Source: an uncultured Bacteroidales bacterium (GTDB lineage Bacteria > Bacteroidota > Bacteroidia > Bacteroidales > Paludibacteraceae). Taken from it: DNA of 64,000 nt. Below, piece by piece: positions 1 to 64,000 of this stretch. A program made the position numbers and the translations under genes. The notes under the pieces are model-generated. The model had not been told where the DNA came from and searched no databases. It was given only the letters and a program-made list of their open reading frames with translations. The stretch lies in the NCBI GenBank assembly GCA_900317745.1, contig ONHW01000018.1, positions 35,417 to 99,416 of the forward strand, given 5' to 3'. The first letter of the stretch is position 1. Every line of letters begins with the position of its first letter.

Positions 1-1480
1 AGATCAGCTCTGTCTCATCCGTTGAGATAGCCTCCGGCGCTTCGTTGCCGCTGTAGGTGCTTAGGGCAGATACGACTTGCGGTTTTGCCCACTGGCCTTT
101 TTTGTTTTTGGCGGTGACGAATATATCCTCTTTGCCGATGTTGTCCTTTCTGTATCGAGCCGTAAAGTACATCGACTGCCCGTCAAAACTCAATATGGGA
201 GTATATTCCTCACCGTCCTTCGTATTGATTGTGTTCGGCAGCCGTTGCCTGATTATCGCCTTGTCAATCGGTGCAGTCAGCACATCCATCAAGCCTTTGT
301 AGCGGCGGTCGTCGCCAAACGCCTCACTGAATTGCGAACAGTACGCTGCCGCTTCCTCCCACTTGCCCTTGTTGACAAACTCGGCTATATTCTCCACCAT
401 CATGTCGTATGCCAACGGGTACGGGGCAGCCACTTTGATAAAATCAACCGAATTGGGATTTCTGCCTTCACGTATCACAATGCTGTCATGACGCACTATG
501 TCCGGGAAACGTTTGTTCGGATATTGGTCATAGAAGTACTTGAACTTATCCACCTCATTGCACTCCATAAACACGTCGTGTAGCACCAGCCAACAAGAGT
601 CGCGAATGGGTGTTACAAAATGTTTCGCGCCGTATTCTGATATGTAATAATTCTTGTTCCGTTGTGCATAACGCATCAGCGAACGCTGCATAAGCAAGGC
701 GGAAACAGGCTCGTTTTCCTTCATATCTGTCAACTGGCGGTAAGCCCAGTAGGTACTCTCGTCCAGTTCGTCTTCACGGTACGGTGCGGGGTACAGACTG
801 TTCAGCACATCCAAACAGCGATGGCTGTCGGGGTAACGCATCAGATAGTCGGTACGTGCCTTGCGTGAGTTATACCGGGCGAGTTCGTTGTAGGCGGATT
901 CATGGATATTCCACTGCGCTTTTTCTACCAGTTTCGATTTCGGGTAGTTTCTGATGAACGCCTCGTATGCCTCTATCGTGTTCGCAGCACATGCCTGATG
1001 ATAGGCTGCAGTTTCCTCACCGTCCTTCAGCATAGTGCGTAACGACGAACTGCAATCGGGAAACTTAACCTTTATGGCTTGGAACGCTTCCGGCGTGTCT
1101 GTCTGTTTCGCTACATCTATCTCGTGACGCACGCAACGGTCAATAGCGTACTCAAACACATACCGGGTATAACCTTTGCCCATCATCTTGGCTGTCTCTT
1201 TGTCCTTTTTGGTGGCAGTTATATCCTTGCCTTTGCAGGCATAGCGATAGGCTTGTTCAATGTTTCTGTTCGGGTTCTCTTCCGCAAAGTACAGACAAAA
1301 TGCGGCATAGATAACCGACAGATCTTCGGGTTTCTTCTGCAGTAGCGCAGAAATCTCGCTGTGCGCTTTGGCAAACTCGTTCTTCTGAATCAGTTTCTGG
1401 CACGGATAATCCAATCCGTCAGCCAGACATGGCACAACCGTCAGCCAAACGGCAATCAGTGCTGTTGTAATCTTTTTCAT
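1..1480 (-). CDS. Exported TPR/PD40 (WD40-like propeller) protein, C-terminus cut by window edge
   Basis: The frame stays open from the ATG at 1480 to the left edge, giving 493 codons with no stop. The N-terminus (MKKITTALIAVWLTVV then PCLA) is a signal peptide. Residues about 25-400 are helical and Tyr/Ala-rich, resembling tetratricopeptide-like repeats. The visible C-terminal part contains NTINTKDGEEYTPILSFDG and YFTARYR, typical of PD40 (WD40-like beta-propeller) blades. In Bacteroidota such TPR+PD40 proteins often continue into an OmpA-like domain (PorE type), but that part would lie outside the window. Probably periplasmic or outer-membrane associated. Domain class fairly sure, function not. 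Confidence 0.8.
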   Translation of the reverse strand, partial: MKKITTALIAVWLTVVPCLADGLDYPCQKLIQKNEFAKAHSEISALLQKKPEDLSVIYAAFCLYFAEENPNRNIEQAYRYACKGKDITATKKDKETAKMMGKGYTRYVFEYAIDRCVRHEIDVAKQTDTPEAFQAIKVKFPDCSSSLRTMLKDGEETAAYHQACAANTIEAYEAFIRNYPKSKLVEKAQWNIHESAYNELARYNSRKARTDYLMRYPDSHRCLDVLNSLYPAPYREDELDESTYWAYRQLTDMKENEPVSALLMQRSLMRYAQRNKNYYISEYGAKHFVTPIRDSCWLVLHDVFMECNEVDKFKYFYDQYPNKRFPDIVRHDSIVIREGRNPNSVDFIKVAAPYPLAYDMMVENIAEFVNKGKWEEAAAYCSQFSEAFGDDRRYKGLMDVLTAPIDKAIIRQRLPNTINTKDGEEYTPILSFDGQSMYFTARYRKDNIGKEDIFVTAKNKKGQWAKPQVVSALSTYSGNEAPEAISTDETELI

Positions 1481-1534
1481 CTTGTGTTATGGATATAGTT
1501 AGGGTTATTGTTTTGTTTGCCGCCGGTCTCTACG

Positions 1535-2488
1535 CTACTTTGCGAGCATTCCTGTGGCGGTGTACCGCGTGCCATCCGGCAGGATAATATACAGGTGCCC
1601 GCCTTCGATTACTTTCTTCACGCGTACAGTCTCGCCCGCGTTAACATCCTCCACGGCACTACCTGTACCGCAACTGTATGCAACGGATTTCTTGTTTCCC
1701 CAGATGTATTCCGCCAACTCGGGCGCATCTACAAACGGGTTACGGTTACCCTGCTTCTTCGCTACGGCGTTGTTACGACGTATCTCTTTGTCAGACACCG
1801 GATCGTTTCTGTGCCACTTCAGGTACAGGTTCAGCGCCGTGTTCACGAAGTTTGCTGTGCCGTTGATGAACACCTTGTAGCCTTTACCGCCGGCGGTAAA
1901 GTCCTGATCCTTGTAGCAGGTTGCCATATAGAAGTATATGCGCGCAAAGTCGCCTTTGTACTCGTCGGCAGGCTCAAATGTCATATTGTTGCCGTTGGAA
2001 CCGAATGTGCCGTAGCCCAGTTTGCTTGAGCCATTGGTCCACTCCACACTGCTCACCTCACCCAGCGGCCACGCCGAGCGTTGCGAATTGGCGAGTCGGT
2101 CGGTAGGAATCAAGTGGTGCAGATCAGTGTACATCGGCACATCCGCATCACCGCCCCACCAGCTCTTGGGCAGACTGTGTTCGCGGTTGTAGCACTCGCA
2201 GTCGTCCTCCGACTCGCCGCTGCCGCACTTGTCGTCCCACTTGTCGAACACGCAATCGGAGTACATATCCCATATTGTACCCGAACCGTCATTGCGATCA
2301 TCCGCACCGGTAACACTCGCCCACACGCTGTTGTACGACAGGACCTTGTGGTCTTTTATCTTGTTGAACAGCACGGTGCGGATCTCTTCACCTTTCTTGC
2401 CGTCCAGTTCGGGATACAGACAATCCTGCGCCTGCAACGCGGCACATACTACGATTGCCAGAGTAAATAGGAGTAAATATTTTTTCAT
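1535..2488 (-). CDS. Secreted endonuclease I family nuclease
   Basis: A 317-residue protein with a signal peptide (residues 1-20, ending LQAQ). The endonuclease I core is clear: NREHSLPKSWWGG at about 101-113 and DLHHLIPTD at about 122-130, the conserved segments around the metal and general-base histidines, then GNRNPFVD and PELAEYIW near 250-265. The family cleaves DNA or RNA non-specifically outside the cytoplasm. After residue 275 a short tail (AGETVRVKKVIEGG, LYIILPDGTRYTATGM) resembles tails seen on Bacteroidota exported proteins and may help sorting (inference). Its own promoter lies just upstream. Likely a scavenging nuclease. Confidence 0.92.
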   Translation of the reverse strand: MKKYLLLFTLAIVVCAALQAQDCLYPELDGKKGEEIRTVLFNKIKDHKVLSYNSVWASVTGADDRNDGSGTIWDMYSDCVFDKWDDKCGSGESEDDCECYNREHSLPKSWWGGDADVPMYTDLHHLIPTDRLANSQRSAWPLGEVSSVEWTNGSSKLGYGTFGSNGNNMTFEPADEYKGDFARIYFYMATCYKDQDFTAGGKGYKVFINGTANFVNTALNLYLKWHRNDPVSDKEIRRNNAVAKKQGNRNPFVDAPELAEYIWGNKKSVAYSCGTGSAVEDVNAGETVRVKKVIEGGHLYIILPDGTRYTATGMLAK

Positions 2489-2526
2489 AATAATAGATTT
2501 ATTTGATGTGTTTTCTGTTCAGAGTG

Positions 2527-2558
2527 CAAAGGTACGAAAAAAAATGCACATTTGCAAA
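2527..2558 (-). promoter_or_regulatory. Bacteroidota-type promoter for the endonuclease I gene
   Basis: On the minus strand a TTTGC box (2554-2558) is followed 19 bp later by TACCTTTG (2527-2534). This is the primary-sigma consensus of the phylum (TTTG ... TAnnTTTG). Transcription would start near 2521, giving a leader of about 30 nt before the ATG at 2488. Confidence 0.8.
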
Positions 2559-2751
2559 TTTATCAGTGAAAAAATAGTTCAGGTGAAGCAAGAAAAGCAA
2601 ATAAGTCTCGGGTTAACTCGCTTTCAATTCGCTTTAGCCTCCCTCTTGCTCTCGTCTCATATCCGTCTTGAGTTATGCTGAAGTGGCAGGTGAGATGCTC
2701 TGCAACCGAAACACGATACAAAGATACAACATACAAAAAAGCAAAAGGCGC

Positions 2752-2786
2752 AAAAAAACACCTGCTAACAATTCAGGTAGCAGGTG
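2752..2786 (-). terminator. Rho-independent terminator downstream of the 116-residue secreted protein
   Basis: A perfect 9-bp stem CACCTGCTA / TAGCAGGTG (2759-2767 and 2778-2786) with a 10-nt loop is followed on the minus strand by seven U (complement of 2752-2758). It lies about 100 bp beyond the stop codon at 2886. Confidence 0.85.
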
Positions 2787-2885
2787 TAAATAGTTAAAGA
2801 TTTAGCAGGACAGCAATGATATAATCAATAATATATTGCTATAAATTGCTATAAAATGCTGCTATAAATTGATATAATTGCGCGA

Positions 2886-3236
2886 CTACTGGATGGCTTT
2901 GGCGAGTTTGGCATTGATCTTCTGCAAGCGTGCCAACTGAGATGCCGTCAATTCATCTGATGCTTTATCCAATTGGTCTGCCAATTTCTGATATTTCTCC
3001 ATAAGAGAAGCCAGCTGGGAATAGGCACTTGCATCGCCAGCCTGTACTTTTTTGTAGACAACGATGTACTCATTGACATACTTCTCATAAGAGTCAAGCA
3101 CTTTGTCCCAATCGGACGAGGAGGAAGATGCAGCTACAGCAGAGGCAGACATCACGGAAGAGGTAGCAGCATTGGCATTGATGCCAGCGGTCATGCCGAA
3201 CATTGCAGCAATGACCAGAAAGAATAATTTCTTCAT
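2886..3236 (-). CDS. Small secreted helical protein, unknown function
   Basis: 116 residues. Residues 1-24 form a signal peptide ending in ANA. A Ser/Ala-rich stretch (24-40) leads to a helical, charged region starting SSDWDKVLDSYEKYVNEY and ending in QLARLQKINAKLAKAIQ. The pattern of a short WDKxLDSYEKYV helix bundle behind a signal peptide is common in Bacteroidales hypothetical proteins. No catalytic motif is visible. It is probably periplasmic. No clear promoter was seen directly upstream, so read-through from the 3309-4115 gene is possible. Confidence 0.8.
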   Translation of the reverse strand: MKKLFFLVIAAMFGMTAGINANAATSSVMSASAVAASSSSSDWDKVLDSYEKYVNEYIVVYKKVQAGDASAYSQLASLMEKYQKLADQLDKASDELTASQLARLQKINAKLAKAIQ

Positions 3237-3308
3237 GTTTGTTTATTTTTAGTTGGTTAATATTATGGGCATTTCTAAAAATTCCACGTTTTTAGAGTAA
3301 ACGCCCGA

Positions 3309-4115
3309 TTATTTTACTTTTGCGCTCATACGAATAGTTCTGTTTTTATTATCCTTACCTGTAAAATGCGGGAAATCTTTATCGGAATAACTTAAGATAA
3401 CTTTTCGATGCGAGGGAGCCGGATAATAATACTTAAGACTATAGATCAATTCTTCCATCCCCTCCTTATCATATTGGTTTGCACCGGGTTGACGGCCGTA
3501 TGTCCGTTTCTCATCCACATCCAGAACGACCTTTAAATCATCATTTATATAATACGTTCCGGTACAATTTCTTGTAACTCTTCCCAAGCGATACGTAAAC
3601 ACATCCTGAATTTTCATATCTATCGGGCTGGCATTAATCAGTACATCTCCTTGCCCATAATCATTGGGAGCTTGAAAATCAAATTCATAGTATCCCCCAT
3701 CTTTATCATTTTCCACAAATTTATATTGCTCAAAAACTTTCCTTAATTCACCAATTTTGGCTTTTAGTTTTTCAGCAGTAGCTTGAGTCTCGGTAATGAC
3801 AGACTGCAATTCGACGACATGAGATCCTTTTGGAAATTCCTTGACATACGCGGTCGCGGCATTATACCTAATAAGAATACTATTGCCATTGGTAGCCATT
3901 TCATAGTACGCAGAATCTTTTATGAGCATATCCAACGCTTTTTCGAAACGCGGCTTGACCTTCGCTTCCATGATGCTGTCAGGATAAGCGGATTCAAACT
4001 CGCGGAGAGCAGAAAGTTGTTGGGTTTTGATAGCAGCGTCCAATGCTTTCTCTTGTTCAGATTTACATCCAACGAGGAAAATCACTCCCAGGATAATAAA
4101 TAAACACTTTTTCAT
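3309..4115 (-). CDS. Lipoprotein of unknown function
   Basis: 268 residues beginning with a lipoprotein signal (hydrophobic stretch then VGC, Cys at 17), so it should be lipid-anchored in the envelope. Residues 20-120 are helical with a YPDSIMEAKVKPRF pattern like a single TPR-type helical hairpin. Residues 120-268 look beta-rich (YYEFDFQAPNDYGQG, GTYYINDDLKVVLDVDE). No enzymatic motif seen. It lies downstream of the kinase-like gene in the same orientation but has its own promoter. Base composition looks AT-richer than the housekeeping genes, which could mean acquisition. Confidence 0.75.
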   Translation of the reverse strand: MKKCLFIILGVIFLVGCKSEQEKALDAAIKTQQLSALREFESAYPDSIMEAKVKPRFEKALDMLIKDSAYYEMATNGNSILIRYNAATAYVKEFPKGSHVVELQSVITETQATAEKLKAKIGELRKVFEQYKFVENDKDGGYYEFDFQAPNDYGQGDVLINASPIDMKIQDVFTYRLGRVTRNCTGTYYINDDLKVVLDVDEKRTYGRQPGANQYDKEGMEELIYSLKYYYPAPSHRKVILSYSDKDFPHFTGKDNKNRTIRMSAKVK

Positions 4116-4210
4116 TACATTAATTAGATTGATTAGTTTTGCTTACTCACTTATGGCTTTTCAGCTTCCTCCATTATTTCGCATACTTATTGTGCCGAAT
4201 AAAAACGATG

Positions 4211-4242
4211 CAAAGATACAACAAAAAAACGAAAAGCGCAAA
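4211..4242 (-). promoter_or_regulatory. Promoter for the lipoprotein gene
   Basis: Minus-strand TTTGC box (4238-4242) lies 19 bp before TATCTTTG (4211-4218). The leader to the ATG at 4115 would be about 90 nt. Confidence 0.75.
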
Positions 4243-4318
4243 GGTTTTAGCCTTTACGCCCTAATAAGCCCTAAATCCGACTTAGAATTACTGATATTTC
4301 TTTAGGAAAAATTTGGCA

Positions 4319-5461
4319 TTACTCCGATTTGGAATAAACCAACGGATAATCTTCGCATATATTCCGCAAGCGTTGATAATCACGGAGTAAACGAGAAAGA
4401 TAGAATTGATTCAAGGAATCCTCATATTGCGGATAGGTTTCTATCAGTCTGTTGCGCTCCTCTAACATCCTATTCGCATAGTTGGACAGCAGCGGCATAG
4501 CCGCGTTCATGGTCTTCTCCGGCACGAATCTTAGCGAATCGACATAAATCTGACATAGAGATGCAAATTGCTCCTCCGCCTCGTTTCGTGCGCACAGCCA
4601 TACGGAGTCCACCGATGGCGACTCTGCGACCAGTTGTTGCAAGGGCTCATACGCACGCGACAGCCACAACAACGCTGCAACGGCAAGCAACACACCTGAC
4701 AATACCGGCAACAACCACCTCATCCGCCAATAACGCTGCACTGCCGCACGCACCTGCCGGACAGACTCATACTGCTGTGTCGGTTTAACAGAGCAGCAAC
4801 GGCGAATAATCCCCCTCATCCGTCCGAGGAAAAGCATCTGTAAGATCTTGCCCAGCGCGTAGATGTCTTTGGCTACGGACAGATACTCGTTTCCAGAAGG
4901 AACAGTTGTTGCAACAGAGGGCGAGGAGCCGATGTTCTTGGCTATATAGGCATCATTATCTGCAAAGCCGAAATCAATGAGTCTCACATGGTTGCCCGTA
5001 TCAGTAATGAGGATGTTGGAGGGCTTGAGATCTCCATGGACAACCTGCCTCTCATGCAGAAAAATCAGTGCTTCCAGTAGTTCATCCGCCACGCGGCGAC
5101 GCTCGGAAAGAGAAGGATTCTCCGCCAGAAAACGGTCAAGCGGTCGGCCATGTACATACTCCATGAGGATAGCGCGGCCTAATTGCTGATTGTCCACCAT
5201 GGCTATCGTTTGGACCACGTAGATTGAATCCAAACGATGCATGATCTCAAATTCGCGCTCTAACAACAGCCGGTTGCGGGTCAGTTCGCCTTCGGTGGGT
5301 TTGGCAGCCTTCAGAACCACCCATTTACCACCCATTTGCGCACGATAAACCAAGTTGTGGCCAGAGTCAGACAACAACTCATAATCCGTCAAACGATCTA
5401 CGCCTAATTCTTGCAAACTAAGTGTACGCACAGGACCGGATGTGAAATTATTTTGCTCCAT
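4319..5461 (-). CDS. Membrane-anchored Ser/Thr protein kinase-like protein
   Basis: 380 residues. A eukaryotic-type kinase fold occupies about 28-215: VVLKAAK (ATP-binding Lys51), Glu70 in helix C, HGDLKPSN at 142-149 (catalytic Asp144), DFG at 163-165 and DIYALGK around 199. The Gly-rich loop is degenerate (LLSDSGHNLVYRA). One membrane helix (about 249-267) is followed by a 110-residue extracytoplasmic helical domain, so the kinase head is cytoplasmic. All catalytic residues are present, so activity is plausible; substrates are unknown. It is divergent from a small helical regulator at 5542 with overlapping promoters, and its message would be nearly leaderless. Confidence 0.88.
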   Translation of the reverse strand: MEQNNFTSGPVRTLSLQELGVDRLTDYELLSDSGHNLVYRAQMGGKWVVLKAAKPTEGELTRNRLLLEREFEIMHRLDSIYVVQTIAMVDNQQLGRAILMEYVHGRPLDRFLAENPSLSERRRVADELLEALIFLHERQVVHGDLKPSNILITDTGNHVRLIDFGFADNDAYIAKNIGSSPSVATTVPSGNEYLSVAKDIYALGKILQMLFLGRMRGIIRRCCSVKPTQQYESVRQVRAAVQRYWRMRWLLPVLSGVLLAVAALLWLSRAYEPLQQLVAESPSVDSVWLCARNEAEEQFASLCQIYVDSLRFVPEKTMNAAMPLLSNYANRMLEERNRLIETYPQYEDSLNQFYLSRLLRDYQRLRNICEDYPLVYSKSE

Positions 5462-5469
5462 TTCGGATG

Positions 5470-5501
5470 CAAAGATACGAATTTATTTGGAAATATGCAA
5501 A
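5470..5501 (-). promoter_or_regulatory. Promoter of the kinase-like gene, giving an almost leaderless mRNA
   Basis: TTTGC (complement of 5497-5501) sits 19 bp before TATCTTTG (complement of 5470-5477). The start codon is at 5461, only 8 nt beyond the -7 box, so the 5' leader should be about 0-4 nt. It overlaps the plus-strand promoter at 5486-5517. Confidence 0.8.
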
Positions 5502-5517
5502 TATTTTTGTAACTTTG
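5486..5517 (+). promoter_or_regulatory. Promoter of the 5542 gene, overlapping the kinase promoter
   Basis: TTTG (5486-5489) is followed 20 bp later by TAACTTTG (5510-5517). Its -33 box lies inside the opposing promoter, so the two should not be occupied by polymerase at the same time. It also shows that translation starts at the ATG at 5542, not at an earlier in-frame ATG at 5467. Confidence 0.8.
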
Positions 5518-5541
5518 TGGCGGATTTCGAAAAATAATCGT

Positions 5542-6081
5542 ATGATAACATCATTTCTCACTGACAGCACCGCTGTACAACAAGCCAAACAAGCCGCGGA
5601 AGCACGCTACGGCAAACGCCCGAACAGTCCCGCTGATTTTGCAGAGCTCAGTCTGCATATCAAGCAGGCGACCGGTCATGACATCAGCAGCGACACGCTG
5701 AGTCGCCTGTGGGGTTACAAGAAAGGCTACGCCCACGTCCGGCATTCGGTGATAGATACGCTGAACAGCTACGGACATGCCGGCGAGGAATCGAACTATA
5801 TCTACCACTCTACCCTCAATGCCGATGATCTGCAGCCAGGCGACAAAGTGCGCATAGCATGGCTGCCGGACAGAGTTTGTACGATAGAATATACAGGCAA
5901 CTATGCCTGGCGCGTAACGGAGGTACAAAACGGCAAGTTACACGCCGGTGACACATTCTTCTGCCGCATGCTCTGCCAAGGCGAACAGCTGGCAGTTGAT
6001 CATCTGCGCTCCGGCGAAAAGATATACGAAGGTTACACCATGGGCGACAAGAACGGGCTAACGCTGGTGGAGAAAATATAA
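5542..6081 (+). CDS. Small regulator-like protein with N-terminal helical (HTH-like) domain
   Basis: 179 residues from the ATG at 5542; the upstream in-frame ATG lies within the promoter and is rejected. Residues 25-85 carry DFAELSLHIKQATGHDISSDTLSRLWGY and HSVIDTLNSYG, a pattern recurrent at the N-terminus of Bacteroidota proteins and resembling a short helix-turn-helix. Residues 95-179 are predicted beta-strands (LQPGDKVRIAWLPDR, YTGNYAWRVTEVQNGKL, GDTFFC), a small barrel-like domain. No membrane segment. The divergent position suggests it may regulate, or be regulated with, the kinase (inference). Confidence 0.78.
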   Translation: MITSFLTDSTAVQQAKQAAEARYGKRPNSPADFAELSLHIKQATGHDISSDTLSRLWGYKKGYAHVRHSVIDTLNSYGHAGEESNYIYHSTLNADDLQPGDKVRIAWLPDRVCTIEYTGNYAWRVTEVQNGKLHAGDTFFCRMLCQGEQLAVDHLRSGEKIYEGYTMGDKNGLTLVEKI

Positions 6082-6100
6082 AACAACCACGACAATGCTT

Positions 6101-6137
6101 CGACAATCCCTCGATAATCCCCCGATGGAACGGAACG
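6101..6137. repeat. Dispersed CCCGATxGAACGGAACG repeat, copy 1
   Basis: CGACAATCCCTCGATAATCC followed by CCCGATGGAACGGAACG. The second copy lies at 36176-36226 (CCCGATCGAACGGAACG preceded by CGATATTCC units). Both are intergenic and rich in CCCTCGATA-type 9-10 bp units. Confidence 0.6.
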
Positions 6138-6183
6138 ATTTTGCAAATTTATGGTGCTATTTTGCACAAAGATGAAAGAAAAG

Positions 6184-6213
6184 TTGCAAATGTCAAAATA
6201 ATGCTTATCTTTG
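6184..6213 (+). promoter_or_regulatory. Promoter for the repeat-peptide gene and the nitroreductase-like gene
   Basis: TTGC (6184-6187) and TATCTTTG (6206-6213) are 19 bp apart, with the ATG at 6262. No second promoter is visible before the following gene at 6652, so the two are likely co-transcribed. Confidence 0.75.
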
Positions 6214-6261
6214 CACGTTCAATCAACGAAGCATTCATCCTAACCTAAAAAACGAAAGGAT

Positions 6262-6633
6262 ATGAAACGGATTCTGACCAACGCAAATATGGCAAAACGG
6301 ATTCTGACCTGTATGGTTGCCATGATTCTGGCAGCAGGCAACATGACTGCCGGCGAAGTGAAAATTGACAAAGAGAACTGCACCATAATCAAAGACGGCA
6401 AGACATACAAACTATACGGCAAAGTGAAAATTGTGGACAGCTTCGAAGATATAAAAGTGAAGATAGTGGATTGCTTTGAAGATGTTGATATCAAGATAGT
6501 TGACGCGTTTGAGGACAGTTGCTGCAAGGTGCGGATAGTTGACAGTTTTGAGGATGTGAAAGTAAAGATTGTCGATTCGTTTGAAGATGTCAAGGTTAAG
6601 ATAGTCGAACATTTTGAAGGAGTGAAAAAATAA
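6262..6633 (+). CDS. Exported repeat protein with tandem KIVDSFEDVKV units
   Basis: 123 residues. After the signal peptide, residues 52-120 consist of six units of about 10-12 residues of the form VKIVDSFEDVK (variants IVDCFED, IVDAFED, IVEHFEG), with one insertion DSCC. Such short beta repeats are seen in small exported Bacteroidota proteins (often VDSFPD forms) of unknown role. The start region is duplicated: AAACGGATTCTGACC occurs at 6264-6278 and again at 6294-6308, so there are two possible Met starts (6262 and 6289). The shorter form, starting MAKRILTCMVAMILAAG, is the more normal signal peptide. Likely periplasmic or surface located. Confidence 0.78.
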   Translation: MKRILTNANMAKRILTCMVAMILAAGNMTAGEVKIDKENCTIIKDGKTYKLYGKVKIVDSFEDIKVKIVDCFEDVDIKIVDAFEDSCCKVRIVDSFEDVKVKIVDSFEDVKVKIVEHFEGVKK

Positions 6634-6651
6634 TACGACAAACTCAATATT

Positions 6652-7254
6652 ATGAAGAAAAATTTATTTATCGTTATTGCTATGGCAGTAAGTACATTGG
6701 TTTCGTGTAACAAGCCTCAGCCCTCGCCAGAGGAGCAGGTAATCAACAACATTATGACGCGCGCGTCCGTTCGTCAGTTCACGGGTGAGCGTCCGAGCGA
6801 CGAGCAGGTTCAGACACTGCTTCGCTGCGCTATGGCAGCTCCATCAGCCGTCAACCGTCAGCCTTGGGCATTCATCGTGGTGGATGATCCGGCATTGCTG
6901 AAGCAGATAGGCGACTCGCTGCCGAACACCCGCGTGCAGAACAATGCTCCGCTGTGCTTTGTGATGTGCGGCGATCTGAGCAAGACAATGGAAGGTGAGG
7001 CGCAGGAGTTCTGGATTCACGATGTATCGGCCTGCACGGAGAACCTGCTGCTGGCAGCCCACTCTATGGGTCTGGGAGCCGTGTGGTGCGCCATTCAGCC
7101 GAACGCCGAACGCATACGCAAGGCACGACAGATACTGAATATCCCCGACAATCTGATACCGCTGTGTATCGTGCCGGTAGGATATCCCGCCGAGCAACCG
7201 GCAGTAAAAGACAAATGGAAAGAAGAGAATATCTATCACAACCGATTTGAGTAA
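6652..7254 (+). CDS. Nitroreductase-family lipoprotein
   Basis: 200 residues. A lipoprotein signal (LVSC, Cys19) precedes a nitroreductase domain: RASVRQFTGERPS at about 37-49, AMAAPSAVNRQPW around 63-75 (flavin binding) and SMGLGAVWCAIQPN near 138-150. Family members are FMN-dependent oxidoreductases that reduce nitro compounds, quinones or flavins with NAD(P)H. A lipid-anchored version is unusual because the usual electron donor is cytoplasmic, although lipoprotein nitroreductases do occur in Bacteroidota. It begins 18 bp after the repeat-peptide gene and probably shares its mRNA. Confidence 0.88.
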   Translation: MKKNLFIVIAMAVSTLVSCNKPQPSPEEQVINNIMTRASVRQFTGERPSDEQVQTLLRCAMAAPSAVNRQPWAFIVVDDPALLKQIGDSLPNTRVQNNAPLCFVMCGDLSKTMEGEAQEFWIHDVSACTENLLLAAHSMGLGAVWCAIQPNAERIRKARQILNIPDNLIPLCIVPVGYPAEQPAVKDKWKEENIYHNRFE

Positions 7255-7310
7255 GAAAAACTGAATAATGACATTTGAAGAGAGACATTTGAAAAAAAAT
7301 CAAAAAACTC

Positions 7311-7341
7311 TTGCAAATGTCATTATTTTTTTGTAACTTTG
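7311..7341 (+). promoter_or_regulatory. Promoter upstream of the 7405 gene
   Basis: TTGC (7311-7314) is followed about 20 bp later by TAACTTTG (7334-7341). Expected transcription start is near 7347, about 57 nt before the TTG start. Confidence 0.75.
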
Positions 7342-7404
7342 TACGTTTTTTGGTTGAGTGTGCATATTTGGCACACAAATCATCGGAACTAAACACGAAT
7401 TGAG

Positions 7405-8274
7405 TTGAAAGACCTGTTTCACATATTTCGCACGAACGAAGCGGTAGAGGTGGAAGATTTGGCGGATTTCCAAGTCATTCTGCTTGACGCCGAGCAGCCT
7501 ACTCAGGCTGCCATGGCGATTACAGCTCTGACCCTGTATCAGCTGGAGCACGGCTATGACCGTGGGCGATTCCAGATGCTGCTGTGGGCTATGAGTCGCC
7601 ATTGTGCAGAAGTTGTACGCGCCCGTGCGTTAGTCGGGCTGCTGCTGATTTGCGGCAGGCTGAACATTACCGACGAATGGGCTCTGGACCAGATGGCAGA
7701 AATGCTGTCGTACGAGAGCGAGGCGGCATACGAAGCATGGACAGCGATCCTGCAGACCGGCAAACCCGAGGTGTACGACCGTAACCTGGATATGGTAAAA
7801 CCCATATACGGAATGCAGCCTTTCACCAACGCTCCGGAACTGTTCTTTGAGCCGTTCGAGCGCGGGAAAGTGGAGGAACTGGACGACTTTGAATGGAAAG
7901 TGTCGGAGCTGTTCTTCAACGCAATGAACGTGTGCGACAGCGACAAGTATGCGCTGATGGTTATCCTGAAGCAATATATGCCCATGATAGTCGAGCAACT
8001 GAAGGAGCAAGATATAGATATCGACTCGCTGGAGTCCGTTGATATGAACTTCCAACGGATGATGATGATCAGCAACGGCAAACATACGCTTCACAAACGC
8101 GAGACAGAACTGACACCCGTGGAGAACTATGTGCAACAATTGTACCGGTTCATCCGTCTGTCGCGCCACACACCGTTGCGACTGACCGAAAACATACAAA
8201 CGCTGCGCCAAACGATGATTGACAAGATGGTAGTAGTAGGCGCGGCACAGATTGCGCAGATTGAGGAGATATGA
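7405..8274 (+). CDS. Conserved-looking cytoplasmic protein of unknown function
   Basis: 289 residues from a TTG codon; no in-frame ATG lies between the promoter and this point, and the next Met is near residue 59. There is no signal peptide or membrane segment. The protein is alpha-helical throughout (for example VILLDAEQPTQAAMAITALT and VRARALVGLLLICGRLNITD), suggesting HEAT/TPR-like packing. It sits directly upstream of the acyl-CoA ligase, separated by a tract of 8-bp AAGATTTG-like repeats. I do not recognise the family and propose no function. Confidence 0.72.
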   Translation: MKDLFHIFRTNEAVEVEDLADFQVILLDAEQPTQAAMAITALTLYQLEHGYDRGRFQMLLWAMSRHCAEVVRARALVGLLLICGRLNITDEWALDQMAEMLSYESEAAYEAWTAILQTGKPEVYDRNLDMVKPIYGMQPFTNAPELFFEPFERGKVEELDDFEWKVSELFFNAMNVCDSDKYALMVILKQYMPMIVEQLKEQDIDIDSLESVDMNFQRMMMISNGKHTLHKRETELTPVENYVQQLYRFIRLSRHTPLRLTENIQTLRQTMIDKMVVVGAAQIAQIEEI

Positions 8275-8312
8275 AGATTTGAAGATTTGAAAATTTAAAG
8301 ATTTAAAGATTC
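8271..8312 (+). repeat. Short 8-bp tandem repeat tract (GAAGATTT / AAAGATTT)
   Basis: Five near-identical 8-bp units GAAGATTT, GAAGATTT, GAAAATTT, AAAGATTT, AAAGATT fill the gap between the 7405 gene and the acyl-CoA ligase gene. This is one of many short-period tracts in intergenic gaps here. Confidence 0.8.
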
Positions 8313-8316
8313 TGTA

Positions 8317-10221
8317 ATGAATAGACCAACGATAATTGATTTTGTAGAACACAACACGGCAAAATATGCCGACCACGTGTTCCTGCGCGAAAAAGTGAAC
8401 GAAGAGTGGACAGCCACCACGTACACCCAAACGCGCGAACAAGCACACCTCATCGGTGCCGGACTGATGGCACTCGGACTGAAGAAAGGTGAGCGTGTAG
8501 CCCTACTCTCACAAGGCAGAAACCTCTGGGTGACAGGCGAATTGGGCATCCTGTATGCCGGTGCAGTCAACGTGCCGCTGTCCATCAAACTGGAGGAAGC
8601 GTCAGACCTGTTGTTCCGTATTCAGCACTCGGACGCTGTGATGATTATGACTTCGGAGCAACAGTTGCCAAAGATTCGCAAGATCCTGCCGCAATGTCCG
8701 AATGTGCGCCAAGTGATTGTGTTTGACACGCTGGAGAAGTATGAGGACCGCGAGATAAGTATCGATGAAGTGATCCGCCTCGGTCGCGAGCAGTTGCAGA
8801 AAGATCCTAAAGCCTTCGAGCAACGCTACAAGAGCGTCCAGCCGGACGATTATGCGAACATCTCTTACACCTCGGGCACCACAGCCGACCCGAAAGGTAT
8901 ATTGCTCACTCACCGCAACTACACCGCCAATGTGGAGCAGGCACGTTCGGTAGTGGGCATTGATGTGGACGACGTGATGCTGATTATCCTGCCGCTGGAT
9001 CACTGTTTTGCCCACGTAGCGGGTTTCTACACCATGATGTCTTACGGCGGTTCGATAGCCACTGTGCCGGTTGGCAAGACGGCTATGGCAACGCTGAGGA
9101 ACATACCTATCGCCATTCGCGAGACACAGCCGGCAATCATGCTGTCCGTTCCTGCTCTGGCGCGGAACTTCCGCAAGAACATTGAGTCGGGCATCAAAGC
9201 CAAAGGACCGAAAGTGGAGAAACTATACAACTTTGCCCTGCGCAACGCCATCGCCTATAACAAGGAGTATTGGAACCGTGGCGGCTGGCAATGCTGGCGG
9301 TATCCGTTGGTCAAACTGTTCGACCGGCTGATATTCAAAGCCGTACGACAGGGTTTTGGCGGAAAGATGAAGTTCTTTGTAGGCGGCGGTGCGCTGCTGG
9401 ATATAGAGTTGCAGCGATACTTCTGCGCCGTAGGAATGCCGATGTTCCAGGGCTACGGACTGAGCGAGGCGACGCCAATCATCTGCTCGAACGCCGGCGG
9501 AGCGGCAATCTTCGGCTCCAGCGGACGAATAGTAGCCAACGAGGAAGTGAAGATATGCGACAGCGAGGGAAACATTGTGCCTGACGGCGAACGCGGCGAG
9601 ATAGTTGTTCGCGGCGAGAACGTGATGGCAGGCTACTGGAAGAACCCTGAAGCAACAGAGAAAACAATCATCGACGGCTGGCTGCACACCGGCGATATGG
9701 GATATGTAACGAAGAAACATCCGGGATTCCTGTGGGTAGTAGGACGCTTCAAGAGTCTGCTGATCAGTGCCGATGGCGAGAAGTACAGCCCGGAAGGTTT
9801 TGAGGACGGTCTGACAGACGGTTCGCCGTATGTTGAGCAATGTATCCTGCACAACAACCAGAACCCCTACACCATTGCCCTGATTGTGCCGAACAAAGAT
9901 ACACTGCGCGACTACTGCAAGCAGCAAGGCGTTGACCCGAAAACAGAAGCAGGACAACGACTGATGCTTGACAAGATTCAGGCGGAGGTGGATGCTTACA
10001 AGCCCGGTGGCAAACATGCCGGCGTGTTCCCGGAAGCATGGCTGCCCAAAGCACTGGCAATTCTGCCGGAAGCATTCACCGAGCAGAACCACCTCGTCAA
10101 TTCAACAATGAAAGTGGTGCGCGGAAAGGTTGAGACGTACTTTGCCGACAGAATTGATTATGCATACACGCAAGAAGGCAAGGCACTGCACAATCCGAAG
10201 AACATGGAGGCAGTGCTTTAA
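8317..10221 (+). CDS. fadD: Long-chain acyl-CoA synthetase (AMP-forming)
   Basis: 634 residues, full length for the family. Adenylate-forming signatures: YTSGTTADPKG (AMP-binding P-loop, about 187-197), GYGLSEATPI (about 382-391), and GDMGYV...GRFKSLLISADGEKYSPE near 455-490, which holds the conserved Asp and hinge. The enzyme activates fatty acids with ATP and CoA for phospholipid synthesis or recycling; it is cytoplasmic, possibly membrane-peripheral. The exact substrate chain length cannot be read from the sequence, so the symbol is by family. No promoter is visible between it and the 7405 gene. Confidence 0.93.
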   Translation: MNRPTIIDFVEHNTAKYADHVFLREKVNEEWTATTYTQTREQAHLIGAGLMALGLKKGERVALLSQGRNLWVTGELGILYAGAVNVPLSIKLEEASDLLFRIQHSDAVMIMTSEQQLPKIRKILPQCPNVRQVIVFDTLEKYEDREISIDEVIRLGREQLQKDPKAFEQRYKSVQPDDYANISYTSGTTADPKGILLTHRNYTANVEQARSVVGIDVDDVMLIILPLDHCFAHVAGFYTMMSYGGSIATVPVGKTAMATLRNIPIAIRETQPAIMLSVPALARNFRKNIESGIKAKGPKVEKLYNFALRNAIAYNKEYWNRGGWQCWRYPLVKLFDRLIFKAVRQGFGGKMKFFVGGGALLDIELQRYFCAVGMPMFQGYGLSEATPIICSNAGGAAIFGSSGRIVANEEVKICDSEGNIVPDGERGEIVVRGENVMAGYWKNPEATEKTIIDGWLHTGDMGYVTKKHPGFLWVVGRFKSLLISADGEKYSPEGFEDGLTDGSPYVEQCILHNNQNPYTIALIVPNKDTLRDYCKQQGVDPKTEAGQRLMLDKIQAEVDAYKPGGKHAGVFPEAWLPKALAILPEAFTEQNHLVNSTMKVVRGKVETYFADRIDYAYTQEGKALHNPKNMEAVL

Positions 10222-10250
10222 GAGTTGAGAGTTGAGGGTTGAGAGTTTAG
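10222..10250 (+). repeat. 7-bp repeat tract (GAGTTGA / GGGTTGA)
   Basis: Four heptamers (GAGTTGA, GAGTTGA, GGGTTGA, GAGTTTA) follow the ligase stop codon and run into the 5' end of the Nudix remnant. Confidence 0.75.
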
Positions 10251-10745
10251 CGATTAGAATTGTGGTACCGGTATTAGAAAATAGGAAATGGAAGGTCGTT
10301 AAGTCGGAGAATATTCTCCATCTTGGCGAGTGGCTGAGCGTCAGGCAAGAGACAGTAGAACTGCCTTCCGGACGACGACCAGTACCGCCATGCCTTGGGG
10401 CAGACCTGCTACGAGATTGTAGCCGGCGTGGTTGACCCGGGCGAGACACCGCTGCAAGCCGCACAACGCGAATTGAGCGAAGAGACCGGATACGGCGGAG
10501 GGACATGGGAACTATTTATGACTCTCTCCCCTAACCCGACAAACCACAACAACCTGGTATATACTTTCCTTGCCCGCGATGTGGAAAAACTGAGCGAGCA
10601 GCACCAGGAAGCTACGGAAGATATCAATGTTCATGTATTTTCCCGCGAAGAGGTAAAAGGGATTTTGGACAGAGGCATGATCATTCAAGCACTGATGGCT
10701 GCGCCATTGTGGAAGTATTTTGCAAACGACCGCACTTCGTGCTGA
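10232..10745 (+). pseudogene. Nudix hydrolase remnant with internal deletion and frameshift
   Basis: The first part (frame of 10232) reads RKWKVVKSENILHLGEWLSV then RQETVELPSGR, the N-terminus of an ADP-ribose-pyrophosphatase-like Nudix protein. The rest is in the +1 frame: DQYRHALGQTCYEIVAGVV then DPGETPLQAAQRELSEETGY, a perfect Nudix box (G-x5-E-x7-RELxEETGY). Intact relatives have about 30 residues between PSGR and QYRHA (a PEYYVLEYP-like strand pair); here they are missing and the frame changes near 10370-10385. No ATG precedes the first part, which begins within a 7-bp repeat tract. A shorter product from the TTG at 10395 would keep the box but lack half the fold. Best called a decayed gene. 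Confidence 0.75.
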
Positions 10746-10817
10746 CAGAATAAAGACCGTTGCACTGATTGAATATAGACAACATAGTTAATTTAATTTT
10801 AAAATTTATAAAATTTT

Positions 10818-11231
10818 ATGAAACCAACTCACATTGAGCATTTAGGAATTGCTGTTACCAGCATTGAAGAAGCTGCTCCCTTCTTCGAGTTTTTGTCAGG
10901 CGCTCCCTGCTACAGTATCGAGGTAGTAGAGGATCAGAAAGTTCGTACCGCCTTCTTCAAGGTAGGCGAAGTTAAGATCGAGCTCCTTGAGCCGACCTCG
11001 CCGGAATCAACCATCGCCAAGTTCATCGAGAAGAACGGCGGTCGCGGTGGCGTACACCACGTAGCATTCAACGTAGAGAACGTAGCAGACGCACTGGCAG
11101 AGTGCGAGGCTGCAGGTATCCAACTCATCGACAAAGCTCCGCGCAAAGGCGCCGAGAACCTGATGATTGCCTTCCTGCATCCGAAATCGACGAAGGGTGT
11201 ATTGACCGAACTTTGCCAGCAACCTAAATAA
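10818..11231 (+). CDS. mce: Methylmalonyl-CoA epimerase
   Basis: 137 residues, the usual length. Glyoxalase/VOC fold with THIEHLGIAVTSIEEA (metal-binding His), KIELLEPTSPES, a VHHVAFNVENV second metal His, and LTELCQ at the end. It interconverts (S)- and (R)-methylmalonyl-CoA, linking methylmalonyl-CoA mutase to the decarboxylase encoded immediately downstream. First gene of a five-gene cluster for propionate formation; the mutase is not in this window. Confidence 0.96.
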   Translation: MKPTHIEHLGIAVTSIEEAAPFFEFLSGAPCYSIEVVEDQKVRTAFFKVGEVKIELLEPTSPESTIAKFIEKNGGRGGVHHVAFNVENVADALAECEAAGIQLIDKAPRKGAENLMIAFLHPKSTKGVLTELCQQPK

Positions 11232-11360
11232 TTTTGCTTTTTAGGTGTATCTTACCGTCTTTGGCGCGGTTATTATGCCCGCATAACTCCCTTACACAAA
11301 AACGGCAATCTACATCCTAAAAATTCAAAATTAGAATAATTGCATTAAATTGAAAAAAAT

Positions 11361-12917
11361 ATGGATAGTCAAAAATTACAGAAACTCATAGACTCGCGTA
11401 CGAAAGCGATGGCAGGTGGCGGCGAAGCAGCCGTAGAGAAACACCATGCCAAAGGCAGTTATACTGCACGCGAGCGTATAAATATGTTGTTGGACCCCGA
11501 CTCGTTCGAAGAGGTTGATATGTTCCTCACCCACCGTTGCACAGACTTCGGTATGGAGAAGAAAGTGTTCCTCGGCGACGGTGTAGCCTGCGGCTCGGGT
11601 ACGATTGACGGACGTCTGGTATTTGTATTCGCACAGGATGCAACAGTTATCGGCGGTTCGCTGTCAGAAACCATGGCTCAGAAGATTTGCCACGTGATGG
11701 ATATGGCTATGAAGCTGGGTGCACCAATCATCGGACTGAACGATTCGGGTGGCGCACGTATCCAGGAGGGCGCATGCGCTCTGGCTGGTTATGCCGAGAT
11801 ATTCGAGCGTAACATTCTTGCTTCAGGCGTTGTACCACAAATCAGCGTGATCTTCGGTCCGTGTGCCGGTGGTGCTGTTTACTCCCCCGCCCTGACGGAC
11901 TTCATCATGATGACTGAGCAGAACTCATACATGTTCATCACCGGTCCGAAGGTAGTGAAGAGCGTTACCGGTGAGGATGTGACCGTTGAGCAGCTCGGTG
12001 GTGCCAAGGTTCATGCCACCAAGTCCGGCGTAACGCACTTCGTTGCCGCCACCGAGGATGAGGCTATGGCAGAGATTCGTCGTCTCGTTTCGTTCATTCC
12101 GCAGAACAACATGGAGGAAGCTCCGCTCGTTGAGTGCACCGACGATCCTGCACGTATCGAGGACAGCCTGAACGAGATTGTTCCTGATGATCCGAACAAG
12201 CCTTACAACATGAAGGACATTATCAACACCATCGTTGATAACGGCGACTTCATGGAGGTTCAGAAGGATTATGCCAAGAACATCATCTGCGGTTTTGCAC
12301 GTTTCAACGGTCGTTCGACAGGTATCATCGCCAACCAGCCTAACTGGCTTGCCGGTGTGCTTGACTGCGACGCCAGCCGCAAGGCAGCACGATTCGTTCG
12401 TTTCTGCGACGCATTCAATATCCAGATCCTGACGCTGGTTGACGTACCGGGCTTCCTGTGCGGTACAGGTCAGGAGTATGCCGGTATCATCGATCACGGA
12501 GCAAAACTGATGTTCGCATACGGCGAGGCTACCGTGCCTAAGGTAACTATCACCGTTCGCAAGTCGTACGGCGGCAGCCATATCGTGATGAGCTGCAAGC
12601 AGTTGCGCGGTGACATGTGCTACGCTTGGCCTAACGCCGAGATTGCCGTGATGGGTGCCAGCGGTGCAGTAGGTGTGCTGCAGGCTAAGGCTATCAAGGC
12701 TATCGAGGATCCTGCCGAGAAGAAAGCATTCATTGCCGAGAAGGAGGCTGAGTACAAGGATAAGTTTGCATCGCCCTACCAGGCTGCCAACCGCGGATAT
12801 ATCGATGACGTTATTGAGCCGCGTAACACCCGTGCACGCATCATACGTGCATTTGAGATGTTACAGACCAAGCGTCTGACCAACCCGCTTAAGAAACACT
12901 CTAATATTCCGTTGTAA
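11361..12917 (+). CDS. mmdA: Methylmalonyl-CoA decarboxylase alpha subunit (carboxyltransferase)
   Basis: 518 residues. Acyl-CoA carboxyltransferase with SGGARIQEGACALAGYAEIF, a GPCAGGAVYSPALTDF oxyanion segment, and VDVPGFLCGTGQEYAGIIDH with YGGSHIVMSCKQLRGD in the C-terminal half. Propionyl-CoA carboxylase beta subunits look alike, but the next three genes are the small membrane subunit, a biotin carrier and a sodium-transporting beta subunit. That context favours the Na+-pumping methylmalonyl-CoA decarboxylase, which moves the carboxyl group to biotin. Cytoplasmic face of the membrane complex. Confidence 0.93.
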   Translation: MDSQKLQKLIDSRTKAMAGGGEAAVEKHHAKGSYTARERINMLLDPDSFEEVDMFLTHRCTDFGMEKKVFLGDGVACGSGTIDGRLVFVFAQDATVIGGSLSETMAQKICHVMDMAMKLGAPIIGLNDSGGARIQEGACALAGYAEIFERNILASGVVPQISVIFGPCAGGAVYSPALTDFIMMTEQNSYMFITGPKVVKSVTGEDVTVEQLGGAKVHATKSGVTHFVAATEDEAMAEIRRLVSFIPQNNMEEAPLVECTDDPARIEDSLNEIVPDDPNKPYNMKDIINTIVDNGDFMEVQKDYAKNIICGFARFNGRSTGIIANQPNWLAGVLDCDASRKAARFVRFCDAFNIQILTLVDVPGFLCGTGQEYAGIIDHGAKLMFAYGEATVPKVTITVRKSYGGSHIVMSCKQLRGDMCYAWPNAEIAVMGASGAVGVLQAKAIKAIEDPAEKKAFIAEKEAEYKDKFASPYQAANRGYIDDVIEPRNTRARIIRAFEMLQTKRLTNPLKKHSNIPL

Positions 12918-12919
12918 TT

Positions 12920-13285
12920 ATGACACTTTTAGCAACCAACTGGCCACATGTATGGTTTGTGACGCTCCTGGGCTTTGGTCTGGTGTTCGTCCTGCTGGTA
13001 GTGCTGATATACGTCTTGAAGCTTTTCGGCCGAATCATGCAACCTCGCGTGAAGACCGAAAAGCCCCAAGAGGTACACGCTTCTGTCGGTGCTCCGCGTA
13101 AGGAAACTGACGAGCATATCACCCTGACGGGTCAGGCTACTGCGGCTATAGCCATGGCACTGCATCTGTACTACAATGGTGTACACGACGAGGAGCCTAC
13201 GCACATAACCATCAAGAAAATTGAACGTAAATATTCGCCATGGAATGCAAAAATCATGGGAATGAATAATCTACACAGAAACTAA
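12920..13285 (+). CDS. Decarboxylase small membrane subunit (OadG/MmdD family)
   Basis: 121 residues. One N-terminal transmembrane helix (about 10-36, VWFVTLLGFGLVFVLLVVLI) and a charged cytoplasmic tail. The position between the alpha subunit (2 bp upstream) and the biotin carrier (1 bp downstream) matches OadG/MmdD, which anchors the carboxyltransferase to the sodium-pumping beta subunit. Sequence in this family is poorly conserved, so the call rests on topology plus context. Confidence 0.88.
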   Translation: MTLLATNWPHVWFVTLLGFGLVFVLLVVLIYVLKLFGRIMQPRVKTEKPQEVHASVGAPRKETDEHITLTGQATAAIAMALHLYYNGVHDEEPTHITIKKIERKYSPWNAKIMGMNNLHRN

Positions 13286-13286
13286 T

Positions 13287-14024
13287 ATGAAAGAATTTAA
13301 GTTTATAATTGATGGTCATAAGTTCTCAACGACTGTCAATGAGTTGGAAGGCAACCTGGCGGAAGTAACCGTCAACGGTACAACTTTCAAAGTAGAAATA
13401 GAGAAAGAGCAACCGGCTGCCGCTGCTCCACGTGCTACAGCACAGAAAGTAGTTAGTGCCGCACAGCAGGCTGCTGCTCCTGCTGCCGGAGGCGTGCAGG
13501 TGGTTAAATCACCGCTGCCCGGTTCGATTGTCAAGGTCAACATCAAGGTTGGCGACAACGTAAAAGTTGGCGACGAGCTGCTGACCATGGAGTCAATGAA
13601 GATGGAGAACTCCGTCAAGTCAGAGTTTGCAGGTGTTGTAAAAGCCGTTTACGCCGAGCCCGGCAAGAATGTAATGCAAGAGGACAAACTGGTGGAAATT
13701 GCCACCGCTGCCGCTCCTGCAGCTGCGCCCGCTGCACCTAAGGCTGAAGCACCAAAAGCCGCTCCGGCTCCCCAACCCGCAGCACCTAAACCTGCTGCAG
13801 CACCTGCTGCCGGACTGAAAGTTACATCACCACTGCCCGGTTCGGTAATCAAGGTTACCGTAAGCGAAGGTCAGGCTGTCAAGAAGGGCGACACTCTTCT
13901 CATCCTCGAGTCGATGAAGATGGAGAATCCTGTACTGGCTGAGCAAGATGGCACGGTTAAGCAAATAACTGTCAGCGCCGGACAGAACGTTATGCAGGAT
14001 GATCTGCTGATGGTACTGGGATAA
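13287..14024 (+). CDS. Biotin carrier subunit with two biotinyl domains
   Basis: 245 residues, longer than usual for MmdC/OadC-type carriers. An N-terminal segment (1-45) is followed by an Ala-rich linker, a biotinyl domain (about 73-138, MESMKMEN with Lys105), a long Ala/Pro linker (139-176), and a second complete biotinyl domain (about 177-245, LESMKMEN with Lys211). Both keep the PLPGS turn and the biotinylated Lys, so both could carry biotin. It should shuttle carboxyl groups from the alpha subunit to the membrane beta subunit. Most homologues have one such domain, so this is a duplication. Confidence 0.95.
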   Translation: MKEFKFIIDGHKFSTTVNELEGNLAEVTVNGTTFKVEIEKEQPAAAAPRATAQKVVSAAQQAAAPAAGGVQVVKSPLPGSIVKVNIKVGDNVKVGDELLTMESMKMENSVKSEFAGVVKAVYAEPGKNVMQEDKLVEIATAAAPAAAPAAPKAEAPKAAPAPQPAAPKPAAAPAAGLKVTSPLPGSVIKVTVSEGQAVKKGDTLLILESMKMENPVLAEQDGTVKQITVSAGQNVMQDDLLMVLG

Positions 14025-14066
14025 TCTGGCTTTTGTCTTTTGACTTTCTACTAAAAACGAATTATT

Positions 14067-15269
14067 ATGTGGAATGACATTTTAGAATTCTTCCGTGGCA
14101 TGGGATTCATGCAGATGGGCGCAGATTTTCTATCCGTCGGCTGGCAACAACTGGCTATGCTGTGTATCTCGTTCTTCCTGCTTTATCTTGCCATCAAGAA
14201 GCAATACGAGCCCTTGCTCCTGCTGCCGATAGCATTCGGTATGTTACTAACGAACCTGCCGGGTGCGAACATGTTCCATCAGGAATTGTGGTCGGCATTT
14301 CTTGACCCGAGCAGCCCGGCTTACCATAGTTATGGTGCCATTCTAAAAGAAGGAGGCTTGCTGGATGTACTGTACATCGGTGTGAAAGCCGGTGTATATC
14401 CGTGCCTGATCTTTATCGGTGTGGGTGCAATGACGGATTTCGGTCCGCTGATTGCTAATCCGAAGTCCCTACTCCTGGGTGCTGCTGCGCAGATTGGTAT
14501 ATTTATTACATTCCTCTGCGCCAATGCCATGGGTTTCACCGAGGCCGAAGCAGGTTCAATAGGTATCATCGGTGGTGCTGACGGACCGACAAGTATTTTC
14601 CTGACCTCCAAACTCGCACCGCATCTGTTGGGTCCGATTGCTATAGCTGCGTACAGTTATATGGCTCTTGTGCCGGTAATCCAACCGCCCATCATGCGAC
14701 TGCTGACCACCAAAGAGGAGCGCGCCATCAAGATGAAACAACTGCGTGCAGTAAGCAAGACCGAGAAGATAATCTTCCCGATTATGGTTACAACCATCGT
14801 TGCTCTCATCCTGCCGGACGCTGCACCGCTGATCGGTTGCCTGATGCTCGGTAACCTGATGAAAGAGTGCGGTGTGGTAGATCGCTTGAGCAAGACTGCT
14901 CAAAACGAACTGATGAACATCGTGGTTATCTTCCTCGGTTTGTCAGTTGGCGCAACAGCTACCGGAGCATCATTCCTGAACCTGCAAACAATCATGATTC
15001 TCGTGATGGGTATCGTGGCCTTTGGTTTGGGCAGTGGCGGTGGTGTACTGCTCGCTAAACTGATGAATGTGTTCAGCAAGGAGAAGATCAACCCGCTGAT
15101 CGGTTCTGCCGGAGTATCGGCTGTACCGATGGCTGCACGCGTAAGCCAGCAGGTTGGTCAGGAGGAGAACCCCGGAAACTTCCTGCTCATGCATGCCATG
15201 GGGCCGAATGTAGCCGGTGTGATCGGTTCTGCTGTAGCAGCAGGTATCCTGCTTACAATGCTCGGATAA
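14067..15269 (+). CDS. mmdB: Sodium-pumping decarboxylase beta subunit
   Basis: 400 residues, highly hydrophobic with about ten membrane segments. Family signatures include [14 protein letters not shown] near 165-178 (the conserved Asp-containing re-entrant segment) and [19 protein letters not shown] near 296. The subunit decarboxylates carboxybiotin and exports Na+. It completes the epimerase-alpha-small-carrier-beta cluster, which would conserve energy during propionate formation. OadB of oxaloacetate decarboxylase is similar; the epimerase next door favours methylmalonyl-CoA. Confidence 0.95.
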
Positions 15270-15303
15270 GTTGTAGCAAACATCAATTGGTAACAACCAT
15301 AAC

Positions 15304-15342
15304 AAATCAAGAGGCTGTACACGACGTACAGCCTCTTGATTT
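15304..15342. terminator. Bidirectional terminator between the decarboxylase cluster and lemA
   Basis: A strong hairpin with stem CAAGAGGCTGTAC / GTACAGCCTCTTG (15308-15320 and 15326-15338), extendable by four A-T pairs, and loop ACGAC. It sits between convergent genes and has T-rich flanks on both strands. Confidence 0.85.
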
Positions 15343-15381
15343 ATGCATGCAGGATATCTTGCCTGCTATGCTCACGTTTTA

Positions 15382-15969
15382 TTAGAAAGCCACAATCGGT
15401 GCTTTCTCTGCACCTGATTCAGCCTCGAAATACGCTTTCTGCTCAAAGCCGAAGCAAGATGCAACAATATTGTTCGGGAACATACGAATAAGTTTGTTAT
15501 ACTCCTTTGCCGACTCGTTGAATGCATTGCGTGCTACGGTGATACGGTTCTCTGTTCCCTCCAATTGTGCCTGAAGTTCCAGGAAGTTCTGGTTAGCTTT
15601 GAGATCAGGATAGTTCTCCGTCACTGCAAGCAATCGACCTAAAGCCTGCGACAGTTCACCCTGTGCTGCCTGGAATGCAGCCAGATCCTCATGCGAGGTC
15701 TTTGACGGATCAACAACCACCTGTGTTGCTTTGGCACGCGCAGCAACCACCGACTCCAACACCTGACTCTCATGCGCAGCATAGCCTTTGACCGTGGCTA
15801 CAAGGTTAGGAATCAGATCACTACGACGCTGGTATTGGTTCTCGACCTGTGCCCAGGCAGTCTTTACGTTTTCATCGGCAGACACCATTGCATTGTACTT
15901 GCCAACAAGCCAAAATGCCACTGCAGCCAACAGCGCAATGACAATAATAATTGTAACACTCTTTTTCAT
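15382..15969 (-). CDS. LemA family protein
   Basis: 195 residues. One N-terminal membrane helix (5-25), then the LemA core VKTAWAQVENQYQRRSDLIP with NLVATVKGYAAHE at about 40-72, LTENYPDLKANQNF-like segment near 120-134 and ARNAFNESAKEYN near 148-160. Members are membrane-anchored helical bundles of unclear function, often next to TPM-domain proteins, as here. Probably co-transcribed with the TPM gene 27 bp upstream. Confidence 0.95.
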   Translation of the reverse strand: MKKSVTIIIVIALLAAVAFWLVGKYNAMVSADENVKTAWAQVENQYQRRSDLIPNLVATVKGYAAHESQVLESVVAARAKATQVVVDPSKTSHEDLAAFQAAQGELSQALGRLLAVTENYPDLKANQNFLELQAQLEGTENRITVARNAFNESAKEYNKLIRMFPNNIVASCFGFEQKAYFEAESGAEKAPIVAF

Positions 15970-15996
15970 ATTGTTTTGTGATTAAGTTGTCAGATA

Positions 15997-16905
15997 TCAG
16001 AATTTACCGCCAGCACCTCCGCCGAACGACGAACCACCGCCAAAGCTTCCTCCGCCAAATCCGCCACCGAATCCTCCGCCATAGTTCTTACCTGATGAAG
16101 TATATACAACAGGTCGTTGCACCTTAGGTATGACATACGTCTTATCCCATGTATGTCCGCAACACTTGCATGTGTAGTGGCGCACGCCTTTACCCTCCTT
16201 GTCGTATGTAGCTTTAGTCACGACAGTTGAACGCACCTTGATACCTTTCTGCCTGCATCGCGGGCAGCGAGGCAGGAAACAGTAGTACAGCAATGTTATC
16301 AGTGCCACCAGTAGCGACAGGATACTCAACTCCATCCACGGGCTCTCGCTAATCGGCTGACGCTGGTAACCAAGCAACAGCTCTTCAAGCGCATTCTGGT
16401 CTGTCAATCGGACTGCTATAGCCTTGTTGCCGGCTAACAATCCGGCACCATACTGACCGTCGGAAAGTAGAGGTATCATCACGTCGTGCACTATTCGCGA
16501 ACATGTTGCATCCGGCAGCAGACCCTCCATGCCTCCGCCGGTAATGATACGTATATCACGCGACTGCAGGGCAAAGAACACAAGCACTCCGTTTTTCTTC
16601 TCGCGGTCACCTATTCCCCATCGGTTGAACAACTCAATTGAGAATTCGAATGCATCAGCATCACCAATATCGCTCAGCACGACAGTCACCAGTTCAACAC
16701 CAGTCACCTGATTTAGTTGCTGAGCCACACGCTGGATAGCAGCCGTCTCCGATACACTAAGTATAGCATCGGGGTTGGACACAAACGCCTTTGCGTCCAT
16801 CCTGCGCGGATGCGGAACCGTTGACGGAGTATAAACAGTTGCGTGCAGCGACAGGCAAAAAACTGCCACAAGCAAAAGACTGAATAAATGTTGCAGCCGT
16901 ACCAT
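15997..16905 (-). CDS. TPM-domain membrane protein with zinc ribbon and Gly-rich tail
   Basis: 302 residues. Signal peptide (1-22), TPM domain (about 35-175, including VTGVELVTVVLSDIGDADAF and NGVLVFFALQSRDIRI), transmembrane helix (about 193-214), cytoplasmic four-cysteine zinc ribbon (CPRC ... CKCC), and a Gly/Ser/Phe-rich C-terminal tail (YGGGFGGGFGGG and repeats). YgcG-like proteins of this layout commonly pair with LemA. Role proposed in membrane protein quality control, not demonstrated. The message continues into lemA. Confidence 0.93.
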   Translation of the reverse strand: MVRLQHLFSLLLVAVFCLSLHATVYTPSTVPHPRRMDAKAFVSNPDAILSVSETAAIQRVAQQLNQVTGVELVTVVLSDIGDADAFEFSIELFNRWGIGDREKKNGVLVFFALQSRDIRIITGGGMEGLLPDATCSRIVHDVMIPLLSDGQYGAGLLAGNKAIAVRLTDQNALEELLLGYQRQPISESPWMELSILSLLVALITLLYYCFLPRCPRCRQKGIKVRSTVVTKATYDKEGKGVRHYTCKCCGHTWDKTYVIPKVQRPVVYTSSGKNYGGGFGGGFGGGSFGGGSSFGGGAGGKF

Positions 16906-16936
16906 GTGAAATGGGTATGATTCTGATTGTTACGAT

Positions 16937-17287
16937 TTACTTTCCCAAGCCCTCGAACAATCCCTCAAGTGCACCGCCAAGTTCGATAAATGCGTCGTGC
17001 ATGCCTTTGGTGCCTTCGTCAAACGAGTGCTTGCTGAACTTAGCCAGACAGCGACCTTTGAGTTTTCCTATCTCGCGCAACTCCTCGTCGGAGTAATCGT
17101 AACGTTCGATAGTCTGACAAATCTCGGAGTAGTGCATAGCCGCATCATCCCAGTCGGCATCCGACCATTTATCGGACTTCTGCTCAATACGTTCGGTGAA
17201 CTTCTGCAGGTCTTCTTTCGCAGTCTGCTGCGGATGGCACGCTGCCAACAGGAACGTGACAAAAAGTAAAGGGAGAATCTTTTTCAT
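16937..17287 (-). CDS. Small lipoprotein, unknown function
   Basis: 116 residues with a lipoprotein signal (LLAAC, Cys17). The mature part is helical and acidic (KEDLQKFTERIEQKSDKWSD, YDYSDEELREIGKLKGRC). It resembles small DUF6565-like Bacteroidales lipoproteins. It starts 4 bp after ribF ends, so it is probably translated from the same mRNA as ribF; no functional link is evident. Confidence 0.8.
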   Translation of the reverse strand: MKKILPLLFVTFLLAACHPQQTAKEDLQKFTERIEQKSDKWSDADWDDAAMHYSEICQTIERYDYSDEELREIGKLKGRCLAKFSKHSFDEGTKGMHDAFIELGGALEGLFEGLGK

Positions 17288-17291
17288 ACTA

Positions 17292-18167
17292 TCAGATGTT
17301 TTGCAAATCTTGTTGTATCTGTTTTTTCAGTTCGTCCAGCGATGCAAAGTGGCGTTCTTCGCGTATGCGGTCAATCAGTCGCAAAGTAAGCGACTGATTG
17401 TACAGGTCGCCGGAGAAGCCGGGAATATGCACCTCAATCGTCTGATGGGTATTGCCAACGGTAGGATTTGTGCCGATATTCACCAACGCCGTTTTCTCGC
17501 AGCTTAGTGCTTTGCCGCTATTCTCGCCGTTTATCACAGCTATAGCCTTGTACACTCCTGCAGCGGGCACTAACTTGCTTGGATCAGGCAGTATATTGGC
17601 TGTAGGAAAACCTATCTGCCGACCAATCATCCGCCCGTGCACTACCCTGCCCGACAACATATAATCGTAACCGAGCATTCGATTGGCGGCTTGAATGTCG
17701 CCGGCAGCAAGCAGATTACGTATCTTGGTGGACGACGGTCGCAACTCACCTTGGCTATACGGCAAGGCACGTATGATAGTTATACCTACCTGCTTCGCCA
17801 CGGCAGCATACTGTTCGTCAGTCATCTGTCCGTCAGAACCGAAATGATGGTTGTAGCCCATCAGCAGATGCTTGACTTTCCATCGATCAGCAAGATAGTC
17901 GAGAAACTGTAGTGCAGTGAGCGGTTGCACCTCGGCAAAGTCGAAGAAATGCACATCGCCGAACTGCCCTAACAAACGCTCGCGCTCCTCAGTGGTAGTG
18001 AGGAGCGGCGGGCAATCATGGGTTAACACGCCACGCGGGTGTTGCAGAAATGTGAAGATCAGCGCACGCTCATCATATTGCTCTGCATACCCGCGCAGTT
18101 GCTCAAACAAGTAACGGTGACCTTTATGTACTCCGTCAAAGAATCCTATTGTCGCTATTGCGGACAT
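17292..18167 (-). CDS. ribF: Bifunctional riboflavin kinase / FAD synthetase
   Basis: 291 residues from the ATG at 18167; a TTG four codons earlier (18179) is less likely. N-terminal FAD synthetase half: IGFFDGVHKGHRYLF (nucleotide-binding GxFDGxHxGH) and RPSSTKIRNLL. C-terminal riboflavin kinase half: GRMIGRQIGFPTANI and VNIGTNPT. It converts riboflavin to FMN and then FAD in the cytoplasm. It lies 20 bp downstream of infB, extending the rimP-nusA-infB group. Confidence 0.96.
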   Translation of the reverse strand: MSAIATIGFFDGVHKGHRYLFEQLRGYAEQYDERALIFTFLQHPRGVLTHDCPPLLTTTEERERLLGQFGDVHFFDFAEVQPLTALQFLDYLADRWKVKHLLMGYNHHFGSDGQMTDEQYAAVAKQVGITIIRALPYSQGELRPSSTKIRNLLAAGDIQAANRMLGYDYMLSGRVVHGRMIGRQIGFPTANILPDPSKLVPAAGVYKAIAVINGENSGKALSCEKTALVNIGTNPTVGNTHQTIEVHIPGFSGDLYNQSLTLRLIDRIREERHFASLDELKKQIQQDLQNI

Positions 18168-18187
18168 GAATAAAATCAATCGTCCGA

Positions 18188-20947
18188 TTAGAGAGACTTG
18201 GCTACTTCTATCTCCTCAAACGACTCGAGTATATCACCCTCCTTCAGGTCATCGTAAGCCTTCAGACTCAAGCCACACTCGGTGTTAACGCCGGCTTCCT
18301 TGATATCGTCCTTGACATGCTTGAGCGATGCCAGTTCGGCTGTCTTGATAACAATACCGTCACGAATGACGCGAACCTTGTTACCACGCTTGATCTTACC
18401 TTCACGCACAATACAACCGGCAATCGTTCCTACCTTGCTGATATGGAAGGTCTGCAGCACCTCGACGGTAGCGGTAACCTCTTCCTTGATCTCCGGCGAA
18501 AGCATGCCTTCCATAGCGGCCTTGACCTCCTCGATAGCATCATAGATGATGGAATATACGCGTATATCCACCTCCTCTTGCTCCGCCATCTTCTTGGCCG
18601 AACCAGTAGGACGTACGTTGAAGCCTATGATGATGGCGTCGGATGCTGCTGCGAGCATCACATCGCTGTCGCTGACTGCACCTACAGCCTTGTGGATAAC
18701 GTTCACCTGAATATTCTCTGTCGAAAGTTTGATCATCGAGTCTGCCAGAGCCTCTGCCGAACCATCCACATCGGTCTTGATGATCAGGTTCAGCTCCTTG
18801 AAGTCACCGATAGCCAGACGACGACCGATCTCCTCCAGTCCAACGTGTTTCTTGGTGCGGATAGACTGCTCACGCTGCAGTTGCTCGCGCTTCGAAGCGA
18901 TATCTTTCGCCTCCTGCTCTGTCGGCAGTACGTTGAACTCGTCACCTGCCTGCGGTGCGCCGTTCAAGCCAAGAACCACAGCAGGCTCACCCGGCTTGGC
19001 GGCTTGTATGCGCTGACCGCGTTCGTTGAACATTGCCTTAACCTTGCCGTGGAACGTACCTGCGAGCAGTACATCGCCCATGTGTAGCGTTCCGTCGGAT
19101 ACGAGCACAGTAGCCACGTAGCCACGGCCTTTGTCCAACGACGACTCTATGATCGAACCTTTGGCACGGCGATTGGGATTAGCCTTCAGGTCAAGCATCT
19201 CTGCCTCGAGCAACACTTTGTCCAACAGTTCGTGAACACCTGTACCCTTCTTGGCAGATATGTCCTGACTCTGATACTTGCCACCCCACTCCTCTACGAG
19301 CAGGTTCATGTTCGCCAGTTCCTCTTTGATCTTGTCAGGGTTCGCACCGGGCTTGTCGCACTTGTTGATGGCAAACACCATCGGTACGCCTGCCGCCTGT
19401 GCGTGGCTGATAGCCTCGCGGGTTTGCGGCATTACGCCATCGTCGGCTGCAACAATGATGATAGCTATATCCGTCACCTGTGCACCACGTGCACGCATAG
19501 CGGTGAACGCTTCGTGACCCGGGGTATCCAGGAAGGTGATGTGTTTGCCCGATTCGCTGAGCTTGACGTTGTATGCACCAATGTGCTGCGTTATACCGCC
19601 CGCCTCACCGGCTATGACGTTTGTGTTACGTATGTGGTCGAGAAGCGATGTCTTACCGTGGTCAACGTGACCCATCACGGTTACGATCGGTGCGCGAGGC
19701 TCCAAATCCTCCTCGCGGTATGCCTCCTCTTCCTCAGCAATCTGCTCGGCAACCTTGGCGCTGACATACTCCGTCTGGAAACCGAACTCTTCGGCAACAA
19801 TATTGATTGTCTCGGCATCCAAACGCTGGTTGATACTTACCATCATACCCAGCGACATACATGTACCGATGATCTTCGTTACAGGCACGTTCATCATCAC
19901 AGCCAGGTCGTTGGCAGTCACGAACTCGGTAAGTTTGAGCACCTTGCTCTGTGCCTGCTCCTGTGCACGTTCGGTAGCGGCCTTCTCACGCTCCTGCTCG
20001 CGGCGTTCGCGTTTGTGCTTGGATGTAGCGGTCTTACCCTTGTTACCTTGCAGACGTGCAATCGTCTCTTTTATCTGGCGCTGTACCTCCTCGTCGTCCA
20101 CCTCAACGCGTACGCCTTTCTTCTTCGAGGCGTTCTTGCCGCCCTTCTGGTTCTTGACGTCATTTACGTCCACCTTGTTCTGCTTGATACGCTCGCGTTT
20201 GCGTTTCTCACCACCGCCTTGTGCAGCGCGGCGTGCCTGCTCGCGTTCCTCACGTTCTTTCTTCTTCTCCTCCTTGGTCTTCTGACGCGGATGAGTAGCC
20301 TGATTCAGCGTATCCAGGTCAATCTTGCCCACCACCTTCGGCTGGTTCTTCAGTACAGGTTTTCCGAGCGTGAATATCTCGGTTTTCTTGGTTTCGGGCT
20401 TTGGCTCTTCCGGCTCGGCTTGCGCAGCAGCATCCTGAGCAGCCTGTTTAGCTTTTTCGGCTTGTGCTTTAGCAGCCTCTTCGGCAGCAGCCTTTTCCGC
20501 CTCACGGCGTGCCTGTTCTTCCGCTTCGCGCTCTGCAGCGAGTCGTGCAGCTTCCTCCTCGGCTTTTCTTGCAGCCTCGGCGGCACGTTGCGCTTCCTCG
20601 GCAGCTTTGCGGGCAGCCTCTTCTGCGGCTTTCTTCGCAGCCTCGGCAGCTTCCTGAGCAGCCTGACGCGCAGCTTCCGCCGCACGACGGTCAGCCTCCT
20701 CTTGGGCAGAGTCCAGAGTGAGCACTTTCTGAATATCGCGTTCCTGGCGCTGCTGTTGTTGGCGCTCGGCCTCCAGTTTGAGAGCCAGATCCTTGCTGAA
20801 CTCCTTGGCAAGTTTCATATATACATCGTCATCAATACGGAGGTTAGGATCCGTATCAATGTTCATACCATGTTTGCCTAAGAATTCAACGGCAGTTGCC
20901 ATGCCGATGTTCAGTTCCTTACACGCTTTAATCAGTTTTATTGCCAT
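18188..20947 (-). CDS. infB: Translation initiation factor IF-2
   Basis: 919 residues. N-terminal IF2_N domain ([20 protein letters not shown]), then about 200 residues of Ala/Glu/Lys/Arg-rich coiled-coil ([20 protein letters not shown] type), a basic linker, a second IF2_N-like helix set near 345, and the GTPase domain [30 protein letters not shown] (about 430-560), followed by domains II-IV. It delivers initiator tRNA to the 30S subunit. The long charged N-terminal region creates a large open frame on the opposite strand that is not a gene. Confidence 0.98.
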
Positions 20948-21035
20948 AGTACAAATTTATACTGTTTATTCTTATATTAGTGAGGTCTGTCCCTCTATAC
21001 TATTCTTGATTTTGTTTTTGAGCAGAAATCAAAAA

Positions 21036-22295
21036 TCAATCATCAGCGAACTCAGCCTCAAGTATGCGGATTACATCGTCGATGGTCTCTTCCTCAAGGT
21101 CAGTACGCTTGATCAGTTCGTCTTTGTCAACCGCCAGCACAGCCTTGGCTGTATCCAGTCCGGCAGCTTTCAGGGCATCGATCACCCACTGGTCGATCTC
21201 GTCGTTGAACTCCTCCAGATAGATATCCTCGATATCCTCGCCCTCCATCTCACGGTAAACCTCTATCTCATAACCTGTCAGCATGCTGGCAAGCTTGATG
21301 TTGTAACCACCCTTACCGATGGCAAGACTTACCTCCTCGCTCTTCAGATAAACTTCGGCTTTCTTCTCCTCCTCATTGATGGTCATCGACGATATTTTCG
21401 CAGGCGACAATGCGCGCTGGATATACAGATTGATGTTCGAGCTGTAGTTGATCACGTCGATGTTCTCGTTGCGCAACTCTCGAACTATACCGTGAATACG
21501 TGCACCTTTTATACCTACGCATGCGCCCACGGGATCAATGCGGTCGTCAAAGCTCTGCACAGCTACTTTTGCACGCTCACCCGGGATACGGGCGATGTTC
21601 TTTATACCGATCAGACCGTCATGCACCTCGGGCACCTCCTGCTCGAACAATCGCTGCAGGAACAGCGGACTCGTACGGCTCAGGATGATCTTCGGGTTCT
21701 GGTTCTTGTTATCCACTTGTACGACTACGGCGCGAACGGTATCACCCTTGCGGTAGAAGTCGGTAGGAATCTGGTTCTGCTTGGGCAGGTAGAGCTCGTT
21801 GTTCTCTTCGTCCAGCAGCAGCATCTCTTTCTTCCATACCTGGTAGAGCTCACCGCTGACGATCTGTCCGAGTTTCTCGCTGTAACGCATATACAGGTCT
21901 TCCTTCTTCAGATCCAGGATCTTCGTTGCCAGCGTCTGACGCAGGTTCAGAATCATACGGCGACCGAACACGCTGAAATCCACGCGGTCGGTAACTTCCT
22001 CGCCAACCTCTGCTTCGTCGTCGAGCTTGAGTGCATCGCTCAGAGCGATCTGCGTATTCTCGTTGGCTACGTCGTCATCCTCCATCACCAGACGGTTACG
22101 GTACACCTCCAGGTCACCTTTGTCAGGGTTGATAATCACGTCGTAGTTTGCGTCCGTACCGTACATCTTGGCGATAACGCTGCGGAACGACTCCTCAAGC
22201 ACGTTGATCAATGTCTGCTTGTCAATGTTCTTGAACTCCTTGAAGTCCTTGAAAATCTCAATCAAATTGATTGAATCAGTTTTTTTTGTTGCCAT
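21036..22295 (-). CDS. nusA: Transcription termination/antitermination factor NusA
   Basis: 419 residues: NusA N-terminal domain (1-125, FKNIDKQTLINVLEESFRSV), S1 domain (about 135-200, GDTVRAVVVQVDNKNQNPKI), then two KH domains (CVGIKGARIHGIVRELRNEN and IGKGGYNIKLASMLTGYEIE), and a short acidic tail. It binds RNA polymerase and nascent RNA. Second gene of rimP-nusA-infB, the usual bacterial order; the gaps to its neighbours contain short simple repeats rather than promoters. Confidence 0.98.
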   Translation of the reverse strand: MATKKTDSINLIEIFKDFKEFKNIDKQTLINVLEESFRSVIAKMYGTDANYDVIINPDKGDLEVYRNRLVMEDDDVANENTQIALSDALKLDDEAEVGEEVTDRVDFSVFGRRMILNLRQTLATKILDLKKEDLYMRYSEKLGQIVSGELYQVWKKEMLLLDEENNELYLPKQNQIPTDFYRKGDTVRAVVVQVDNKNQNPKIILSRTSPLFLQRLFEQEVPEVHDGLIGIKNIARIPGERAKVAVQSFDDRIDPVGACVGIKGARIHGIVRELRNENIDVINYSSNINLYIQRALSPAKISSMTINEEEKKAEVYLKSEEVSLAIGKGGYNIKLASMLTGYEIEVYREMEGEDIEDIYLEEFNDEIDQWVIDALKAAGLDTAKAVLAVDKDELIKRTDLEEETIDDVIRILEAEFADD

Positions 22296-22324
22296 TATTT
22301 TGTGTTGTTATAATTCTCACTTTC

Positions 22325-22372
22325 TATCCTCTCTCAGCGCAGCGGTCTGTCTTCTCTCAGCGCAGCGGTCTA
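22325..22372 (-). repeat. Tandem repeat TCTCTCAGCGCAGCGGTCT between rimP and nusA
   Basis: Two copies of CTCTCAGCGCAGCGGTCT separated by a few bases. A related CTGTCAGCC...GGCGGTCT element lies at 22864-22883 upstream of rimP, and a divergent member of the same TCTGTCAGCG family is inserted within the lepA coding sequence (38700-38765). Confidence 0.7.
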
Positions 22373-22373
22373 A

Positions 22374-22844
22374 TCACAGTTTCAGGTCGTACTTGACGTA
22401 TTTCGGTTCGCCGTACGCCCATGTGCGGGTGATAACCTGCGTCTGTTTGCGCTTCTTGCCCTCCACAGCCACTTTCTCCTCGCTGTCCACACTGAATGTC
22501 TCTTCATCCACGCTCACGAGTTGTCCGCGATACTTCTTGCCGTCGGCAGCCAGCACTTCTACTTCGTGCCCGAGGTGCTTCTGATACTGCAGCTTCGTCT
22601 TGAACGGATCCACCAGGCTCACGCTACCGACCTCCAGCGCATAATCCGGCTCGCCTTGTGCTTCCAGATAATCCACCAGCACCCTGTTCAATTCGCCGCA
22701 GAAATCCACATCAGTGCCTTCCAGCCGGTCCACCTCAACGAGGATCGAGTTATCAGGGCGGATAGCTAACGTTATCAGTTCGTAGCCTGTTCCGGCTATG
22801 AATTGCTCAATGCAGGTACGTATGTCTTGTTCGGATGTCATCAT
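22374..22844 (-). CDS. rimP: Ribosome maturation factor RimP
   Basis: 156 residues. Signature strands YELITLAIRPDNSILVEVDR, CGELNRVLVDYLE, YALEVGSVSLVDPFK and the C-terminal SH3-like part (VEVLAADGKKYRGQLVSVD). Needed for 30S maturation. First gene of the rimP-nusA-infB-ribF operon; two adjacent Met codons are possible starts. The promoter is at 22940-22970, with a leader of about 90 nt containing a GGGGACC/GGTCTCC hairpin. Confidence 0.95.
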   Translation of the reverse strand: MMTSEQDIRTCIEQFIAGTGYELITLAIRPDNSILVEVDRLEGTDVDFCGELNRVLVDYLEAQGEPDYALEVGSVSLVDPFKTKLQYQKHLGHEVEVLAADGKKYRGQLVSVDEETFSVDSEEKVAVEGKKRKQTQVITRTWAYGEPKYVKYDLKL

Positions 22845-23189
22845 AATCTTTTTTCTCTCTTCTGTCAGCCACAGGCGGTCTCTCTTCTATTCTTAACGCG
22901 AGAGGAGACCTTTTCGGGTCCCCTCATTCATTTCGCTTACAAAGATAATAAATATTTTGCAAATTTGCAAGTGTTTGGGTTATTTTTTTTGCAAAACATT
23001 TATTTTTCGGCATTTCTGCCACACGCAGACTACATATTACGGATATACGTTCAATTACGCGACCATCACGGGACCATCTCCCGAGAACGACCTAATGAGA
23101 ACTCCACGAGAACGCACCGAGAACAGTTCATTATTTATTCGCCACCCTTCAAAAGTATCATATTTTTGTTAACATAGTCTATTCACAGG
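22845..23189. other. Gene-free interval: rimP leader, promoter and dispersed repeat
   Basis: Contains the rimP leader with an inverted repeat (GAGGAGACC / GGGTCCCCTC, about 22911-22927), the rimP promoter, and from 23041 to 23125 a repetitive segment with ACGCGACCATCACGGGA and several CCGAGAACG-like units, also present at the right end of the window. No credible coding frame. Confidence 0.6.
22940..22970 (-). promoter_or_regulatory. Promoter of the rimP-nusA-infB-ribF operon
   Basis: CTTGC (complement around 22967-22971) lies 19 bp upstream of TATCTTTG (complement of 22940-22947) on the minus strand. No other promoter of this type is seen before infB or ribF. Confidence 0.75.
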
Positions 23190-24248
23190 TTATGCCTTAA
23201 TGAGCAGATGATGGTTAGCGAGGGGATGCGTGAGGAGTTGTTGCGCCAATTCGGGTGTAGCCTGCAGCCATACTTGTGTGCGGCACAGGTTCGGCTCGTA
23301 CTGGTTAGCTACGAGTTCTACAGGCTCATCCACCAGGTGCTTCAGATCGCCCGACAACTTCATCAGGCGGTACTTGCCGAGTGGCAGTTCGCCATGGATT
23401 CCTACTCCTATGCCCGATTCAAAATGCGTGTCATACACGTGCGAACTCGTCATCTTCAGCGGAATCGTGCAGTGGGCGAACAGCATCCGCCCGTCGTCAC
23501 CGATGCGCGCAGGATTAACCTGAAAACCTATCTGGCCGTACTTCTGCTTGGCGAGAATCATCGTCAGCAGCAAGGGTATATCTCCCTCGCAGGACGCAGG
23601 TATACCTTCGTCGTTCAGGTGACTGAGTGCAATGCAACCGGTGTTCTTCACCGTGGTCAGCAGGTCGAAGCAGCGCAGCGTCAGCCCGTTTAATTCATAG
23701 CGTGCAACCAGCTCTTTCAGTCGTTCGTATATCCGCTCTGCACCCGTTATTCCGCTATCGACTTCACCGAGCGAAGTAACTTCTGCAATCGGGATGTGCA
23801 CCATTCGTATGCCCGTTTGTTCAAAGACATATTTATCATCTACATGCGAAGCAATCAGCCAATCCGAGGGTTCACCCACTACGCCCAACCGCAGTCCGGC
23901 GTGCGGAAGACACTCTTTTGAAAGCGGTGGTTCAGCTGCCGGCAAAGCGGGCTGACAAACATCGGTTATCTGCTCCGGCGAGGTGAGCACGCGTCCTGTA
24001 CCGCCATGCTGATTGATCCACGACAGTATCTCCAGCGAGGCTGCCAACGAGTTGCTCTGACCGGACGCAAGCAGGTAGATTGGTTCGGCCAGCGACACCT
24101 TGCCGGTGTTGACCAGCTTGAGGAACAAAGCCTCTGTACCGCCTGTCAAAACGGCTACACACTGATGGGCACTCACCCACTCTTCGGGCAAGTTAAACGG
24201 AAGACTCAATGCCTCCTTATGCATGTTTGAGGAAATGGTTTGTAACAT
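23190..24248 (-). CDS. L-fucose isomerase-like fold protein
   Basis: 352 residues with no signal peptide. Segments such as LASGQSNSLAASLEILSWI, LRLGVVGEPSDWLIASHVDD, YELNGLTLRCFDLL with a Cys-Glu-Gly (CEGDIPLLLTMI) and a C-terminal FAHCTIPLKMTSS recall the L-fucose/L-arabinose isomerase fold, where the CEGD-like Glu/Asp bind the metal. The protein is shorter than true fucose isomerases (about 590) and resembles the uncharacterised isomerase-like proteins of Bacteroidales. Substrate unknown. Own promoter upstream. Confidence 0.8.
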   Translation of the reverse strand: MLQTISSNMHKEALSLPFNLPEEWVSAHQCVAVLTGGTEALFLKLVNTGKVSLAEPIYLLASGQSNSLAASLEILSWINQHGGTGRVLTSPEQITDVCQPALPAAEPPLSKECLPHAGLRLGVVGEPSDWLIASHVDDKYVFEQTGIRMVHIPIAEVTSLGEVDSGITGAERIYERLKELVARYELNGLTLRCFDLLTTVKNTGCIALSHLNDEGIPASCEGDIPLLLTMILAKQKYGQIGFQVNPARIGDDGRMLFAHCTIPLKMTSSHVYDTHFESGIGVGIHGELPLGKYRLMKLSGDLKHLVDEPVELVANQYEPNLCRTQVWLQATPELAQQLLTHPLANHHLLIKA

Positions 24249-24308
24249 GGTATATTTTTGATTTTGGATTTTTGATTTCAGATTTTTTGATTATTCTGCT
24301 TCATTGCG

Positions 24309-24340
24309 CAAAGTTACGAAAATTTTTTGAGTTATGCAAA
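24309..24340 (-). promoter_or_regulatory. Promoter of the fucose isomerase-like gene
   Basis: TTTGC (complement of 24336-24340) is 19 bp upstream of TAACTTTG (complement of 24309-24316). The leader to 24248 also contains a tract of ATTTTTG-like heptamers. Confidence 0.75.
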
Positions 24341-24455
24341 TAATTCATAAAAAATAATCGTTCGAACGCATGTGAGATAAGAAAAATAAATGCACATTTG
24401 CAAATATTTCATGAAAAAAATTGTTCGAGTGCAGCAAGAAAGCAATTGCAGGTTA
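24334..24455. repeat. Two tandem copies of a dispersed AT-rich repeat
   Basis: Copy 1 (from 24334) TGCAAATAATTCATAAAAAA then TAATCGTTCGAACGCA; copy 2 (from 24397) TTGCAAATATTTCATGAAAA then AAAATTGTTCGAGTGCAGCA and AGAAAGCAA. A third related copy is at 2552-2605 (TTGCAAATTTATCAGTGAAA then AAATAGTTCAGGTGAAGCAA). The shared core is TTGCAAAT-N-TTCA-TGAAAAAA-TTGTTCgaGTGcAGCAAGAAA. Confidence 0.6.
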
Positions 24456-25790
24456 GCGGACAGTATATTCCGTTTTGAGGTACTCGTTGTTAGGCACGGC
24501 GCTAACGGCTTCGAGCCAGACGTAGTTGTTGTAACGAACGCGCTCGTTCTGATAGCCCATATAAATGGTGCGGTTGCCTTTAGTGGGAATACGTCCGTTG
24601 CAAGACTGCGTACCCATGGTAGAATAATCGACGCTGTATTGCAGTTTGGCAGGATTGGCTCCGTCCTGGAACTTTTTTGCCTGATCTGCACTATAGAACA
24701 CGTACATATTGATGTATGCCTCTTCCTCGCGCGGTGGCTGGTTCTCACCGAGCAAGAGTTCGAACAGACCGGAGCCATGTGACGAGTTGCGTTCGTAGAG
24801 AGGAATACCCAGGAACTTGACTTTCTTGTAAGATTTCAACATATTGTCGCCAAACTTACCATCGGACGAGCGTTGCCCTTCGTTGGTGGATATGCGCAAC
24901 GAATACAGCACATCTTTTGCGCCGGCTGGTACCTGAATAGCGACAATAGCCCTATCAGCATTCGTTGTGCCGGAGAACGTGGCTTTCAGTTGGCTGCGGA
25001 GCGTGAACTTGCGCGGTTCTTCAAACAGGTTTTGCATCTTGATGCCAGGAATCGCTCTGACACGAAAATCGCCTTTCTGTCCTTCAACCTCGCGCGACTC
25101 GACGGTCTTGGTGGTGAATGCACGATTGACTGAGTTAGGTTTGTATGCGATGTCAATGCTTGCGTATTGGCGGCCTTTGGGATTGATCTCCAGCAGATAA
25201 ACAGCTGAGAACTTGATGTCGAGCGAATCCTTGACAAGTTTCTTGCCGATATAGGACTTGAGCAGTTGCCGGCTGTCGGTATTATAGATGCGGATGTCGG
25301 CAGGTTTCTCGGTTTCGATGTTCAGCATCAGTTTGTCGCCCCGCTCGAGATAAACGGGATATTCTGCCGTTTCAGAGAGCAGTTCTTCCGGTTTGCTGAT
25401 GAGCGTATGTGGTTTGTTGCAGACGTTCTGCTGAATCTTATAGGGTAATTGCTGTTTTACCTCATTTATAAGCTCGTTGACCTGCTGCGCCATCGCCAGA
25501 TCTGCCGAATCAAGTTCGGCGGCGTTGTAATTGAGCGACAGTTCATTGCCCAGGCGCTGCAGTTCGTCAACACCTTGCAGCGTGGTGTACTGCTGCGGAT
25601 CAGCCAGCTTGCGCTGCAGGACATCCACCTGTTGCATGGTTTTCTGGCATTCGGATTTGAATGCATCTTCCGCGCTCTGTGTTTGCTGTTGTGCTGCCTG
25701 CTGCCCGTCGGCAGATGTTTTTGCAGACTTGCCACCACATGCGGCGAGTGCCACGGCAGTGATTAGGATAAGGATAGATTTGGTTTTCAT
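24453..25790 (-). CDS. Lipoprotein of unknown function
   Basis: 445 residues. Lipoprotein signal (LAAC, Cys18), then a Gln/Ala-rich linker and a helical coiled region (45-125), followed by an all-beta region to the end (MLNIETEKPADIRIYNTDSR, FTLRSQLKATFSGTTNADRA, PAGAKDVLYSLRISTNEG). The C-terminal part ends YNNYVWLEAVSAVP. No catalytic motif seen. It is probably a periplasm-facing outer-membrane lipoprotein. Related proteins occur widely in Bacteroidales; role unknown. Confidence 0.78.
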   Translation of the reverse strand: MKTKSILILITAVALAACGGKSAKTSADGQQAAQQQTQSAEDAFKSECQKTMQQVDVLQRKLADPQQYTTLQGVDELQRLGNELSLNYNAAELDSADLAMAQQVNELINEVKQQLPYKIQQNVCNKPHTLISKPEELLSETAEYPVYLERGDKLMLNIETEKPADIRIYNTDSRQLLKSYIGKKLVKDSLDIKFSAVYLLEINPKGRQYASIDIAYKPNSVNRAFTTKTVESREVEGQKGDFRVRAIPGIKMQNLFEEPRKFTLRSQLKATFSGTTNADRAIVAIQVPAGAKDVLYSLRISTNEGQRSSDGKFGDNMLKSYKKVKFLGIPLYERNSSHGSGLFELLLGENQPPREEEAYINMYVFYSADQAKKFQDGANPAKLQYSVDYSTMGTQSCNGRIPTKGNRTIYMGYQNERVRYNNYVWLEAVSAVPNNEYLKTEYTVR

Positions 25791-25855
25791 GAGTGTATAT
25801 AGCTTATTGTTTATTCTTTTTAAGGCATACAGGATAACCGAATGAATTTAGATTG

Positions 25856-25887
25856 CAAAGATACAAAAAATATTTGATATTTGCAAA
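25856..25887 (-). promoter_or_regulatory. Promoter of the 445-residue lipoprotein gene
   Basis: TTTGC (complement of 25883-25887) and TATCTTTG (complement of 25856-25863) spaced 19 bp apart on the minus strand. Leader of about 60 nt. Confidence 0.75.
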
Positions 25888-25983
25888 TTTCTTTTTAGTT
25901 CTTTTCTTAATGTAGCAAAGAAAACAGATTTTTTATGCAAAAACACGAAAACAGCACATAAACATCATTTTTTTACTTAAAAG

Positions 25984-26012
25984 TTTGCAAATTCGGATTT
26001 TTTGTATCTTTG
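25984..26012 (+). promoter_or_regulatory. Promoter upstream of the decayed RelB/DinJ antitoxin gene
   Basis: TTTGC (25984-25988) and TATCTTTG (26005-26012), 17 bp apart. It survives although the gene it served is broken. A rare Shine-Dalgarno-like AGGAGGA lies at 26053-26059 before the ATG at 26067. Confidence 0.65.
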
Positions 26013-26066
26013 CAGTCAAAATGAAATCATATTGAAATCAAATATCATCAAATAGGAGGAACAATT

Positions 26067-26424
26067 ATGGCACAAACAGCAAGCAGTTTGACGCTCTCTG
26101 CGAGCAATTCGGTATGAGTGTGAATGCGGCAGTGAATGTATTTATCAATGCCGTTGTTCGTACGCGCTCTATTCCCTTTGAGATTAGCGCAAAAGAAGAT
26201 CAAACGCGCACTGGAAGCGTTCTATGCTCCCCACCCGGAAACCCCAGAGTTGACATTGGATGAGATTAACGAAGAGATTCGTGCTGCTCGTCGTGAGCGT
26301 AAGGAACGTTTGGCACGCGAGAACGCCGAAAAACATTGATCCGCGAGTGGTTACTCCGGCGCAATTTTTCAATGAATATTTGAATGAAATAGAAACTAAA
26401 ATTTTCAATGAATATTTGAAATAG
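26067..26424 (+). pseudogene. RelB/DinJ-type antitoxin remnant with several frameshifts, toxin absent
   Basis: MAQTASSL starts the frame but stops after 16 codons. The +2 frame continues with FDALCEQFGMSVNAAVNVFI and NAVVRTRSIPFEISAKEDQT, the DinJ/RelB core; a RelB ribbon strand of roughly a dozen residues is missing between them. A second shift gives ALEAFYAPHPETPELTLDEI, NEEIRAARRERKE and ENAEKH, and a third gives IDPRVVTPAQFFNEYLNEIE, ending at TAG 26424. No RelE/YafQ toxin follows. The 3' end contains a direct repeat of about 33 bp (26365-26433). Confidence 0.75.
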
Positions 26425-26433
26425 AAATTAAAA
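26365..26433 (+). repeat. Direct repeat of about 33 bp at the antitoxin remnant's 3' end
   Basis: TTTTCAATGAATATTTGAAT followed by GAAATAGAAACTAAAA is repeated as TTTTCAATGAATATTTGAAA followed by TAGAAATTAAAA, back to back. Confidence 0.75.
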
Positions 26434-26482
26434 AAATCCCGTACTGGCAGTATGGCAAATGATATGATTGTCCATTTTGCAA

Positions 26483-26508
26483 GCAGGAGAGCGATTTGGC
26501 TCCCCTGC
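26483..26508 (-). repeat. Island hairpin, copy 1 (GCAGG...CCTGC family)
   Basis: GCAGGAGAGCGATTTGGCTC then CCCTGC folds into a 9-bp stem-loop with one mismatch. It lies 7 bp after the last gene of the island operon. Related hairpins are at 29384-29404, 31481-31506 and 32530-32555. Confidence 0.65.
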
Positions 26509-26514
26509 ATTGTG

Positions 26515-26856
26515 TTATGAGAAAATGTTGTGCTGCGTTTTGGAATATTTGTTGTAGTTCATCAAGACCTGCTTGATTTGTTTGCAAGCAGATTTGTCAA
26601 GGCAACGGGCAGTGAGTTTGCCACCAACGGCCTGAATGGTTATATCCGCACCAATTAAGTGCTCGTCAACCACCACGCGGCGGATAAAGCGGAAAGCCAG
26701 CGTATCTTCGTCAACACCGATCAGGTACTTGTTGCGCTTGCGGATAGTGATGGTTTGTTCATCGGTGTCAATCTCTATTTGCCACGGTGTCAATATATCC
26801 GCAGCACGGCCATTAGCCAACAATGCGGCTTCGGAAGAAGAATATTTGTAAGTCAT
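26515..26856 (-). CDS. Small beta-rich protein, possibly PH-like, last gene of the accessory island operon
   Basis: 113 residues without signal peptide or membrane helix. Alternating strands (DILTPWQIEIDTDEQTITI, RKRNKYLIGVDEDTLAFRFI, RRVVVDEHLIGADITIQAVG) end in a C-terminal helix (DKSACKQIKQVLMNYNKYS). Strands followed by one helix are the layout of PH-like domains, but this is only a topology argument. It begins 3 bp after the YkvA gene stop, so it is probably part of the same mRNA. Function unknown. Confidence 0.7.
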   Translation of the reverse strand: MTYKYSSSEAALLANGRAADILTPWQIEIDTDEQTITIRKRNKYLIGVDEDTLAFRFIRRVVVDEHLIGADITIQAVGGKLTARCLDKSACKQIKQVLMNYNKYSKTQHNIFS

Positions 26857-26859
26857 GGA

Positions 26860-27384
26860 TTATCTTTTGTTTATAAAATTATTTGCTCCTTTTATAATTT
26901 CTGTTACCGAGTCCAATGCTTTTTCGTCGAACTCTCCAAAAAGATTGCGTAATTGTTCTTTCGCCTCATTTTGAATATCTTCCGTTATGCAAGATGCAAG
27001 TGCTGTAATAGTGGCGGTAATTGCTGCTATATCATCAGTATAACCCATTCCTGCAATTGCATCAGGGAGAAGATCCACAGGAAGTACAAAATAGCCGAGA
27101 GTACCTATAATCATAGCCTTCTCTTTCAGATTGATATCTCCTGATTTAAGCAAGTAGAATAACAAAAACACAGGATAAAGGACAGTGGCACCGATAGATT
27201 TTCCGAACTTACCTATTTTCTGCCACAATTCACTTTCCGAGAAATATTTCTCGTACAAATTAAGGTTGGCAGTAATATCTTCCAACTTAATCTCAGAAAT
27301 GGAAGCCTTCATTTTGTTTGTGCTTTCTGATACTTTTTGTGAAGCAGCAGAAGCTGTTTGTTTGATAGAATCTATAAATCCCAT
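26860..27384 (-). CDS. YkvA/DUF1232-family membrane protein
   Basis: 174 residues from the ATG at 27384, 7 bp after the stop of the upstream gene; a longer in-frame start at 27486 would overlap that gene by 95 bp and is less likely. The hallmark GYFVLPVDLLPDAIAGMGYT plus DD at about 114-135 defines DUF1232 (YkvA), with a membrane segment before it (ATVLYPVFLLFYLL). The N-terminal 60 residues are an amphipathic helix (SASQKVSESTNKMKASIS). The family is widespread and its function is not established. Here it is linked to TerB-like genes. Confidence 0.85.
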   Translation of the reverse strand: MGFIDSIKQTASAASQKVSESTNKMKASISEIKLEDITANLNLYEKYFSESELWQKIGKFGKSIGATVLYPVFLLFYLLKSGDINLKEKAMIIGTLGYFVLPVDLLPDAIAGMGYTDDIAAITATITALASCITEDIQNEAKEQLRNLFGEFDEKALDSVTEIIKGANNFINKR

Positions 27385-27391
27385 AAATACG

Positions 27392-28159
27392 CTATTTATA
27401 CTTTTTGTATTGTTCGGATAATTCGGATAGTTTAGTTTTAAATTGTCTATCACCATTAAACATTCCTCCTGCGAGTTCTTTTGCATCGGTAAAGAGACTA
27501 TCCACCTTGCTGCGCCAAGCGTTGGCTAATTCTTCAGCATCTCTAACAATGGCTTGCTGCGCCAATTGCTCAAGATTATCTACGGCTTTTCCGGCAATGC
27601 CTAATGTAGCGACTTTGGCAGTCAGAGTGACTGCTTTAAGCGCTACAAATCCGATATTGGTTGCTGTTTTTAAGGCCTTAGTCGACAAGTCTTTCTTGGT
27701 GTAAGGAAGAGCATGAGCAATCAAATCAAGCATTGTTTCCTTATTTGCGGGAGAAACGATGCTACTAATATACGTCAACTGTGCACGGTGCAGTTTTTCC
27801 CTATCACCTTTCTCCAGTTTCTTGTTTGAGAAATCGGAAAGGATTTCGTATTTCTGAAATGTTTGGGTTACTGAGTCAGTTGGTGAATATAAATTGGCAC
27901 TGATAACAGCATTCACTTCTTCCGGACTAACCTGTGCAGGTTGCTCATCCTCTTTCTGTTTCTTTGCAGGTGCCTTTGGGAGGCGACTTTCGATAATCAA
28001 ATCCAGTTCGTCCTCACTGATGTCATGTTTTGCGGCCTCGGCACGCAGGACATTCAGTTTCTTCTCGGTTATTTCCCCATCTTTGAGAGCCATATTTAAC
28101 AAAGCCTCAAGTTTGGCAGGCAGCTGATACTGCTCGCTTTTTCGATTAAAAAGTCCCAT
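27392..28159 (-). CDS. TerB-like helical protein (long form)
   Basis: 255 residues. Residues 10-60 (YQLPAKLEALLNMALKDGEI, TEKKLNVLRAEAAKHDISED) match the N-terminal half of TerB-like domains, whose acidic residues bind metal. A Lys/Glu/Pro linker (65-82) leads to a helical C-terminal domain with a hydrophobic stretch (TATNIGFVALKAVTLTAKVA) that could insert in or lie on a membrane. No enzymatic motif. It lies between the Pcp-like gene and the YkvA gene, all tightly spaced, so probably one functional unit. Confidence 0.75.
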   Translation of the reverse strand: MGLFNRKSEQYQLPAKLEALLNMALKDGEITEKKLNVLRAEAAKHDISEDELDLIIESRLPKAPAKKQKEDEQPAQVSPEEVNAVISANLYSPTDSVTQTFQKYEILSDFSNKKLEKGDREKLHRAQLTYISSIVSPANKETMLDLIAHALPYTKKDLSTKALKTATNIGFVALKAVTLTAKVATLGIAGKAVDNLEQLAQQAIVRDAEELANAWRSKVDSLFTDAKELAGGMFNGDRQFKTKLSELSEQYKKYK

Positions 28160-28171
28160 AGGTTTATAGAA

Positions 28172-28711
28172 TTAGAAATATTTAATTAACTGATTTATTG
28201 TTTGTTTTGCTGTTTCTACATCCATGTTCTTCGGGATATGGACGAAAAGCGAATTTGTGGTGTGTCGCAGAGCCTCAAAATAGATGCGGTTGCAAACATA
28301 CAAGCCTGCGGAGTTGGAAACCTTAGTCGGTAATCCGGCATTTACACAATCGGCACATAATTGCTTAACAGGAAGAGCGGTTTTTAATGCCAAAGACGCT
28401 TCGGGACAGATCAATTCTTCATCCGGAATATAGCCGTCATTGTCTCCTTTGGCGCTATCCATCATGTTGATTGCCAGACGTTCCAGGCGAATCTTGTCTC
28501 CTTCAGCCGCTTGTCCCATGGAGATAATCACATCCGGTTGGAACTTCTCAATCGCTTCGTTGAGCACTTCAGGCGCACGACGAAAACTAACGGGCAGAAG
28601 AAGTTTCGTAACATCTGCCTTAATAGCATCCAATACCTTTTGCGAGATATTGGTGTCATTTGCGCCAAAAGGCTCAAAAGCAGTTACAAGAATGCGCACA
28701 TTAGTCTGCAT
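28172..28711 (-). CDS. Pyroglutamyl-peptidase I-like cysteine peptidase
   Basis: 179 residues from the ATG at 28711; seven further codons upstream are open but correspond to the end of a duplicated channel-gene fragment. C15 family features: ILVTAFEPFG (5-16), GQAAEGDKIRLERLAIN with Glu77, SNSAGLYVCN with Cys140, and FVHIP with His158, so the catalytic triad is intact. True enzymes remove N-terminal pyroglutamate; it is slightly short (about 215 expected) and substrate is unknown. The same start region recurs at 29774, where it overlaps the stop of the ion-channel gene, showing that the two were once translationally coupled. Confidence 0.85.
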   Translation of the reverse strand: MQTNVRILVTAFEPFGANDTNISQKVLDAIKADVTKLLLPVSFRRAPEVLNEAIEKFQPDVIISMGQAAEGDKIRLERLAINMMDSAKGDNDGYIPDEELICPEASLALKTALPVKQLCADCVNAGLPTKVSNSAGLYVCNRIYFEALRHTTNSLFVHIPKNMDVETAKQTINQLIKYF

Positions 28712-28856
28712 AATCACTATATCCAATACCACTATTTTTCAAATCTTGCACTTCAGGATTACCGGTGTGGTTGATTTGCCGGTTGATCTGCTCGGCTATT
28801 GTTTGAAGCACTTGCATCGAACGCGTATCCCAACACATGACACTCCACGCAACACG
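28701..28856 (-). pseudogene. Duplicated 3' end of the ion-channel gene
   Basis: About 155 bp that nearly match the last codons of the channel gene (29764-29919), including the same ending GIGYSDYAD-type residues and stop. Similarity stops abruptly near 28856. It lies immediately before and overlapping the start of the intact Pcp-like gene. Upstream to 28984 nothing recognisable is seen. Confidence 0.8.
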
Positions 28857-28984
28857 CTGACTGACCGCATTGACTTTATGTTGCAGATTGCGTGCGAAAT
28901 TAGTGGATTGGGAGTTATTATAAATGTTTTAGTACTCCTTTATGTTTTTTTATGCAGTCTAGATACCATCATTATATACTAAAC

Positions 28985-29362
28985 TCATCTCCGATTAGAT
29001 TTAAAACGCATGTCTGGTGTGCCGTCTTTTTTTAAGTGAACCACTGCACCACCACCGAGGCCTGCTAATAGTAGTATCGGCACGAGCCAAACAAGCTTGT
29101 TGCTTCCTACATTTAGATATTCAGCATATACGTATGCTTCCTTATCACCATATTCAATTTTTGCCCAACTCCCTTCAAATGATATCACTTCTACATCATC
29201 TAAATGATTTATTTTTCCGATAATTTTCCCATTTCTAGATGGCGTAGCACGAACGTTCAAACCATTTTCTGGTGCTACATTGTAGGTCTCAGTATCGGAA
29301 CAACTCGCAAACATAAGTATTGACGCCACAACACAAACGTATAAAAAATGTCTATATTTCAT
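28985..29362 (-). CDS. SH3-domain lipoprotein with C-terminal membrane helix
   Basis: 125 residues. Lipoprotein-like signal (MFASC, Cys21), bacterial SH3 domain at about 30-88 (ENGLNVRATPSRNGKIIGKI, SFEGSWAKIEYGDKEAYVYA), then a C-terminal transmembrane segment (LVWLVPILLLAGLGGGAVVH) and a basic tail. Bacterial SH3 domains commonly bind peptidoglycan or peptides. Two anchors would clamp it to the membrane with the SH3 outside. It appears to sit within the duplicated channel-pcp segment of the island. Confidence 0.82.
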   Translation of the reverse strand: MKYRHFLYVCVVASILMFASCSDTETYNVAPENGLNVRATPSRNGKIIGKINHLDDVEVISFEGSWAKIEYGDKEAYVYAEYLNVGSNKLVWLVPILLLAGLGGGAVVHLKKDGTPDMRFKSNRR

Positions 29363-29383
29363 AATATTTTTTGTTTTGTGAGT

Positions 29384-29404
29384 GAGGGAGCGTTCAAACT
29401 CCCC
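29384..29404 (-). repeat. Island hairpin, copy 2
   Basis: GGGAG CGTTCAAA CTCCC, the shortest member of the GGAG/CTCC hairpin family with the characteristic GNTCAAA loop; see 31481-31506 for the fullest match. Confidence 0.55.
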
Positions 29405-29600
29405 AACTCTGTTTGGCTAACAAAAGCAATGAACAAAAAGGTGTTAGTGACAATGAATCACCAAAATATGTATTAAGCACTTCTCGTTCAAAATAATTAG
29501 AACCCTCTTTATTTATTTCAAAAGAAAATTTAATTAGCTCTTCTAAAGCAATCAAGGGAGCAGTATAAATCGTTAGTTATTTTGTCAATTTTACTACCTC

Positions 29601-29774
29601 TCATAACTTTGCCCGCATCCAAACTTGAGAGACAAGCAAATATTTGCTTACCGGGTTTAATTGTTTTACCGCAACATCTGCCTGAATAGCATCCAACACT
29701 CGTTGCGAAATATTGGTGTCGCTTCCGCCAAAAGGCTCAAAAGCAGTTACAAGAATGCGCACATTAGTCTGCAT
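29601..29774 (-). pseudogene. Truncated 5' end of a second Pcp-like gene
   Basis: The ATG at 29774 overlaps the channel stop codon (ATGCAGACTAA). The first 31 codons match the intact Pcp-like gene (MQTNVRILVTAFEPFGGSDT), then sequence diverges after DAIQADVA and ends at 29601 without any catalytic residue. Together with 28701-28856 it marks a tandem duplication or rearrangement. Confidence 0.8.
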
Positions 29775-31461
29775 AATCACTATATCCAATACCACTATTT
29801 TTCAAATCCTGCACTTCAGGATTACCGGTGTGGTTGATTTGCTGGTTGATCTGCTCGGCTATTGTTTGAAGCACTTGCATCGAACGCGTATCCCAACACA
29901 TGACACTCCAAGCAATCCGTAGTCCGCACGCATTTATTTTGAACGGCCATTTACGGGCATAAACGCGTGGACTTGAGTTGTCATAATAACGCTGATTATC
30001 TGTATCCAAATCAAACTGCTTCTTCAGCGCATCCGCTACTGCATGCCACATCTTGTCGTACAACGGAATATCATGGATTGTGATATTGGGGTCGCTGTAC
30101 GTCTCATCCCCTTTCTTCACGCCGCAAGTGAAATGAATCTGTGTAGGATAAATAGGCTCCTGCGCTCCGCTGGCTGCCATCAGAGTAATTACCCACGAGT
30201 CTTCATCGGGCGCCAATTCACGCAAATCATCCATGTATTCTTTCAGATATGGCACTGTGTCTTCCCCATCATTGAGATAAAATGATTTAAATGGTCGCGG
30301 AGCTCCTATTTCTCTGCTGATATAGTTAAATCCTCCCATCTTGGCAAGATAAAATGCCGCCCATCCGGTAATCGCATCAGCCGAAGCTACAGCATTCATG
30401 ATGGTAATTTTTGAATGGCGGTTGATACAACATCCATAAGGACGATTGAGTGGGAAATGTTCCACTGCCAATTTGTCTTCCGCCTGTTCTTCTATTGTTC
30501 GTGTCGCTGCCAAATTGATTAAACGGAACTCATCACTGTTAGCTACCGCATCGAATATCTCGTCTTCTTTTAGTCCCAAGCGCACTTGGATATCGGCAAT
30601 AGAGACAAATTTTGGCGTAGCAAAAAATTGTGTAAAACGGTCTCTTTTACGTTCAAAAGCCAAGTGCAAACGCTCAGCCCATCCTTCGGATTTCTCTTTG
30701 CGCTCATCTTTCTCCATCACTTCGGAGAAAGCGGAGCCAATCAATCCGGCAGGAACGGCAAATATAGCTATTCCGAGTACACCGATGATACAGGCTATAA
30801 TACGACCGGTGATGGTAATAGGCGGTGTGTCTGCGAAGCCACCAGGATCGCCAATATATTGCGCAAATGCCCAAAGAACAGATGTCCATCCATTATTATA
30901 TACCTCAGGCTGCGCCTCGTGCTCAACAAAGAATAGAATGAACGAGAGGATAAGTGTGATGATTGTCAAGAACTGAACAGACACCCACATCTCATCTTTC
31001 TTGGCACGCATGGCACGTGAGAGGACATTGAACGCCTTCATGTATCGGAACACACGCAGCAGACGGGCTATTCGCAATGCCTTGAGTGCCACATAAGGCA
31101 TTGGCATGAAGAAATGCAGGTAGAAGGGATATGTGGAGAGGATGTCTATCAGGCCATAAAACGAGAAGCAGTAACGCACTCTGCCCCAAAAACCTTTGTA
31201 TTTGTCGTCAATGAGGTCGGCGCACCAAATACGCAGCGAGACTTCAATGGTGAAGAACACTGTGGTAAAATAATCCACCACTTTGAGCCAAAGACCGTAC
31301 TTCTCCACGATGCCATCGTACGTAGAAAGAAAGACCTCAACCGTCGAAAGGATGATTAGTCCGATAATAGCGTAATCGACATAGTTATGCCATTGTTTGG
31401 TGTGCAGGTCATCGTCGAAGACGCGAGCTAGCTCTAATTTGAAAGATTGTATTTTAGTCAT
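29764..31461 (-). CDS. Voltage-gated-channel-like protein with large C-terminal soluble domain
   Basis: 565 residues. Six membrane helices: S1 about 30-46, S2 61-81, S3 95-115, S4 124-144 with regularly spaced charges (R130, R133, R136, R139, K142), S5 160-181 and S6 219-248. The pore loop (about 192-215) reads AFAQYIGDPGGFADTPP and lacks the K+ filter TVGYGD. After S6, a 300-residue cytoplasmic tail contains NRHSKITIMNAVASADAITG, DGEDTVPYLKEYMDDLRELA and INACGLRIAWSVMCWDTRSM and matches no family I recognise. The stop overlaps the start of a Pcp-like reading frame, implying coupled translation. Ion selectivity cannot be assigned; the tail may be enzymatic or a sensor. Confidence 0.85.
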   Translation of the reverse strand: MTKIQSFKLELARVFDDDLHTKQWHNYVDYAIIGLIILSTVEVFLSTYDGIVEKYGLWLKVVDYFTTVFFTIEVSLRIWCADLIDDKYKGFWGRVRYCFSFYGLIDILSTYPFYLHFFMPMPYVALKALRIARLLRVFRYMKAFNVLSRAMRAKKDEMWVSVQFLTIITLILSFILFFVEHEAQPEVYNNGWTSVLWAFAQYIGDPGGFADTPPITITGRIIACIIGVLGIAIFAVPAGLIGSAFSEVMEKDERKEKSEGWAERLHLAFERKRDRFTQFFATPKFVSIADIQVRLGLKEDEIFDAVANSDEFRLINLAATRTIEEQAEDKLAVEHFPLNRPYGCCINRHSKITIMNAVASADAITGWAAFYLAKMGGFNYISREIGAPRPFKSFYLNDGEDTVPYLKEYMDDLRELAPDEDSWVITLMAASGAQEPIYPTQIHFTCGVKKGDETYSDPNITIHDIPLYDKMWHAVADALKKQFDLDTDNQRYYDNSSPRVYARKWPFKINACGLRIAWSVMCWDTRSMQVLQTIAEQINQQINHTGNPEVQDLKNSGIGYSDYAD

Positions 31462-31480
31462 TGTTTATTGTGTTTTGTAA

Positions 31481-31506
31481 GCAGAGGAGCGGTCAAACTC
31501 CCCTGC
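31481..31506 (-). repeat. Island hairpin, copy 3
   Basis: GCAGAGGAGCGGTCAAACTC then CCCTGC, stem GCAG-x-GGAG / CTCC-x-CTGC around loop CGGTCAAA, between the channel gene and the upstream VDGR-family gene. May act as an intercistronic processing or stability element (inference). Confidence 0.65.
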
Positions 31507-31520
31507 CCAGTGCGGTAAGA

Positions 31521-31835
31521 TTACTTACCAGCAGCTGCGATTGTGCCGTCGTTGTCTGCGAGGTCAGTGTCCTTTGCATTAGCAACCTGAACACCGATAC
31601 CAAATGCAGTAGCGAACTCTTTCTCGAAGTTACCAACGCGCTTGTTGCCGCCTACGGTAACTTCACCACCCTTTGCGTCTGCGGAACGAAGCGATGCCAA
31701 AGTAGCATCATCGTCAGCAAATGCACCTTTGCAGGTTACACTTTTGTACACGCGCAGAGTAGCGCCAAAGTTCTTCTTGAAATTCTCTTTCAGAGTTTTT
31801 ACCTTCATGCGGCCGTCAATCTTAAGATCTGCCAT
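31521..31835 (-). CDS. VDGR/FGxTLRVY-family small protein, paralogue 1
   Basis: 104 residues with no signal peptide. It starts MADLKIDGRMKVKTLKENFK then KNFGATLRVYKSV, followed by DDDATLASLRSADAKGGEV, NKRVGNFEKEFATAFGIGVQ and ADNDGTIAAAGK. This order of motifs also makes up the protein at 32571, so the two are paralogues. Predicted alternating strands and helices, cytoplasmic. I know this family only as conserved hypothetical proteins and cannot give a function. It flanks the PD-(D/E)XK-like gene together with its paralogue. Confidence 0.82.
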   Translation of the reverse strand: MADLKIDGRMKVKTLKENFKKNFGATLRVYKSVTCKGAFADDDATLASLRSADAKGGEVTVGGNKRVGNFEKEFATAFGIGVQVANAKDTDLADNDGTIAAAGK

Positions 31836-31929
31836 AATTGTAAAAATTTAAAGTTAATAAATGATCATTTATTGCCTGCAACGTTAAGGACTGCAGGCGA
31901 TGTCCTATACGTTATTTCCCGACGTCTTC

Positions 31930-32502
31930 TCACACGTACATTATATATATATTGTTTGTATCCAAATGCTCAGCGGGAGAATACAACTTGACGTGCTCGG
32001 TCTTTTTGATGATCTTGGCTACGCATTCATCAATATGATCGCTGCAATCCATTACAACCATGAACTTGTAGTACGGAGCAACAGAAGGGATATCGCTTTT
32101 CTTCTTGCCTTTCAGCAAATGCTCAATGTCTTCTAAAATACCCTCTTCTTGCGCCGCTCCAAAAGAAGTTACATTGACAGGGATATTGCATTTAACCTCA
32201 GCGATAATCTTCTTGTCTTTACCATCATACTGGACATCAAAGCCATTGGCATTGGCGTGCTGGGAATCTACATCTTTCAGTATTTGTTCTCTTTCTGATT
32301 TTGTCAGGAAACCGTCAGCATACAACTTCTCCACAAAATCCCGGGTTGTACGCAATGTAATGATATTATTAATACAACTTAGCAACTTCTTGAGCTCAAT
32401 CAAATCCCGCCCGGAAAGTTTGGAATACAAGTCATTTACTCCGAATTTACCGAAGAATTCGTTGAAGTTCTGCTTCAAATCTTTGTCTCTGCTATATGCC
32501 AT
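31930..32502 (-). CDS. PD-(D/E)XK nuclease-like protein
   Basis: 190 residues, soluble. The N-terminal 80 residues are helical (FGVNDLYSKLSGRDLIELKK). The core GFDVQYDGKDKKIIAEVKCN (residues 87-106) has the D-x(12)-E-x-K layout of PD-(D/E)XK nucleases: Asp89, Glu102 and Lys104 at the ends of adjacent strands. It continues with VAPYYKFMVVMDCSDHIDEC. It could instead be a catalytically dead relative. It lies between the two VDGR-family genes, which suggests partnership. Confidence 0.7.
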   Translation of the reverse strand: MAYSRDKDLKQNFNEFFGKFGVNDLYSKLSGRDLIELKKLLSCINNIITLRTTRDFVEKLYADGFLTKSEREQILKDVDSQHANANGFDVQYDGKDKKIIAEVKCNIPVNVTSFGAAQEEGILEDIEHLLKGKKKSDIPSVAPYYKFMVVMDCSDHIDECVAKIIKKTEHVKLYSPAEHLDTNNIYIMYV

Positions 32503-32529
32503 ATTGCTCTGATTTTAAGATTGTTGTAA

Positions 32530-32555
32530 GCAGGCGGGCAGCCAAACCCACCTGC
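32530..32555 (-). repeat. Island hairpin, copy 4
   Basis: GCAGGCGGGCAGCCAAACCC then ACCTGC forms stem GCAGG-x-GGG / CCC-x-CCTGC with loop CAGCCAAA, between the paralogue-2 gene and the PD-(D/E)XK-like gene. Confidence 0.65.
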
Positions 32556-32570
32556 CTGAAAATGAACCGT

Positions 32571-32918
32571 TTACTTTGCGTATTTAGCTTTCAGCGACTC
32601 CATGTCGGCTTTGGTTGCCTGCTTGGGGATATCGGGCAGTTTAGCCAAAGTCATCTGATCAAGAGCGAGAACCCAGTCATCAGCAGAAGCAACTTGTACT
32701 TTGAGACCGAAATTGTCAAGCAAATCTTTCTCAAAGCCACCTACAGTCTTGCTGCCACGGCACTCGTACGAACCGGTAGCCGTAGCAATATCTGCTACTT
32801 TCTCAGCACCGGTCAGACGTTTGTTGCCCTGATAAACACGAAGAGTTCCGCCAAATTCCTCTTTGAATCGGCTGCACAAGGTTGACACCAATAGGCGTCC
32901 ATCTACTTTAATTTCCAT
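32571..32918 (-). CDS. VDGR/FGxTLRVY-family small protein, paralogue 2
   Basis: 115 residues: MEIKVDGRLLVSTLCSRFKE then EFGGTLRVYQGNK, AEKVADIATATGSYECRGSK, TVGGFEKDLLDNFGLKVQVA and ALDQMTLAKLPDI. It aligns over its full length with the 31521 protein but has a longer C-terminal helix (KADMESLKAKYAK). Soluble, no signal peptide. Same operon, 30 bp after the TerB-like gene. Unknown function. Confidence 0.82.
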   Translation of the reverse strand: MEIKVDGRLLVSTLCSRFKEEFGGTLRVYQGNKRLTGAEKVADIATATGSYECRGSKTVGGFEKDLLDNFGLKVQVASADDWVLALDQMTLAKLPDIPKQATKADMESLKAKYAK

Positions 32919-32948
32919 AAATACTAAATTATTTGAAGTTAAACATTG

Positions 32949-33365
32949 TTAATCAGCCATATTGATGGTCAGGTCCGGTTCGGACTTAACCATATCGGCA
33001 AGCATGAGAATAGCATCTTCCTCCTCTATACCGAGCGCCTCGGCTATAACGAGCAGGTTGCTCACCTCTGCACGACTCAGCTCACTATCGGCGAGAAGCA
33101 TTTGCATTGCAGCTTCGAATACAATTCCGATCTCTTCATCTTCCACAGCCTCTGCTGCATCTTTCAGCACAGCGTTTGCCTGGTTCTCGGATAGTCCGTT
33201 CAAACCCTTGACACATTTGTTAACGGCTGCTTTGAACTTTGCCTCATCGAGTTCGAGAGCCTCGGCTATTTCTTCTACGGTAATCTCCTCTGCGGGATCA
33301 TAGACACCGTCTGCCCAGATTGCAGCTGCAATGATAGCAGCAATATTTTCAAGACTTGTTTTCAT
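32949..33365 (-). CDS. TerB-like acidic helical protein (short form)
   Basis: 138 residues, strongly acidic and helical. The layout NIAAIIAAAIWADGVYDPAE with EEITVEEIAEALELDEAKFK, then a second half with MQMLLADSELSRAEVSNLLV and IAEALGIEEEDAILML, matches the two-fold TerB/TerB-like fold in which Asp/Glu at ADG and ADS positions bind Ca2+ or other divalent ions. Such proteins are cytoplasmic and occur in tellurite/stress and phage-defence associated operons. The second TerB-like protein of this operon is at 27392. Confidence 0.85.
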   Translation of the reverse strand: MKTSLENIAAIIAAAIWADGVYDPAEEITVEEIAEALELDEAKFKAAVNKCVKGLNGLSENQANAVLKDAAEAVEDEEIGIVFEAAMQMLLADSELSRAEVSNLLVIAEALGIEEEDAILMLADMVKSEPDLTINMAD

Positions 33366-33374
33366 ACTTCCTCC

Positions 33375-33509
33375 TTATCTGAATAAGCGTTTAATACGGT
33401 TTGCTAAACTGTTTTGCGCTTTGCGGGCTTTTGCCATGCGTGCACAAATCTCCTTACCTTCTTTGGTACGTTTATCAACAGTACCATCTGCTTTTTTCTT
33501 TACTGCCAT
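33375..33509 (-). CDS. Tiny basic protein, DGTVDKRTKEGK family, copy 2
   Basis: 44 residues: MAVKKKADGTVDKRTKEGKE, then ICARMAKARKAQ, ending RIKRLFR. Very basic, with no hydrophobic segment. It shares ADGTVDKRTKEGKxICARMA plus KAR with the next ORF upstream (33518-33655), only 8 bp away, so they are tandem paralogues. Conserved sequence and position inside the operon argue that it is a real gene despite its length. Nucleic-acid binding is plausible from charge only. Confidence 0.75.
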   Translation of the reverse strand: MAVKKKADGTVDKRTKEGKEICARMAKARKAQNSLANRIKRLFR

Positions 33510-33517
33510 AGCTGAAA

Positions 33518-33655
33518 TTATTTTTTAGTTTTCTTTTGAAGTTTACGAGCTCTTGCGGCTGCTCGACGTGCCTTTGCCATACGGGCGCAGATTGCTTTGC
33601 CCTCTTTGGTGCGTTTGTCAACCGTTCCATCGGCGTTTTTTCTTACACAAGCCAT
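33518..33655 (-). CDS. Tiny basic protein, DGTVDKRTKEGK family, copy 1
   Basis: 45 residues: MACVRKNADGTVDKRTKEGK, AICARMAKARRAAARARK, ending LQKKTKK. About 40% Lys/Arg. Tandem paralogue of 33375-33509; the identical middle motif with different ends indicates selection on the motif. Located between the OmpA-family gene and its paralogue. Confidence 0.75.
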   Translation of the reverse strand: MACVRKNADGTVDKRTKEGKAICARMAKARRAAARARKLQKKTKK

Positions 33656-33707
33656 AATTGTGATGTTTTAGGGTTAATTGATTAGATATATTGTGTACTT
33701 TTTGTAC

Positions 33708-34628
33708 TTATTCCAGAACAATAAATTCCGTACGACGGTTCTCCGATGCCATAGGATCAGCGGTGTTCTTCAGTTCGGTAGAACCTTTGCCGACAGCCTC
33801 CAAACGGGATGCATCAATGCCCTCATGTTCTACAAGGAATGTAACGGCAGCCTGGGCGCGTGCTTCGCTGAGCTTCTGATTGAACTCGGCATCGCCTTCG
33901 GCAGATGTGTGTCCCTCAAGACGCAGGCGGATCTCAGGATTCTTCTGCATGATTTTTGCCAGATCATGAAGCACGAACTTGGCACTTTCGCTCAAGTCGG
34001 CTTTGCCCTTGACGAACTCGGCTGCATTGAAGTTCTTCTCAATCTCCTCGATCTGCTGCACATAGAGTGTGTCGTGAACAACCACTACTTTCTCCACTTC
34101 TACAATCTGCGGTTCAGCAGGTTTCTGGCAGCCCTTCATAAGCAAGAGAATAACCAGAATTGCAATAACTACGAGAGCTGCCAGACAGATCCACAACCAT
34201 TTGTTGGATTTCTTGGCAGGTACAGGAGGAACATAGCCGTTCAGGTACTCCAGGCGGAAACCGCCCTTCTCACCTCTCTGACCTTTCTCGAACTCTGCCA
34301 CCTCGATGTCATACAACTTTGCATGCTTAACCAAACGATCAAAACTGGCCTTGGTCCACATCATGCAAACTGCCACCTTTGAACCATCTTCCAGTACAAG
34401 AACTTCGTCCTCTTTCTCAAAGTACCATTCTCCGGAAGCTTTGTAGTCCGGCTCTGAATCATGAACGAAAATCTCACTCACGCCCGAATCAGGATTGATG
34501 TCTGCTTTCGGGAACGCTTTTCTCAGATCCTCAACCGTTGCTTGGGGATACATTACTAAGTAGGCATGCATGATGCCCAATGAAGTACGGTTTTGCGCCT
34601 TACCATAAACGCGAACTTTACTTGGCAT
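33708..34628 (-). CDS. OmpA-family protein with novel cytoplasmic N-terminal domain
   Basis: 306 residues. There is no signal peptide; residues 1-140 form a globular domain with NRTSLGIMHAYLVMYPQATV then EDLRKAFPKADINPDSGVSE and strands around WYFEKEDEVLVLEDGSKVAV. A single membrane helix (about 145-165, WLWICLAALVVIAILVILLL) is followed by a coiled linker and an OmpA peptidoglycan-binding domain (about 200-306; RLRLEGHTSAEGDAEFNQKL, GKGSTELKNTADP). So the head is cytoplasmic and the OmpA domain grips the cell wall, as in MotB-like proteins. It could transmit wall status to the cytoplasmic TerB-like and PD-(D/E)XK partners (inference). Confidence 0.88.
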   Translation of the reverse strand: MPSKVRVYGKAQNRTSLGIMHAYLVMYPQATVEDLRKAFPKADINPDSGVSEIFVHDSEPDYKASGEWYFEKEDEVLVLEDGSKVAVCMMWTKASFDRLVKHAKLYDIEVAEFEKGQRGEKGGFRLEYLNGYVPPVPAKKSNKWLWICLAALVVIAILVILLLMKGCQKPAEPQIVEVEKVVVVHDTLYVQQIEEIEKNFNAAEFVKGKADLSESAKFVLHDLAKIMQKNPEIRLRLEGHTSAEGDAEFNQKLSEARAQAAVTFLVEHEGIDASRLEAVGKGSTELKNTADPMASENRRTEFIVLE

Positions 34629-34659
34629 AATAAATAAATTTTTAGGTTAATATTGTTGT

Positions 34660-34821
34660 TTACTTACGTTTTCTTCCTCCTGTGAACGCAGATAGCACGG
34701 TTTGTCCGACCTTGCGCTCGAGGCCTTGTCTGGTGGTGGGGATACCCGTTTTGCGGACAATTTTGTTTTTCAAGCCGCTGATGCCAACGGCACGCTTAAG
34801 CGAAAATGTTAGTCCTTTCAT
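34660..34821 (-). CDS. Small basic protein MKGLTFSL-type, first gene of the island operon
   Basis: 53 residues: MKGLTFSLKRAVGISGLKNK, IVRKTGIPTTRQGLERKVGQ, ending in GGRKRK. Basic, helical, no signal peptide. I recall similar short proteins in Bacteroidota starting MKGLTFSLxRAxGI, here heading the TerB/OmpA operon. Spacing of 31 bp to the OmpA-family gene supports co-transcription. Function unknown; the charge suggests nucleic acid or membrane-surface binding. Confidence 0.72.
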   Translation of the reverse strand: MKGLTFSLKRAVGISGLKNKIVRKTGIPTTRQGLERKVGQTVLSAFTGGRKRK

Positions 34822-34843
34822 GCTATAAATTCATTTCCAACTG

Positions 34844-34851
34844 CAAAGATA
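34844..34851 (-). promoter_or_regulatory. Probable -7 box of the island operon promoter
   Basis: TATCTTTG on the minus strand, 23 bp before the ATG at 34821. No TTTG box lies at the expected 19-20 bp; the nearest is about 12 bp away (34864-34867), so the promoter may need an activator. Confidence 0.5.
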
Positions 34852-34903
34852 CAACTTTTTTTTCAAATTTCCATAGTCCATTTTGGTCCTTTTTCATTTT
34901 GCA

Positions 34904-34935
34904 TTTGCAAATCACAACTATTTTTCGTATCTTTG
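34904..34935 (+). promoter_or_regulatory. Strong consensus promoter driving a region without a gene
   Basis: TTTGC (34904-34908) and TATCTTTG (34928-34935) are 20 bp apart. Transcription would start near 34942 and enter the structured non-coding interval, divergent from the island operon. Confidence 0.75.
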
Positions 34936-34941
34936 CAGTGT

Positions 34942-35283
34942 TTTTCAGTCCGTTAAGTTCAAACAGGCACATACAAAAAAAGCGGACAACTGTTTGTTAT
35001 CTGGTAAACGAGGTTGTAGGAGACCCATGTAGTCGGAAAATCAATACAGTTGTCCGCGTTGTATATTCCACGCGTACTAATAAAAACTTTAAGGTACACG
35101 CGAAATACACACACAGGCATCTGCTTTGACTTGCTGCTGAACTACAAACTGAAACTTCCTACATTTCGTTTACTCAGACAAACAAGCGTTAGCAAACGCT
35201 ATATTTCAATATGTCATATCCATCTCCGGCAAGCGAACTCGCCGGGCCCTGAATCAAGCAACAGGGATGCTATCTATTCGGCA
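34942..35283 (+). ncRNA. Candidate structured non-coding RNA
   Basis: No convincing coding frame, but a consensus promoter points into it and it is rich in perfect inverted repeats: an 11-bp stem GCGGACAACTG / CAGTTGTCCGC (34982-34992, 35047-35057) enclosing 54 nt; AGCGTT-AGCA-AACGCT (35185-35200); CCGGC/GCCGG (35226-35245); and CCCTG/CAGGG (35247-35266). It ends where the convergent HEPN gene ends. It matches neither tmRNA nor RNase P RNA as I know them; a 6S-like RNA or a leader of a lost gene are alternatives. Confidence 0.5.
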
Positions 35284-35679
35284 TCAGCCGATCAATGCTA
35301 TGATTTTATTCATCAAACTCTCTACCAACGGAAGGTACATCCGAATCTCGTCCTCAGTTACTTCAACGAAATCCTCGTAATCGCCTTCTTGGCGAAGTGT
35401 AAACATTTTTCTCAACAGACGACCATCATCCTTGGAGAGTTGACCGTTCTGCACAAAATGTTGATTAATAAGGGTCAACATTCCTCCATGCGTATGTACT
35501 GCTATCTGATTATGTATCAGCAATGCAGTAGCTGCATAGTACAAACAATAGTACAAGCGGTTGGCAACTATGTTCCAAATTCCCAATGCAACTATCTTCT
35601 GAGCCTCTACAAAAGTGCTCTGCGCCTTTTCAATCCTGTAATTGACGATTGATTGTCGTTCATCGTTGGTTAACCCCAT
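35284..35679 (-). CDS. HEPN-domain toxin-like protein of an MNT/HEPN pair
   Basis: 131 residues, all-helical. IVNYRIEKAQSTFVEAQKIV, NIVANRLYYCLYYAATALLI and THGGMLTLINQHFVQNG are the HEPN pattern of small bacterial toxins, with a helix-end FVEVTEDEIRMYLPLVESLM. The canonical RX4-6H ribonuclease motif is not clear, so it may belong to the HEPN group without it. It overlaps the nucleotidyltransferase gene by 10 bp, the usual arrangement of MNT/HEPN toxin-antitoxin systems. Confidence 0.85.
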   Translation of the reverse strand: MGLTNDERQSIVNYRIEKAQSTFVEAQKIVALGIWNIVANRLYYCLYYAATALLIHNQIAVHTHGGMLTLINQHFVQNGQLSKDDGRLLRKMFTLRQEGDYEDFVEVTEDEIRMYLPLVESLMNKIIALIG

Positions 35680-35993
35680 ATTTTCACTCCTTCGTTACGA
35701 ACGTTAAACTTAAAGATTGACGGAGGTGCTGCTTCCCACTCGCGCTGCGTATAGACAAATGTGTTGAATTCCTGATTTATACTCTGCCCTTGCTCCCAAA
35801 AATCGCACGAGAGATTAAGTTTGTCATCTTTTGAGAAATTCTGATTCGGCACAAGAGCCAACAGATCCCAATCGGAATCTGCGCGATGGTCGCCACGAGC
35901 ACGCGAGCCATACAAATATAGCGAACTTCCCTGAGGTAGCACTTGGCGCGCTATCTCCTGGATTTTCACTATGATATTTTCACGACTCGACAT
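35670..35993 (-). CDS. MNT-type minimal nucleotidyltransferase (antitoxin)
   Basis: 107 residues. The nucleotidyltransferase signature GSRARGDHRADSDWDLLALV at about 29-48 (GSxARG ... SDxDL) is complete. In MNT/HEPN systems the nucleotidyltransferase neutralises the HEPN toxin, in known cases by nucleotidylating it. First gene of the pair, own promoter at 36066-36097. Confidence 0.9.
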   Translation of the reverse strand: MSSRENIIVKIQEIARQVLPQGSSLYLYGSRARGDHRADSDWDLLALVPNQNFSKDDKLNLSCDFWEQGQSINQEFNTFVYTQREWEAAPPSIFKFNVRNEGVKIWG

Positions 35994-36065
35994 AAAAGCA
36001 CTTATTATTCAGCCATTTACCATTAATCCATTTTTGGCTATCTTGGCATCCGGAAAATTACGCTA

Positions 36066-36097
36066 CAAAGTTACAACTTTTTTTTGAAATATGCAAA
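36066..36097 (-). promoter_or_regulatory. Promoter of the MNT/HEPN operon
   Basis: TTTGC (complement of 36093-36097) and TAACTTTG (complement of 36066-36073), 19 bp apart; leader about 65 nt. Confidence 0.75.
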
Positions 36098-36175
36098 TTT
36101 TCGGTGCAGATTTTTGCTGAGAAGAATAAAAAAGTTAAAAATTTATGCAAAAGGCCTGATTTAACTTTGATAACC

Positions 36176-36226
36176 CTCCGACATTCCCCCGATATTCCCT
36201 CGATATTCCCCCGATCGAACGGAACG
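36176..36226. repeat. Dispersed CCCGATxGAACGGAACG repeat, copy 2
   Basis: Units CGACATTCCCC, CGATATTCCCT, CGATATTCCCC then CGATCGAACGGAACG, homologous to 6101-6137. Confidence 0.6.
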
Positions 36227-36445
36227 TTTTTTGAAATCACCCTATCCGAATGACAACCTTTCAATTTTCAATTTTCACCTTTCACCTTACCAATCCCGCT
36301 CCGTTTTCGGGTGCATATCGAACCCTTACCAAATGATAACCGCAACATAACCGTATGATACCCGTAGAATAACAGGCTCATTTTTCATATTTTAGCCTTA
36401 TACTATATAATACTATGTATTATATACTTTTTGCGTAAAATTTCC

Positions 36446-37117
36446 TTAAATGGAAGTAAGATCCGTGATCGGCGTGGCGGCAGCAAGATGCGTGCGCACC
36501 TCATCTATATCCACGTACTGCATGCGTCTGCCCATAGAGGACGGATAGAGGGCAAAGAACGGATCGGTGGAGAAGTACCAATTGACAGTCCTAACCTGCG
36601 GATCCATGGTCAGCCGCCTGTGCATAGTACGAACACGCTCAACGATACGCGGCACAACCTTGATACAATACTTGCCATCCGCCATCTGCATGATAGCAAA
36701 CACCCGCGGACGAGGTTGGCTGCCTAACAGTTGCACACGTTCCTCATGCGAGGTGCGGTGGCTGACAGTGATATGTCTGCCGTACTGATGGTTGATATCC
36801 TCCATCATCTGCCGGAACAACAACCCGTGCGCCGAACCGTCCTTCAACTGATTGACAGCAATATAGTAGTGAATCATCTCATGAATAAGCGTATCCTGCA
36901 GTTCGGCTTCCGAATAATCAAACCGCCGGCTTATACGCAGCGCAAAATCCGAAAAACGCTTTCCGCCGAACAGCCCTACCCGCCGCTTGTAGGTCAACAT
37001 CCCCATGTACGTGCGCGCGTTTGTTAAATGAATAGGCGGGACAGTCAATGTCCCGCCAAACATCATACGATTGTACAACTCGAAATGTTCGCGTATAAAA
37101 TCGACGGTAGGCTTCAT
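36446..37117 (-). CDS. SprT-like zinc metalloprotease-fold protein
   Basis: 223 residues. HEMIHYY at about 79-85 supplies the HExxH zinc/catalytic motif, preceded by FALRISRRFDYSEAELQDTL; a further His lies in DINHQYGRHI. This is the SprT-like domain found in Spartan-type DNA-protein crosslink proteases and SprT. The C-terminal zinc-finger-like part of SprT is absent; the C-terminal 80 residues are not recognised. It starts 1 bp after lepA ends, so it is co-transcribed and perhaps translationally coupled. Confidence 0.87.
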   Translation of the reverse strand: MKPTVDFIREHFELYNRMMFGGTLTVPPIHLTNARTYMGMLTYKRRVGLFGGKRFSDFALRISRRFDYSEAELQDTLIHEMIHYYIAVNQLKDGSAHGLLFRQMMEDINHQYGRHITVSHRTSHEERVQLLGSQPRPRVFAIMQMADGKYCIKVVPRIVERVRTMHRRLTMDPQVRTVNWYFSTDPFFALYPSSMGRRMQYVDIDEVRTHLAAATPITDLTSI

Positions 37118-37118
37118 G

Positions 37119-38951
37119 TCAATCCAGCTTCAGCACGGCGAGGAACGCTTTCTGTGGCACCTCAACGTTTCCGATCTGCTTCATACGTTTCTTGCCTCGC
37201 TTCTGTTTCTCCAGCAGTTTGCGCTTACGGCTCACGTCACCGCCGTAGCACTTGGCAAGCACATCCTTGCGCACCTGCTTCACCGTCTCGCGGGCGATGA
37301 TCTTTGCGCCGATAGCCGCCTGAATGGCTATATCGAACTGCTGGCGCGGCAACAACTCCTTGAGTTTCTCGCACATGCGGCGACCAAAATCCACAGCGTT
37401 GTCTCTGTGCGTGAGTGTGGACAGCGCGTCCACCTGTTCGCCGTTGAGCAATATATCCAGTTTGACGAGGTTAGACGGACGGAAACCATTCATGTGCCAA
37501 TCGAACGACGCATAGCCCTTGCTGATCGACTTGAGTTTGTCGTAGAAATCTATCACTATCTCGCCCAGCGGCATATCGAACAGCAGCTCCATACGGTTGC
37601 CGGATATATACTCCTGCTTCACCAGTTCGCCGCGCTTGCCCAGACAGAGCGTCATGATCGGTCCGATATAATCCGCTGTAGTGATAACCGATGCGCGGAT
37701 ATACGGTTCTTCTATATGGTCGATCTCCGTCAAATCAGGCATTCCTGCAGGGTTGTGCACCTCGATCATACGGCCATCCTTGGTATAGACATTGTAACTT
37801 ACGTTCGGCACAGTGGTTATCACATCCATGTCAAACTCGCGGTCCAAACGCTCCTGTACAATCTCCATGTGCAGCAGTCCTAAGAAGCCGCAGCGGAAAC
37901 CGAAGCCCAACGCCATTGACGATTCGGGCTGGAACGTCAGGCTGGCGTCATTCAGTTGCAGTTTCTCGAGCGACGCGCGCAGGTCCTCATAATCCTCCGC
38001 CTCTATCGGATACACGCCGGCAAACACCATCGGTTTGGCTTCCTCAAAACCCGCTATAGCCTTGTCGCAAGGGCGCGCCACGTGGGTGATTGTATCGCCT
38101 ACCTTGACTTCGGTACTCGTCTTGATTCCGGAAATGATATATCCCACATTGCCGGCACTGATCTGCTTGCGCGGATCCATATCGAGTTTGAGCACGCCTA
38201 TCTCGTCGGCGTCATACTCCTTGCCGGTGTTCACAAACCGCACACGGTCGCCCGTGCGCATCGTTCCGTTCACTACCTTGAAGTATGCGATTATTCCGCG
38301 GAACGAGTTGAACACCGAGTCAAACACCAGACACTGCAGCGGTGCGTCAGGGTCGCCTTTCGGCGCAGGTATACGCTCAACGATAGCGTCCAATATCTCC
38401 GGCACACCCTCGCCTGTCTTGGCAGAGCAGCGGATGATCTCCTCGCGCTTGCAGCCTAACAGGTCGATGATCTCATCTTCCACGCGCTCGGGCATAGCGT
38501 TGTCCATGTCGCACTTGTTCAGTACGGGTATGATCTCCAAGTCATGCTCGATAGCCATGTACAGGTTACTGATCGTCTGCGCCTGCACGCCCTGCGTGGC
38601 ATCCACCACGAGCACAGCACCTTCGCAGGCGGCTATACTGCGGCTCACCTCGTACGAGAAATCCACGTGCCCCGGAGTGTCAATTAGATTCAGTATATAT
38701 TTAGAATCAGTCTGTGTTCTGTCAGCGTCAGCGATCTGTGCTCTGTCAGTCGAAGACGATCTATATTCCATCTGTATAGCATGCGACTTGATAGTTATGC
38801 CGCGTTCCTTCTCCAGATCCATGTCGTCAAGCACCTGATTCTCCATCTGACGCACATCCACCGTATGCGTTATTTCCAGCATACGGTCTGCGAGTGTTGA
38901 CTTGCCATGGTCAATGTGGGCAATGATACAAAAGTTTCGGATATTCTTCAT
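37119..38951 (-). CDS. lepA: Elongation factor 4 (LepA) with unusual repeat-derived insertion
   Basis: 610 residues. GTPase domain with [26 protein letters not shown] and NKCDMD; domains II, III and V as in EF-G, and the LepA-specific C-terminal domain ([20 protein letters not shown]). It remodels stalled or mis-translocated ribosomes. Between IQMEY and [13 protein letters not shown] there are about 14 more residues than usual ([20 protein letters not shown]). They are encoded by a CTCTGTCAG / CAGCGTCAGCGATCTG repeat like those between rimP and nusA. The insert lies in a surface loop before G3, so activity is probably kept. Confidence 0.97.
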
Positions 38952-39127
38952 TTAGCAATCAGTAGTCAGTAATCAGATATCGGCTATCAGCAGTCAGCTA
39001 TCCTCTCGGCAACCATCGGTTGCCCCAACCCGAAAAAGCAACTGCCAAGTTGGTTTTTCGGAGAGCGGAGGCAATGGTGCGCTTTATGCCGCCGAGCGGC
39101 ATCTGTAAGCACCATTTGCCGAACGCG
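38952..39127 (-). other. lepA-ssrA interval with three stacked hairpins
   Basis: A 7-mer tract (CAGTAGTCAGTAATCAGA type, 38957-39000) is followed by three hairpins: GGCAACC-ATC-GGTTGCC (39008-39024); CCGAAAAA / TTTTTCGG with an inner ACTTGG-type pairing (39030-39061); and a nested one, GGCAATGGTGC / GCACCATTTGCC enclosing ATGCCGC-CGA-GCGGCAT (39070-39120). They lie directly 3' of tmRNA and 5' of lepA, so they may process or terminate ssrA or act as a lepA leader. Confidence 0.6.
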
Positions 39128-39520
39128 TGGAGATAGCGGGAGTCGAACCCGCGTCCAAACAAGGAATCAATACGCTTTCTACACGCTTATCTTGGCCTCG
39201 ATTTTCGTCCGGCAGCAAGACCCAAGCCACCAACTACCGGCTTATCTGCTAAATCTTCACACGCGCATCGCAGCCTGCGCATGCTATTCTGTGAATTTCC
39301 GCGCCACTTGATCCATTCAGCCCACAGACTCGGCTTGGAGTGACGTCTCGGGTCAGCACCTTGTGCCGACACAAAGCCAACCTACTATACTTCGGTTTAA
39401 GCAGCGAGAGCTACATTGTTGTTGCCAGTTATTGTTTTACAGACGATATTTACGAGCGTCTCTGCAGTGCTCGGCGTGCTTACATACCTATTCTACCTGC
39501 TGTCAAAACCAATTATCCCC
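39128..39520 (-). ncRNA. ssrA: Transfer-messenger RNA (tmRNA)
   Basis: The 5' end GGGGATAATTGGTTTTGACA (complement ending 39520) and 3' tRNA-like end GCGGGTTCGACTCCCGC followed by TATCTCCA are diagnostic; 5' GGGGATA pairs with 3' TATCTCC. CCA is not encoded. The tag frame begins at GGC after TAAAACAATAACT and reads Gly-Asn-Asn-Asn-Val-Ala-Leu-Ala-Ala then TAA (around 39397-39426). It rescues stalled ribosomes and tags the nascent chain for degradation. Own promoter upstream. Confidence 0.96.
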
Positions 39521-39617
39521 AAATCATTTACTCATTTACCATTCTAATCTCCCATCAGTCGAACAATCTGCTTCGCTGTATGGTTCATTGGGCAAGCGGC
39601 TAAAAGTAAAAGCGGCG

Positions 39618-39649
39618 CAAAGGTACAAAAAAAATCCCATATTTGCAAA
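39618..39649 (-). promoter_or_regulatory. Promoter of ssrA
   Basis: TTTGC (complement of 39645-39649) lies 19 bp before TACCTTTG (complement of 39618-39625). The start would be near 39612, so a roughly 90-nt 5' leader is removed to give mature tmRNA. Confidence 0.8.
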
Positions 39650-39748
39650 TTTTGCGGGCAGTGCGACGCCCAAAATGGCGTTTTTGCCAAACGCAGATTA
39701 TAAAATAGCGGAATAAACACCGCAAAAAAACACATTTAGACGAAATTA

Positions 39749-39780
39749 TTTGCATAATTCGGAAAATTGTTGTACCTTTG
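39749..39780 (+). promoter_or_regulatory. Promoter of tRNA-Arg
   Basis: TTTGC (39749-39753) and TACCTTTG (39773-39780), 20 bp apart, with the tRNA starting at 39804. Confidence 0.8.
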
Positions 39781-39803
39781 CATCCGCTTTTGAAGAAAAG
39801 CAT

Positions 39804-39877
39804 GGTCCATTAGCTCAACTGAATAGAGTACCACACTACGGATGTGGGGGTTGCAGGTTTGAATCCTGCATGGATCA
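39804..39877 (+). tRNA. tRNA-Arg (anticodon ACG)
   Basis: Cloverleaf fits: acceptor GGTCCAT / ATGGATC (one G-T pair), D-arm GCTC/GAGT, anticodon arm CCACA-CTACGGA-TGTGG with ACG at 39838-39840, T-arm GCAGG-TTTGAAT-CCTGC, discriminator A. CCA is not encoded. A34 would be edited to inosine to read CGU/CGC/CGA. Confidence 0.95.
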
Positions 39878-39956
39878 CGAAGCCTTCGGCTAACAAGAAA
39901 TAAAGAACGACGTCAAGGGAAACTTTAGCGGAGTTCTTTTTTTTGATAAAACACAC

Positions 39957-41171
39957 ATGACCACACAGGAGTTACAGAACATTAAGCAACGTTTCGGCAT
40001 CATTGGCTCATCGCCCATGCTGGACAGAAATATTGAGATAGCTGCTCAGGTGGCAGTTACCGACTTAAGTGTACTCATCACCGGTGAATCGGGTGTAGGC
40101 AAGGAGCATTTTCCGCAAATCATCCACGCCTGTTCACCGCGCAAGCACGCCAAATACTTCGCCGTGAACTGCGGCGCTATACCCGAGGGAACAATCGACA
40201 GCGAGTTGTTCGGGCACGTCAAGGGCGCCTACACCGACGCACGCGCTGAGCGCAAAGGATACTTTGAGGAAGCCGACGGCGGTACACTGTTTCTGGACGA
40301 GGTAGGCGAACTACCGCTATCCACTCAGGCGCGGCTCCTGCGTGTACTGGAAACGGGCGAGTTCATACGCATGGGCTCCTCGGAGGTGCAGAAGACCTCC
40401 GTACGCGTCGTTGCCGCCACGAACCTGGATATGAAACGTGCAATAGCCGAGGGACGATTCCGCGAGGATCTGTACTTCCGGCTCAACGCCGTGGAGATAC
40501 ATGTGCCGCCTTTGCGCGAGCGAAAAGATGATATACCTCTTCTGTTCCGCAAATTCACCTCGGATTTCACCAACAAATACGCTATGCCTCGCGTGCAGTT
40601 GACCGACGAGGCTACCGAACTGCTCAAAGCCTACTACTGGTACGGCAACGTACGCCAGCTCAAGAACGTAGCCGAGCAGATCTGCGTGCTGGAGAAGAGC
40701 CGCGAGATAAGTGCGGAGACCCTGCGCAAGTACCTGCCTGCCAACGAGCATGAGCAACAGTTGACACTGTTCGGTGCGGCGCAGAACATGGGCGGTGACC
40801 CGTACGTGAACGAGCGCGAACTGCTATACAAGGTCTTGTTCGACATGAAGCGCGACATAGCCGACCTCAAGCAGCAGATGGCTGCCGCCACTGCAGGCAC
40901 GCCAATGCCTGCTGCAAGTACAATCGTGCCGACAGGCAATATAATGCCCTACCCCGAACACCGCGACAGCCACCAGGAGGCGGAGGTGCAGGAGGCTGAG
41001 GTTGTACGCGATCCCATAGTGACCGGCAACGAACCGCTGACCATGGGAGATGCCGAGGAAGTGATGATCCGCAAGGCACTTGAGCGCCACAACGGCAACC
41101 GCAAAGAGGCTGCTGCAGAACTCGGTATAAGCGAACGGACACTCTATCGCAAACTCAAAAGTCTGGAATAA
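39957..41171 (+). CDS. Sigma-54-type enhancer-binding transcription activator without receiver domain
   Basis: 404 residues. AAA+ sigma-54 activation domain at about 15-240: Walker A GESGVGKE (43-50), GAYTDA in place of the usual GAFTGA loop (90-95), Walker B GGTLFLDEVGELP, and RVVAATNLDMKRAIAEGRFR. A linker with a poorly conserved segment (275-345) leads to a Fis-type helix-turn-helix (RKALERHNGNRKEAAAELGI, SERTLYRKLKSLE). No N-terminal sensor, so activity may be controlled through partners or expression. It follows tRNA-Arg without an obvious separate promoter and directly precedes the LptE gene. Confidence 0.93.
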   Translation: MTTQELQNIKQRFGIIGSSPMLDRNIEIAAQVAVTDLSVLITGESGVGKEHFPQIIHACSPRKHAKYFAVNCGAIPEGTIDSELFGHVKGAYTDARAERKGYFEEADGGTLFLDEVGELPLSTQARLLRVLETGEFIRMGSSEVQKTSVRVVAATNLDMKRAIAEGRFREDLYFRLNAVEIHVPPLRERKDDIPLLFRKFTSDFTNKYAMPRVQLTDEATELLKAYYWYGNVRQLKNVAEQICVLEKSREISAETLRKYLPANEHEQQLTLFGAAQNMGGDPYVNERELLYKVLFDMKRDIADLKQQMAAATAGTPMPAASTIVPTGNIMPYPEHRDSHQEAEVQEAEVVRDPIVTGNEPLTMGDAEEVMIRKALERHNGNRKEAAAELGISERTLYRKLKSLE

Positions 41172-41174
41172 GTG

Positions 41175-41690
41175 ATGCGACACCAACTGATTATATGGCT
41201 AACTCTGGTGGCAACTGTTGTCACTCTGTCGTCATGTATGATCAGTTACCGCTTCAATGGTGCCAGTATTGATTACAGCAAGACACAATCCATCTCGATA
41301 GCCGACTTTCCGAACAATGCGGCAATGGTCAACCCCAACCTGTCGAACAACCTGTCGGAAGGCATACGCGACATCTACTCCCGCCAGACACGCCTGCAGA
41401 TTCTGCGTCGAGGCGGCGACATGGAACTGGAGGGCGAGATTGTTGATTACGCACTTACCCCGATGGCAATCTCTGCCGACAACCTGTCAGCGGAAACCAA
41501 ACTGACCATCACCATCAAAGTGCGCTTCACCAACAACAAGGCGCCCGAAGAGAGTTTTGAGAAAACCTACTCCGCCTTCCAGACGTTTGACTCCTCACGG
41601 CTACTCACCGACGTACAAGACGAGTTGTGCGCCACAATGATCACCGAACTGGCGGAAAACATCTACAACGACACGGTGGCAAAATGGTAG
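41175..41690 (+). CDS. LptE-like LPS-assembly lipoprotein
   Basis: 172 residues (ATG at 41175; an in-frame GTG at 41172 is also possible). Lipoprotein signal ends LSSC (Cys about 22), followed by YRFNGASIDYSKTQSISIAD, NNLSEGIRDIYSRQTRLQIL and a GGDMELEGEIVDYALTPMAI strand pair, the pattern of the LptE family that plugs the LptD barrel for LPS export. It starts within 5 bp of the sigma-54 activator's stop; in Bacteroidota this pairing, with secG next, is common. Confidence 0.88.
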   Translation: MRHQLIIWLTLVATVVTLSSCMISYRFNGASIDYSKTQSISIADFPNNAAMVNPNLSNNLSEGIRDIYSRQTRLQILRRGGDMELEGEIVDYALTPMAISADNLSAETKLTITIKVRFTNNKAPEESFEKTYSAFQTFDSSRLLTDVQDELCATMITELAENIYNDTVAKW

Positions 41691-41745
41691 GAAAATTGAA
41701 AGGGGAAAATTGAAAATTGAAAGTTGAAAGTTAAAAATTGTAAGG
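41691..41745 (+). repeat. 7-bp repeat tract (GAAAATT / GAAAGTT)
   Basis: Consecutive heptamers GAAAATT, GAAAGGG, GAAAATT, GAAAATT, GAAAGTT, GAAAGTT, AAAAATT, GTAAGGG between lptE and the secG promoter. Confidence 0.8.
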
Positions 41746-41769
41746 GGAAAGAGTTTTTTAGCGGAAATA

Positions 41770-41801
41770 TTTGCAAATATAAAAAATTTTTATTATCTTT
41801 G
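41770..41801 (+). promoter_or_regulatory. Promoter of secG
   Basis: TTTGC (41770-41774) and TATCTTTG (41794-41801), 20 bp apart; ATG at 41845. Confidence 0.8.
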
Positions 41802-41844
41802 CAGTCGCGTTTTTTTGAAGCGGAAATATAATTAATTAAACAAT

Positions 41845-42174
41845 ATGTACAATTTATTTATCACACTGATTATCATCGCCTCTATTTTGTTGGTTCTGTT
41901 GGTATTGATTCAGAACAGCAAGGGTGGCGGATTGGCAGCAGACTTTGCAAGCGGCAACCAGGTTATGGGCGCCCCGAAGACCGCAGATTTTCTTGAGAAA
42001 GCAACATGGACACTCGTAGCCGTTATTGCCGTACTGAGCATCTTGGCTGTAGGCGTACACAAGAGCGATGTTCGTGAGCAGCAGCAGGAAGGTCAGAGCG
42101 CTATCTCCAACCAGGTACAGGACGCTGCTGCCGAGCAGGAGGCTGCAACCGCAACTCCCGAATTTGGCGAATAA
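41845..42174 (+). CDS. secG: Protein translocase subunit SecG
   Basis: 109 residues. Two membrane helices (about 3-22 and 52-72) flank the conserved LVLIQNSKGGGLAADFASGN loop with the KGGGL signature. The acidic, Ala/Glu/Gln-rich tail is typical of Bacteroidota SecG. It assists SecYE in the inner membrane. Monocistronic from its own promoter, ending at a long hairpin. Confidence 0.95.
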   Translation: MYNLFITLIIIASILLVLLVLIQNSKGGGLAADFASGNQVMGAPKTADFLEKATWTLVAVIAVLSILAVGVHKSDVREQQQEGQSAISNQVQDAAAEQEAATATPEFGE

Positions 42175-42206
42175 TACGCGGAGCACATAATTGTGTTACT
42201 GCGCCA

Positions 42207-42243
42207 ATAGCGGAAATGGGTCATACGACCGCATTTCCGCTAT
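42207..42243 (+). terminator. Long hairpin downstream of secG
   Basis: ATAGCGGAAATG-GGTC-ATAC-GACC-G-CATTTCCGCTAT: 16 base pairs with one bulged G. No U-run follows, so termination may be imperfect. Confidence 0.65.
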
Positions 42244-42262
42244 AACCTATAATAAGTTGCGT

Positions 42263-42276
42263 GTGTGCATGCACAC
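42263..42276. promoter_or_regulatory. 14-bp perfect palindrome upstream of serC
   Basis: GTGTGCATGCACAC, centred 53 bp before the serC ATG. It could be an operator for serC-serA; no direct proof. Confidence 0.4.
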
Positions 42277-42322
42277 GTGTTAGGTGTGGGTATTCAATCA
42301 ACAAGCACAAATTTCTGAAATC

Positions 42323-43402
42323 ATGAAAAAATATAACTTTAATGCAGGACCAAGTATCCTGCCGCAAGAAGTAATCAAGCAGACCGCCGAAGCCGTACTG
42401 GACTTTCAGGGCGAGGGTCTGTCTGTACTGGAGATCAGCCACCGCGCCAAGTATTTCCAACCCGTAGTGGACGAGGCGGAAGCGTTGTTCAAAGAGTTGT
42501 TGGGTGTACCGGAAGGGTACAGAGTTCTGTTTCTGGGAGGTGGTGCCTCGTTGCAATTCTGCATGGTGCCGTTCAATATGCTGGAGAAGAAAGCCGCGTA
42601 TCTGAACACCGGCGTGTGGAGCAAGAAAGCTATCAAGGAAGCCAAAGGTTTCGGCGAGGTTGTTGAGGTTGCCGCCAGCACGAACTCTATCCCCAATGAT
42701 TACGATATCCCTCAGGATGCTGACTATTTCCATATCACGACCAACAACACCATCTTCGGCACGGAAATCAGCGACGCCAAGTTGCAGGAAATCTACAAGA
42801 AGAAAGGCAATGTACCTCTCATAGCCGACATGAGTTCGGATATATTGAGCCGCCCGATAGACGTCAGCCAATACGACATTATCTACGGTGGAGCACAGAA
42901 GAACCTTGCTCCGGCAGGTGTAACATTCGTTATCGTCAAAGAGAGTGCACTGGGCAAGGTCAGCCGGTATATACCTACCATGCTGAACTACCAGACGCAT
43001 ATCGATGGCGGATCGATGTTTAACACACCGCCTGTATTGCCGATCTACACCGCACTGCTCACACTGCGTTGGCTGAAGGCCAACGGTGGCGTCAAATGGA
43101 TTGAGGCGCGTAACAAAGCCAAAGCCGAACTGCTGTACAACTGCCTCGACCACTCCAAACTGTTCACACCGACCATTCTGGAGAAAGAAGACCGCAGCCG
43201 TATGAACATCTGCTTCGTTCTCAAACCCGGTTACGAGGATCTGCAAGACGATTTCTTCAAGTTTGCCACCGAACGCGGCATGGTGGGTATCAAGGGTCAC
43301 CGCCTGGTTGGAGGCTTCCGCGCTTCGTGCTACAACGCCATGGATCTGGAGGGCGTACAGGCACTCGTAGATTGCATCAAAGAATACGAATCTTTGCACT
43401 AA
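42323..43402 (+). CDS. serC: Phosphoserine aminotransferase
   Basis: 359 residues from the ATG at 42323 ([20 protein letters not shown]); an ATG 13 codons earlier is rejected because the family begins at NFNAGP. PLP-binding region [20 protein letters not shown] then [12 protein letters not shown], with the Schiff-base Lys in GGAQKN. It converts 3-phosphohydroxypyruvate to phosphoserine with glutamate. Adjacent to serA (33 bp), so the serine pathway genes are together. Confidence 0.97.
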
Positions 43403-43435
43403 TTCGTAATTCGCAATTTTTAATTCGTAATTAAG

Positions 43436-44356
43436 ATGAAAGTATTAGTAGCAACTGAAAAAACTTTCGCCAAGGTTGCCGTTGACGGCATACGCGAGGT
43501 GATTGAGCAGGCAGGTTACGAACTTGCCCTGCTGGAGAAATATACTGACAAACAGCAACTGCTAGACGCAGTAGCCGATGCTGACGCGCTGATCATCCGC
43601 TCGGATATTGTGGACAGCGAGGTGTTGAACGCTGCCAAGCAGCTGAAGATTGTTGTGCGTGCCGGTGCAGGCTATGACAATATTGATCTGGCTGCCGCTA
43701 CGGCACACAAGGTCGTAGCGATGAACACACCCGGTCAGAACAGCAACGCAGTAGCCGAACTGGCTCTCGGATTGATGGTTTATGCCGTACGCAACCTGTA
43801 CAACGGCACAAGCGGCACTGAACTGAAAGGCAAGAAACTCGGTATCCACGCCTTTGGCAATGTGGGCAGAAACGTGGCTCGCATCGCACAAGGATTCGGC
43901 ATGGAGGTTTATGCCTATGACGCCTATTGTCCGGACGAGGCTATGCTGGCCGCTAACGTCAAGCCCGTGCATTCGGCAGAGGAGTTGTACAAGATATGCG
44001 ATATTGTCAGCCTGCATATCCCTGCCACTCCGGAAACAAAGAACAGCATCAACCACGACCTCGTTGGCTTGCTGCCCAAAGGCGGCATTCTGGTCAACAC
44101 AGCCCGCAAGGAGGTAATTGACGAGGACGGACTGATCAGCCTCATGCTGGAGCGTACGGATCTGAAGTACATGACGGATATTATGCCCGCTGCCGATGCC
44201 AAGTTCCGCGAACTGTTTGCCGGACGTTATTTTGCTACGCCCAAGAAGATGGGCGCACAAACTGCCGAAGCGAACATCAACGCAGGCATAGCCGCAGCAC
44301 GGCAGATCGTGGACTTCATCGAGAACGGAGTAACCAAATTTCAGGTGAACAAGTAG
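43436..44356 (+). CDS. serA: D-3-phosphoglycerate dehydrogenase, Lys-type
   Basis: 306 residues, no ACT regulatory domain. NAD-binding GKKLGIHAFGNVGRNVARIA, catalytic Arg in VNTARKEVID, and Glu further on. Where canonical enzymes have PHIGGST (catalytic His), this reads PKKMGAQT, so the His is replaced by Lys, as reported for type IIIK phosphoglycerate dehydrogenases of Entamoeba and Bacteroides. First step of serine synthesis, partner of serC upstream. Confidence 0.95.
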   Translation: MKVLVATEKTFAKVAVDGIREVIEQAGYELALLEKYTDKQQLLDAVADADALIIRSDIVDSEVLNAAKQLKIVVRAGAGYDNIDLAAATAHKVVAMNTPGQNSNAVAELALGLMVYAVRNLYNGTSGTELKGKKLGIHAFGNVGRNVARIAQGFGMEVYAYDAYCPDEAMLAANVKPVHSAEELYKICDIVSLHIPATPETKNSINHDLVGLLPKGGILVNTARKEVIDEDGLISLMLERTDLKYMTDIMPAADAKFRELFAGRYFATPKKMGAQTAEANINAGIAAARQIVDFIENGVTKFQVNK

Positions 44357-44410
44357 TTGAGGGTTTAGTGTTGAGTGTTGAATGAAAGTTGAGAGTTGAC
44401 AGTTTGAAGT
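44357..44410 (+). repeat. 7-bp repeat tract (GTTGAGT / GTTGACA)
   Basis: GAGGGTTTAGTGTTGAGTGT followed by TGAATGAAAGTTGAGAGTTG and ACAGTTTGAA. It gives a spurious upstream TTG start for the next gene. Confidence 0.75.
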
Positions 44411-44412
44411 TA

Positions 44413-45747
44413 ATGAGCAGAAATAGATTTATCCTTTTATTCGTCGGACTATGCTGCGCATGGTCTGTTTGGGCGTTACACGTAGTGCCTGTAGGTGAGC
44501 CCGACAAGGATTATACGTTCATCGACAACGATGGCGACACGATTTATATCTTCGCCTCGGGCATTGACATGCGCCACCCTGCAGGTAATACGGATTGGTA
44601 TAATGCGGATGGTTCGCTCTACCAATCGAATGTCGATGAGATTTATCCTGACAACGGAGGGTACTACACCTTGCAGAACGGCGAGCCGGAATATTTCTAT
44701 GTCTTCTCTTACGCTGACTACAAAGCCAACACCGCCGATTGGGAACTGAGCGTTGAGCCTAAGTGCGAATCCACTATTCTAACACTCAGCGGCACTCTGC
44801 CCGATGCGCTCACATACACAACCGGTGAGGGCAGGACACGCACCGTGCCACGCACTTGCACCATATCGTACACCGATCTGGCATGGAGCGAAGCAGATAT
44901 GCATTGGCAGGACTCGGCGGCAGTTGCCACGTTTGACTTCCCGAACACGCAGTTCTACCTGCCGGCAATATATCAGGCTACAGATATATCACTGGCTGTT
45001 GACAACATTGCCAAAGCTTTAGGAATGGATATCGACTCGGTAACCACAACACTCACTACGCCCATTGCCGTCAAGTCTCACGTCACCAGCCGTACGGAGG
45101 TGCGAGGCAAGAAAGGCGAGTTGAGCAATGAACTGGAGCGACCGACCGATGAGTCCGTGCTGACCGGCTCGGCAGAGTTGCGCATTCAGTTCAACAGCAA
45201 CCCTACACCGGCTGCCGCGTACTTCAGTTGGCGCGTCTATCAAGGCACGGCACTCATCTATTCGCGCAACGACGAGAATCTGTTCGAGGTGTTCAGCGAA
45301 CCGGCTGCATACCGCGTAGTTTGTATCGTTACCGGCACCGAGTGCCCGTGTGAGACATGTACTATCGATTCTACGGAGATTACCGTGAACATCTCTGTAT
45401 CCGACCTGCAGGTGCCTAACGTATTTACGCCCAACGGTGACGGACTGAACGACGAGTTCCGCGTGCAGTACCGCTCGCTGGCTGAGTTCCACTGCTGGGT
45501 ATATAACCGCTGGGGCAAACTCGTATATGAATGGACCGACCCTGCCAAAGGTTGGGATGGTACCATCAACGGACGTCCGGCAGCTGAAGGTGCGTACTTC
45601 TACGTTATCCGTGCCCGCGGTACGGATGCAGATCCCAAGCAGGGCTACACCACCAAGGCGGCATACAGGCGTGCACAACTCAACTCCGACAAGATGGTGG
45701 GTATCTACCAACTCTCCGGCGACATCAACCTCATTCGAGGCAAATAA
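44413..45747 (+). CDS. Exported protein with gliding-motility/T9SS type B C-terminal domain
   Basis: 444 residues from the ATG at 44413; the open frame extends 8 codons into the heptamer tract. Signal peptide (ending VWALHVV), followed by immunoglobulin-like beta domains (VSVEPKCESTILTLSGTLPD; PTPAAAYFSWRVYQGTALIY). The C-terminal domain (about 340-425: VPNVFTPNGDGLNDEFRVQY, HCWVYNRWGKLVYEWTDPAK, GWDGTINGRPAAEGAYFYVI) is the CHU_C/type B sorting domain, so it is probably sent to the surface by the type IX secretion system. Overlaps holA by 1 bp. Confidence 0.92.
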   Translation: MSRNRFILLFVGLCCAWSVWALHVVPVGEPDKDYTFIDNDGDTIYIFASGIDMRHPAGNTDWYNADGSLYQSNVDEIYPDNGGYYTLQNGEPEYFYVFSYADYKANTADWELSVEPKCESTILTLSGTLPDALTYTTGEGRTRTVPRTCTISYTDLAWSEADMHWQDSAAVATFDFPNTQFYLPAIYQATDISLAVDNIAKALGMDIDSVTTTLTTPIAVKSHVTSRTEVRGKKGELSNELERPTDESVLTGSAELRIQFNSNPTPAAAYFSWRVYQGTALIYSRNDENLFEVFSEPAAYRVVCIVTGTECPCETCTIDSTEITVNISVSDLQVPNVFTPNGDGLNDEFRVQYRSLAEFHCWVYNRWGKLVYEWTDPAKGWDGTINGRPAAEGAYFYVIRARGTDADPKQGYTTKAAYRRAQLNSDKMVGIYQLSGDINLIRGK

Positions 45748-46787
45748 TGGCAGCAAACACACTGACATACGACCAGGTAATGTTGCAGCTCAGGCAGCAG
45801 CAGTACAAACCCGTGTACATCCTCTATGGCGATGAACCGTATTACATCGACAAGGTCACCGATTATATTGAGGACAACGTGCTCGACGAAGCCGGCAAGT
45901 CGTTCGACCAGGTGGTGTTGTACGGTCGTGATCTGGCAGAGGCAGGCATAGGTGAGGCTGTCATGCAGGCGCGAGGATTCGCCATGATGGGCGGCTATAA
46001 GGTGGTTATCGTCCGTGAGGCGCAGATGATCAAGAAGTGGCAGGCACTCGAGCAGTACATTGCTGCACCGCAACCGCAGTCGATACTCGTAATAGCCTGC
46101 AAGGGTGCTGCGCCCAAGGTACCTGCCTCACCGCATGTGGCACTCATGCAATCCACAGCACTGCGCGACTATCAGGTAGCAGGATGGATAACTCGTTACA
46201 TCGAGGATTGGAACAAGCAACAGTCCACACAAGACAAAGCCGACCGCGTGACTATCGATCCTAAAGTAACACAGATCCTGGCAGATAACCTCGGCACGAA
46301 CCTGCAGCAGATAGTGCTGTCGCTCGAGAAACTGGTAAACGGTCGCCCAGCAGGAGTCAACGTGATCGACGCGTCACTCGTGGAGAGGAACATAGGTATC
46401 AGCAAAGATTTCAACGGTTTTGAACTTCAGGACGCACTTATCAACGGCGATCCGGTCAAGGCAAACAGGATTGTCCGGTACTTCGCTTCATCGAAAGACC
46501 ACCCTATTCAGAAAGAACTGCCGCTGTTGTTCGGGTTCTTTGCCAACCTAATGCTCTACCACTACCTGCCAAACAAAGGCGACGAACGTGCTGTGGCGGC
46601 AGCGCTGAAGATCAATCCGTTCATTGTCAAGAACTACGCACGCGCAGCCAAACGGTTCACGGCAGGCAAGACCTTCAGAATAATCTCGTACTTCCGAGAG
46701 ACCGATGCACGCAGCAAAGGTATAGGTACAGGTTCTGCCACCGAGCTTGACTTGTGGAAAGAACTAATCTACAAAATATTACACTAA
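45747..46787 (+). CDS. holA: DNA polymerase III delta subunit
   Basis: 346 residues. YILYGDEPYYIDKVTDYIED near the N-terminus and FGFFANLMLYHYL / KINPFIVKNYARAAKRFTAG near the C-terminus match the HolA clamp-loader subunit. It opens the beta clamp. ATG overlaps the preceding stop (TAATG), indicating coupling with the T9SS cargo gene by position only. Confidence 0.94.
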   Translation: MAANTLTYDQVMLQLRQQQYKPVYILYGDEPYYIDKVTDYIEDNVLDEAGKSFDQVVLYGRDLAEAGIGEAVMQARGFAMMGGYKVVIVREAQMIKKWQALEQYIAAPQPQSILVIACKGAAPKVPASPHVALMQSTALRDYQVAGWITRYIEDWNKQQSTQDKADRVTIDPKVTQILADNLGTNLQQIVLSLEKLVNGRPAGVNVIDASLVERNIGISKDFNGFELQDALINGDPVKANRIVRYFASSKDHPIQKELPLLFGFFANLMLYHYLPNKGDERAVAAALKINPFIVKNYARAAKRFTAGKTFRIISYFRETDARSKGIGTGSATELDLWKELIYKILH

Positions 46788-46839
46788 CCGCCAAAGGCCG
46801 GGTACAGACAACTGACAGCTGACAGCCAATGGCATATAT

Positions 46840-46894
46840 TTAACCCGAGGGATAGATTTGAATGCTTGCAACCCTCTATTAAATGCTAAAAACA
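46840..46894 (+). promoter_or_regulatory. SAM-II riboswitch upstream of metK
   Basis: An H-type pseudoknot fits the SAM-II aptamer: P1 GAGGG (46847-46851) / CCCTC (46872-46876); loop 1 contains GATTTGAATGCTTGCAA as in known SAM-II RNAs; P2 pairs ATTTGA (46856-46861) with TTAAAT (46879-46884); the 3' part reads AAATGCTAAAAA. The metK ATG (46895) follows immediately, so SAM binding would hide the start region and shut off translation. Known occurrence of SAM-II includes Bacteroidota. The pairings were worked out by eye. Confidence 0.85.
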
Positions 46895-48199
46895 ATGAAA
46901 CAATCGTTTAATCAAAGCGTAAATAAGAATTACTTATTTACCTCCGAATCGGTGTCCGAGGGACACCCAGACAAAGTCGCTGACCAGATTAGCGACGCTA
47001 TTCTTGACAATTTCCTTGCTCTTGATCCCAATGCCCATGTAGCCTGTGAGACGATGGTTACCACAGGGCAAGTGGTTGTGGCAGGCGAGGTCACTGCCAA
47101 ACATTACATCGATCTGCCGGCTATCATCCGCCGGACTATCAATGATATAGGATATACCAAAGCAGCCTACAAGTTTGAGGCAGAAAGCTGCGGTATATTG
47201 CAGGCACTGCACGAGCAGAGCGCGGATATCAATATGGGCGTGAGTCGCAAGTCAAAAATGGCACAAGGTGCCGGCGATCAGGGAATGATGTTCGGTTACG
47301 CCTCATCAGAGACCGACAACTTTATGCCACTCACTCTCGATCTGGCACATACGCTCGTATATACCCTCGCGCGCATTCGCAAAGAAGGTAAGGAGATGAC
47401 TTACCTCCGTCCGGACGCCAAGAGTCAGGTTACAATGGAGTACGACTCCAAGAACCGCCCTGTTCGTATCCGGACAATAGTGCTATCCACGCAGCATGAC
47501 GAGTTCACTGCCAACGGACACAAAGTTACGCCCGAACTCATCAAGCAGGATGTTATTTCTACCCTACTGCCGCGAGTAGCCAAGCGTGATGTGCGCTATA
47601 CGGCTCTGCTGGAGACGTTCCTCAATGACAGCAAGAACACCGAACTGCTGGTTAATCCGACAGGCAACTTCGTGATTGGCGGACCTTACGGCGATACCGG
47701 ACTGACCGGACGTAAGATCATCGTGGATACCTACGGCGGACGCGGAGCACACGGTGGCGGTGCGTTCTCGGGCAAAGATCCCTCGAAGGTGGACCGTTCG
47801 GCTGCATACGCAGCACGTTATATTGCCAAGAACATGGTGGCTGCCGGTGTGGCGGACGAGGTGCTCGTGCAAGTCAGTTACGCCATTGGCGTAGCTCAAC
47901 CCGTGAGCCTGTATGTCAACACCTACGGCACTGCCAAAGTCAACCTCAGCGATGCGGAGATTGCCAAACGTATAGGCAAATTGTTCGACCTGCGCCCGGC
48001 GGCAATCATCCGCGACCTCAAACTCACCCAACCGATGTACGAGGAGACTGCACGCTACGGGCACATGGGACGCACCAACGAGGTGGTAACCAAGTCGTTC
48101 ATCGACTCCGACGGCAAATCGTTCACACGTCAGGTCGAACTGTTCACGTGGGAGAAACTCGACCGCGTAGCCGACATACGCAAGGCATTCAAACTCTAA
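46895..48199 (+). CDS. metK: S-adenosylmethionine synthase
   Basis: 434 residues from the ATG at 46895; the ATG at 46883 lies inside the riboswitch pseudoknot and is rejected. Signature [32 protein letters not shown] and [20 protein letters not shown]. Makes SAM from methionine and ATP, the ligand of the riboswitch in its own leader. Followed by lspA after 10 bp. Confidence 0.98.
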
Positions 48200-48209
48200 A
48201 AATGAAACA

Positions 48210-48761
48210 ATGAGCAATTGTGAACATACAAAACAGTCTTGGCTTATAGCCGGTGCTGTGCTCCTGCTTGTGGCGCTGGATCAGGCCTTGAAACTATATA
48301 TCCGCACCCATTTTGCTTTGGGTGAGGCGCACGAGATTCTTCCGTTCTTCCAACTCTGTTTTGTGGAAAACAACGGGATGGCGTTCGGCATACAATGGCT
48401 GCCCAAGTGGTGCCTGACAGCGTTTCGGATAGTTATGGTGGGGATATTGAGTTGGTACATCAATTCGCTGCTCAGGCATAACGCACGCCCGTGGTATATC
48501 GCCATGGTTACGCTCATCACAGCCGGCGCGCTCGGCAATATCATCGATTGTGTGTGCTATGGTCGCCTGTTCGGCTATGAGACTTGGTTCTACGGTCGTG
48601 TGGTAGATATGCTGTACTTCCCGCTAATCCACAACGCCGCCGGCGAGACCTTGTTCTTCCGCCCTGTGTTCAATCTCGCCGACTCGTACATCACCGTGGC
48701 GGTATTTGCGATCATCCTGTTCTTCCGCAAAGACCTCAACGACAGTCTGGAGAAAAGATAA
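48210..48761 (+). CDS. lspA: Lipoprotein signal peptidase (signal peptidase II)
   Basis: 183 residues, four membrane helices. Catalytic aspartates in GALGNIIDCVCYG and PVFNLADSYITVAV, and the FVENNGMAFGI motif. It cleaves before the lipobox Cys of the many lipoproteins seen in this window. Co-transcribed with metK; terminator at 48815-48841. Confidence 0.97.
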   Translation: MSNCEHTKQSWLIAGAVLLLVALDQALKLYIRTHFALGEAHEILPFFQLCFVENNGMAFGIQWLPKWCLTAFRIVMVGILSWYINSLLRHNARPWYIAMVTLITAGALGNIIDCVCYGRLFGYETWFYGRVVDMLYFPLIHNAAGETLFFRPVFNLADSYITVAVFAIILFFRKDLNDSLEKR

Positions 48762-48814
48762 CCCACCATACACCGTACACAAGACACAACACTCAATACA
48801 CAATACAAAACAAG

Positions 48815-48841
48815 AAACGGCTCGATCGAGCCGTTTTTTTA
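48815..48841. terminator. Rho-independent terminator after lspA (bidirectional)
   Basis: AAACGGCTCGATCGAGCCGT then TTTTTTT: perfect 11-bp stem and U-run on the plus strand; the minus strand also has a T-rich flank after the hairpin, ending the convergent gene at 48839. Confidence 0.9.
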
Positions 48842-49525
48842 TTCCCTCACCGTCACATGGAAGCAGGACTGCTTGGCTTCGTACTTGACGTATATCTTTC
48901 CGGCCCTCTGGTGGTTGAGCAGCACTTGTCCGAGTACGAGTTTCAGATTATCCTCATGCATGTAGTCGCGCGTACGTGTGACCTTGTCGTAGCCGAAGTA
49001 TGCCAAATCGAACGTTGTTCCGTAGCAGTGGCAGCTTTGCGTAACGGAGTTGATGTTTCCGCTGCGTTGCAATTGGCGTATATCCTCCTGTGTGCGCAGA
49101 ATCGATGTCACACGAAACCTGTAATGCGGCAGGTTGTTGCGCCGCAGTATATCCGCCCATTCGTCGCCTATTGCGTCCAGTTCGCGCTTGGCGGATGGTA
49201 TGAGATATGGCACGGAATGTGTCAGTTCGTCCACTACGTAGTTGTCACATGTCTTTACCTCCACCAGTTGCTTGCGCATCTGCGCTGCGTCCGCGCGGTC
49301 CTTAGGCGAGCGCTTCAAACCTATACGGCTCGCCACAGCGTGCTGCTTCTGCTGCAGGTCGTTGAACTTCTGTTTGTAATTGAAAGTACGTCCGGGATAG
49401 GCAACCATGTTGTCTTCCACTATCTCCTGCTCATGCTTTTCTCGTCCGTCACGGCTCTCGCTGCTACAGCCATACGCAGTTACTACCAGCACGATTACTG
49501 CTATCAGATTGTATATATTTTTCAC
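48839..49525 (-). CDS. DUF5715-family, M15 peptidase-like lipoprotein
   Basis: 228 residues with a lipoprotein signal (AYGC, Cys20). YRFRVTSILRTQEDIRQLQR and SCHCYGTTFDLAYFGYD, then CFHVTVR at the end, reproduce the SxHxxG...D...H metal-binding arrangement of D-alanyl-D-alanine carboxypeptidase/peptidase M15 enzymes, so it may trim peptidoglycan in the periplasm. DUF5715 is the best family I can name. Own promoter at 49617-49647. Confidence 0.82.
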   Translation of the reverse strand: MKNIYNLIAVIVLVVTAYGCSSESRDGREKHEQEIVEDNMVAYPGRTFNYKQKFNDLQQKQHAVASRIGLKRSPKDRADAAQMRKQLVEVKTCDNYVVDELTHSVPYLIPSAKRELDAIGDEWADILRRNNLPHYRFRVTSILRTQEDIRQLQRSGNINSVTQSCHCYGTTFDLAYFGYDKVTRTRDYMHEDNLKLVLGQVLLNHQRAGKIYVKYEAKQSCFHVTVRE

Positions 49526-49616
49526 TTGTCTCGGTGTTTGGCCTTCTTTGGCTTTTCAATGTTGATATATCGGGTGCTGACGATTAGTTACTTTGCAATC
49601 GTTCGATAATTTACTG

Positions 49617-49647
49617 CAAAGTTACTAATTTTTTTTGTCTCTTGCAA
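49617..49647 (-). promoter_or_regulatory. Promoter of the DUF5715 gene
   Basis: CTTGC box (complement around 49644-49648) 19 bp before TAACTTTG (complement of 49617-49624). Confidence 0.7.
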
Positions 49648-49695
49648 GTCTTTTTGCAAAAAAAGCATTTTCCAAATAATTTTTCTTCAGGAAAG

Positions 49696-49727
49696 TTTGC
49701 AAATGTGCATTTTTTTTTGTATCTTTG
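49696..49727 (+). promoter_or_regulatory. Promoter of the 49828-52070 gene pair
   Basis: TTTGC (49696-49700) and TATCTTTG (49720-49727), 20 bp apart; leader about 95 nt to the ATG at 49828. Confidence 0.8.
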
Positions 49728-49827
49728 TGGGCTGAATTGCGTGCGCCTTGTGCGCAAGCGCTCCTGCGCGGGCGCAACACTAACAGCAAACATACTAACA
49801 CGCACATAGATAACAACCCCTACACCT

Positions 49828-51171
49828 ATGGACAAAATTATCAGTTGCTACCTCGCCGCCATACTTGTTTGCGGCATAATGCTCCACACATCGTGTACCG
49901 GTCATGACTCGGCATACAAAGCCGTATCCCTAACCGGTCAGGTCACCCATGTCCAGCCTATGACAGGCCTGGTGCTGTGGAACGATCTGGCTGCCGCGAT
50001 GGATAGCACACACGGTGATTGCATAAGTCTGGAGTTTTCGTACGTTGAGCCCTGCCGCCTGGTGACAGGAAAAACCAACGGTGTTATATCCTACGATTGG
50101 ACGTATCTGGACGACAAACTGTCAGCCGCAGCCTCACGCGGACATCAGATGGTAGTGCGTTTTCCGCTCTGCTACCCTTCGAACCGCAGCAATTGTATTG
50201 GCAAACCCGGTGGCACGTATGTGCCGGATTATATTCGCCAACTACCTGACTATCGCGAGACGTACTCCGCCAACCCCGGTGGCGATGGTCCTACATGGTA
50301 TCCCGATTGGAGCAACAGCGAACTGCAATGGTTTGTCAAGCAGTTCTACAGCGACCTGGCTGCGCGCTATAACAACGATCCGCGCATTGCGTTTGTAGAG
50401 GTTGGTTTCGGCCATTGGGCAGAGTACCACACTTACGGCACACCTGTTGCGTTCGGCACAAACTTCCCCACCCCGGCTTACCAGCGCGAGTTGTTCACTC
50501 ATCTGTCCCAGGTACTTTCCATCCCCTGGCTGACCAGCGTGGACGCAGGCGACAAGGTATATTCGGACGTATGCGTACACGCCGATACGCGCGAGTTGGC
50601 GTTCGGACTGTTTGACGACACGTTCATGCATAGCCAGCACGACCTGAGTCAGGGTGACGGCTGGAACGAGCAATGCTGGCTGTGGAGCGGCATAGAGCGC
50701 TGGAAGAACGGCGTGTGCGGTGGAGAGATAAGTTACTACACGCGCGACGACCAGCATAACTTCCTTAACCCCGAAGGTATGTACGGCGTGACATGGGAGC
50801 AAGCTGCCGGCAAGTACCACATGACATTCGTTATCTGCAACAACGCGCCCGAAGGAGCGTACTTCACGCAGCAGCGTGTGACGGAGGCCGGTATTGCCGC
50901 AGGCTACAACTTCTGTATCACCGACTGCCGCACCAACGGCACGAACAGCCGCATCACTGTCGCAAACACCGGCATTGCTCCCATCTACCGCGATGCGTAT
51001 GTGACCGTAGGCGGCGTGCGCGCACAAGAGTCGCTGCGCGGACTGCTGCCCGGTGAGGAACAGAACGTTGAGATAGCCGCAGTAGCCGCGTCTGACAACG
51101 TACGTATAACATCCGACCATATTCTACCGTCGCAACAGATAGAGTTTGACGTCAATATTTCAGCACAATGA
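49828..51171 (+). CDS. Lipoprotein with glycoside-hydrolase-like barrel (DUF4832-like)
   Basis: 447 residues. Lipoprotein signal (HTSC, Cys23). Central region resembles a TIM barrel: LVLWNDLAAAMDSTHGDCIS, LEFSYVEPCRL, GHQMVVRFPLCYPS, DPRIAFVEVGFGHWAEYHTY, FGLFDDTFMHSQHDL and CCGGEISYYT-type strands, with conserved acidic residues at strand ends. The C-terminal 80 residues form an immunoglobulin-like strand set (ITVANTGIAPIYRDAYVTVG). This is the DUF4832/DUF4874 layout; a glycan substrate is likely but not readable. Its stop overlaps the start of the regulator gene (ATGA). Confidence 0.8.
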   Translation: MDKIISCYLAAILVCGIMLHTSCTGHDSAYKAVSLTGQVTHVQPMTGLVLWNDLAAAMDSTHGDCISLEFSYVEPCRLVTGKTNGVISYDWTYLDDKLSAAASRGHQMVVRFPLCYPSNRSNCIGKPGGTYVPDYIRQLPDYRETYSANPGGDGPTWYPDWSNSELQWFVKQFYSDLAARYNNDPRIAFVEVGFGHWAEYHTYGTPVAFGTNFPTPAYQRELFTHLSQVLSIPWLTSVDAGDKVYSDVCVHADTRELAFGLFDDTFMHSQHDLSQGDGWNEQCWLWSGIERWKNGVCGGEISYYTRDDQHNFLNPEGMYGVTWEQAAGKYHMTFVICNNAPEGAYFTQQRVTEAGIAAGYNFCITDCRTNGTNSRITVANTGIAPIYRDAYVTVGGVRAQESLRGLLPGEEQNVEIAAVAASDNVRITSDHILPSQQIEFDVNISAQ

Positions 51172-52070
51172 TCTTCCGCGAGACAAACAGGATGAGCGAT
51201 CTGCTGACGCAGGATCGGCGCGCCATGCAGATAGTTAACCGCTTCGGTATACCCATGGGCGTGGGCGACAAGACCATCGACACCGTGTGCCGGGAGCACA
51301 ACATACATACGCCTACGTTCCTCGCTATTGTCAACAACGGACAATCCGACCGTCCGGCAGCAGAGATTGATCTGCCCACGCTGCAGACCTATCTGAGAAA
51401 TGCGCATACGTACTTCCTGGAGTTTCTGTTGCCGCGCCTGCGCCGGCAACTGATAGAAGCCATTAACCCTACAGTGACGGATAACAAGATACCGTTGCTC
51501 ATCGTGCGGTACTTCGACGAATATGTGCAAGAAATACGTATCCATATTCAGCACGAGAACGAAGGCCTGATGGAGAATCATGCCACCGACGACAGGCATA
51601 TAACCGAGAAGTTGCACGAATTGGTGAACCTGATTATCAAGTATTACCCTGCCCACTCCACCTACCCGTTCGCCAACGAACTAATGACTACCGTCCTGAT
51701 GGGAGTATATCAGGCTGAGGAAGAACTGAAGACGCATTGTGCTATCGAGGACGACATACTCCGTCCGGCGCTGGAGAGAAGCCGGAAATCCGAAGTCGAA
51801 AGCCGAAAGTCGAAAGCCGAAAGTCGAAAGTCGAAAGCCAAAAGTCAGGATGAACTCAGCGAACGCGAACAGGAGGTGTTGACGCTCGTGGTACAAGGAC
51901 TGCTCAACAAGGAGATAGCCGACAGGCTGCATCTGTCACTGCATACCGTGATTGCGCACCGCAAGAACATCTCCCGCAAACTGAATATCCACTCCACTGC
52001 CGGACTGACAATATACGCTATTGTCAATCATCTGATAGATATAGAGAGTGTGGAGTTTACCAATCTTTGA
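51168..52070 (+). CDS. Hemerythrin/Ric-like sensor fused to LuxR DNA-binding domain, with in-frame 7-bp repeat tract
   Basis: 300 residues. Residues 15-60 (QIVNRFGIPMGVGDKTIDTV with CREHNIHTPTFLAIVNN) look like the N-terminal domain of Ric/YtfE iron-repair proteins; residues 70-200 form a four-helix bundle with His80, His126, His129-Glu130, His190 and Glu194 as likely di-iron ligands. Residues 228-292 are a LuxR helix-turn-helix (SEREQEVLTLVVQGLLNKEI, HTVIAHRKNISRKLNI). The linker (about 205-226, ERSRKSEVESRKSKAESRKS) is encoded by nine or ten 7-bp units. Probably an oxygen/NO/iron-responsive regulator (inference), expressed with the lipoprotein upstream. Confidence 0.85.
   Translation: MIFRETNRMSDLLTQDRRAMQIVNRFGIPMGVGDKTIDTVCREHNIHTPTFLAIVNNGQSDRPAAEIDLPTLQTYLRNAHTYFLEFLLPRLRRQLIEAINPTVTDNKIPLLIVRYFDEYVQEIRIHIQHENEGLMENHATDDRHITEKLHELVNLIIKYYPAHSTYPFANELMTTVLMGVYQAEEELKTHCAIEDDILRPALERSRKSEVESRKSKAESRKSKAKSQDELSEREQEVLTLVVQGLLNKEIADRLHLSLHTVIAHRKNISRKLNIHSTAGLTIYAIVNHLIDIESVEFTNL
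51781..51847 (+). repeat. Heptanucleotide tract inside the LuxR regulator gene
   Basis: Exact 7-bp phasing: GCCGGAA, ATCCGAA, GTCGAAA, GCCGAAA, GTCGAAA, GCCGAAA, GTCGAAA, GTCGAAA, GCCAAAA, GTCAGGA. Gain or loss of one unit would shift the frame before the DNA-binding domain. Confidence 0.95.
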
Positions 52071-52080
52071 ATCTCGAATT

Positions 52081-52959
52081 ATGTTACGCAGAGTGCAGCA
52101 ATACATACGTACCCAACAGTTACTCTCGCCGGCAGCGCGCGTGCTGGTGTGCGTGAGCGGCGGAGCAGACTCCGTGGCATTGCTGGATGTGTTGCAGCGC
52201 GGCGGATATGAATGCATTGTAGCGCATTGCAACTTCCACCTGCGTGGCGAAGAGAGCGACCGCGACGAGACTTTCGTGCGCCATATAGCCGCACAACGCG
52301 GCGTGTCACTGCACGTAGCATCGTTCGACACCACGACCTACGCCGCCGACCGCCACACCAGCATCGAGGTGGCGGCACGCGAACTGAGATACAGATGGTT
52401 TGAGCAACTGGCACGCGAGCAGCATTGTACTGCTATAGCCGTTGCCCATCACCAAAACGATCAGGCAGAGACCGTACTGCTGAACCTGCTGCGCGGCTCG
52501 GGACTGCGAGGTCTGGCAGGCATGCGCGCCAAAAGCGTCAACCCCGTGACAGGCAGCGAACCGATGATCATTCGTCCGATGCTCTGTACCACACACGACT
52601 ATATCATCCACTACCTGCGCGACATACGCCACCTCACATGGGTAGAAGATTCGACCAACGCCGACACCTCCATCCGCCGCAACGGCATACGAGCATGGCT
52701 CAGCACGCGCAGCAAAGGTGAGATTGAGAATATCTGCGCCACAGCCGATCACATGCAGGGTTACGCCGACATGCAAGATGGTCAGTTCACACGCGCACGG
52801 GCATTGGTGGAGTTGTACGAACAACTCAAGAACTATCAGCCCAAGGACATTGAGGCTATCTACGAAGCCATGCAACGCGGCGAAAGCGGCAAACGTTTTG
52901 CACTGAACGGTGCAACGGCTGTAGTGAAAAAACATGAATTGGAACTCCAAATATCATAA
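52081..52959 (+). CDS. tilS: tRNA(Ile)-lysidine synthase, short form
   Basis: 292 residues from the ATG at 52081. PP-loop VCVSGGADSVALLDVL, HCNFHLRGEESDRDETFVR, and HHQNDQAETVLLNLLRGSGL define the N-type ATPase domain that modifies C34 of tRNA-Ile(CAU) to lysidine. Typical Bacteroidota TilS proteins are about 430 residues with a C-terminal domain; here the frame ends after the central region (KRFALNGATAVVKKHELELQ). Short forms such as the Aquifex enzyme are known to work, so it may be functional. Confidence 0.93.
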   Translation: MLRRVQQYIRTQQLLSPAARVLVCVSGGADSVALLDVLQRGGYECIVAHCNFHLRGEESDRDETFVRHIAAQRGVSLHVASFDTTTYAADRHTSIEVAARELRYRWFEQLAREQHCTAIAVAHHQNDQAETVLLNLLRGSGLRGLAGMRAKSVNPVTGSEPMIIRPMLCTTHDYIIHYLRDIRHLTWVEDSTNADTSIRRNGIRAWLSTRSKGEIENICATADHMQGYADMQDGQFTRARALVELYEQLKNYQPKDIEAIYEAMQRGESGKRFALNGATAVVKKHELELQIS

Positions 52960-52990
52960 TCATACATATATTGCAAATCAGTAAATCATC

Positions 52991-53707
52991 ATGAAATATC
53001 ATTTCGGAATAATAGGCAAACCGCTTAAGCACTCTCAGTCGAAACTGTTCTTCGATGCACGCTTTGCTGCCGACGGAATTGACGCAGACTATTCTATTCA
53101 CGAACTGGACGCAATAGAAGATGTCGTGCCGCTGCTCGATCTGTTGAACGGTCTGAATGTCACTTCGCCTTACAAAGAGGTTATCATACCCTACCTGGAC
53201 AGCATTGATCCTGTAGCACAAGAGATGGGTGCGGTCAACGTTGTGCACCGCCATCGCGGTTATAATACCGATTGGATAGGCGTAACCGCTGCACTCAAGC
53301 CGTATCTTACCCCGGACGACAAGCACGTGCTGGTGTTGGGCTCGGGCGGAGCGGCAGGTGCCGTGCGCTATGCGTTGCAGCACTTGGGCATGGATGTGAA
53401 GATTGTCAGCCGTACTGCCGGCAAAGGCGACCTGACTTATGCCGACCTGACCGAACAGGTAATGAACACCAACAGGATTATCGCCAACTGTACACCGTTG
53501 GGTATGTTCCCCAACGAAAGCGAGACGCCGGATATTCCTTGGGATTTTGTTACCGACAAACATCTGCTGTTCGATTGTATCTACAACCCCGAACAAACGC
53601 TGTTCCTGCAACGCGGCAGACAGCAGGGCGCACACATCGTGAACGGCCGCGAAATGTTTCTTGCACAGGCAGAGGCAGCAATGAAAATATTTTTTCAAGA
53701 AGAATAA
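52991..53707 (+). CDS. aroE: Shikimate dehydrogenase
   Basis: 238 residues, compact for the family. Substrate site KPLKHSQSKLFFDARF and NVTSPYKEVIIPYLD (Lys/Asp pair), GYNTDWIGV, and the NADP-binding GSGGAAGAVRYAL. Reduces 3-dehydroshikimate in aromatic amino acid synthesis. It lies 31 bp after tilS and 32 bp before the DUF4831 gene, in a run of plus-strand genes. Confidence 0.95.
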   Translation: MKYHFGIIGKPLKHSQSKLFFDARFAADGIDADYSIHELDAIEDVVPLLDLLNGLNVTSPYKEVIIPYLDSIDPVAQEMGAVNVVHRHRGYNTDWIGVTAALKPYLTPDDKHVLVLGSGGAAGAVRYALQHLGMDVKIVSRTAGKGDLTYADLTEQVMNTNRIIANCTPLGMFPNESETPDIPWDFVTDKHLLFDCIYNPEQTLFLQRGRQQGAHIVNGREMFLAQAEAAMKIFFQEE

Positions 53708-53739
53708 ATGATTTTTGACAATAGAAAGGAGAAACATAT

Positions 53740-54804
53740 ATGAAGCGATTAACATGTTGGATAATGGCGGCAGCACTGTGCTGCGTTCCGTTTAGTAAGT
53801 CACAGGCGTTAACCCTGCCTGCCGATGAACCGGTGGTGGCGTACTATATGCCGCTCACGCAGTTGCTGTTCACCGTGGAGTACGATGAGATAGTCACCGA
53901 GGTCGGACCGTTCTACCAGTACTCTGCCCGCTATTTGGGTACCATGGATGTGCTCACCAAATCCGAGAAGCAATTCGTGCTGAACAAGATCACGTTCCAC
54001 CCCATCGCATCTGCCGACACGACACGCAGTTATATCCTGCAGGACAAATCGGGCAAAGCACAACTCGTCAGTCTGTCGCCCTACGGCACACTGACCGGTT
54101 ACAACATTGAGCCGAAAACCGTCAACCGCAAGCCAAAAACCGGTAATGAGCGTTGCAAGACCGGCTGCGACAACCTCGTTGGCACCGAAACGACCCGCCT
54201 CATGCCACTGCTTGAGGAGCAACTAATGGCTTCCTCCACTGCCAAGATGGCGGAAGGTGCTGCCAAGCTGATCTACCGCATACGCGAGATGCGGTTGAAC
54301 CTGCTGGCGGGTGATGTGGAGAAGTATCCTGCCGATGGCGATGCGCTGAAGCGCGTACTGAACGAGATGGATAAACGCGAGCAGGAACTGACTGCCCTGT
54401 TCATCGGACGCAGAACGGTTACCCATCACATCCATCACGTGACCTATACGCCGGCCGCCAACGGCAAGAATACGGATAAGATCCTGCTGCGCTTCAGCAA
54501 GCATTTCGGTGTCGTGGCGAACGATGATCTAAGCGGTGAGCCGGTGAACATACAGATCAGCAAGGCTGCTCACCAACTGGTTACGCCCGACAAACCTGCC
54601 AAGTCCGGTGCACCTACCCTCTACTACAACCTGCCGGCAGGCAGCAACCTCACGGTCACGTACGGCGAGCAGGTGATGATCAATCATCCTGTCGAGGTGG
54701 CACAATGGGGGGTCAGCGTGCCCCTGAACAGTGCTCTGCTGGACGGAAAGACACGCATCACATTCAATCCGCTGACAGGGGCTATTGTTTCGATCGAGAA
54801 ATAA
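53740..54804 (+). CDS. DUF4831 family exported protein
   Basis: 354 residues. Signal peptide (to about 23). YYMPLTQLLFTVEYDEI, SYILQDKSGKAQLVSLSPYG and TSRL-type MASSTAKMAEGAAKLIYRIR are characteristic of DUF4831, a Bacteroidota family of unknown function. Residues about 125-136 (EPKTVNRKPKTGN) are encoded by a five-unit 7-bp tract (54111-54145), an insertion relative to what the fold would need. It precedes the DUF4835 gene, as is often the case. Confidence 0.9.
   Translation: MKRLTCWIMAAALCCVPFSKSQALTLPADEPVVAYYMPLTQLLFTVEYDEIVTEVGPFYQYSARYLGTMDVLTKSEKQFVLNKITFHPIASADTTRSYILQDKSGKAQLVSLSPYGTLTGYNIEPKTVNRKPKTGNERCKTGCDNLVGTETTRLMPLLEEQLMASSTAKMAEGAAKLIYRIREMRLNLLAGDVEKYPADGDALKRVLNEMDKREQELTALFIGRRTVTHHIHHVTYTPAANGKNTDKILLRFSKHFGVVANDDLSGEPVNIQISKAAHQLVTPDKPAKSGAPTLYYNLPAGSNLTVTYGEQVMINHPVEVAQWGVSVPLNSALLDGKTRITFNPLTGAIVSIEK
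54111..54145 (+). repeat. Heptanucleotide tract inside the DUF4831 gene
   Basis: Units GCCGAAA, ACCGTCA, ACCGCAA, GCCAAAA, ACCGGTA. Similar in unit length and composition to the tract in the LuxR regulator gene. Confidence 0.75.
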
Positions 54805-54805
54805 A

Positions 54806-54845
54806 TAGTCAAAAGTCGAAAGTCGAAAGATAAAAGATAAAAGAG
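54806..54845 (+). repeat. 7-bp repeat tract (AGTCGAA / AGATAAA)
   Basis: AGTCAAA, AGTCGAA, AGTCGAA, AGATAAA, AGATAAA, AGAGTAA between the DUF4831 and DUF4835 genes. Confidence 0.8.
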
Positions 54846-54851
54846 TAATCA

Positions 54852-55793
54852 ATGAAGGATAGCAAACGAATATATTACTGGGGACTATTGGTCTTTTCAT
54901 TTTTCATTTTTCAGTTTTCTCCTCTCTATGCACAGGAGATCAACTGCCATGTAACAGTCAACAGCGACAAGATAGAGGGCTCTAACAAGCAGGTGTTCGA
55001 AACGCTGCAAAAGTCCGTTGAGGATTATATCAACACCACCAAGTGGACGAACATGACCTTTGCCGACATGGAGCGTATCGAGTGCAACATGATGATTATC
55101 GTGAGCGGTGTGAGTGATAACGAATATACGTGCGAAATGACTCTACAGAGCCGTCGCCCCGTATATGGCACTTCATATACCACACCGGTGCTGAACATCC
55201 GCGACAAGTATTTCAACTTCACCTACCAGGAGTTCGACCGACTCGATTATCAGCAGTCCACCTTCACCACCAACCTCACCGCCATGCTGGCGTACTACTG
55301 CTATCTGGTTATCGGTTTCGATCTGGCTACGTACTCGCGCATGGGCGGACAGGGGTGCTTTGATGCGTGCGAGTCTATTGTGCAGACCTGCCAGAGCGCA
55401 AGTATGACCGAACACGAGCAGCAGGCGTGGCTCGCCTACGACCGCAGCAGCGGCAACAAGAACCGCTACGCAATCATCTCCAATCTCAACGATGCGGCGT
55501 TCAAGCCCTTCCGCGAATATATCTACGAGTACCACCGCCTCGGGCTCGACCAGATGTCTGCCAACGTAGCCAACGGACGCGCACGTATTGCCGAAGGAAT
55601 AGATGTGCTCGTCAAGGCTAATCAGGCACGACCCGCTACGTACATCGTAACGATCTTCCTGGACGCCAAAGCCGATGAACTGGCGGATATCTTCCACGGC
55701 GGCACCGACAAGGAGAAGAAAGATGTGTACGAAGCGCTCATGCGGATCGACCCTACACGCCAGAACACATACGACAGAATCAACGAGAAATAA
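54852..55793 (+). CDS. DUF4835 family exported protein
   Basis: 313 residues. Signal peptide ends at LYAQ. QEINCHVTVNSDKIEGSNKQ, TKWTNMTFADMERIECNMMI and LAYYCYLVIGFDLATYSRMG match DUF4835, a periplasmic Bacteroidota family typically encoded next to recN and coaBC; recN does follow here. Function unknown. Heptamer tracts border it on both sides. Confidence 0.92.
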   Translation: MKDSKRIYYWGLLVFSFFIFQFSPLYAQEINCHVTVNSDKIEGSNKQVFETLQKSVEDYINTTKWTNMTFADMERIECNMMIIVSGVSDNEYTCEMTLQSRRPVYGTSYTTPVLNIRDKYFNFTYQEFDRLDYQQSTFTTNLTAMLAYYCYLVIGFDLATYSRMGGQGCFDACESIVQTCQSASMTEHEQQAWLAYDRSSGNKNRYAIISNLNDAAFKPFREYIYEYHRLGLDQMSANVANGRARIAEGIDVLVKANQARPATYIVTIFLDAKADELADIFHGGTDKEKKDVYEALMRIDPTRQNTYDRINEK

Positions 55794-55797
55794 TGAC

Positions 55798-55855
55798 CGC
55801 TTTCGACTTTCGACTATCGACTATTGTCTTTCGACTATCGACTTTCGACTAATAG
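55798..55855 (+). repeat. 7-bp repeat tract (CTTTCGA / CTATCGA)
   Basis: CTTTCGA, CTTTCGA, CTATCGA, CTATTGT, CTTTCGA, CTATCGA, CTTTCGA between the DUF4835 gene and recN; the complement of the GTCGAAA type. Confidence 0.85.
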
Positions 55856-55861
55856 AATATT

Positions 55862-57463
55862 ATGCTGAAACATTTAGCCATACATAACTACGCCCTGATT
55901 GCGGATGTGGAACTTGAACTACAGGACGGTTTCACGGTTCTGACCGGCGAGACCGGTGCCGGCAAGAGTATCCTGCTCGGTGCACTGGCGCTGGTCATGG
56001 GTGCCAAAGCCGACACACGAACCATTACCGAGGGCGAAGACAAATGCGTGATCGAAGCTACCTTCGCGGAACGTGACGGAGAGATCATTGTCCGGAGAGA
56101 ATTGAGCCGCAACGGACGTTCACGCTCGTTCGTCAACGACGAGGTGGCAAGCATGACCGAACTTAAGGCGCTGAGCGAACGACTCATTGATATTCATAGC
56201 CAGCACCAGAACCTGCTCTTGGCTGACACCGGCTTTCAGACCGATGTGGTGGACGCTATTGCCAAGAATGCTAACGAGCGCGCGGCATATACCGCTGCCT
56301 ACGAGCATTACCTCTCCGCCTCGGCTGCCCTCGACGACCTGCAGCGGCAAGCCGCACAGGCACAGCGAGACGCGGATTATATTCTCTTCCAACTCCGCCA
56401 ACTCACCGAAGCCAACCTCCGGGACGGCGAGCAGGAAGAACTGGAGCAGGAGGAATATACCCTGTCACACGCCGAGGAGATCCGCAGCAGTCTGACGGAA
56501 GCCATTGATACTCTGAGTGGCGACAACCGCTCGGTGCTGCAAGCCCTGCATGCGCTGCACGTTGGCGACGCGTCGCAAGAGTTGCAGGAGCGCATCGAGA
56601 GCAGTTACATCGAGCTCAAGGATATAGCCGGCGAGGCGGAGCACCTGCTCGGGCGTCTGAATGCCGACCCGCAACGGTTGGAACAGGTGCAGGAGCGACT
56701 GATGCTCATCCAATCCCTGCTGCGTAAGTTCGGCTGCCGAACCGTGAGCGATCTGCTGGCGGAGCAGGCACGATTGGAGCAGCAGTCGCAGGTGCTCGAG
56801 CATTTCGACGAGCAGATTGAGCGTCTGACCAAGGCGAAAGAGGAAGCGTTCCGTGCTATGGGCAAGGCTGCTGATGCGCTGACTAAGACGCGTCTGGCGG
56901 TCTGCAAGCCGATAGCCGAAAGACTCATAACCGACCTGAGCCAACTGGGCATAGCACACGCCAACATGCAGGTCAGCATCACCCCCGCTACGGATTATAC
57001 GGCTACCGGTCATGATATCGTGGACTTCCTGTTTGCCGCCAACCTCGGGCAGTCGCTGCAACGCGTAGCGGATGTGGCTTCCGGCGGCGAGGTGGCACGA
57101 ATCATGCTGTCTATCAAGGCACTGACTGCCGATACCACGGCGCTGCCTACGATCATCTTCGATGAGATTGATACCGGTGTCAGCGGCAGCGTGGCTACGC
57201 GTATGGCGGATATACTCCGCCGTATGGGACAGAGCAGGCAGGTGATTGCTATCACCCATCTGCCGCAGATTGCAGCCTATGGCGAGCAGCATATCAAGGT
57301 CTATAAGCAGGATACGAACAAACGTACAGAAACGCATATTCGCCCGCTCACGCCGGAGGAACGTATCACCGAGATCGCTACGATGCTCAGCGGCAATACG
57401 CCTACCCCTTCAGCAATCAAGAATGCCCACGAACTGATATCAGCCGCCAACCAAAAATCATAA
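55862..57463 (+). CDS. recN: DNA repair protein RecN
   Basis: 533 residues. Walker A GETGAGKSILLGAL near 35-48, long coiled-coil arms (150-380, with EEIRSSLTEAIDTLSGDNRS), ABC signature region VASGGEVARIMLSIKAL and Walker B TIIFDEIDTGVSG. An SMC-like ATPase for double-strand break repair. Heptamer tracts precede and follow it. Confidence 0.97.
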   Translation: MLKHLAIHNYALIADVELELQDGFTVLTGETGAGKSILLGALALVMGAKADTRTITEGEDKCVIEATFAERDGEIIVRRELSRNGRSRSFVNDEVASMTELKALSERLIDIHSQHQNLLLADTGFQTDVVDAIAKNANERAAYTAAYEHYLSASAALDDLQRQAAQAQRDADYILFQLRQLTEANLRDGEQEELEQEEYTLSHAEEIRSSLTEAIDTLSGDNRSVLQALHALHVGDASQELQERIESSYIELKDIAGEAEHLLGRLNADPQRLEQVQERLMLIQSLLRKFGCRTVSDLLAEQARLEQQSQVLEHFDEQIERLTKAKEEAFRAMGKAADALTKTRLAVCKPIAERLITDLSQLGIAHANMQVSITPATDYTATGHDIVDFLFAANLGQSLQRVADVASGGEVARIMLSIKALTADTTALPTIIFDEIDTGVSGSVATRMADILRRMGQSRQVIAITHLPQIAAYGEQHIKVYKQDTNKRTETHIRPLTPEERITEIATMLSGNTPTPSAIKNAHELISAANQKS

Positions 57464-57496
57464 ATCGTAAATTGTAAATAACCAAATCGTAAATCT
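57464..57496 (+). repeat. 7-bp repeat tract (AATCGTA / AATTGTA)
   Basis: AAATCGTAAATTGTAAATAA followed by CCAAATCGTAAATC fills the recN-rarA gap. Confidence 0.75.
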
Positions 57497-57497
57497 C

Positions 57498-58778
57498 ATG
57501 TCTCCATTAGCAGAACGGTTACGTCCACATACGTTAGATGAGTATATCGGCCAGCAGCACCTGGTTGGTCAGGGTGCCGTGCTCCGGCAGATGATTGAGA
57601 GCGGTAACCTCTCGTCGTTCATCCTGTGGGGACCTCCGGGCGTGGGCAAGACCACCCTGGCAAAGATCATTGCCCACCAATTAGAGCGTCCGTTCTACAC
57701 GCTGAGTGCTGTCACATCGGGCGTAAAAGATGTACGCGACGTGATTGACAAGGCGCGTCAGGTGCGTCGCACACAGCAGGGACTGTTTGCCGGGCAGACC
57801 GACCAGCGCTCACCTATTCTGTTCATCGACGAGATCCACCGCTTCAGCAAGTCGCAGCAGGACAGTCTGCTCGGCGCGGTGGAGGAAGGATTAGTCACCC
57901 TGATCGGCGCCACCACCGAGAACCCGAGTTTTGAGGTTATCACGCCACTGCTGAGCCGCTGTCAGGTATATGTGCTCAAGCCCTTGGGCAAGGATGATCT
58001 GCTCACCCTGCTGCACCGTGCGCTGGAGCAGGACGAAGTGATCCGCGAGCAACATATCGAGGTGCGTGAGACGGAGAGTATCCTCCGTTACGCCGGCGGC
58101 GATGCACGCAAGATGCTGAACATCATTGAGCTCGTCAGCAACTCCGGCACCACGGTTATCGACAACACTACCATCACCCAACTGCTGCAGCAGAACCCTG
58201 TAGCCTACGACAAAGACGGCGAACTGCACTACGATATCATATCCGCGTTCATCAAGTCTATCCGCGGCAGCGATCCCGATGGAGCGATCTACTGGCTGGC
58301 GCGGATGATTGCCGGAGGCGAGGACCCGAAGTTCATCGCGCGGCGATTGGTTATTTCCGCCAGCGAGGATATAGGTCTGGCTAACCCGAACGCCATGCTC
58401 GTGGCGAATGCGTGCTTCGACACGCTCACGAAGATCGGCTGGCCCGAGGGACGTATACCCCTCGCCATGGCTACCGTCTATCTCGCCACCTCGCAGAAGT
58501 CCAACTCCGCCTATCTGGCTATCGATGATGCTCTCAGAGAGGTGCAGCAGAGCGGCAATCTGCCGGTGCCCTTGCATCTGCGCAACGCACCTACACAACT
58601 GATGGAGGAACTGGGTTACAGCGAGGGCTACAAGTATGCACACGACTATCCCAACCATTTCGTCAAACAGCAGTTTATGCCCGACGAACTGCAAGGGAGG
58701 CAGTTCTGGCACGCACAAGGCAGTCCTGCCGAACAACGAATGGCAGAGTGGATGAAACACCTGTGGGGAGATAGTTGA
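57498..58778 (+). CDS. rarA: Replication-associated recombination protein A (RarA/MgsA)
   Basis: 426 residues. AAA+ ATPase with [20 protein letters not shown] (Walker A), [20 protein letters not shown] (Walker B/DEIH), [11 protein letters not shown], then the MgsA tetramerisation region including [20 protein letters not shown] and [20 protein letters not shown]. It acts at stalled replication forks. Adjacent to recN, so two fork/break repair genes are together. Confidence 0.96.
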
Positions 58779-58892
58779 GAGTTGATGGTTGAGAGTTGAG
58801 AGAAGTTCAGAGTTAGAAGTTATGAGTTAACTCTAAACTTATAACTTTTAAACTTCACTAAACATTAAACTCTAAACACTAAACAAAATTGC
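58779..58892 (+). repeat. 7-bp repeat tract between rarA and hemW
   Basis: GTTGAGA, GTTGATG, GTTGAGA, GTTGAGA, then GAAGTTCAGAGTTAGAAGTT and TAAACTCTAAACACTAAAC. The longest tract of this type; about 110 bp of nothing but degenerate heptamers in both polarities. Confidence 0.85.
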
Positions 58893-59978
58893 ATGGCTGC
58901 TATATATATACATATACCGTTTTGCTACTCGCGATGCTCGTATTGCGCGTTCTTCTCAACCACCGAGTTGCAGATGCGCAGCGTGTATATCGATGCCGCG
59001 ATCAGGGAATATGGTCTGCGTAGCGGCTATCTGCCGCAAGGCGAACCTGTACGCACGATCTACCTGGGTGGCGGTACGCCTTCGCAGATTGCCAACCGGG
59101 ATCTGGCACGGCTGCTGAACGCACTGCCCGTCGAGCAGGCCGAAGAGGTGACTATCGAAGCCAATCCGTCGGATATGACCGAAGCCAAACTCAAGGCGTG
59201 GAGGCAAATGGGTATCAACAGACTGAGCATCGGCGTGCAGTCGTTCAATGATACGAAACTCGCGTTCCTCAACCGCAGGCACGGCAGCAAGCAGGCGAAG
59301 AAGGTTATACGCCTGGCGCAGGACATGGGCTACACGAATATCAGTATCGACCTGATGTACGCCCTGCCCTACCAGACGCTGGAGCAATGGCAGGAGGATA
59401 TCGATCAGGCACTGAGTTTCGGCGTGCAGCATATATCCACCTATTGCCTGTCGTACGAGGCAGGCACGCCGTTGTATAACCTGCGCGCCAAAGGCATAGT
59501 GCACGACGCAAGCGACGATCTGGCTAACGCCATGTACGCCTGCCTGTGCGAGCGGCTGAAGCAGGCGGGTTACAGCCATTACGAGGTCAGCAACTTCGCG
59601 CTGCCGGGCTATGAGAGCCGGCACAACAGCAGTTATTGGGACGGCACGCCGTATCTCGGTCTGGGTGCCGGAGCACACTCGTATGACGGCAGATCGCGGC
59701 AATGGAACGTGGCTAACCTCAAGCGCTACATCAGTGCTATCATTGGCGGCAAGGTGCCTTACAAACGCGAGGTGCTGACACCTACCGAGCAATACAACGA
59801 GCGACTGATGCTCGCGCTGCGTACCTGCCGTGGGATAGAGGCTACCGACGAACTGCTGCGCAAGGCACGGCCGTATCTCAACACGGGCAGACTGTACGTT
59901 GACAACGGAAGAATCATTGCCTCGATTGAAGGCATAAACATATTGAATACTATCATAACAGATTTAATGCAAGAGTAA
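58893..59978 (+). CDS. hemW: Radical SAM heme chaperone HemW
   Basis: 361 residues. FCYSRCSYCAF gives the CX3CX2C iron-sulphur motif at about 11-18, GGGTPSQIA binds SAM, then the HemW-specific ISTYCLSYEAGTPLYN and GYESRHNSSYWDGTPYLGLG segment including the H-N-x-x-Y-W signature. Binds heme and passes it to respiratory enzymes; true coproporphyrinogen dehydrogenase HemN is longer. Overlaps PBP1A by 1 bp. Confidence 0.95.
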   Translation: MAAIYIHIPFCYSRCSYCAFFSTTELQMRSVYIDAAIREYGLRSGYLPQGEPVRTIYLGGGTPSQIANRDLARLLNALPVEQAEEVTIEANPSDMTEAKLKAWRQMGINRLSIGVQSFNDTKLAFLNRRHGSKQAKKVIRLAQDMGYTNISIDLMYALPYQTLEQWQEDIDQALSFGVQHISTYCLSYEAGTPLYNLRAKGIVHDASDDLANAMYACLCERLKQAGYSHYEVSNFALPGYESRHNSSYWDGTPYLGLGAGAHSYDGRSRQWNVANLKRYISAIIGGKVPYKREVLTPTEQYNERLMLALRTCRGIEATDELLRKARPYLNTGRLYVDNGRIIASIEGINILNTIITDLMQE

Positions 59979-62236
59979 TGAATAAGAAAACTAAGTTTCT
60001 ACTTTGGTTCTGGGGCTTGTTTGCCGCAGGTGTACTGGTTGTGTACCTGGTGTTCGTTGGTATCGTTCGCGGCTGGGTGGGTTATCTGCCGCCGTTGGAC
60101 GAGTTGCAGAACCCTAAGAACACCTACGCCTCGGAGATCTTTACCGAAGATATGGTCAGCATGGGGCGCTATTATATCAAGGAGAACCGCGTGGGTGTGA
60201 AGTACACCGACCTCAGTCCGTACGTTATCGACGCGCTTATCTCTACCGAGGATGCACGCTTCTACGACCATACGGGTGTGGACTTCAAGGCGCTGTTCCG
60301 CGCCGTGCTGAAGTTAGGTCGTGCCGGCGGTGGCTCGACGCTCACACAGCAGTTAGCCAAGCAGATATGGTCACCCAGGGCGAACAGTTTCTTTGAGCGC
60401 GCCTTGCAGAAACCTATCGAGTGGGTGATCGCCACCGAACTGGAGCGACTCTACTCCAAGGATGAGATTCTGCTGATGTATCTCAATCAGTTTGATTTTC
60501 TCTATAATGCGGTAGGCATACAGTCGGCGTCGTACGTCTATTTCTACACCACTCCGTCAGACCTCAGGATTGAGCAGGCGGCAATGCTCGTAGGTATGCT
60601 CAAGAACCCGTCGCTCTACAACCCTATCCGTCACCCGCAGCGCGCACTCAACCGGCGCAACACCGTGCTCTCGCAGATGGTTAAGTACGAGAAGATCACC
60701 CGCCAGGAGTACGACTCACTATCCGCTATGCCCGTGGAGGTCAAGTACCACTCTGTCGATCACAAGCAGGGTCTGGCTCCGTATTTCCGCGAGTTCCTGC
60801 GACTCACACTTACTGCCAAGGAGCCCCAGCAGAGCAACTACTCCGAGTGGAACCAACTGCAGTACGAGATCGACCGCTATGAGTGGGATAATAACCCTTT
60901 GTATGGCTTCTGCCAGAAGAACACCAAACCCGACGGCACGCACTACGACCTCTATCAGGACGGATTGCGTATCTATACCACCATCGACTCACGTATGCAG
61001 CAGTATGCCGAGCAGGCGGTCAGCGAGCACATGCAGGATCTGCAGACGCGCTTCTTCCGCGAGAAACAAGGCAAATCCTACGCACCCTTCTCCCGCGACC
61101 TGAGCCGCGAGGAGATCGACGGAATCATGTCACGCTCGATGCGCCAAACCGACCGCTACCGTGGACTCAAGCGCCAAGGCAAGTCCGAGGCGCAGATCCG
61201 CGAGATCTTCAACACGCCTGTACCCATGCAGGTGTTCTCCTATAGCGGCATGATCGACACCACCATGTCGCCGCTCGACTCTATACGCTGGACCAAGCAC
61301 TTCCTGCGTTGCGGATTTATGTCCATGGATCCGCACTCCGGCCATGTCAAGGCGTATGTGGGCGGACCTAACTTCCGGCAGTTCCAGTACGACATGGTTA
61401 CGCTCGGTCGACGTCAGGTCGGATCAACCGTCAAACCCTACCTCTATACCCTGGCGATGGACGAAGGTATGTGGCCCTGCGACAAGACGGTCAACGACTC
61501 CGTCACCCTCATCGACGGCAACGGTGTGCGCTGGACGCCGCGCGACGAGCACACCAAGAACCAGGGCGACACCGTTACGCTCAGCTGGGGACTGCAGCAG
61601 TCGTCCAACTGGATTTCTGCCTACCTCATGTCGCTCTATACGCCTAACCAGCTCGTCCGGCTCATGCGCTCCTTCGGCATTCAGGGGCAACTCGACCCTG
61701 TCGTATCTATCTGCCTCGGACCGTGTGAGGTCAGCGTCAAGGAGATGGTGGACGCTTATACCACCTACCCCAACCATGGCATTCGTGTCGATCCGCTGTA
61801 CGTAACCCGCATCGAGGACAAACAGGGCAATATCATCGCTACGTTCCACCCGCAGCAACGAGAGATCATATCCGAACTGACATCCTACAAGATGATCTAT
61901 ATGCTCCGCAACGTGATGGATCATGGCACGGGCGTACGTGCGCGCTTCAAGTACGGACTGAAGATGCCGGCAGGTGGCAAGACCGGTACGACGCAGAACA
62001 ACTCCGACGGATGGTTCGTGGGCTTCACGCCCTCGCTGGTCAGCGGATGCTGGGTAGGCGGTGAGGATCGTGCTATCCACTTCGACCGCATGTCCGATGG
62101 TCAGGGCGCATCGATGGCACTGCCTATCTGGGCGCTGTATATGCAAAAGGTGCTTGCCGATGAGTCCCTCCCCTACTCGCCCGACGAGCAGTTCGACGTA
62201 CCCGCCTCCTTCGATGCCGAAGCCGGATGCCGGTGA
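59978..62236 (+). CDS. Bifunctional penicillin-binding protein 1A
   Basis: 752 residues. N-terminal membrane helix (10-30), glycosyltransferase family 51 domain with ISTEDARFYDHTGVDFKALF, GGSTLTQQLAKQIW and the IEWVIATELERLYSKDEILL segment, then a transpeptidase domain with STVKPYLYTL (active Ser in SxxK), SSNW (SxN) and GGKTGTTQNNSDGWFVG (KTG). It polymerises and crosslinks peptidoglycan at the outer face of the inner membrane. TAATG coupling to hemW is positional. Confidence 0.97.
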   Translation: MNKKTKFLLWFWGLFAAGVLVVYLVFVGIVRGWVGYLPPLDELQNPKNTYASEIFTEDMVSMGRYYIKENRVGVKYTDLSPYVIDALISTEDARFYDHTGVDFKALFRAVLKLGRAGGGSTLTQQLAKQIWSPRANSFFERALQKPIEWVIATELERLYSKDEILLMYLNQFDFLYNAVGIQSASYVYFYTTPSDLRIEQAAMLVGMLKNPSLYNPIRHPQRALNRRNTVLSQMVKYEKITRQEYDSLSAMPVEVKYHSVDHKQGLAPYFREFLRLTLTAKEPQQSNYSEWNQLQYEIDRYEWDNNPLYGFCQKNTKPDGTHYDLYQDGLRIYTTIDSRMQQYAEQAVSEHMQDLQTRFFREKQGKSYAPFSRDLSREEIDGIMSRSMRQTDRYRGLKRQGKSEAQIREIFNTPVPMQVFSYSGMIDTTMSPLDSIRWTKHFLRCGFMSMDPHSGHVKAYVGGPNFRQFQYDMVTLGRRQVGSTVKPYLYTLAMDEGMWPCDKTVNDSVTLIDGNGVRWTPRDEHTKNQGDTVTLSWGLQQSSNWISAYLMSLYTPNQLVRLMRSFGIQGQLDPVVSICLGPCEVSVKEMVDAYTTYPNHGIRVDPLYVTRIEDKQGNIIATFHPQQREIISELTSYKMIYMLRNVMDHGTGVRARFKYGLKMPAGGKTGTTQNNSDGWFVGFTPSLVSGCWVGGEDRAIHFDRMSDGQGASMALPIWALYMQKVLADESLPYSPDEQFDVPASFDAEAGCR

Positions 62237-62279
62237 TCGGTTACAATGATCATGGGTAGCCATCTACCATTACTACAAA

Positions 62280-62323
62280 CACCCCAAGCAACGAATCCAT
62301 CTTGCTTGGGGTGTATCATTAGG
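62280..62323 (+). terminator. Hairpin terminator after the PBP1A gene
   Basis: CACCCCAAGCA ... TGCTTGGGGTG, an 11-bp perfect stem with a 22-nt loop, 44 bp beyond the stop. Only a short U stretch follows. Confidence 0.7.
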
Positions 62324-62401
62324 CGGTTAATTTGTCAGTTTGCTCATCAGTAGCGATGCGTTTCATCAACATCAGCACCTGCAATGATACGACACTCCCT
62401 C

Positions 62402-63607
62402 TTAATACAAAAAACCAATAATCCAAAGTGGAAGTTTGTGACCATTCGGAAACTCCATATCATCGGCAAGGATATATGAATTAGGCAAATCGGCTATTTG
62501 CTCGTAATCCTTGTCGGCACCCCCAACTTCCAACGTAAACTTGCCATCGATCTTGAAGTCTCCATGATTCTTGCCATATTCAACCAGATGATTGAACGAT
62601 AGTTGATTTGCGGCAAAACACTCTCGAACAGTGCCTATATTTGGCTCTTGTGCAGCTAAAGAATAAAGCATATTGCTGTTATCCATGAGCACCTTGTCCG
62701 GTTTCTGCATTTTCTTGGCATTCACAAAATCAGAATAAACCAGACGAAGAATCTTGGATTTGTCCAAATAATTGAGGTACTCTAAGATAGTAGTCCGCTG
62801 CAATTCACTTTGGATAGATAGGCGTTTGATGTCAATATCGTATGGTACGGAGTTGGCTAAGATATTAACGAGCGCCTTTATTTTCCGAGTATTCTCTATC
62901 GAAACCTTACATATACGCGGAAGTTCATCATCTATTATATAACTAATAGTGTTCTCTATCGCCGAATAATAATCCACGTTATTCTTTAGTTGCAAGAAAT
63001 ACGGATAATAACCATATTGCAAGTACTCCGAGAAATACTGAAGCGGTCGGCATTGATTATTCACTTCTTCAGCTAATGGCCATGGATTGGAAAGAATCTG
63101 CTCCAACGTATATTTGGGAAGGTCAATGTTTTTGTAAAAACGCAAGAATTCCCGAAAACTTAGTCCTTGTATGTCGTGATTGATGCAACGTCTGCTTAAA
63201 TCGGCATCTCCTTGCTGCAAGCTAAGCAGCGAACTGCCGCTGATAACAATGCGCATGTCGGAATAAAGGTCAGTCATTTCTTTTATTTCGCGACTCCAAT
63301 TAGGGTACTTGTGAATTTCGTCCAAGAACAAGTGTTTTCCACCGGTTTTGTAGAACTGCTCTACCAAGTCAAGCAATGTGTGCGAGGCGAAGTATGCTCC
63401 ATCACATGAGCAATAGAGCACTGACCTGTCAGATATCGGATAGTGTAGCCTAATATACTGGCGCATGATTGTACTCTTCCCCACTCCCTTAGGGCCACGC
63501 AATGCCAACAATGGGACATTCCAATTGATCTCAGTACCACACTGACGAACTATCGTCATTGGCGTTTGCTTGTAGTAACGCACATGCTTGTCTATCAGAT
63601 TCTTCAT
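62402..63607 (-). CDS. AAA_14/DUF4143-family ATPase
   Basis: 401 residues. LRGPKGVGKSTIMRQYI is the Walker A (about 35-50); KHLFLDEIHKYPNWSREIKE is Walker B plus the typical YPNW; IVISGSSLLSLQQGDADLSR RR follows (sensor and Arg finger), then DUF4143 with LVYSDFVNAKKMQKPDKVLM, NMLYSLA and FTLEVGGADKDYEQIADLPN at the end. These are STAND-like ATPases common as many AT-rich copies in Bacteroidales, function unclear. The gene looks clearly more AT-rich than its neighbours, suggesting transfer. Confidence 0.92.
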   Translation of the reverse strand: MKNLIDKHVRYYKQTPMTIVRQCGTEINWNVPLLALRGPKGVGKSTIMRQYIRLHYPISDRSVLYCSCDGAYFASHTLLDLVEQFYKTGGKHLFLDEIHKYPNWSREIKEMTDLYSDMRIVISGSSLLSLQQGDADLSRRCINHDIQGLSFREFLRFYKNIDLPKYTLEQILSNPWPLAEEVNNQCRPLQYFSEYLQYGYYPYFLQLKNNVDYYSAIENTISYIIDDELPRICKVSIENTRKIKALVNILANSVPYDIDIKRLSIQSELQRTTILEYLNYLDKSKILRLVYSDFVNAKKMQKPDKVLMDNSNMLYSLAAQEPNIGTVRECFAANQLSFNHLVEYGKNHGDFKIDGKFTLEVGGADKDYEQIADLPNSYILADDMEFPNGHKLPLWIIGFLY

Positions 63608-63711
63608 TATAATATTTGTTTAATGAGATGAGCAAAAATAGCGCAATTGTGTTTTTTGCAACGAACACAAATTCATTATTTGTGATTTTTATATTAAACA
63701 CAAATTCGGTG

Positions 63712-63743
63712 CAAAGATACTATTTTTTTGCGAAATAAACAAA
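63712..63743 (-). promoter_or_regulatory. Promoter of the AAA_14/DUF4143 gene
   Basis: TTTG (complement of 63740-63743) 20 bp before TATCTTTG (complement of 63712-63719); leader about 100 nt. Confidence 0.7.
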
Positions 63744-63902
63744 TATTTCGGTAAAAAAATGCAAATAAATATCATTTATGCTCTGAAATTCCATAATAAG
63801 TATGGTTTCTGCATTCATTTTTTTACAATACATCATTGAGCTGGTTAGGTTACATTGACATGGATTGAGAAAAAACAACCTCTTGTGCAGACATAATGTT
63901 CC

Positions 63903-63946
63903 ACGCGACCATCACGGGATGGAGAAGCCAATTGACTTTTGGCTTC
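63903..63946. repeat. Dispersed repeat ACGCGACCATCACGGGA with adjoining hairpin
   Basis: 17 bp identical to 23057-23073; in both places CCGAGAAC units follow within 60 bp. Confidence 0.65.
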
Positions 63947-64000
63947 GAAAAGGGAAGGCAGTCGGGGAGACTAAGCCGACCGAGAACTCCCGAGAACACC

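Follow-up and report, generated by a model that had tools for sequence, protein, structure and literature searches.

A gene run in an uncultured Bacteroidales bacterium of the family Paludibacteraceae is, judged from its sequence, a copy of a system that is conserved yet heavily shuffled. On balance, the most probable role of this mix-and-match Bacteroidota system is defence against phages or other DNA entering the cell. It seems to combine a wall-anchored scaffold with swappable, often DNA-cutting partners, some of which have anti-phage relatives, and is therefore probably an immune system. The gene cluster is constantly reshuffled, in gut bacteria. The window (the whole stretch of 64,000 nucleotides that was analysed) contains the following operon, whose minus-strand gene run from 34821 to 26515 had already been proposed from the sequence alone and is borne out here:

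34844..34851, minus strand: -7 promoter box TATCTTTG, 5' of the first gene
34660..34821, minus strand: tiny53, first gene, a basic protein of 53 aa
33708..34628, minus strand: OmpA306 (Pfam OmpA C-terminus, 8e-18)
33518..33655, minus strand: tiny45, a basic peptide with the DGTVDKRTKEGK motif
33375..33509, minus strand: tiny44, a paralogue of tiny45
32949..33365, minus strand: TerB-like protein of 138 aa (Pfam TerB, 4.4e-7)
32571..32918, minus strand: VDGR1
31930..32502, minus strand: PDX190, the slot gene between the two VDGR genes, a putative PD-(D/E)XK nuclease (from its motif only)
31521..31835, minus strand: VDGR2, anchor of the searches
29764..31461, minus strand: Chan565, a six-helix ion channel (Ion_trans, 6e-21)
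29601..29774, minus strand: truncated pcp remnant
28985..29362, minus strand: SH3 lipoprotein with a C-terminal transmembrane segment, assigned by eye (SH3_3, 7e-12)
28172..28711, minus strand: Pcp-like peptidase of family C15 (Peptidase_C15, 1.7e-36)
27392..28159, minus strand: weakly TerB/DjlA-like protein of 255 aa (DjlA, 0.014, below the cut-off)
26860..27384, minus strand: YkvA (DUF1232) protein, revised start (DUF1232, 2e-13)
26515..26856, minus strand: orf113

The product names given by the sequence-only reading were mostly right, as the Pfam matches to OmpA, TerB, SH3_3, Ion_trans, Peptidase_C15 and DUF1232/YkvA indicate. Of its two TerB-like proteins, the one at 32949..33365 was confirmed; the one at 27392..28159 has only the sub-threshold DjlA match and no Pfam TerB match. 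Comparison with relatives places the start of the YkvA protein most probably at 27384, for a length of 174 aa. OmpA306 consists of a conserved N-terminal head of about 140 aa, one transmembrane segment (by eye) and a predicted OmpA wall-binding domain. Chan565 has a conserved pore, AFAQYIGDPG, found in 44 of 49 full-length channels (one variant included), and a C-terminal domain of about 300 aa with no significant PDB match. Likewise, no significant match to solved structures was obtained for the OmpA head, F4 or KGAL.

The first gene is preceded by TATCTTTG, which we take to be a Bacteroidetes-type -7 box, and its -33 box is TATG, with one mismatch and the usual spacing. Inside the operon, four more matches to the -7 box alone (30759, 29334, 29308 and 28293) all lie within coding sequence, and the single full TTTG-N17-22-TAnnTTTG match (29308-29337) lies within the SH3 gene. 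No Rfam family was found within the operon at the gathering threshold. The G+C content of the operon is 41-46%, compared with about 50-55% across much of the remaining window; other stretches of low G+C lie near 2-5 kb and 62-64 kb.

The VDGR family, made of two repeats of about 50 aa, has no match in Pfam, NCBIfam or PADLOC, and no description of a VDGR system was found in the literature searched. A ubiquitin-like (beta-grasp) fold was considered and rejected for these proteins. Ubiquitin entries headed a PDB profile search, but with an E-value of 0.26; of 38 members, two matched E1_UFD (best 0.00046) and one ubiquitin (0.17). The hhalign value for the first repeat, 2.7%, exceeded the 1.2% maximum of 40 column-shuffled controls but fell short of those of two unrelated cluster families (25% and 15%).

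Co-occurrence was measured without bias in 247 genomes drawn evenly from the order of the window. VDGR2 was present in 11 of them. The OmpA head occurred in nine genomes, five in common with VDGR2 (P 7e-6), the full-length channel in six (five in common, P 4e-7) and the lipoprotein LP445 in seven (five in common, P 1e-6); in the shared genomes all three lie within about 10 kb of VDGR. In 4 of the 11 VDGR genomes the fetched stretch held VDGR without other parts, one of these stretches being a 5.5-kb contig. The clustering across genomes that the sequence-only reading had proposed as a check is thus conserved. LP445 lies beyond the interval first described, yet it is a member of the same system. 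This gene and two further window genes with homologues at the clusters are:

24453..25790, minus strand: LP445 lipoprotein, with its own promoter match at 25856-25887
4319..5461, minus strand: Ser/Thr kinase with a transmembrane segment (by eye)
5467..6081, plus strand: F4 homologue, divergent from the kinase

The kinase is a homologue of the one that flanks many clusters and is a possible regulator; the F4 homologue is possibly its DNA-binding partner.

The most variable position of the system is the slot. Slot genes adjoin VDGR in 47 of 68 cases, and five slot families, F16 among them, are nearly exclusive of one another: among 80 dereplicated loci, one family is present in 58, two in 4 and none in 18, the last count being inflated by contig ends. 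Two or more families were therefore seen in 4 loci, against 15.2 expected, and none of 20,000 shuffles gave a value as low (for these counts and for locus order, VDGR2 or PDX190 of the window was put in manually). By sequence, several of the exchangeable slot genes are nucleases. In PDX190 the motif FDVxY...AEVK (D...EVK) is invariant in all four homologues, which form two near-identical pairs, and Pfam and PADLOC returned no nuclease match; the earlier PD-(D/E)XK assignment accordingly stands at the level of the motif and finds no counterpart in Pfam. Slot occupants of related loci include homologues of UzuA (1.5e-63), presumably part of a defence system as its PADLOC name implies, and of PD-T4-3 (8e-41), as well as a PvuRts1I/SRA-type protein (PADLOC 1e-67, Pfam 1e-31). 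PD-T4-3 breaks down 5hmC/5ghmC DNA and confers protection from T-even phages, according to the available text of PMC12923530, and PvuRts1I is described in PMC4157451 as a 5hmC-specific restriction endonuclease. The idea of an anti-phage or stress logic with a nuclease effector is backed by these three homologues. One KAP protein matches PifA (5e-32) and one kinase matches mad6 (1e-36) and PD-T4-6 (2e-35); these similarities are at superfamily level and alone are no proof of a defence role.

A different function would be homeostasis of the Ter type under envelope or metal stress, in which OmpA, TerB, YkvA, SH3, channel and peptidase proteins sense and repair imbalances of wall or ions, and the nucleases either handle damaged DNA or are there incidentally. 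TerB and YkvA are found with stress operons, DUF4230, lipoproteins and outer-membrane-like proteins recur in the clusters, and distant VDGR-like proteins elsewhere in the phylum have Usp-, CBS- and Hsp20-like genes (annotated by eye) as neighbours. Pcp, TerB, YkvA, DUF4230 and the SH3 lipoprotein are also compatible with envelope physiology. However, TerC and TerD are unmatched among the operon proteins, and homeostasis does not predict a nearly exclusive slot, holding several nucleases, as the most variable position, nor homologues of UzuA, PD-T4-3 and PvuRts1I at it. We regard this explanation as rather unlikely. The suggestion that the TerB proteins act as sensors gained no support, the TerB family being present in 31 of 84 loci versus 79 of 84 for VDGR; the locus set is biased to VDGR, since 79 loci, from the best 80 of 204 stretches, were fetched with VDGR2.

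The arrangement of these loci is extremely variable. Among 84 loci, 83 different gene orders were found, a number inflated because many loci end at contig ends, and many loci have genes seen once. The tiny53 family is present in 37 of the 84, and orf113 is kept in 6, adjoining YkvA or the channel. All family counts are lower bounds, because small genes that lie beneath longer antisense frames escape the gene caller. Within the operon, a fresh-looking duplication of 271 bp (copies 92% identical) flanks the SH3 gene on both sides, and the pcp remnant and the second copy of the channel tail are parts of it:

29670..29940, minus strand: direct repeat copy 1, channel tail and start of the pcp remnant
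28607..28877, minus strand: direct repeat copy 2, channel-tail remnant and start of the intact pcp

Such shuffling and duplication could be those of a hot spot that collects unrelated accessory genes without joint function. Against this, core neighbours in the 84 loci were on the same strand 662 times and on opposite strands never, the slot is nearly exclusive, and the same domains are repeatedly fused. VDGR, KGAL, the DGTVDKRTKEGK peptide, TerB and the OmpA head each occur both alone and fused to one another: the OmpA head with KGAL (8) and VDGR (6), VDGR with tiny44 (2), KGAL (2) and TerB (1), and KGAL, also found alone, with F16 (2) and PDX452 (2). Moreover, the VDGR, OmpA head and tiny44 set is retained in a genome of another class. 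A mere hot spot is thus improbable. The small-protein set also includes an 80-aa coiled coil, from which the window is free. The tail of the SH3 lipoprotein, KKDGTPDMRFKSNRR, resembles the tiny44/45 motif; a widespread docking tail was rejected, since outside the tiny peptides and two fusions of tiny44 to VDGR the motif occurs in 2 SH3-type proteins, too few for such a claim.

Exchangeable nucleases beside small proteins, and tandem paralogues, would also suit an inter-bacterial weapon and immunity array of exported toxins with cognate immunity proteins, but the slot proteins are without secretion signals (by eye), no delivery module was found among the families scanned, and the same small-protein families accompany different slot genes, unlike cognate immunity proteins; we consider this explanation improbable too.

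The distribution of the system is patchy, and mobility had been suggested for the operon. Our searches lend this no support: VDGR2 was matched neither in the phage (50,697) and plasmid (72,556) records nor in viral contigs (the latter by a strict pattern scan that distant copies could escape), and the neighbour genes scanned (HEPN/MNT, SprT-like and LepA) are not mobile-element genes. No integrase, transposase or relaxase was detected among the proteins scanned, which comprised the operon, some flanking genes and the cluster families. In 18 congener genomes, the window's own included, the flanking SprT-like gene was present in 8 and the flanking 352-aa gene in 14. Both shared a contig in no genome but that of the window, so that the comparison yielded no readable empty site.

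A conserved RNA hairpin, R1, often lies 3' of small-protein genes, about 18 nt past their stop codons and strictly on their strand. The genome of the window has four copies, all within the operon (150 of 410 first-look candidates scored):

32522..32563, minus strand: R1 between VDGR1 and the slot gene (44.7 bits)
31473..31514, minus strand: R1 between VDGR2 and the channel (50.2 bits)
29374..29415, minus strand: R1 before the SH3 gene (45.2 bits)
26475..26516, minus strand: R1 at the operon end (40.9 bits)

The alignment, A6, holds 35 of 39 distinct hairpins and two window copies added by hand. Because hairpins were chosen for pairing and loop, their pair statistics arise partly by construction; the enrichment by strand and place, and a folding comparison of unselected sequences, are independent evidence. 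The placement count leaves out 8 further matches inside predicted genes, and one analysis used 77 of 79 matches, omitting the mirror match in locus L097 and the weakest match. With at most 150 first-look candidates scored per genome, seven of the nine VDGR genomes tested gave no match to the R1 model, which did have a few matches in genomes without VDGR. The hairpin is consequently not exclusive to the system, since R1 also matches congeners without a VDGR match: one genome (G004) has two copies in a reduced tiny53/F4/kinase cluster, three genomes have R1 ahead of genes that look like yebC by eye, and further matches lie at other sites. An RNA role fits better than an attC-like recombination site, because of the strict strand and the place about 18 nt after stop codons.

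Returning to defence, the parts suggest how such a system might work. Small adaptor proteins would form a scaffold in the cytoplasm that the OmpA protein fastens to the cell wall, and at the envelope this scaffold would hold or restrain the slot nuclease (PDX190 in the window). The nuclease would be released to cut DNA when foreign DNA enters or the wall is damaged. The channel and its Pcp partner may form another arm, with the membrane or peptides as its target; the earlier proposal of the channel as an effector gained no support. Hairpins would shield the upstream mRNA, leaving the small proteins in excess over nuclease and channel, and the kinase/F4 pair may govern expression. We give about an even chance to the fuller proposal of an undescribed immune apparatus in which interchangeable adaptors (VDGR, KGAL, DGTVDKRTKEGK and OmpA head) form a wall-tethered scaffold for lineage-specific nucleases, channels and kinases, with a ratio-setting hairpin and reshuffling within a single operon. 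If true, the chassis of VDGR, OmpA head and basic peptides would be a marker that makes any slot gene a candidate anti-phage protein, and several uncharacterised protein families would gain testable partners. The system would also be a natural example of an operon that evolves by being shuffled, while a portable RNA hairpin perhaps preserves its expression ratios.

The core described here is common to no known system among those searched, and several share some of its features. The Ter stress systems contain TerB, TerC, TerD and YkvA. The operon has TerB-like and YkvA proteins, but neither TerC nor TerD is matched in it and TerB is optional (31 of 84 loci). Zorya, as described in PMC11890865, depends on binding to the wall and brings the ZorE nickase to the membrane. 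The operon resembles it in having a predicted wall-binding protein of OmpA type, a membrane ion path and a putative DNA-cutting effector. However, ZorA is unmatched among the 10 operon proteins scanned, one of which matches ZorB in its OmpA region (8e-7); the operon channel is of the Ion_trans type, with six helices and an unusual pore, and the OmpA protein has a conserved head and is accompanied by many small adaptor proteins.

The design principle of adaptor-coupled effectors is already known (PMC7159879). In the conflict systems treated there, of MoxR-vWA, iSTAND and GTPase-centric types, EADs are small non-enzymatic domains fused to a core component and to effectors, and a subset has OmpA domains behind transmembrane segments. 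KGAL is similarly found on the core (OmpA head 8, VDGR 2) and on PDX452 (2) and F16 (2). By contrast, no MoxR or vWA match came from the operon proteins and the cluster families that were scanned, and the core here is VDGR plus the OmpA head. Finally, UzuA, PD-T4-3/CMoRE and PvuRts1I-type homologues fill the slot in some related loci, while PDX190 of the window is of none of these types. Elsewhere PD-T4-3 acts alone, all 274 systems being single-component in the available text of PMC12923530. If our reading is true, nucleases catalogued as single-gene defences would be, in some Bacteroidales, parts of a larger machine built on a common chassis.

The operon is present on the minus strand as the sequence-only reading described it, although some details needed correction. 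Its genes, and other features in and near the window, are as follows.

34821-26515, minus strand, first half in order of transcription: tiny53 (tiny basic protein), OmpA306 (head, transmembrane segment and OmpA wall-binding domain), tiny45 and tiny44 (tiny basic proteins), a TerB-like protein, VDGR1 (32571-32918), a hairpin, PDX190, VDGR2 (31521-31835, a small paralogue of VDGR1), a hairpin, Chan565 (six-helix ion channel)
Same run, after Chan565: a pcp remnant, a hairpin, an SH3 lipoprotein, a channel-tail remnant, Pcp, a weakly TerB-like protein, YkvA, orf113, a hairpin
24453-25790: LP445, a lipoprotein gene
25984-26012 and 34904-34935, plus strand: at either end of the operon a promoter-like site, the two similar to each other, with inverted arms and facing outward, with no obvious plus-strand gene downstream; possibly sources of antisense or small RNAs
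35284-35993: HEPN/MNT nucleotidyltransferase pair just upstream of the operon, its MNT protein matching candidate PDC-S09 (3e-10) of PADLOC, an anti-phage profile set; a hairpin and T-run terminator separate pair and operon (by eye)
4319-5461 and 5467-6081: divergent pair of Ser/Thr kinase and F4, in this order, ~20 kb from the operon
1535-2488, downstream of the kinase: protein that appears to be secreted and is similar, by eye, to bacterial extracellular endonuclease I
6262-6633: small protein, by appearance exported, with repeats like KIVDSFEDVKV; some related loci, such as L096 and L106, have exported proteins with a different type of repeat (GRYTNTSDILYTWDGK)
39127-39520: tmRNA, tag peptide GNNNVALAA

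Genes of the operon overlap slightly or are separated by 3-94 bases, except for gaps of 238 and 273 bases flanking the SH3 gene. There, a 271-bp direct repeat (92% identical) reveals a duplication or insertion. A -7 box precedes the first gene. The promoter-like matches inside the operon all fall within coding sequence.

VDGR1 was found in 3 of 41 relatives, its own genome counted, two of the three being among 25 genomes of its genus. For VDGR2, the search anchor, an even sample of 247 genomes from the order gave 11 positives, spread over 10 of 173 genera. Of the same 247 genomes, 7 had LP445, 9 had the OmpA head and 6 had the full-length channel, matches to any channel being far commoner (104). 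Five of each of these three parts lay in VDGR genomes, within ~10 kb on one contig, overlaps expected by chance with P of 1e-6, 7e-6 and 4e-7, respectively; the conserved clustering proposed from the sequence is thereby borne out. Against a joint system, 4 of the 11 VDGR genomes showed none of the other parts beside VDGR in the stretch fetched (one a 5.5-kb contig; another is L034). The remaining occurrences of the OmpA head, LP445 and the channel, in 4, 2 and 1 genomes, lie outside VDGR clusters. In one of these, L036, LP445 accompanies a YkvA-like and an orf113-like stretch. Across the phylum, 10 of 395 genomes had a VDGR match. Besides the window's, one of these, from another class, carries a short run of VDGR, a 113-aa protein, OmpA head and tiny44 (L136, 259-1803), which we take as a minimal set; the remaining eight hold distant VDGR-like proteins in other surroundings. 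These eight (L137-L144, same class as L136) are single proteins, most ending in TDxWTL, and several adjoin universal-stress-, LOG-family-, Hsp20- or response-regulator-like genes (by eye).

A scan of one genome per species (84,980 species) returned 204 stretches encoding a VDGR relative, the best 80 of which yielded 79 loci; these, with four others and the window, form a clustered set of 84. Titles of the 79 name Bacteroidales families, Bacteroidia or Bacteroidetes, bar two Candidatus names that we take to be Bacteroidales; many name animal guts, and the named isolate species is Porphyromonas uenonis (two strains).

Families in the clustered set (loci of 84)
VDGR 79 (156 copies)
80-aa coiled-coil protein 61
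OmpA head 53
channel 51
F4 47
Ser/Thr kinase 46
tiny53 37
LP445 35
Pcp 32
TerB 31
PDX221 22
KAP NTPase 16
PDX452 15
tiny44 15

Adjacent core genes were co-stranded 662 times and opposite 0 times, and 83 distinct gene orders were counted among the 84 loci, a number partly due to contig ends cutting many of them. F4 has a conserved segment resembling a DNA-binding helix-turn-helix (by eye); Pfam gave no match and the PDB no significant one. The window's genome, a 2.6-Mb draft, has a second F4/kinase pair, alone, on another contig. A compact minus-strand run at L034 (7810-10745) appears by eye to be a variant lacking the OmpA anchor, with two proteins bearing VDGR N-termini, a GIY-YIG-like, a DEDDh-exonuclease-like and a 145-aa protein.

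The position beside VDGR, here called the slot, holds an exchangeable gene that adjoined VDGR in 47 of 68 cases.

Slot families
PDX190 (the window's): putative nuclease, motif only
PDX221: conserved LDIV...ELK motif, without Pfam match
PDX452: Pfam PDDEXK_4, 1e-9
GIY197: Pfam GIY_YIG_2, 2e-12
F16: no assigned function

After merging of near-identical loci (84 to 80), exactly one of the five families was present in 58, two in 4 and none in 18; shuffling predicted two or more in 15.2 loci, and 0 of 20,000 shuffles fell as low as 4. The OmpA proteins of L045 and L048 are 91-93% identical to the window's, yet their slot genes differ, from which we infer that slot genes have probably been swapped recently. 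Some loci without the five families hold other genes there. The L029 slot protein matches UzuA over residues 26-305 of 305 (1.5e-63, PADLOC), with Pfam GIY-YIG sub-threshold (0.012). That of L096 is of the PvuRts1I type and includes an SRA domain (PADLOC 1e-67; Pfam 1e-31 and 3e-18); L088 and L104 have similar proteins in addition to a listed family. That of L099 is a LEM-3-type GIY-YIG protein (LEM-3_GIY-YIG 3e-15), and proteins in L091 and L084 resemble it by eye, the one in L084 standing beside F16. The L099 protein matches PD-T4-3 (8e-41, residues 4-196 of 246), which PMC12923530 describes as a 5hmC/5ghmC-dependent nuclease against T-even phages. The scanned KAP protein resembles PifA (5e-32) and QatA (1e-21), and the scanned kinase mad6 and PD-T4-6, both within broad superfamilies. 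Two TIR-domain proteins directly follow the cluster at L046 (15980-18060).

VDGR consists of a single ~50-aa unit repeated in tandem (hhalign 97.7%, P 2e-12). Family profiles revealed the following fusions, KGAL and F28 being further families of the set.

Fusions (number)
KGAL+OmpA head 8
VDGR+OmpA head 6
tiny44+VDGR 2
KGAL+VDGR 2
KGAL+F16 2
KGAL+PDX452 2
VDGR+TerB 1
F28+TerB 1

A strong stem-loop recurs 3' of VDGR genes. Folding energy was below -16 kcal/mol within 60 bases past the stop in 46% of 173 VDGR genes, versus 19% of 516 outside genes (P 2e-6) and 9% of 64 channel genes. In one type the stem has 12 bp and varies in sequence, and the loop is the six bases YTGAYC. Simple scanning placed 54 of these between cluster genes on the cluster strand (40 of 84 loci), 1 on the opposite strand there and 4 in intergenic positions outside clusters. 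Among 37 examples, 11 of 12 pairs vary on both sides, with covariation of 0.819 against 0.267 when shuffled, the rows having been chosen for pairing. The covariance model R1 has four strong matches in the window, the only ones at E 0.01 in the genome. In the 83 related loci it has 79 matches (48 loci), all cluster-strand except one, in L097, that overlaps its own mirror match. Of 77 placed matches, 55 come after VDGR, 5 after the gene for the 80-aa protein and 4 after one for a tiny basic peptide, at a median of 18 nt from the stop; on the 3' side the commonest genes are those for the 80-aa protein, GIY197, VDGR and the channel. Since no U run follows the window's copies, we read the hairpin as a 3'-end protector that would increase the small proteins relative to the effectors. 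PMC5927463 reports for E. coli that operon segments shielded by RNA structure decay differentially, a loose parallel because those structures lie mostly inside coding regions. The type is neither exclusive nor universal to the system, as R1 has a few matches in congeners that lack a VDGR match and none in 7 of 9 VDGR genomes tested. In three congeners (L129, L131, L132) the hairpin precedes a yebC-like gene (by eye). In another congener without a VDGR match, a single run (L128, 6525-13160) combines tiny53 and uncharacterised genes with two R1 hairpins, F4 and the kinase; we read it as a reduced or alternative form of the system.

What the sequence shows is the set of parts, their co-direction and shuffling, the fusions, the exclusivity of the slot and the hairpin. 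As a whole, we hold a wall-anchored anti-invader system with swappable nucleases to be the best explanation, at somewhat better than even chances, slightly lowered because the nuclease domain of the UzuA homologue is sub-threshold. A cytoplasmic scaffold pinned to the wall would hold the nuclease, incoming foreign DNA or damage to the wall would release it, and channel and Pcp would form a second arm. The main rival is a stress function of the Ter type, against which neither TerC nor TerD was found among the operon proteins scanned.

A literature search found no description of this system, weak evidence of absence given that subscription journals and preprints lay outside it. Effector-associated adaptor domains, as PMC7159879 describes them, show such a fusion pattern; the likeness lies in small domains in many fusions, whereas their core proteins were not found here. 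No ZorA match was found among the operon proteins scanned, so the system is not filed as Zorya. The anti-invader mechanism proposed here has its nearest working analogue in Zorya, for which PMC11890865 describes a wall-binding protein and an ion path in the membrane that recruit a nuclease.
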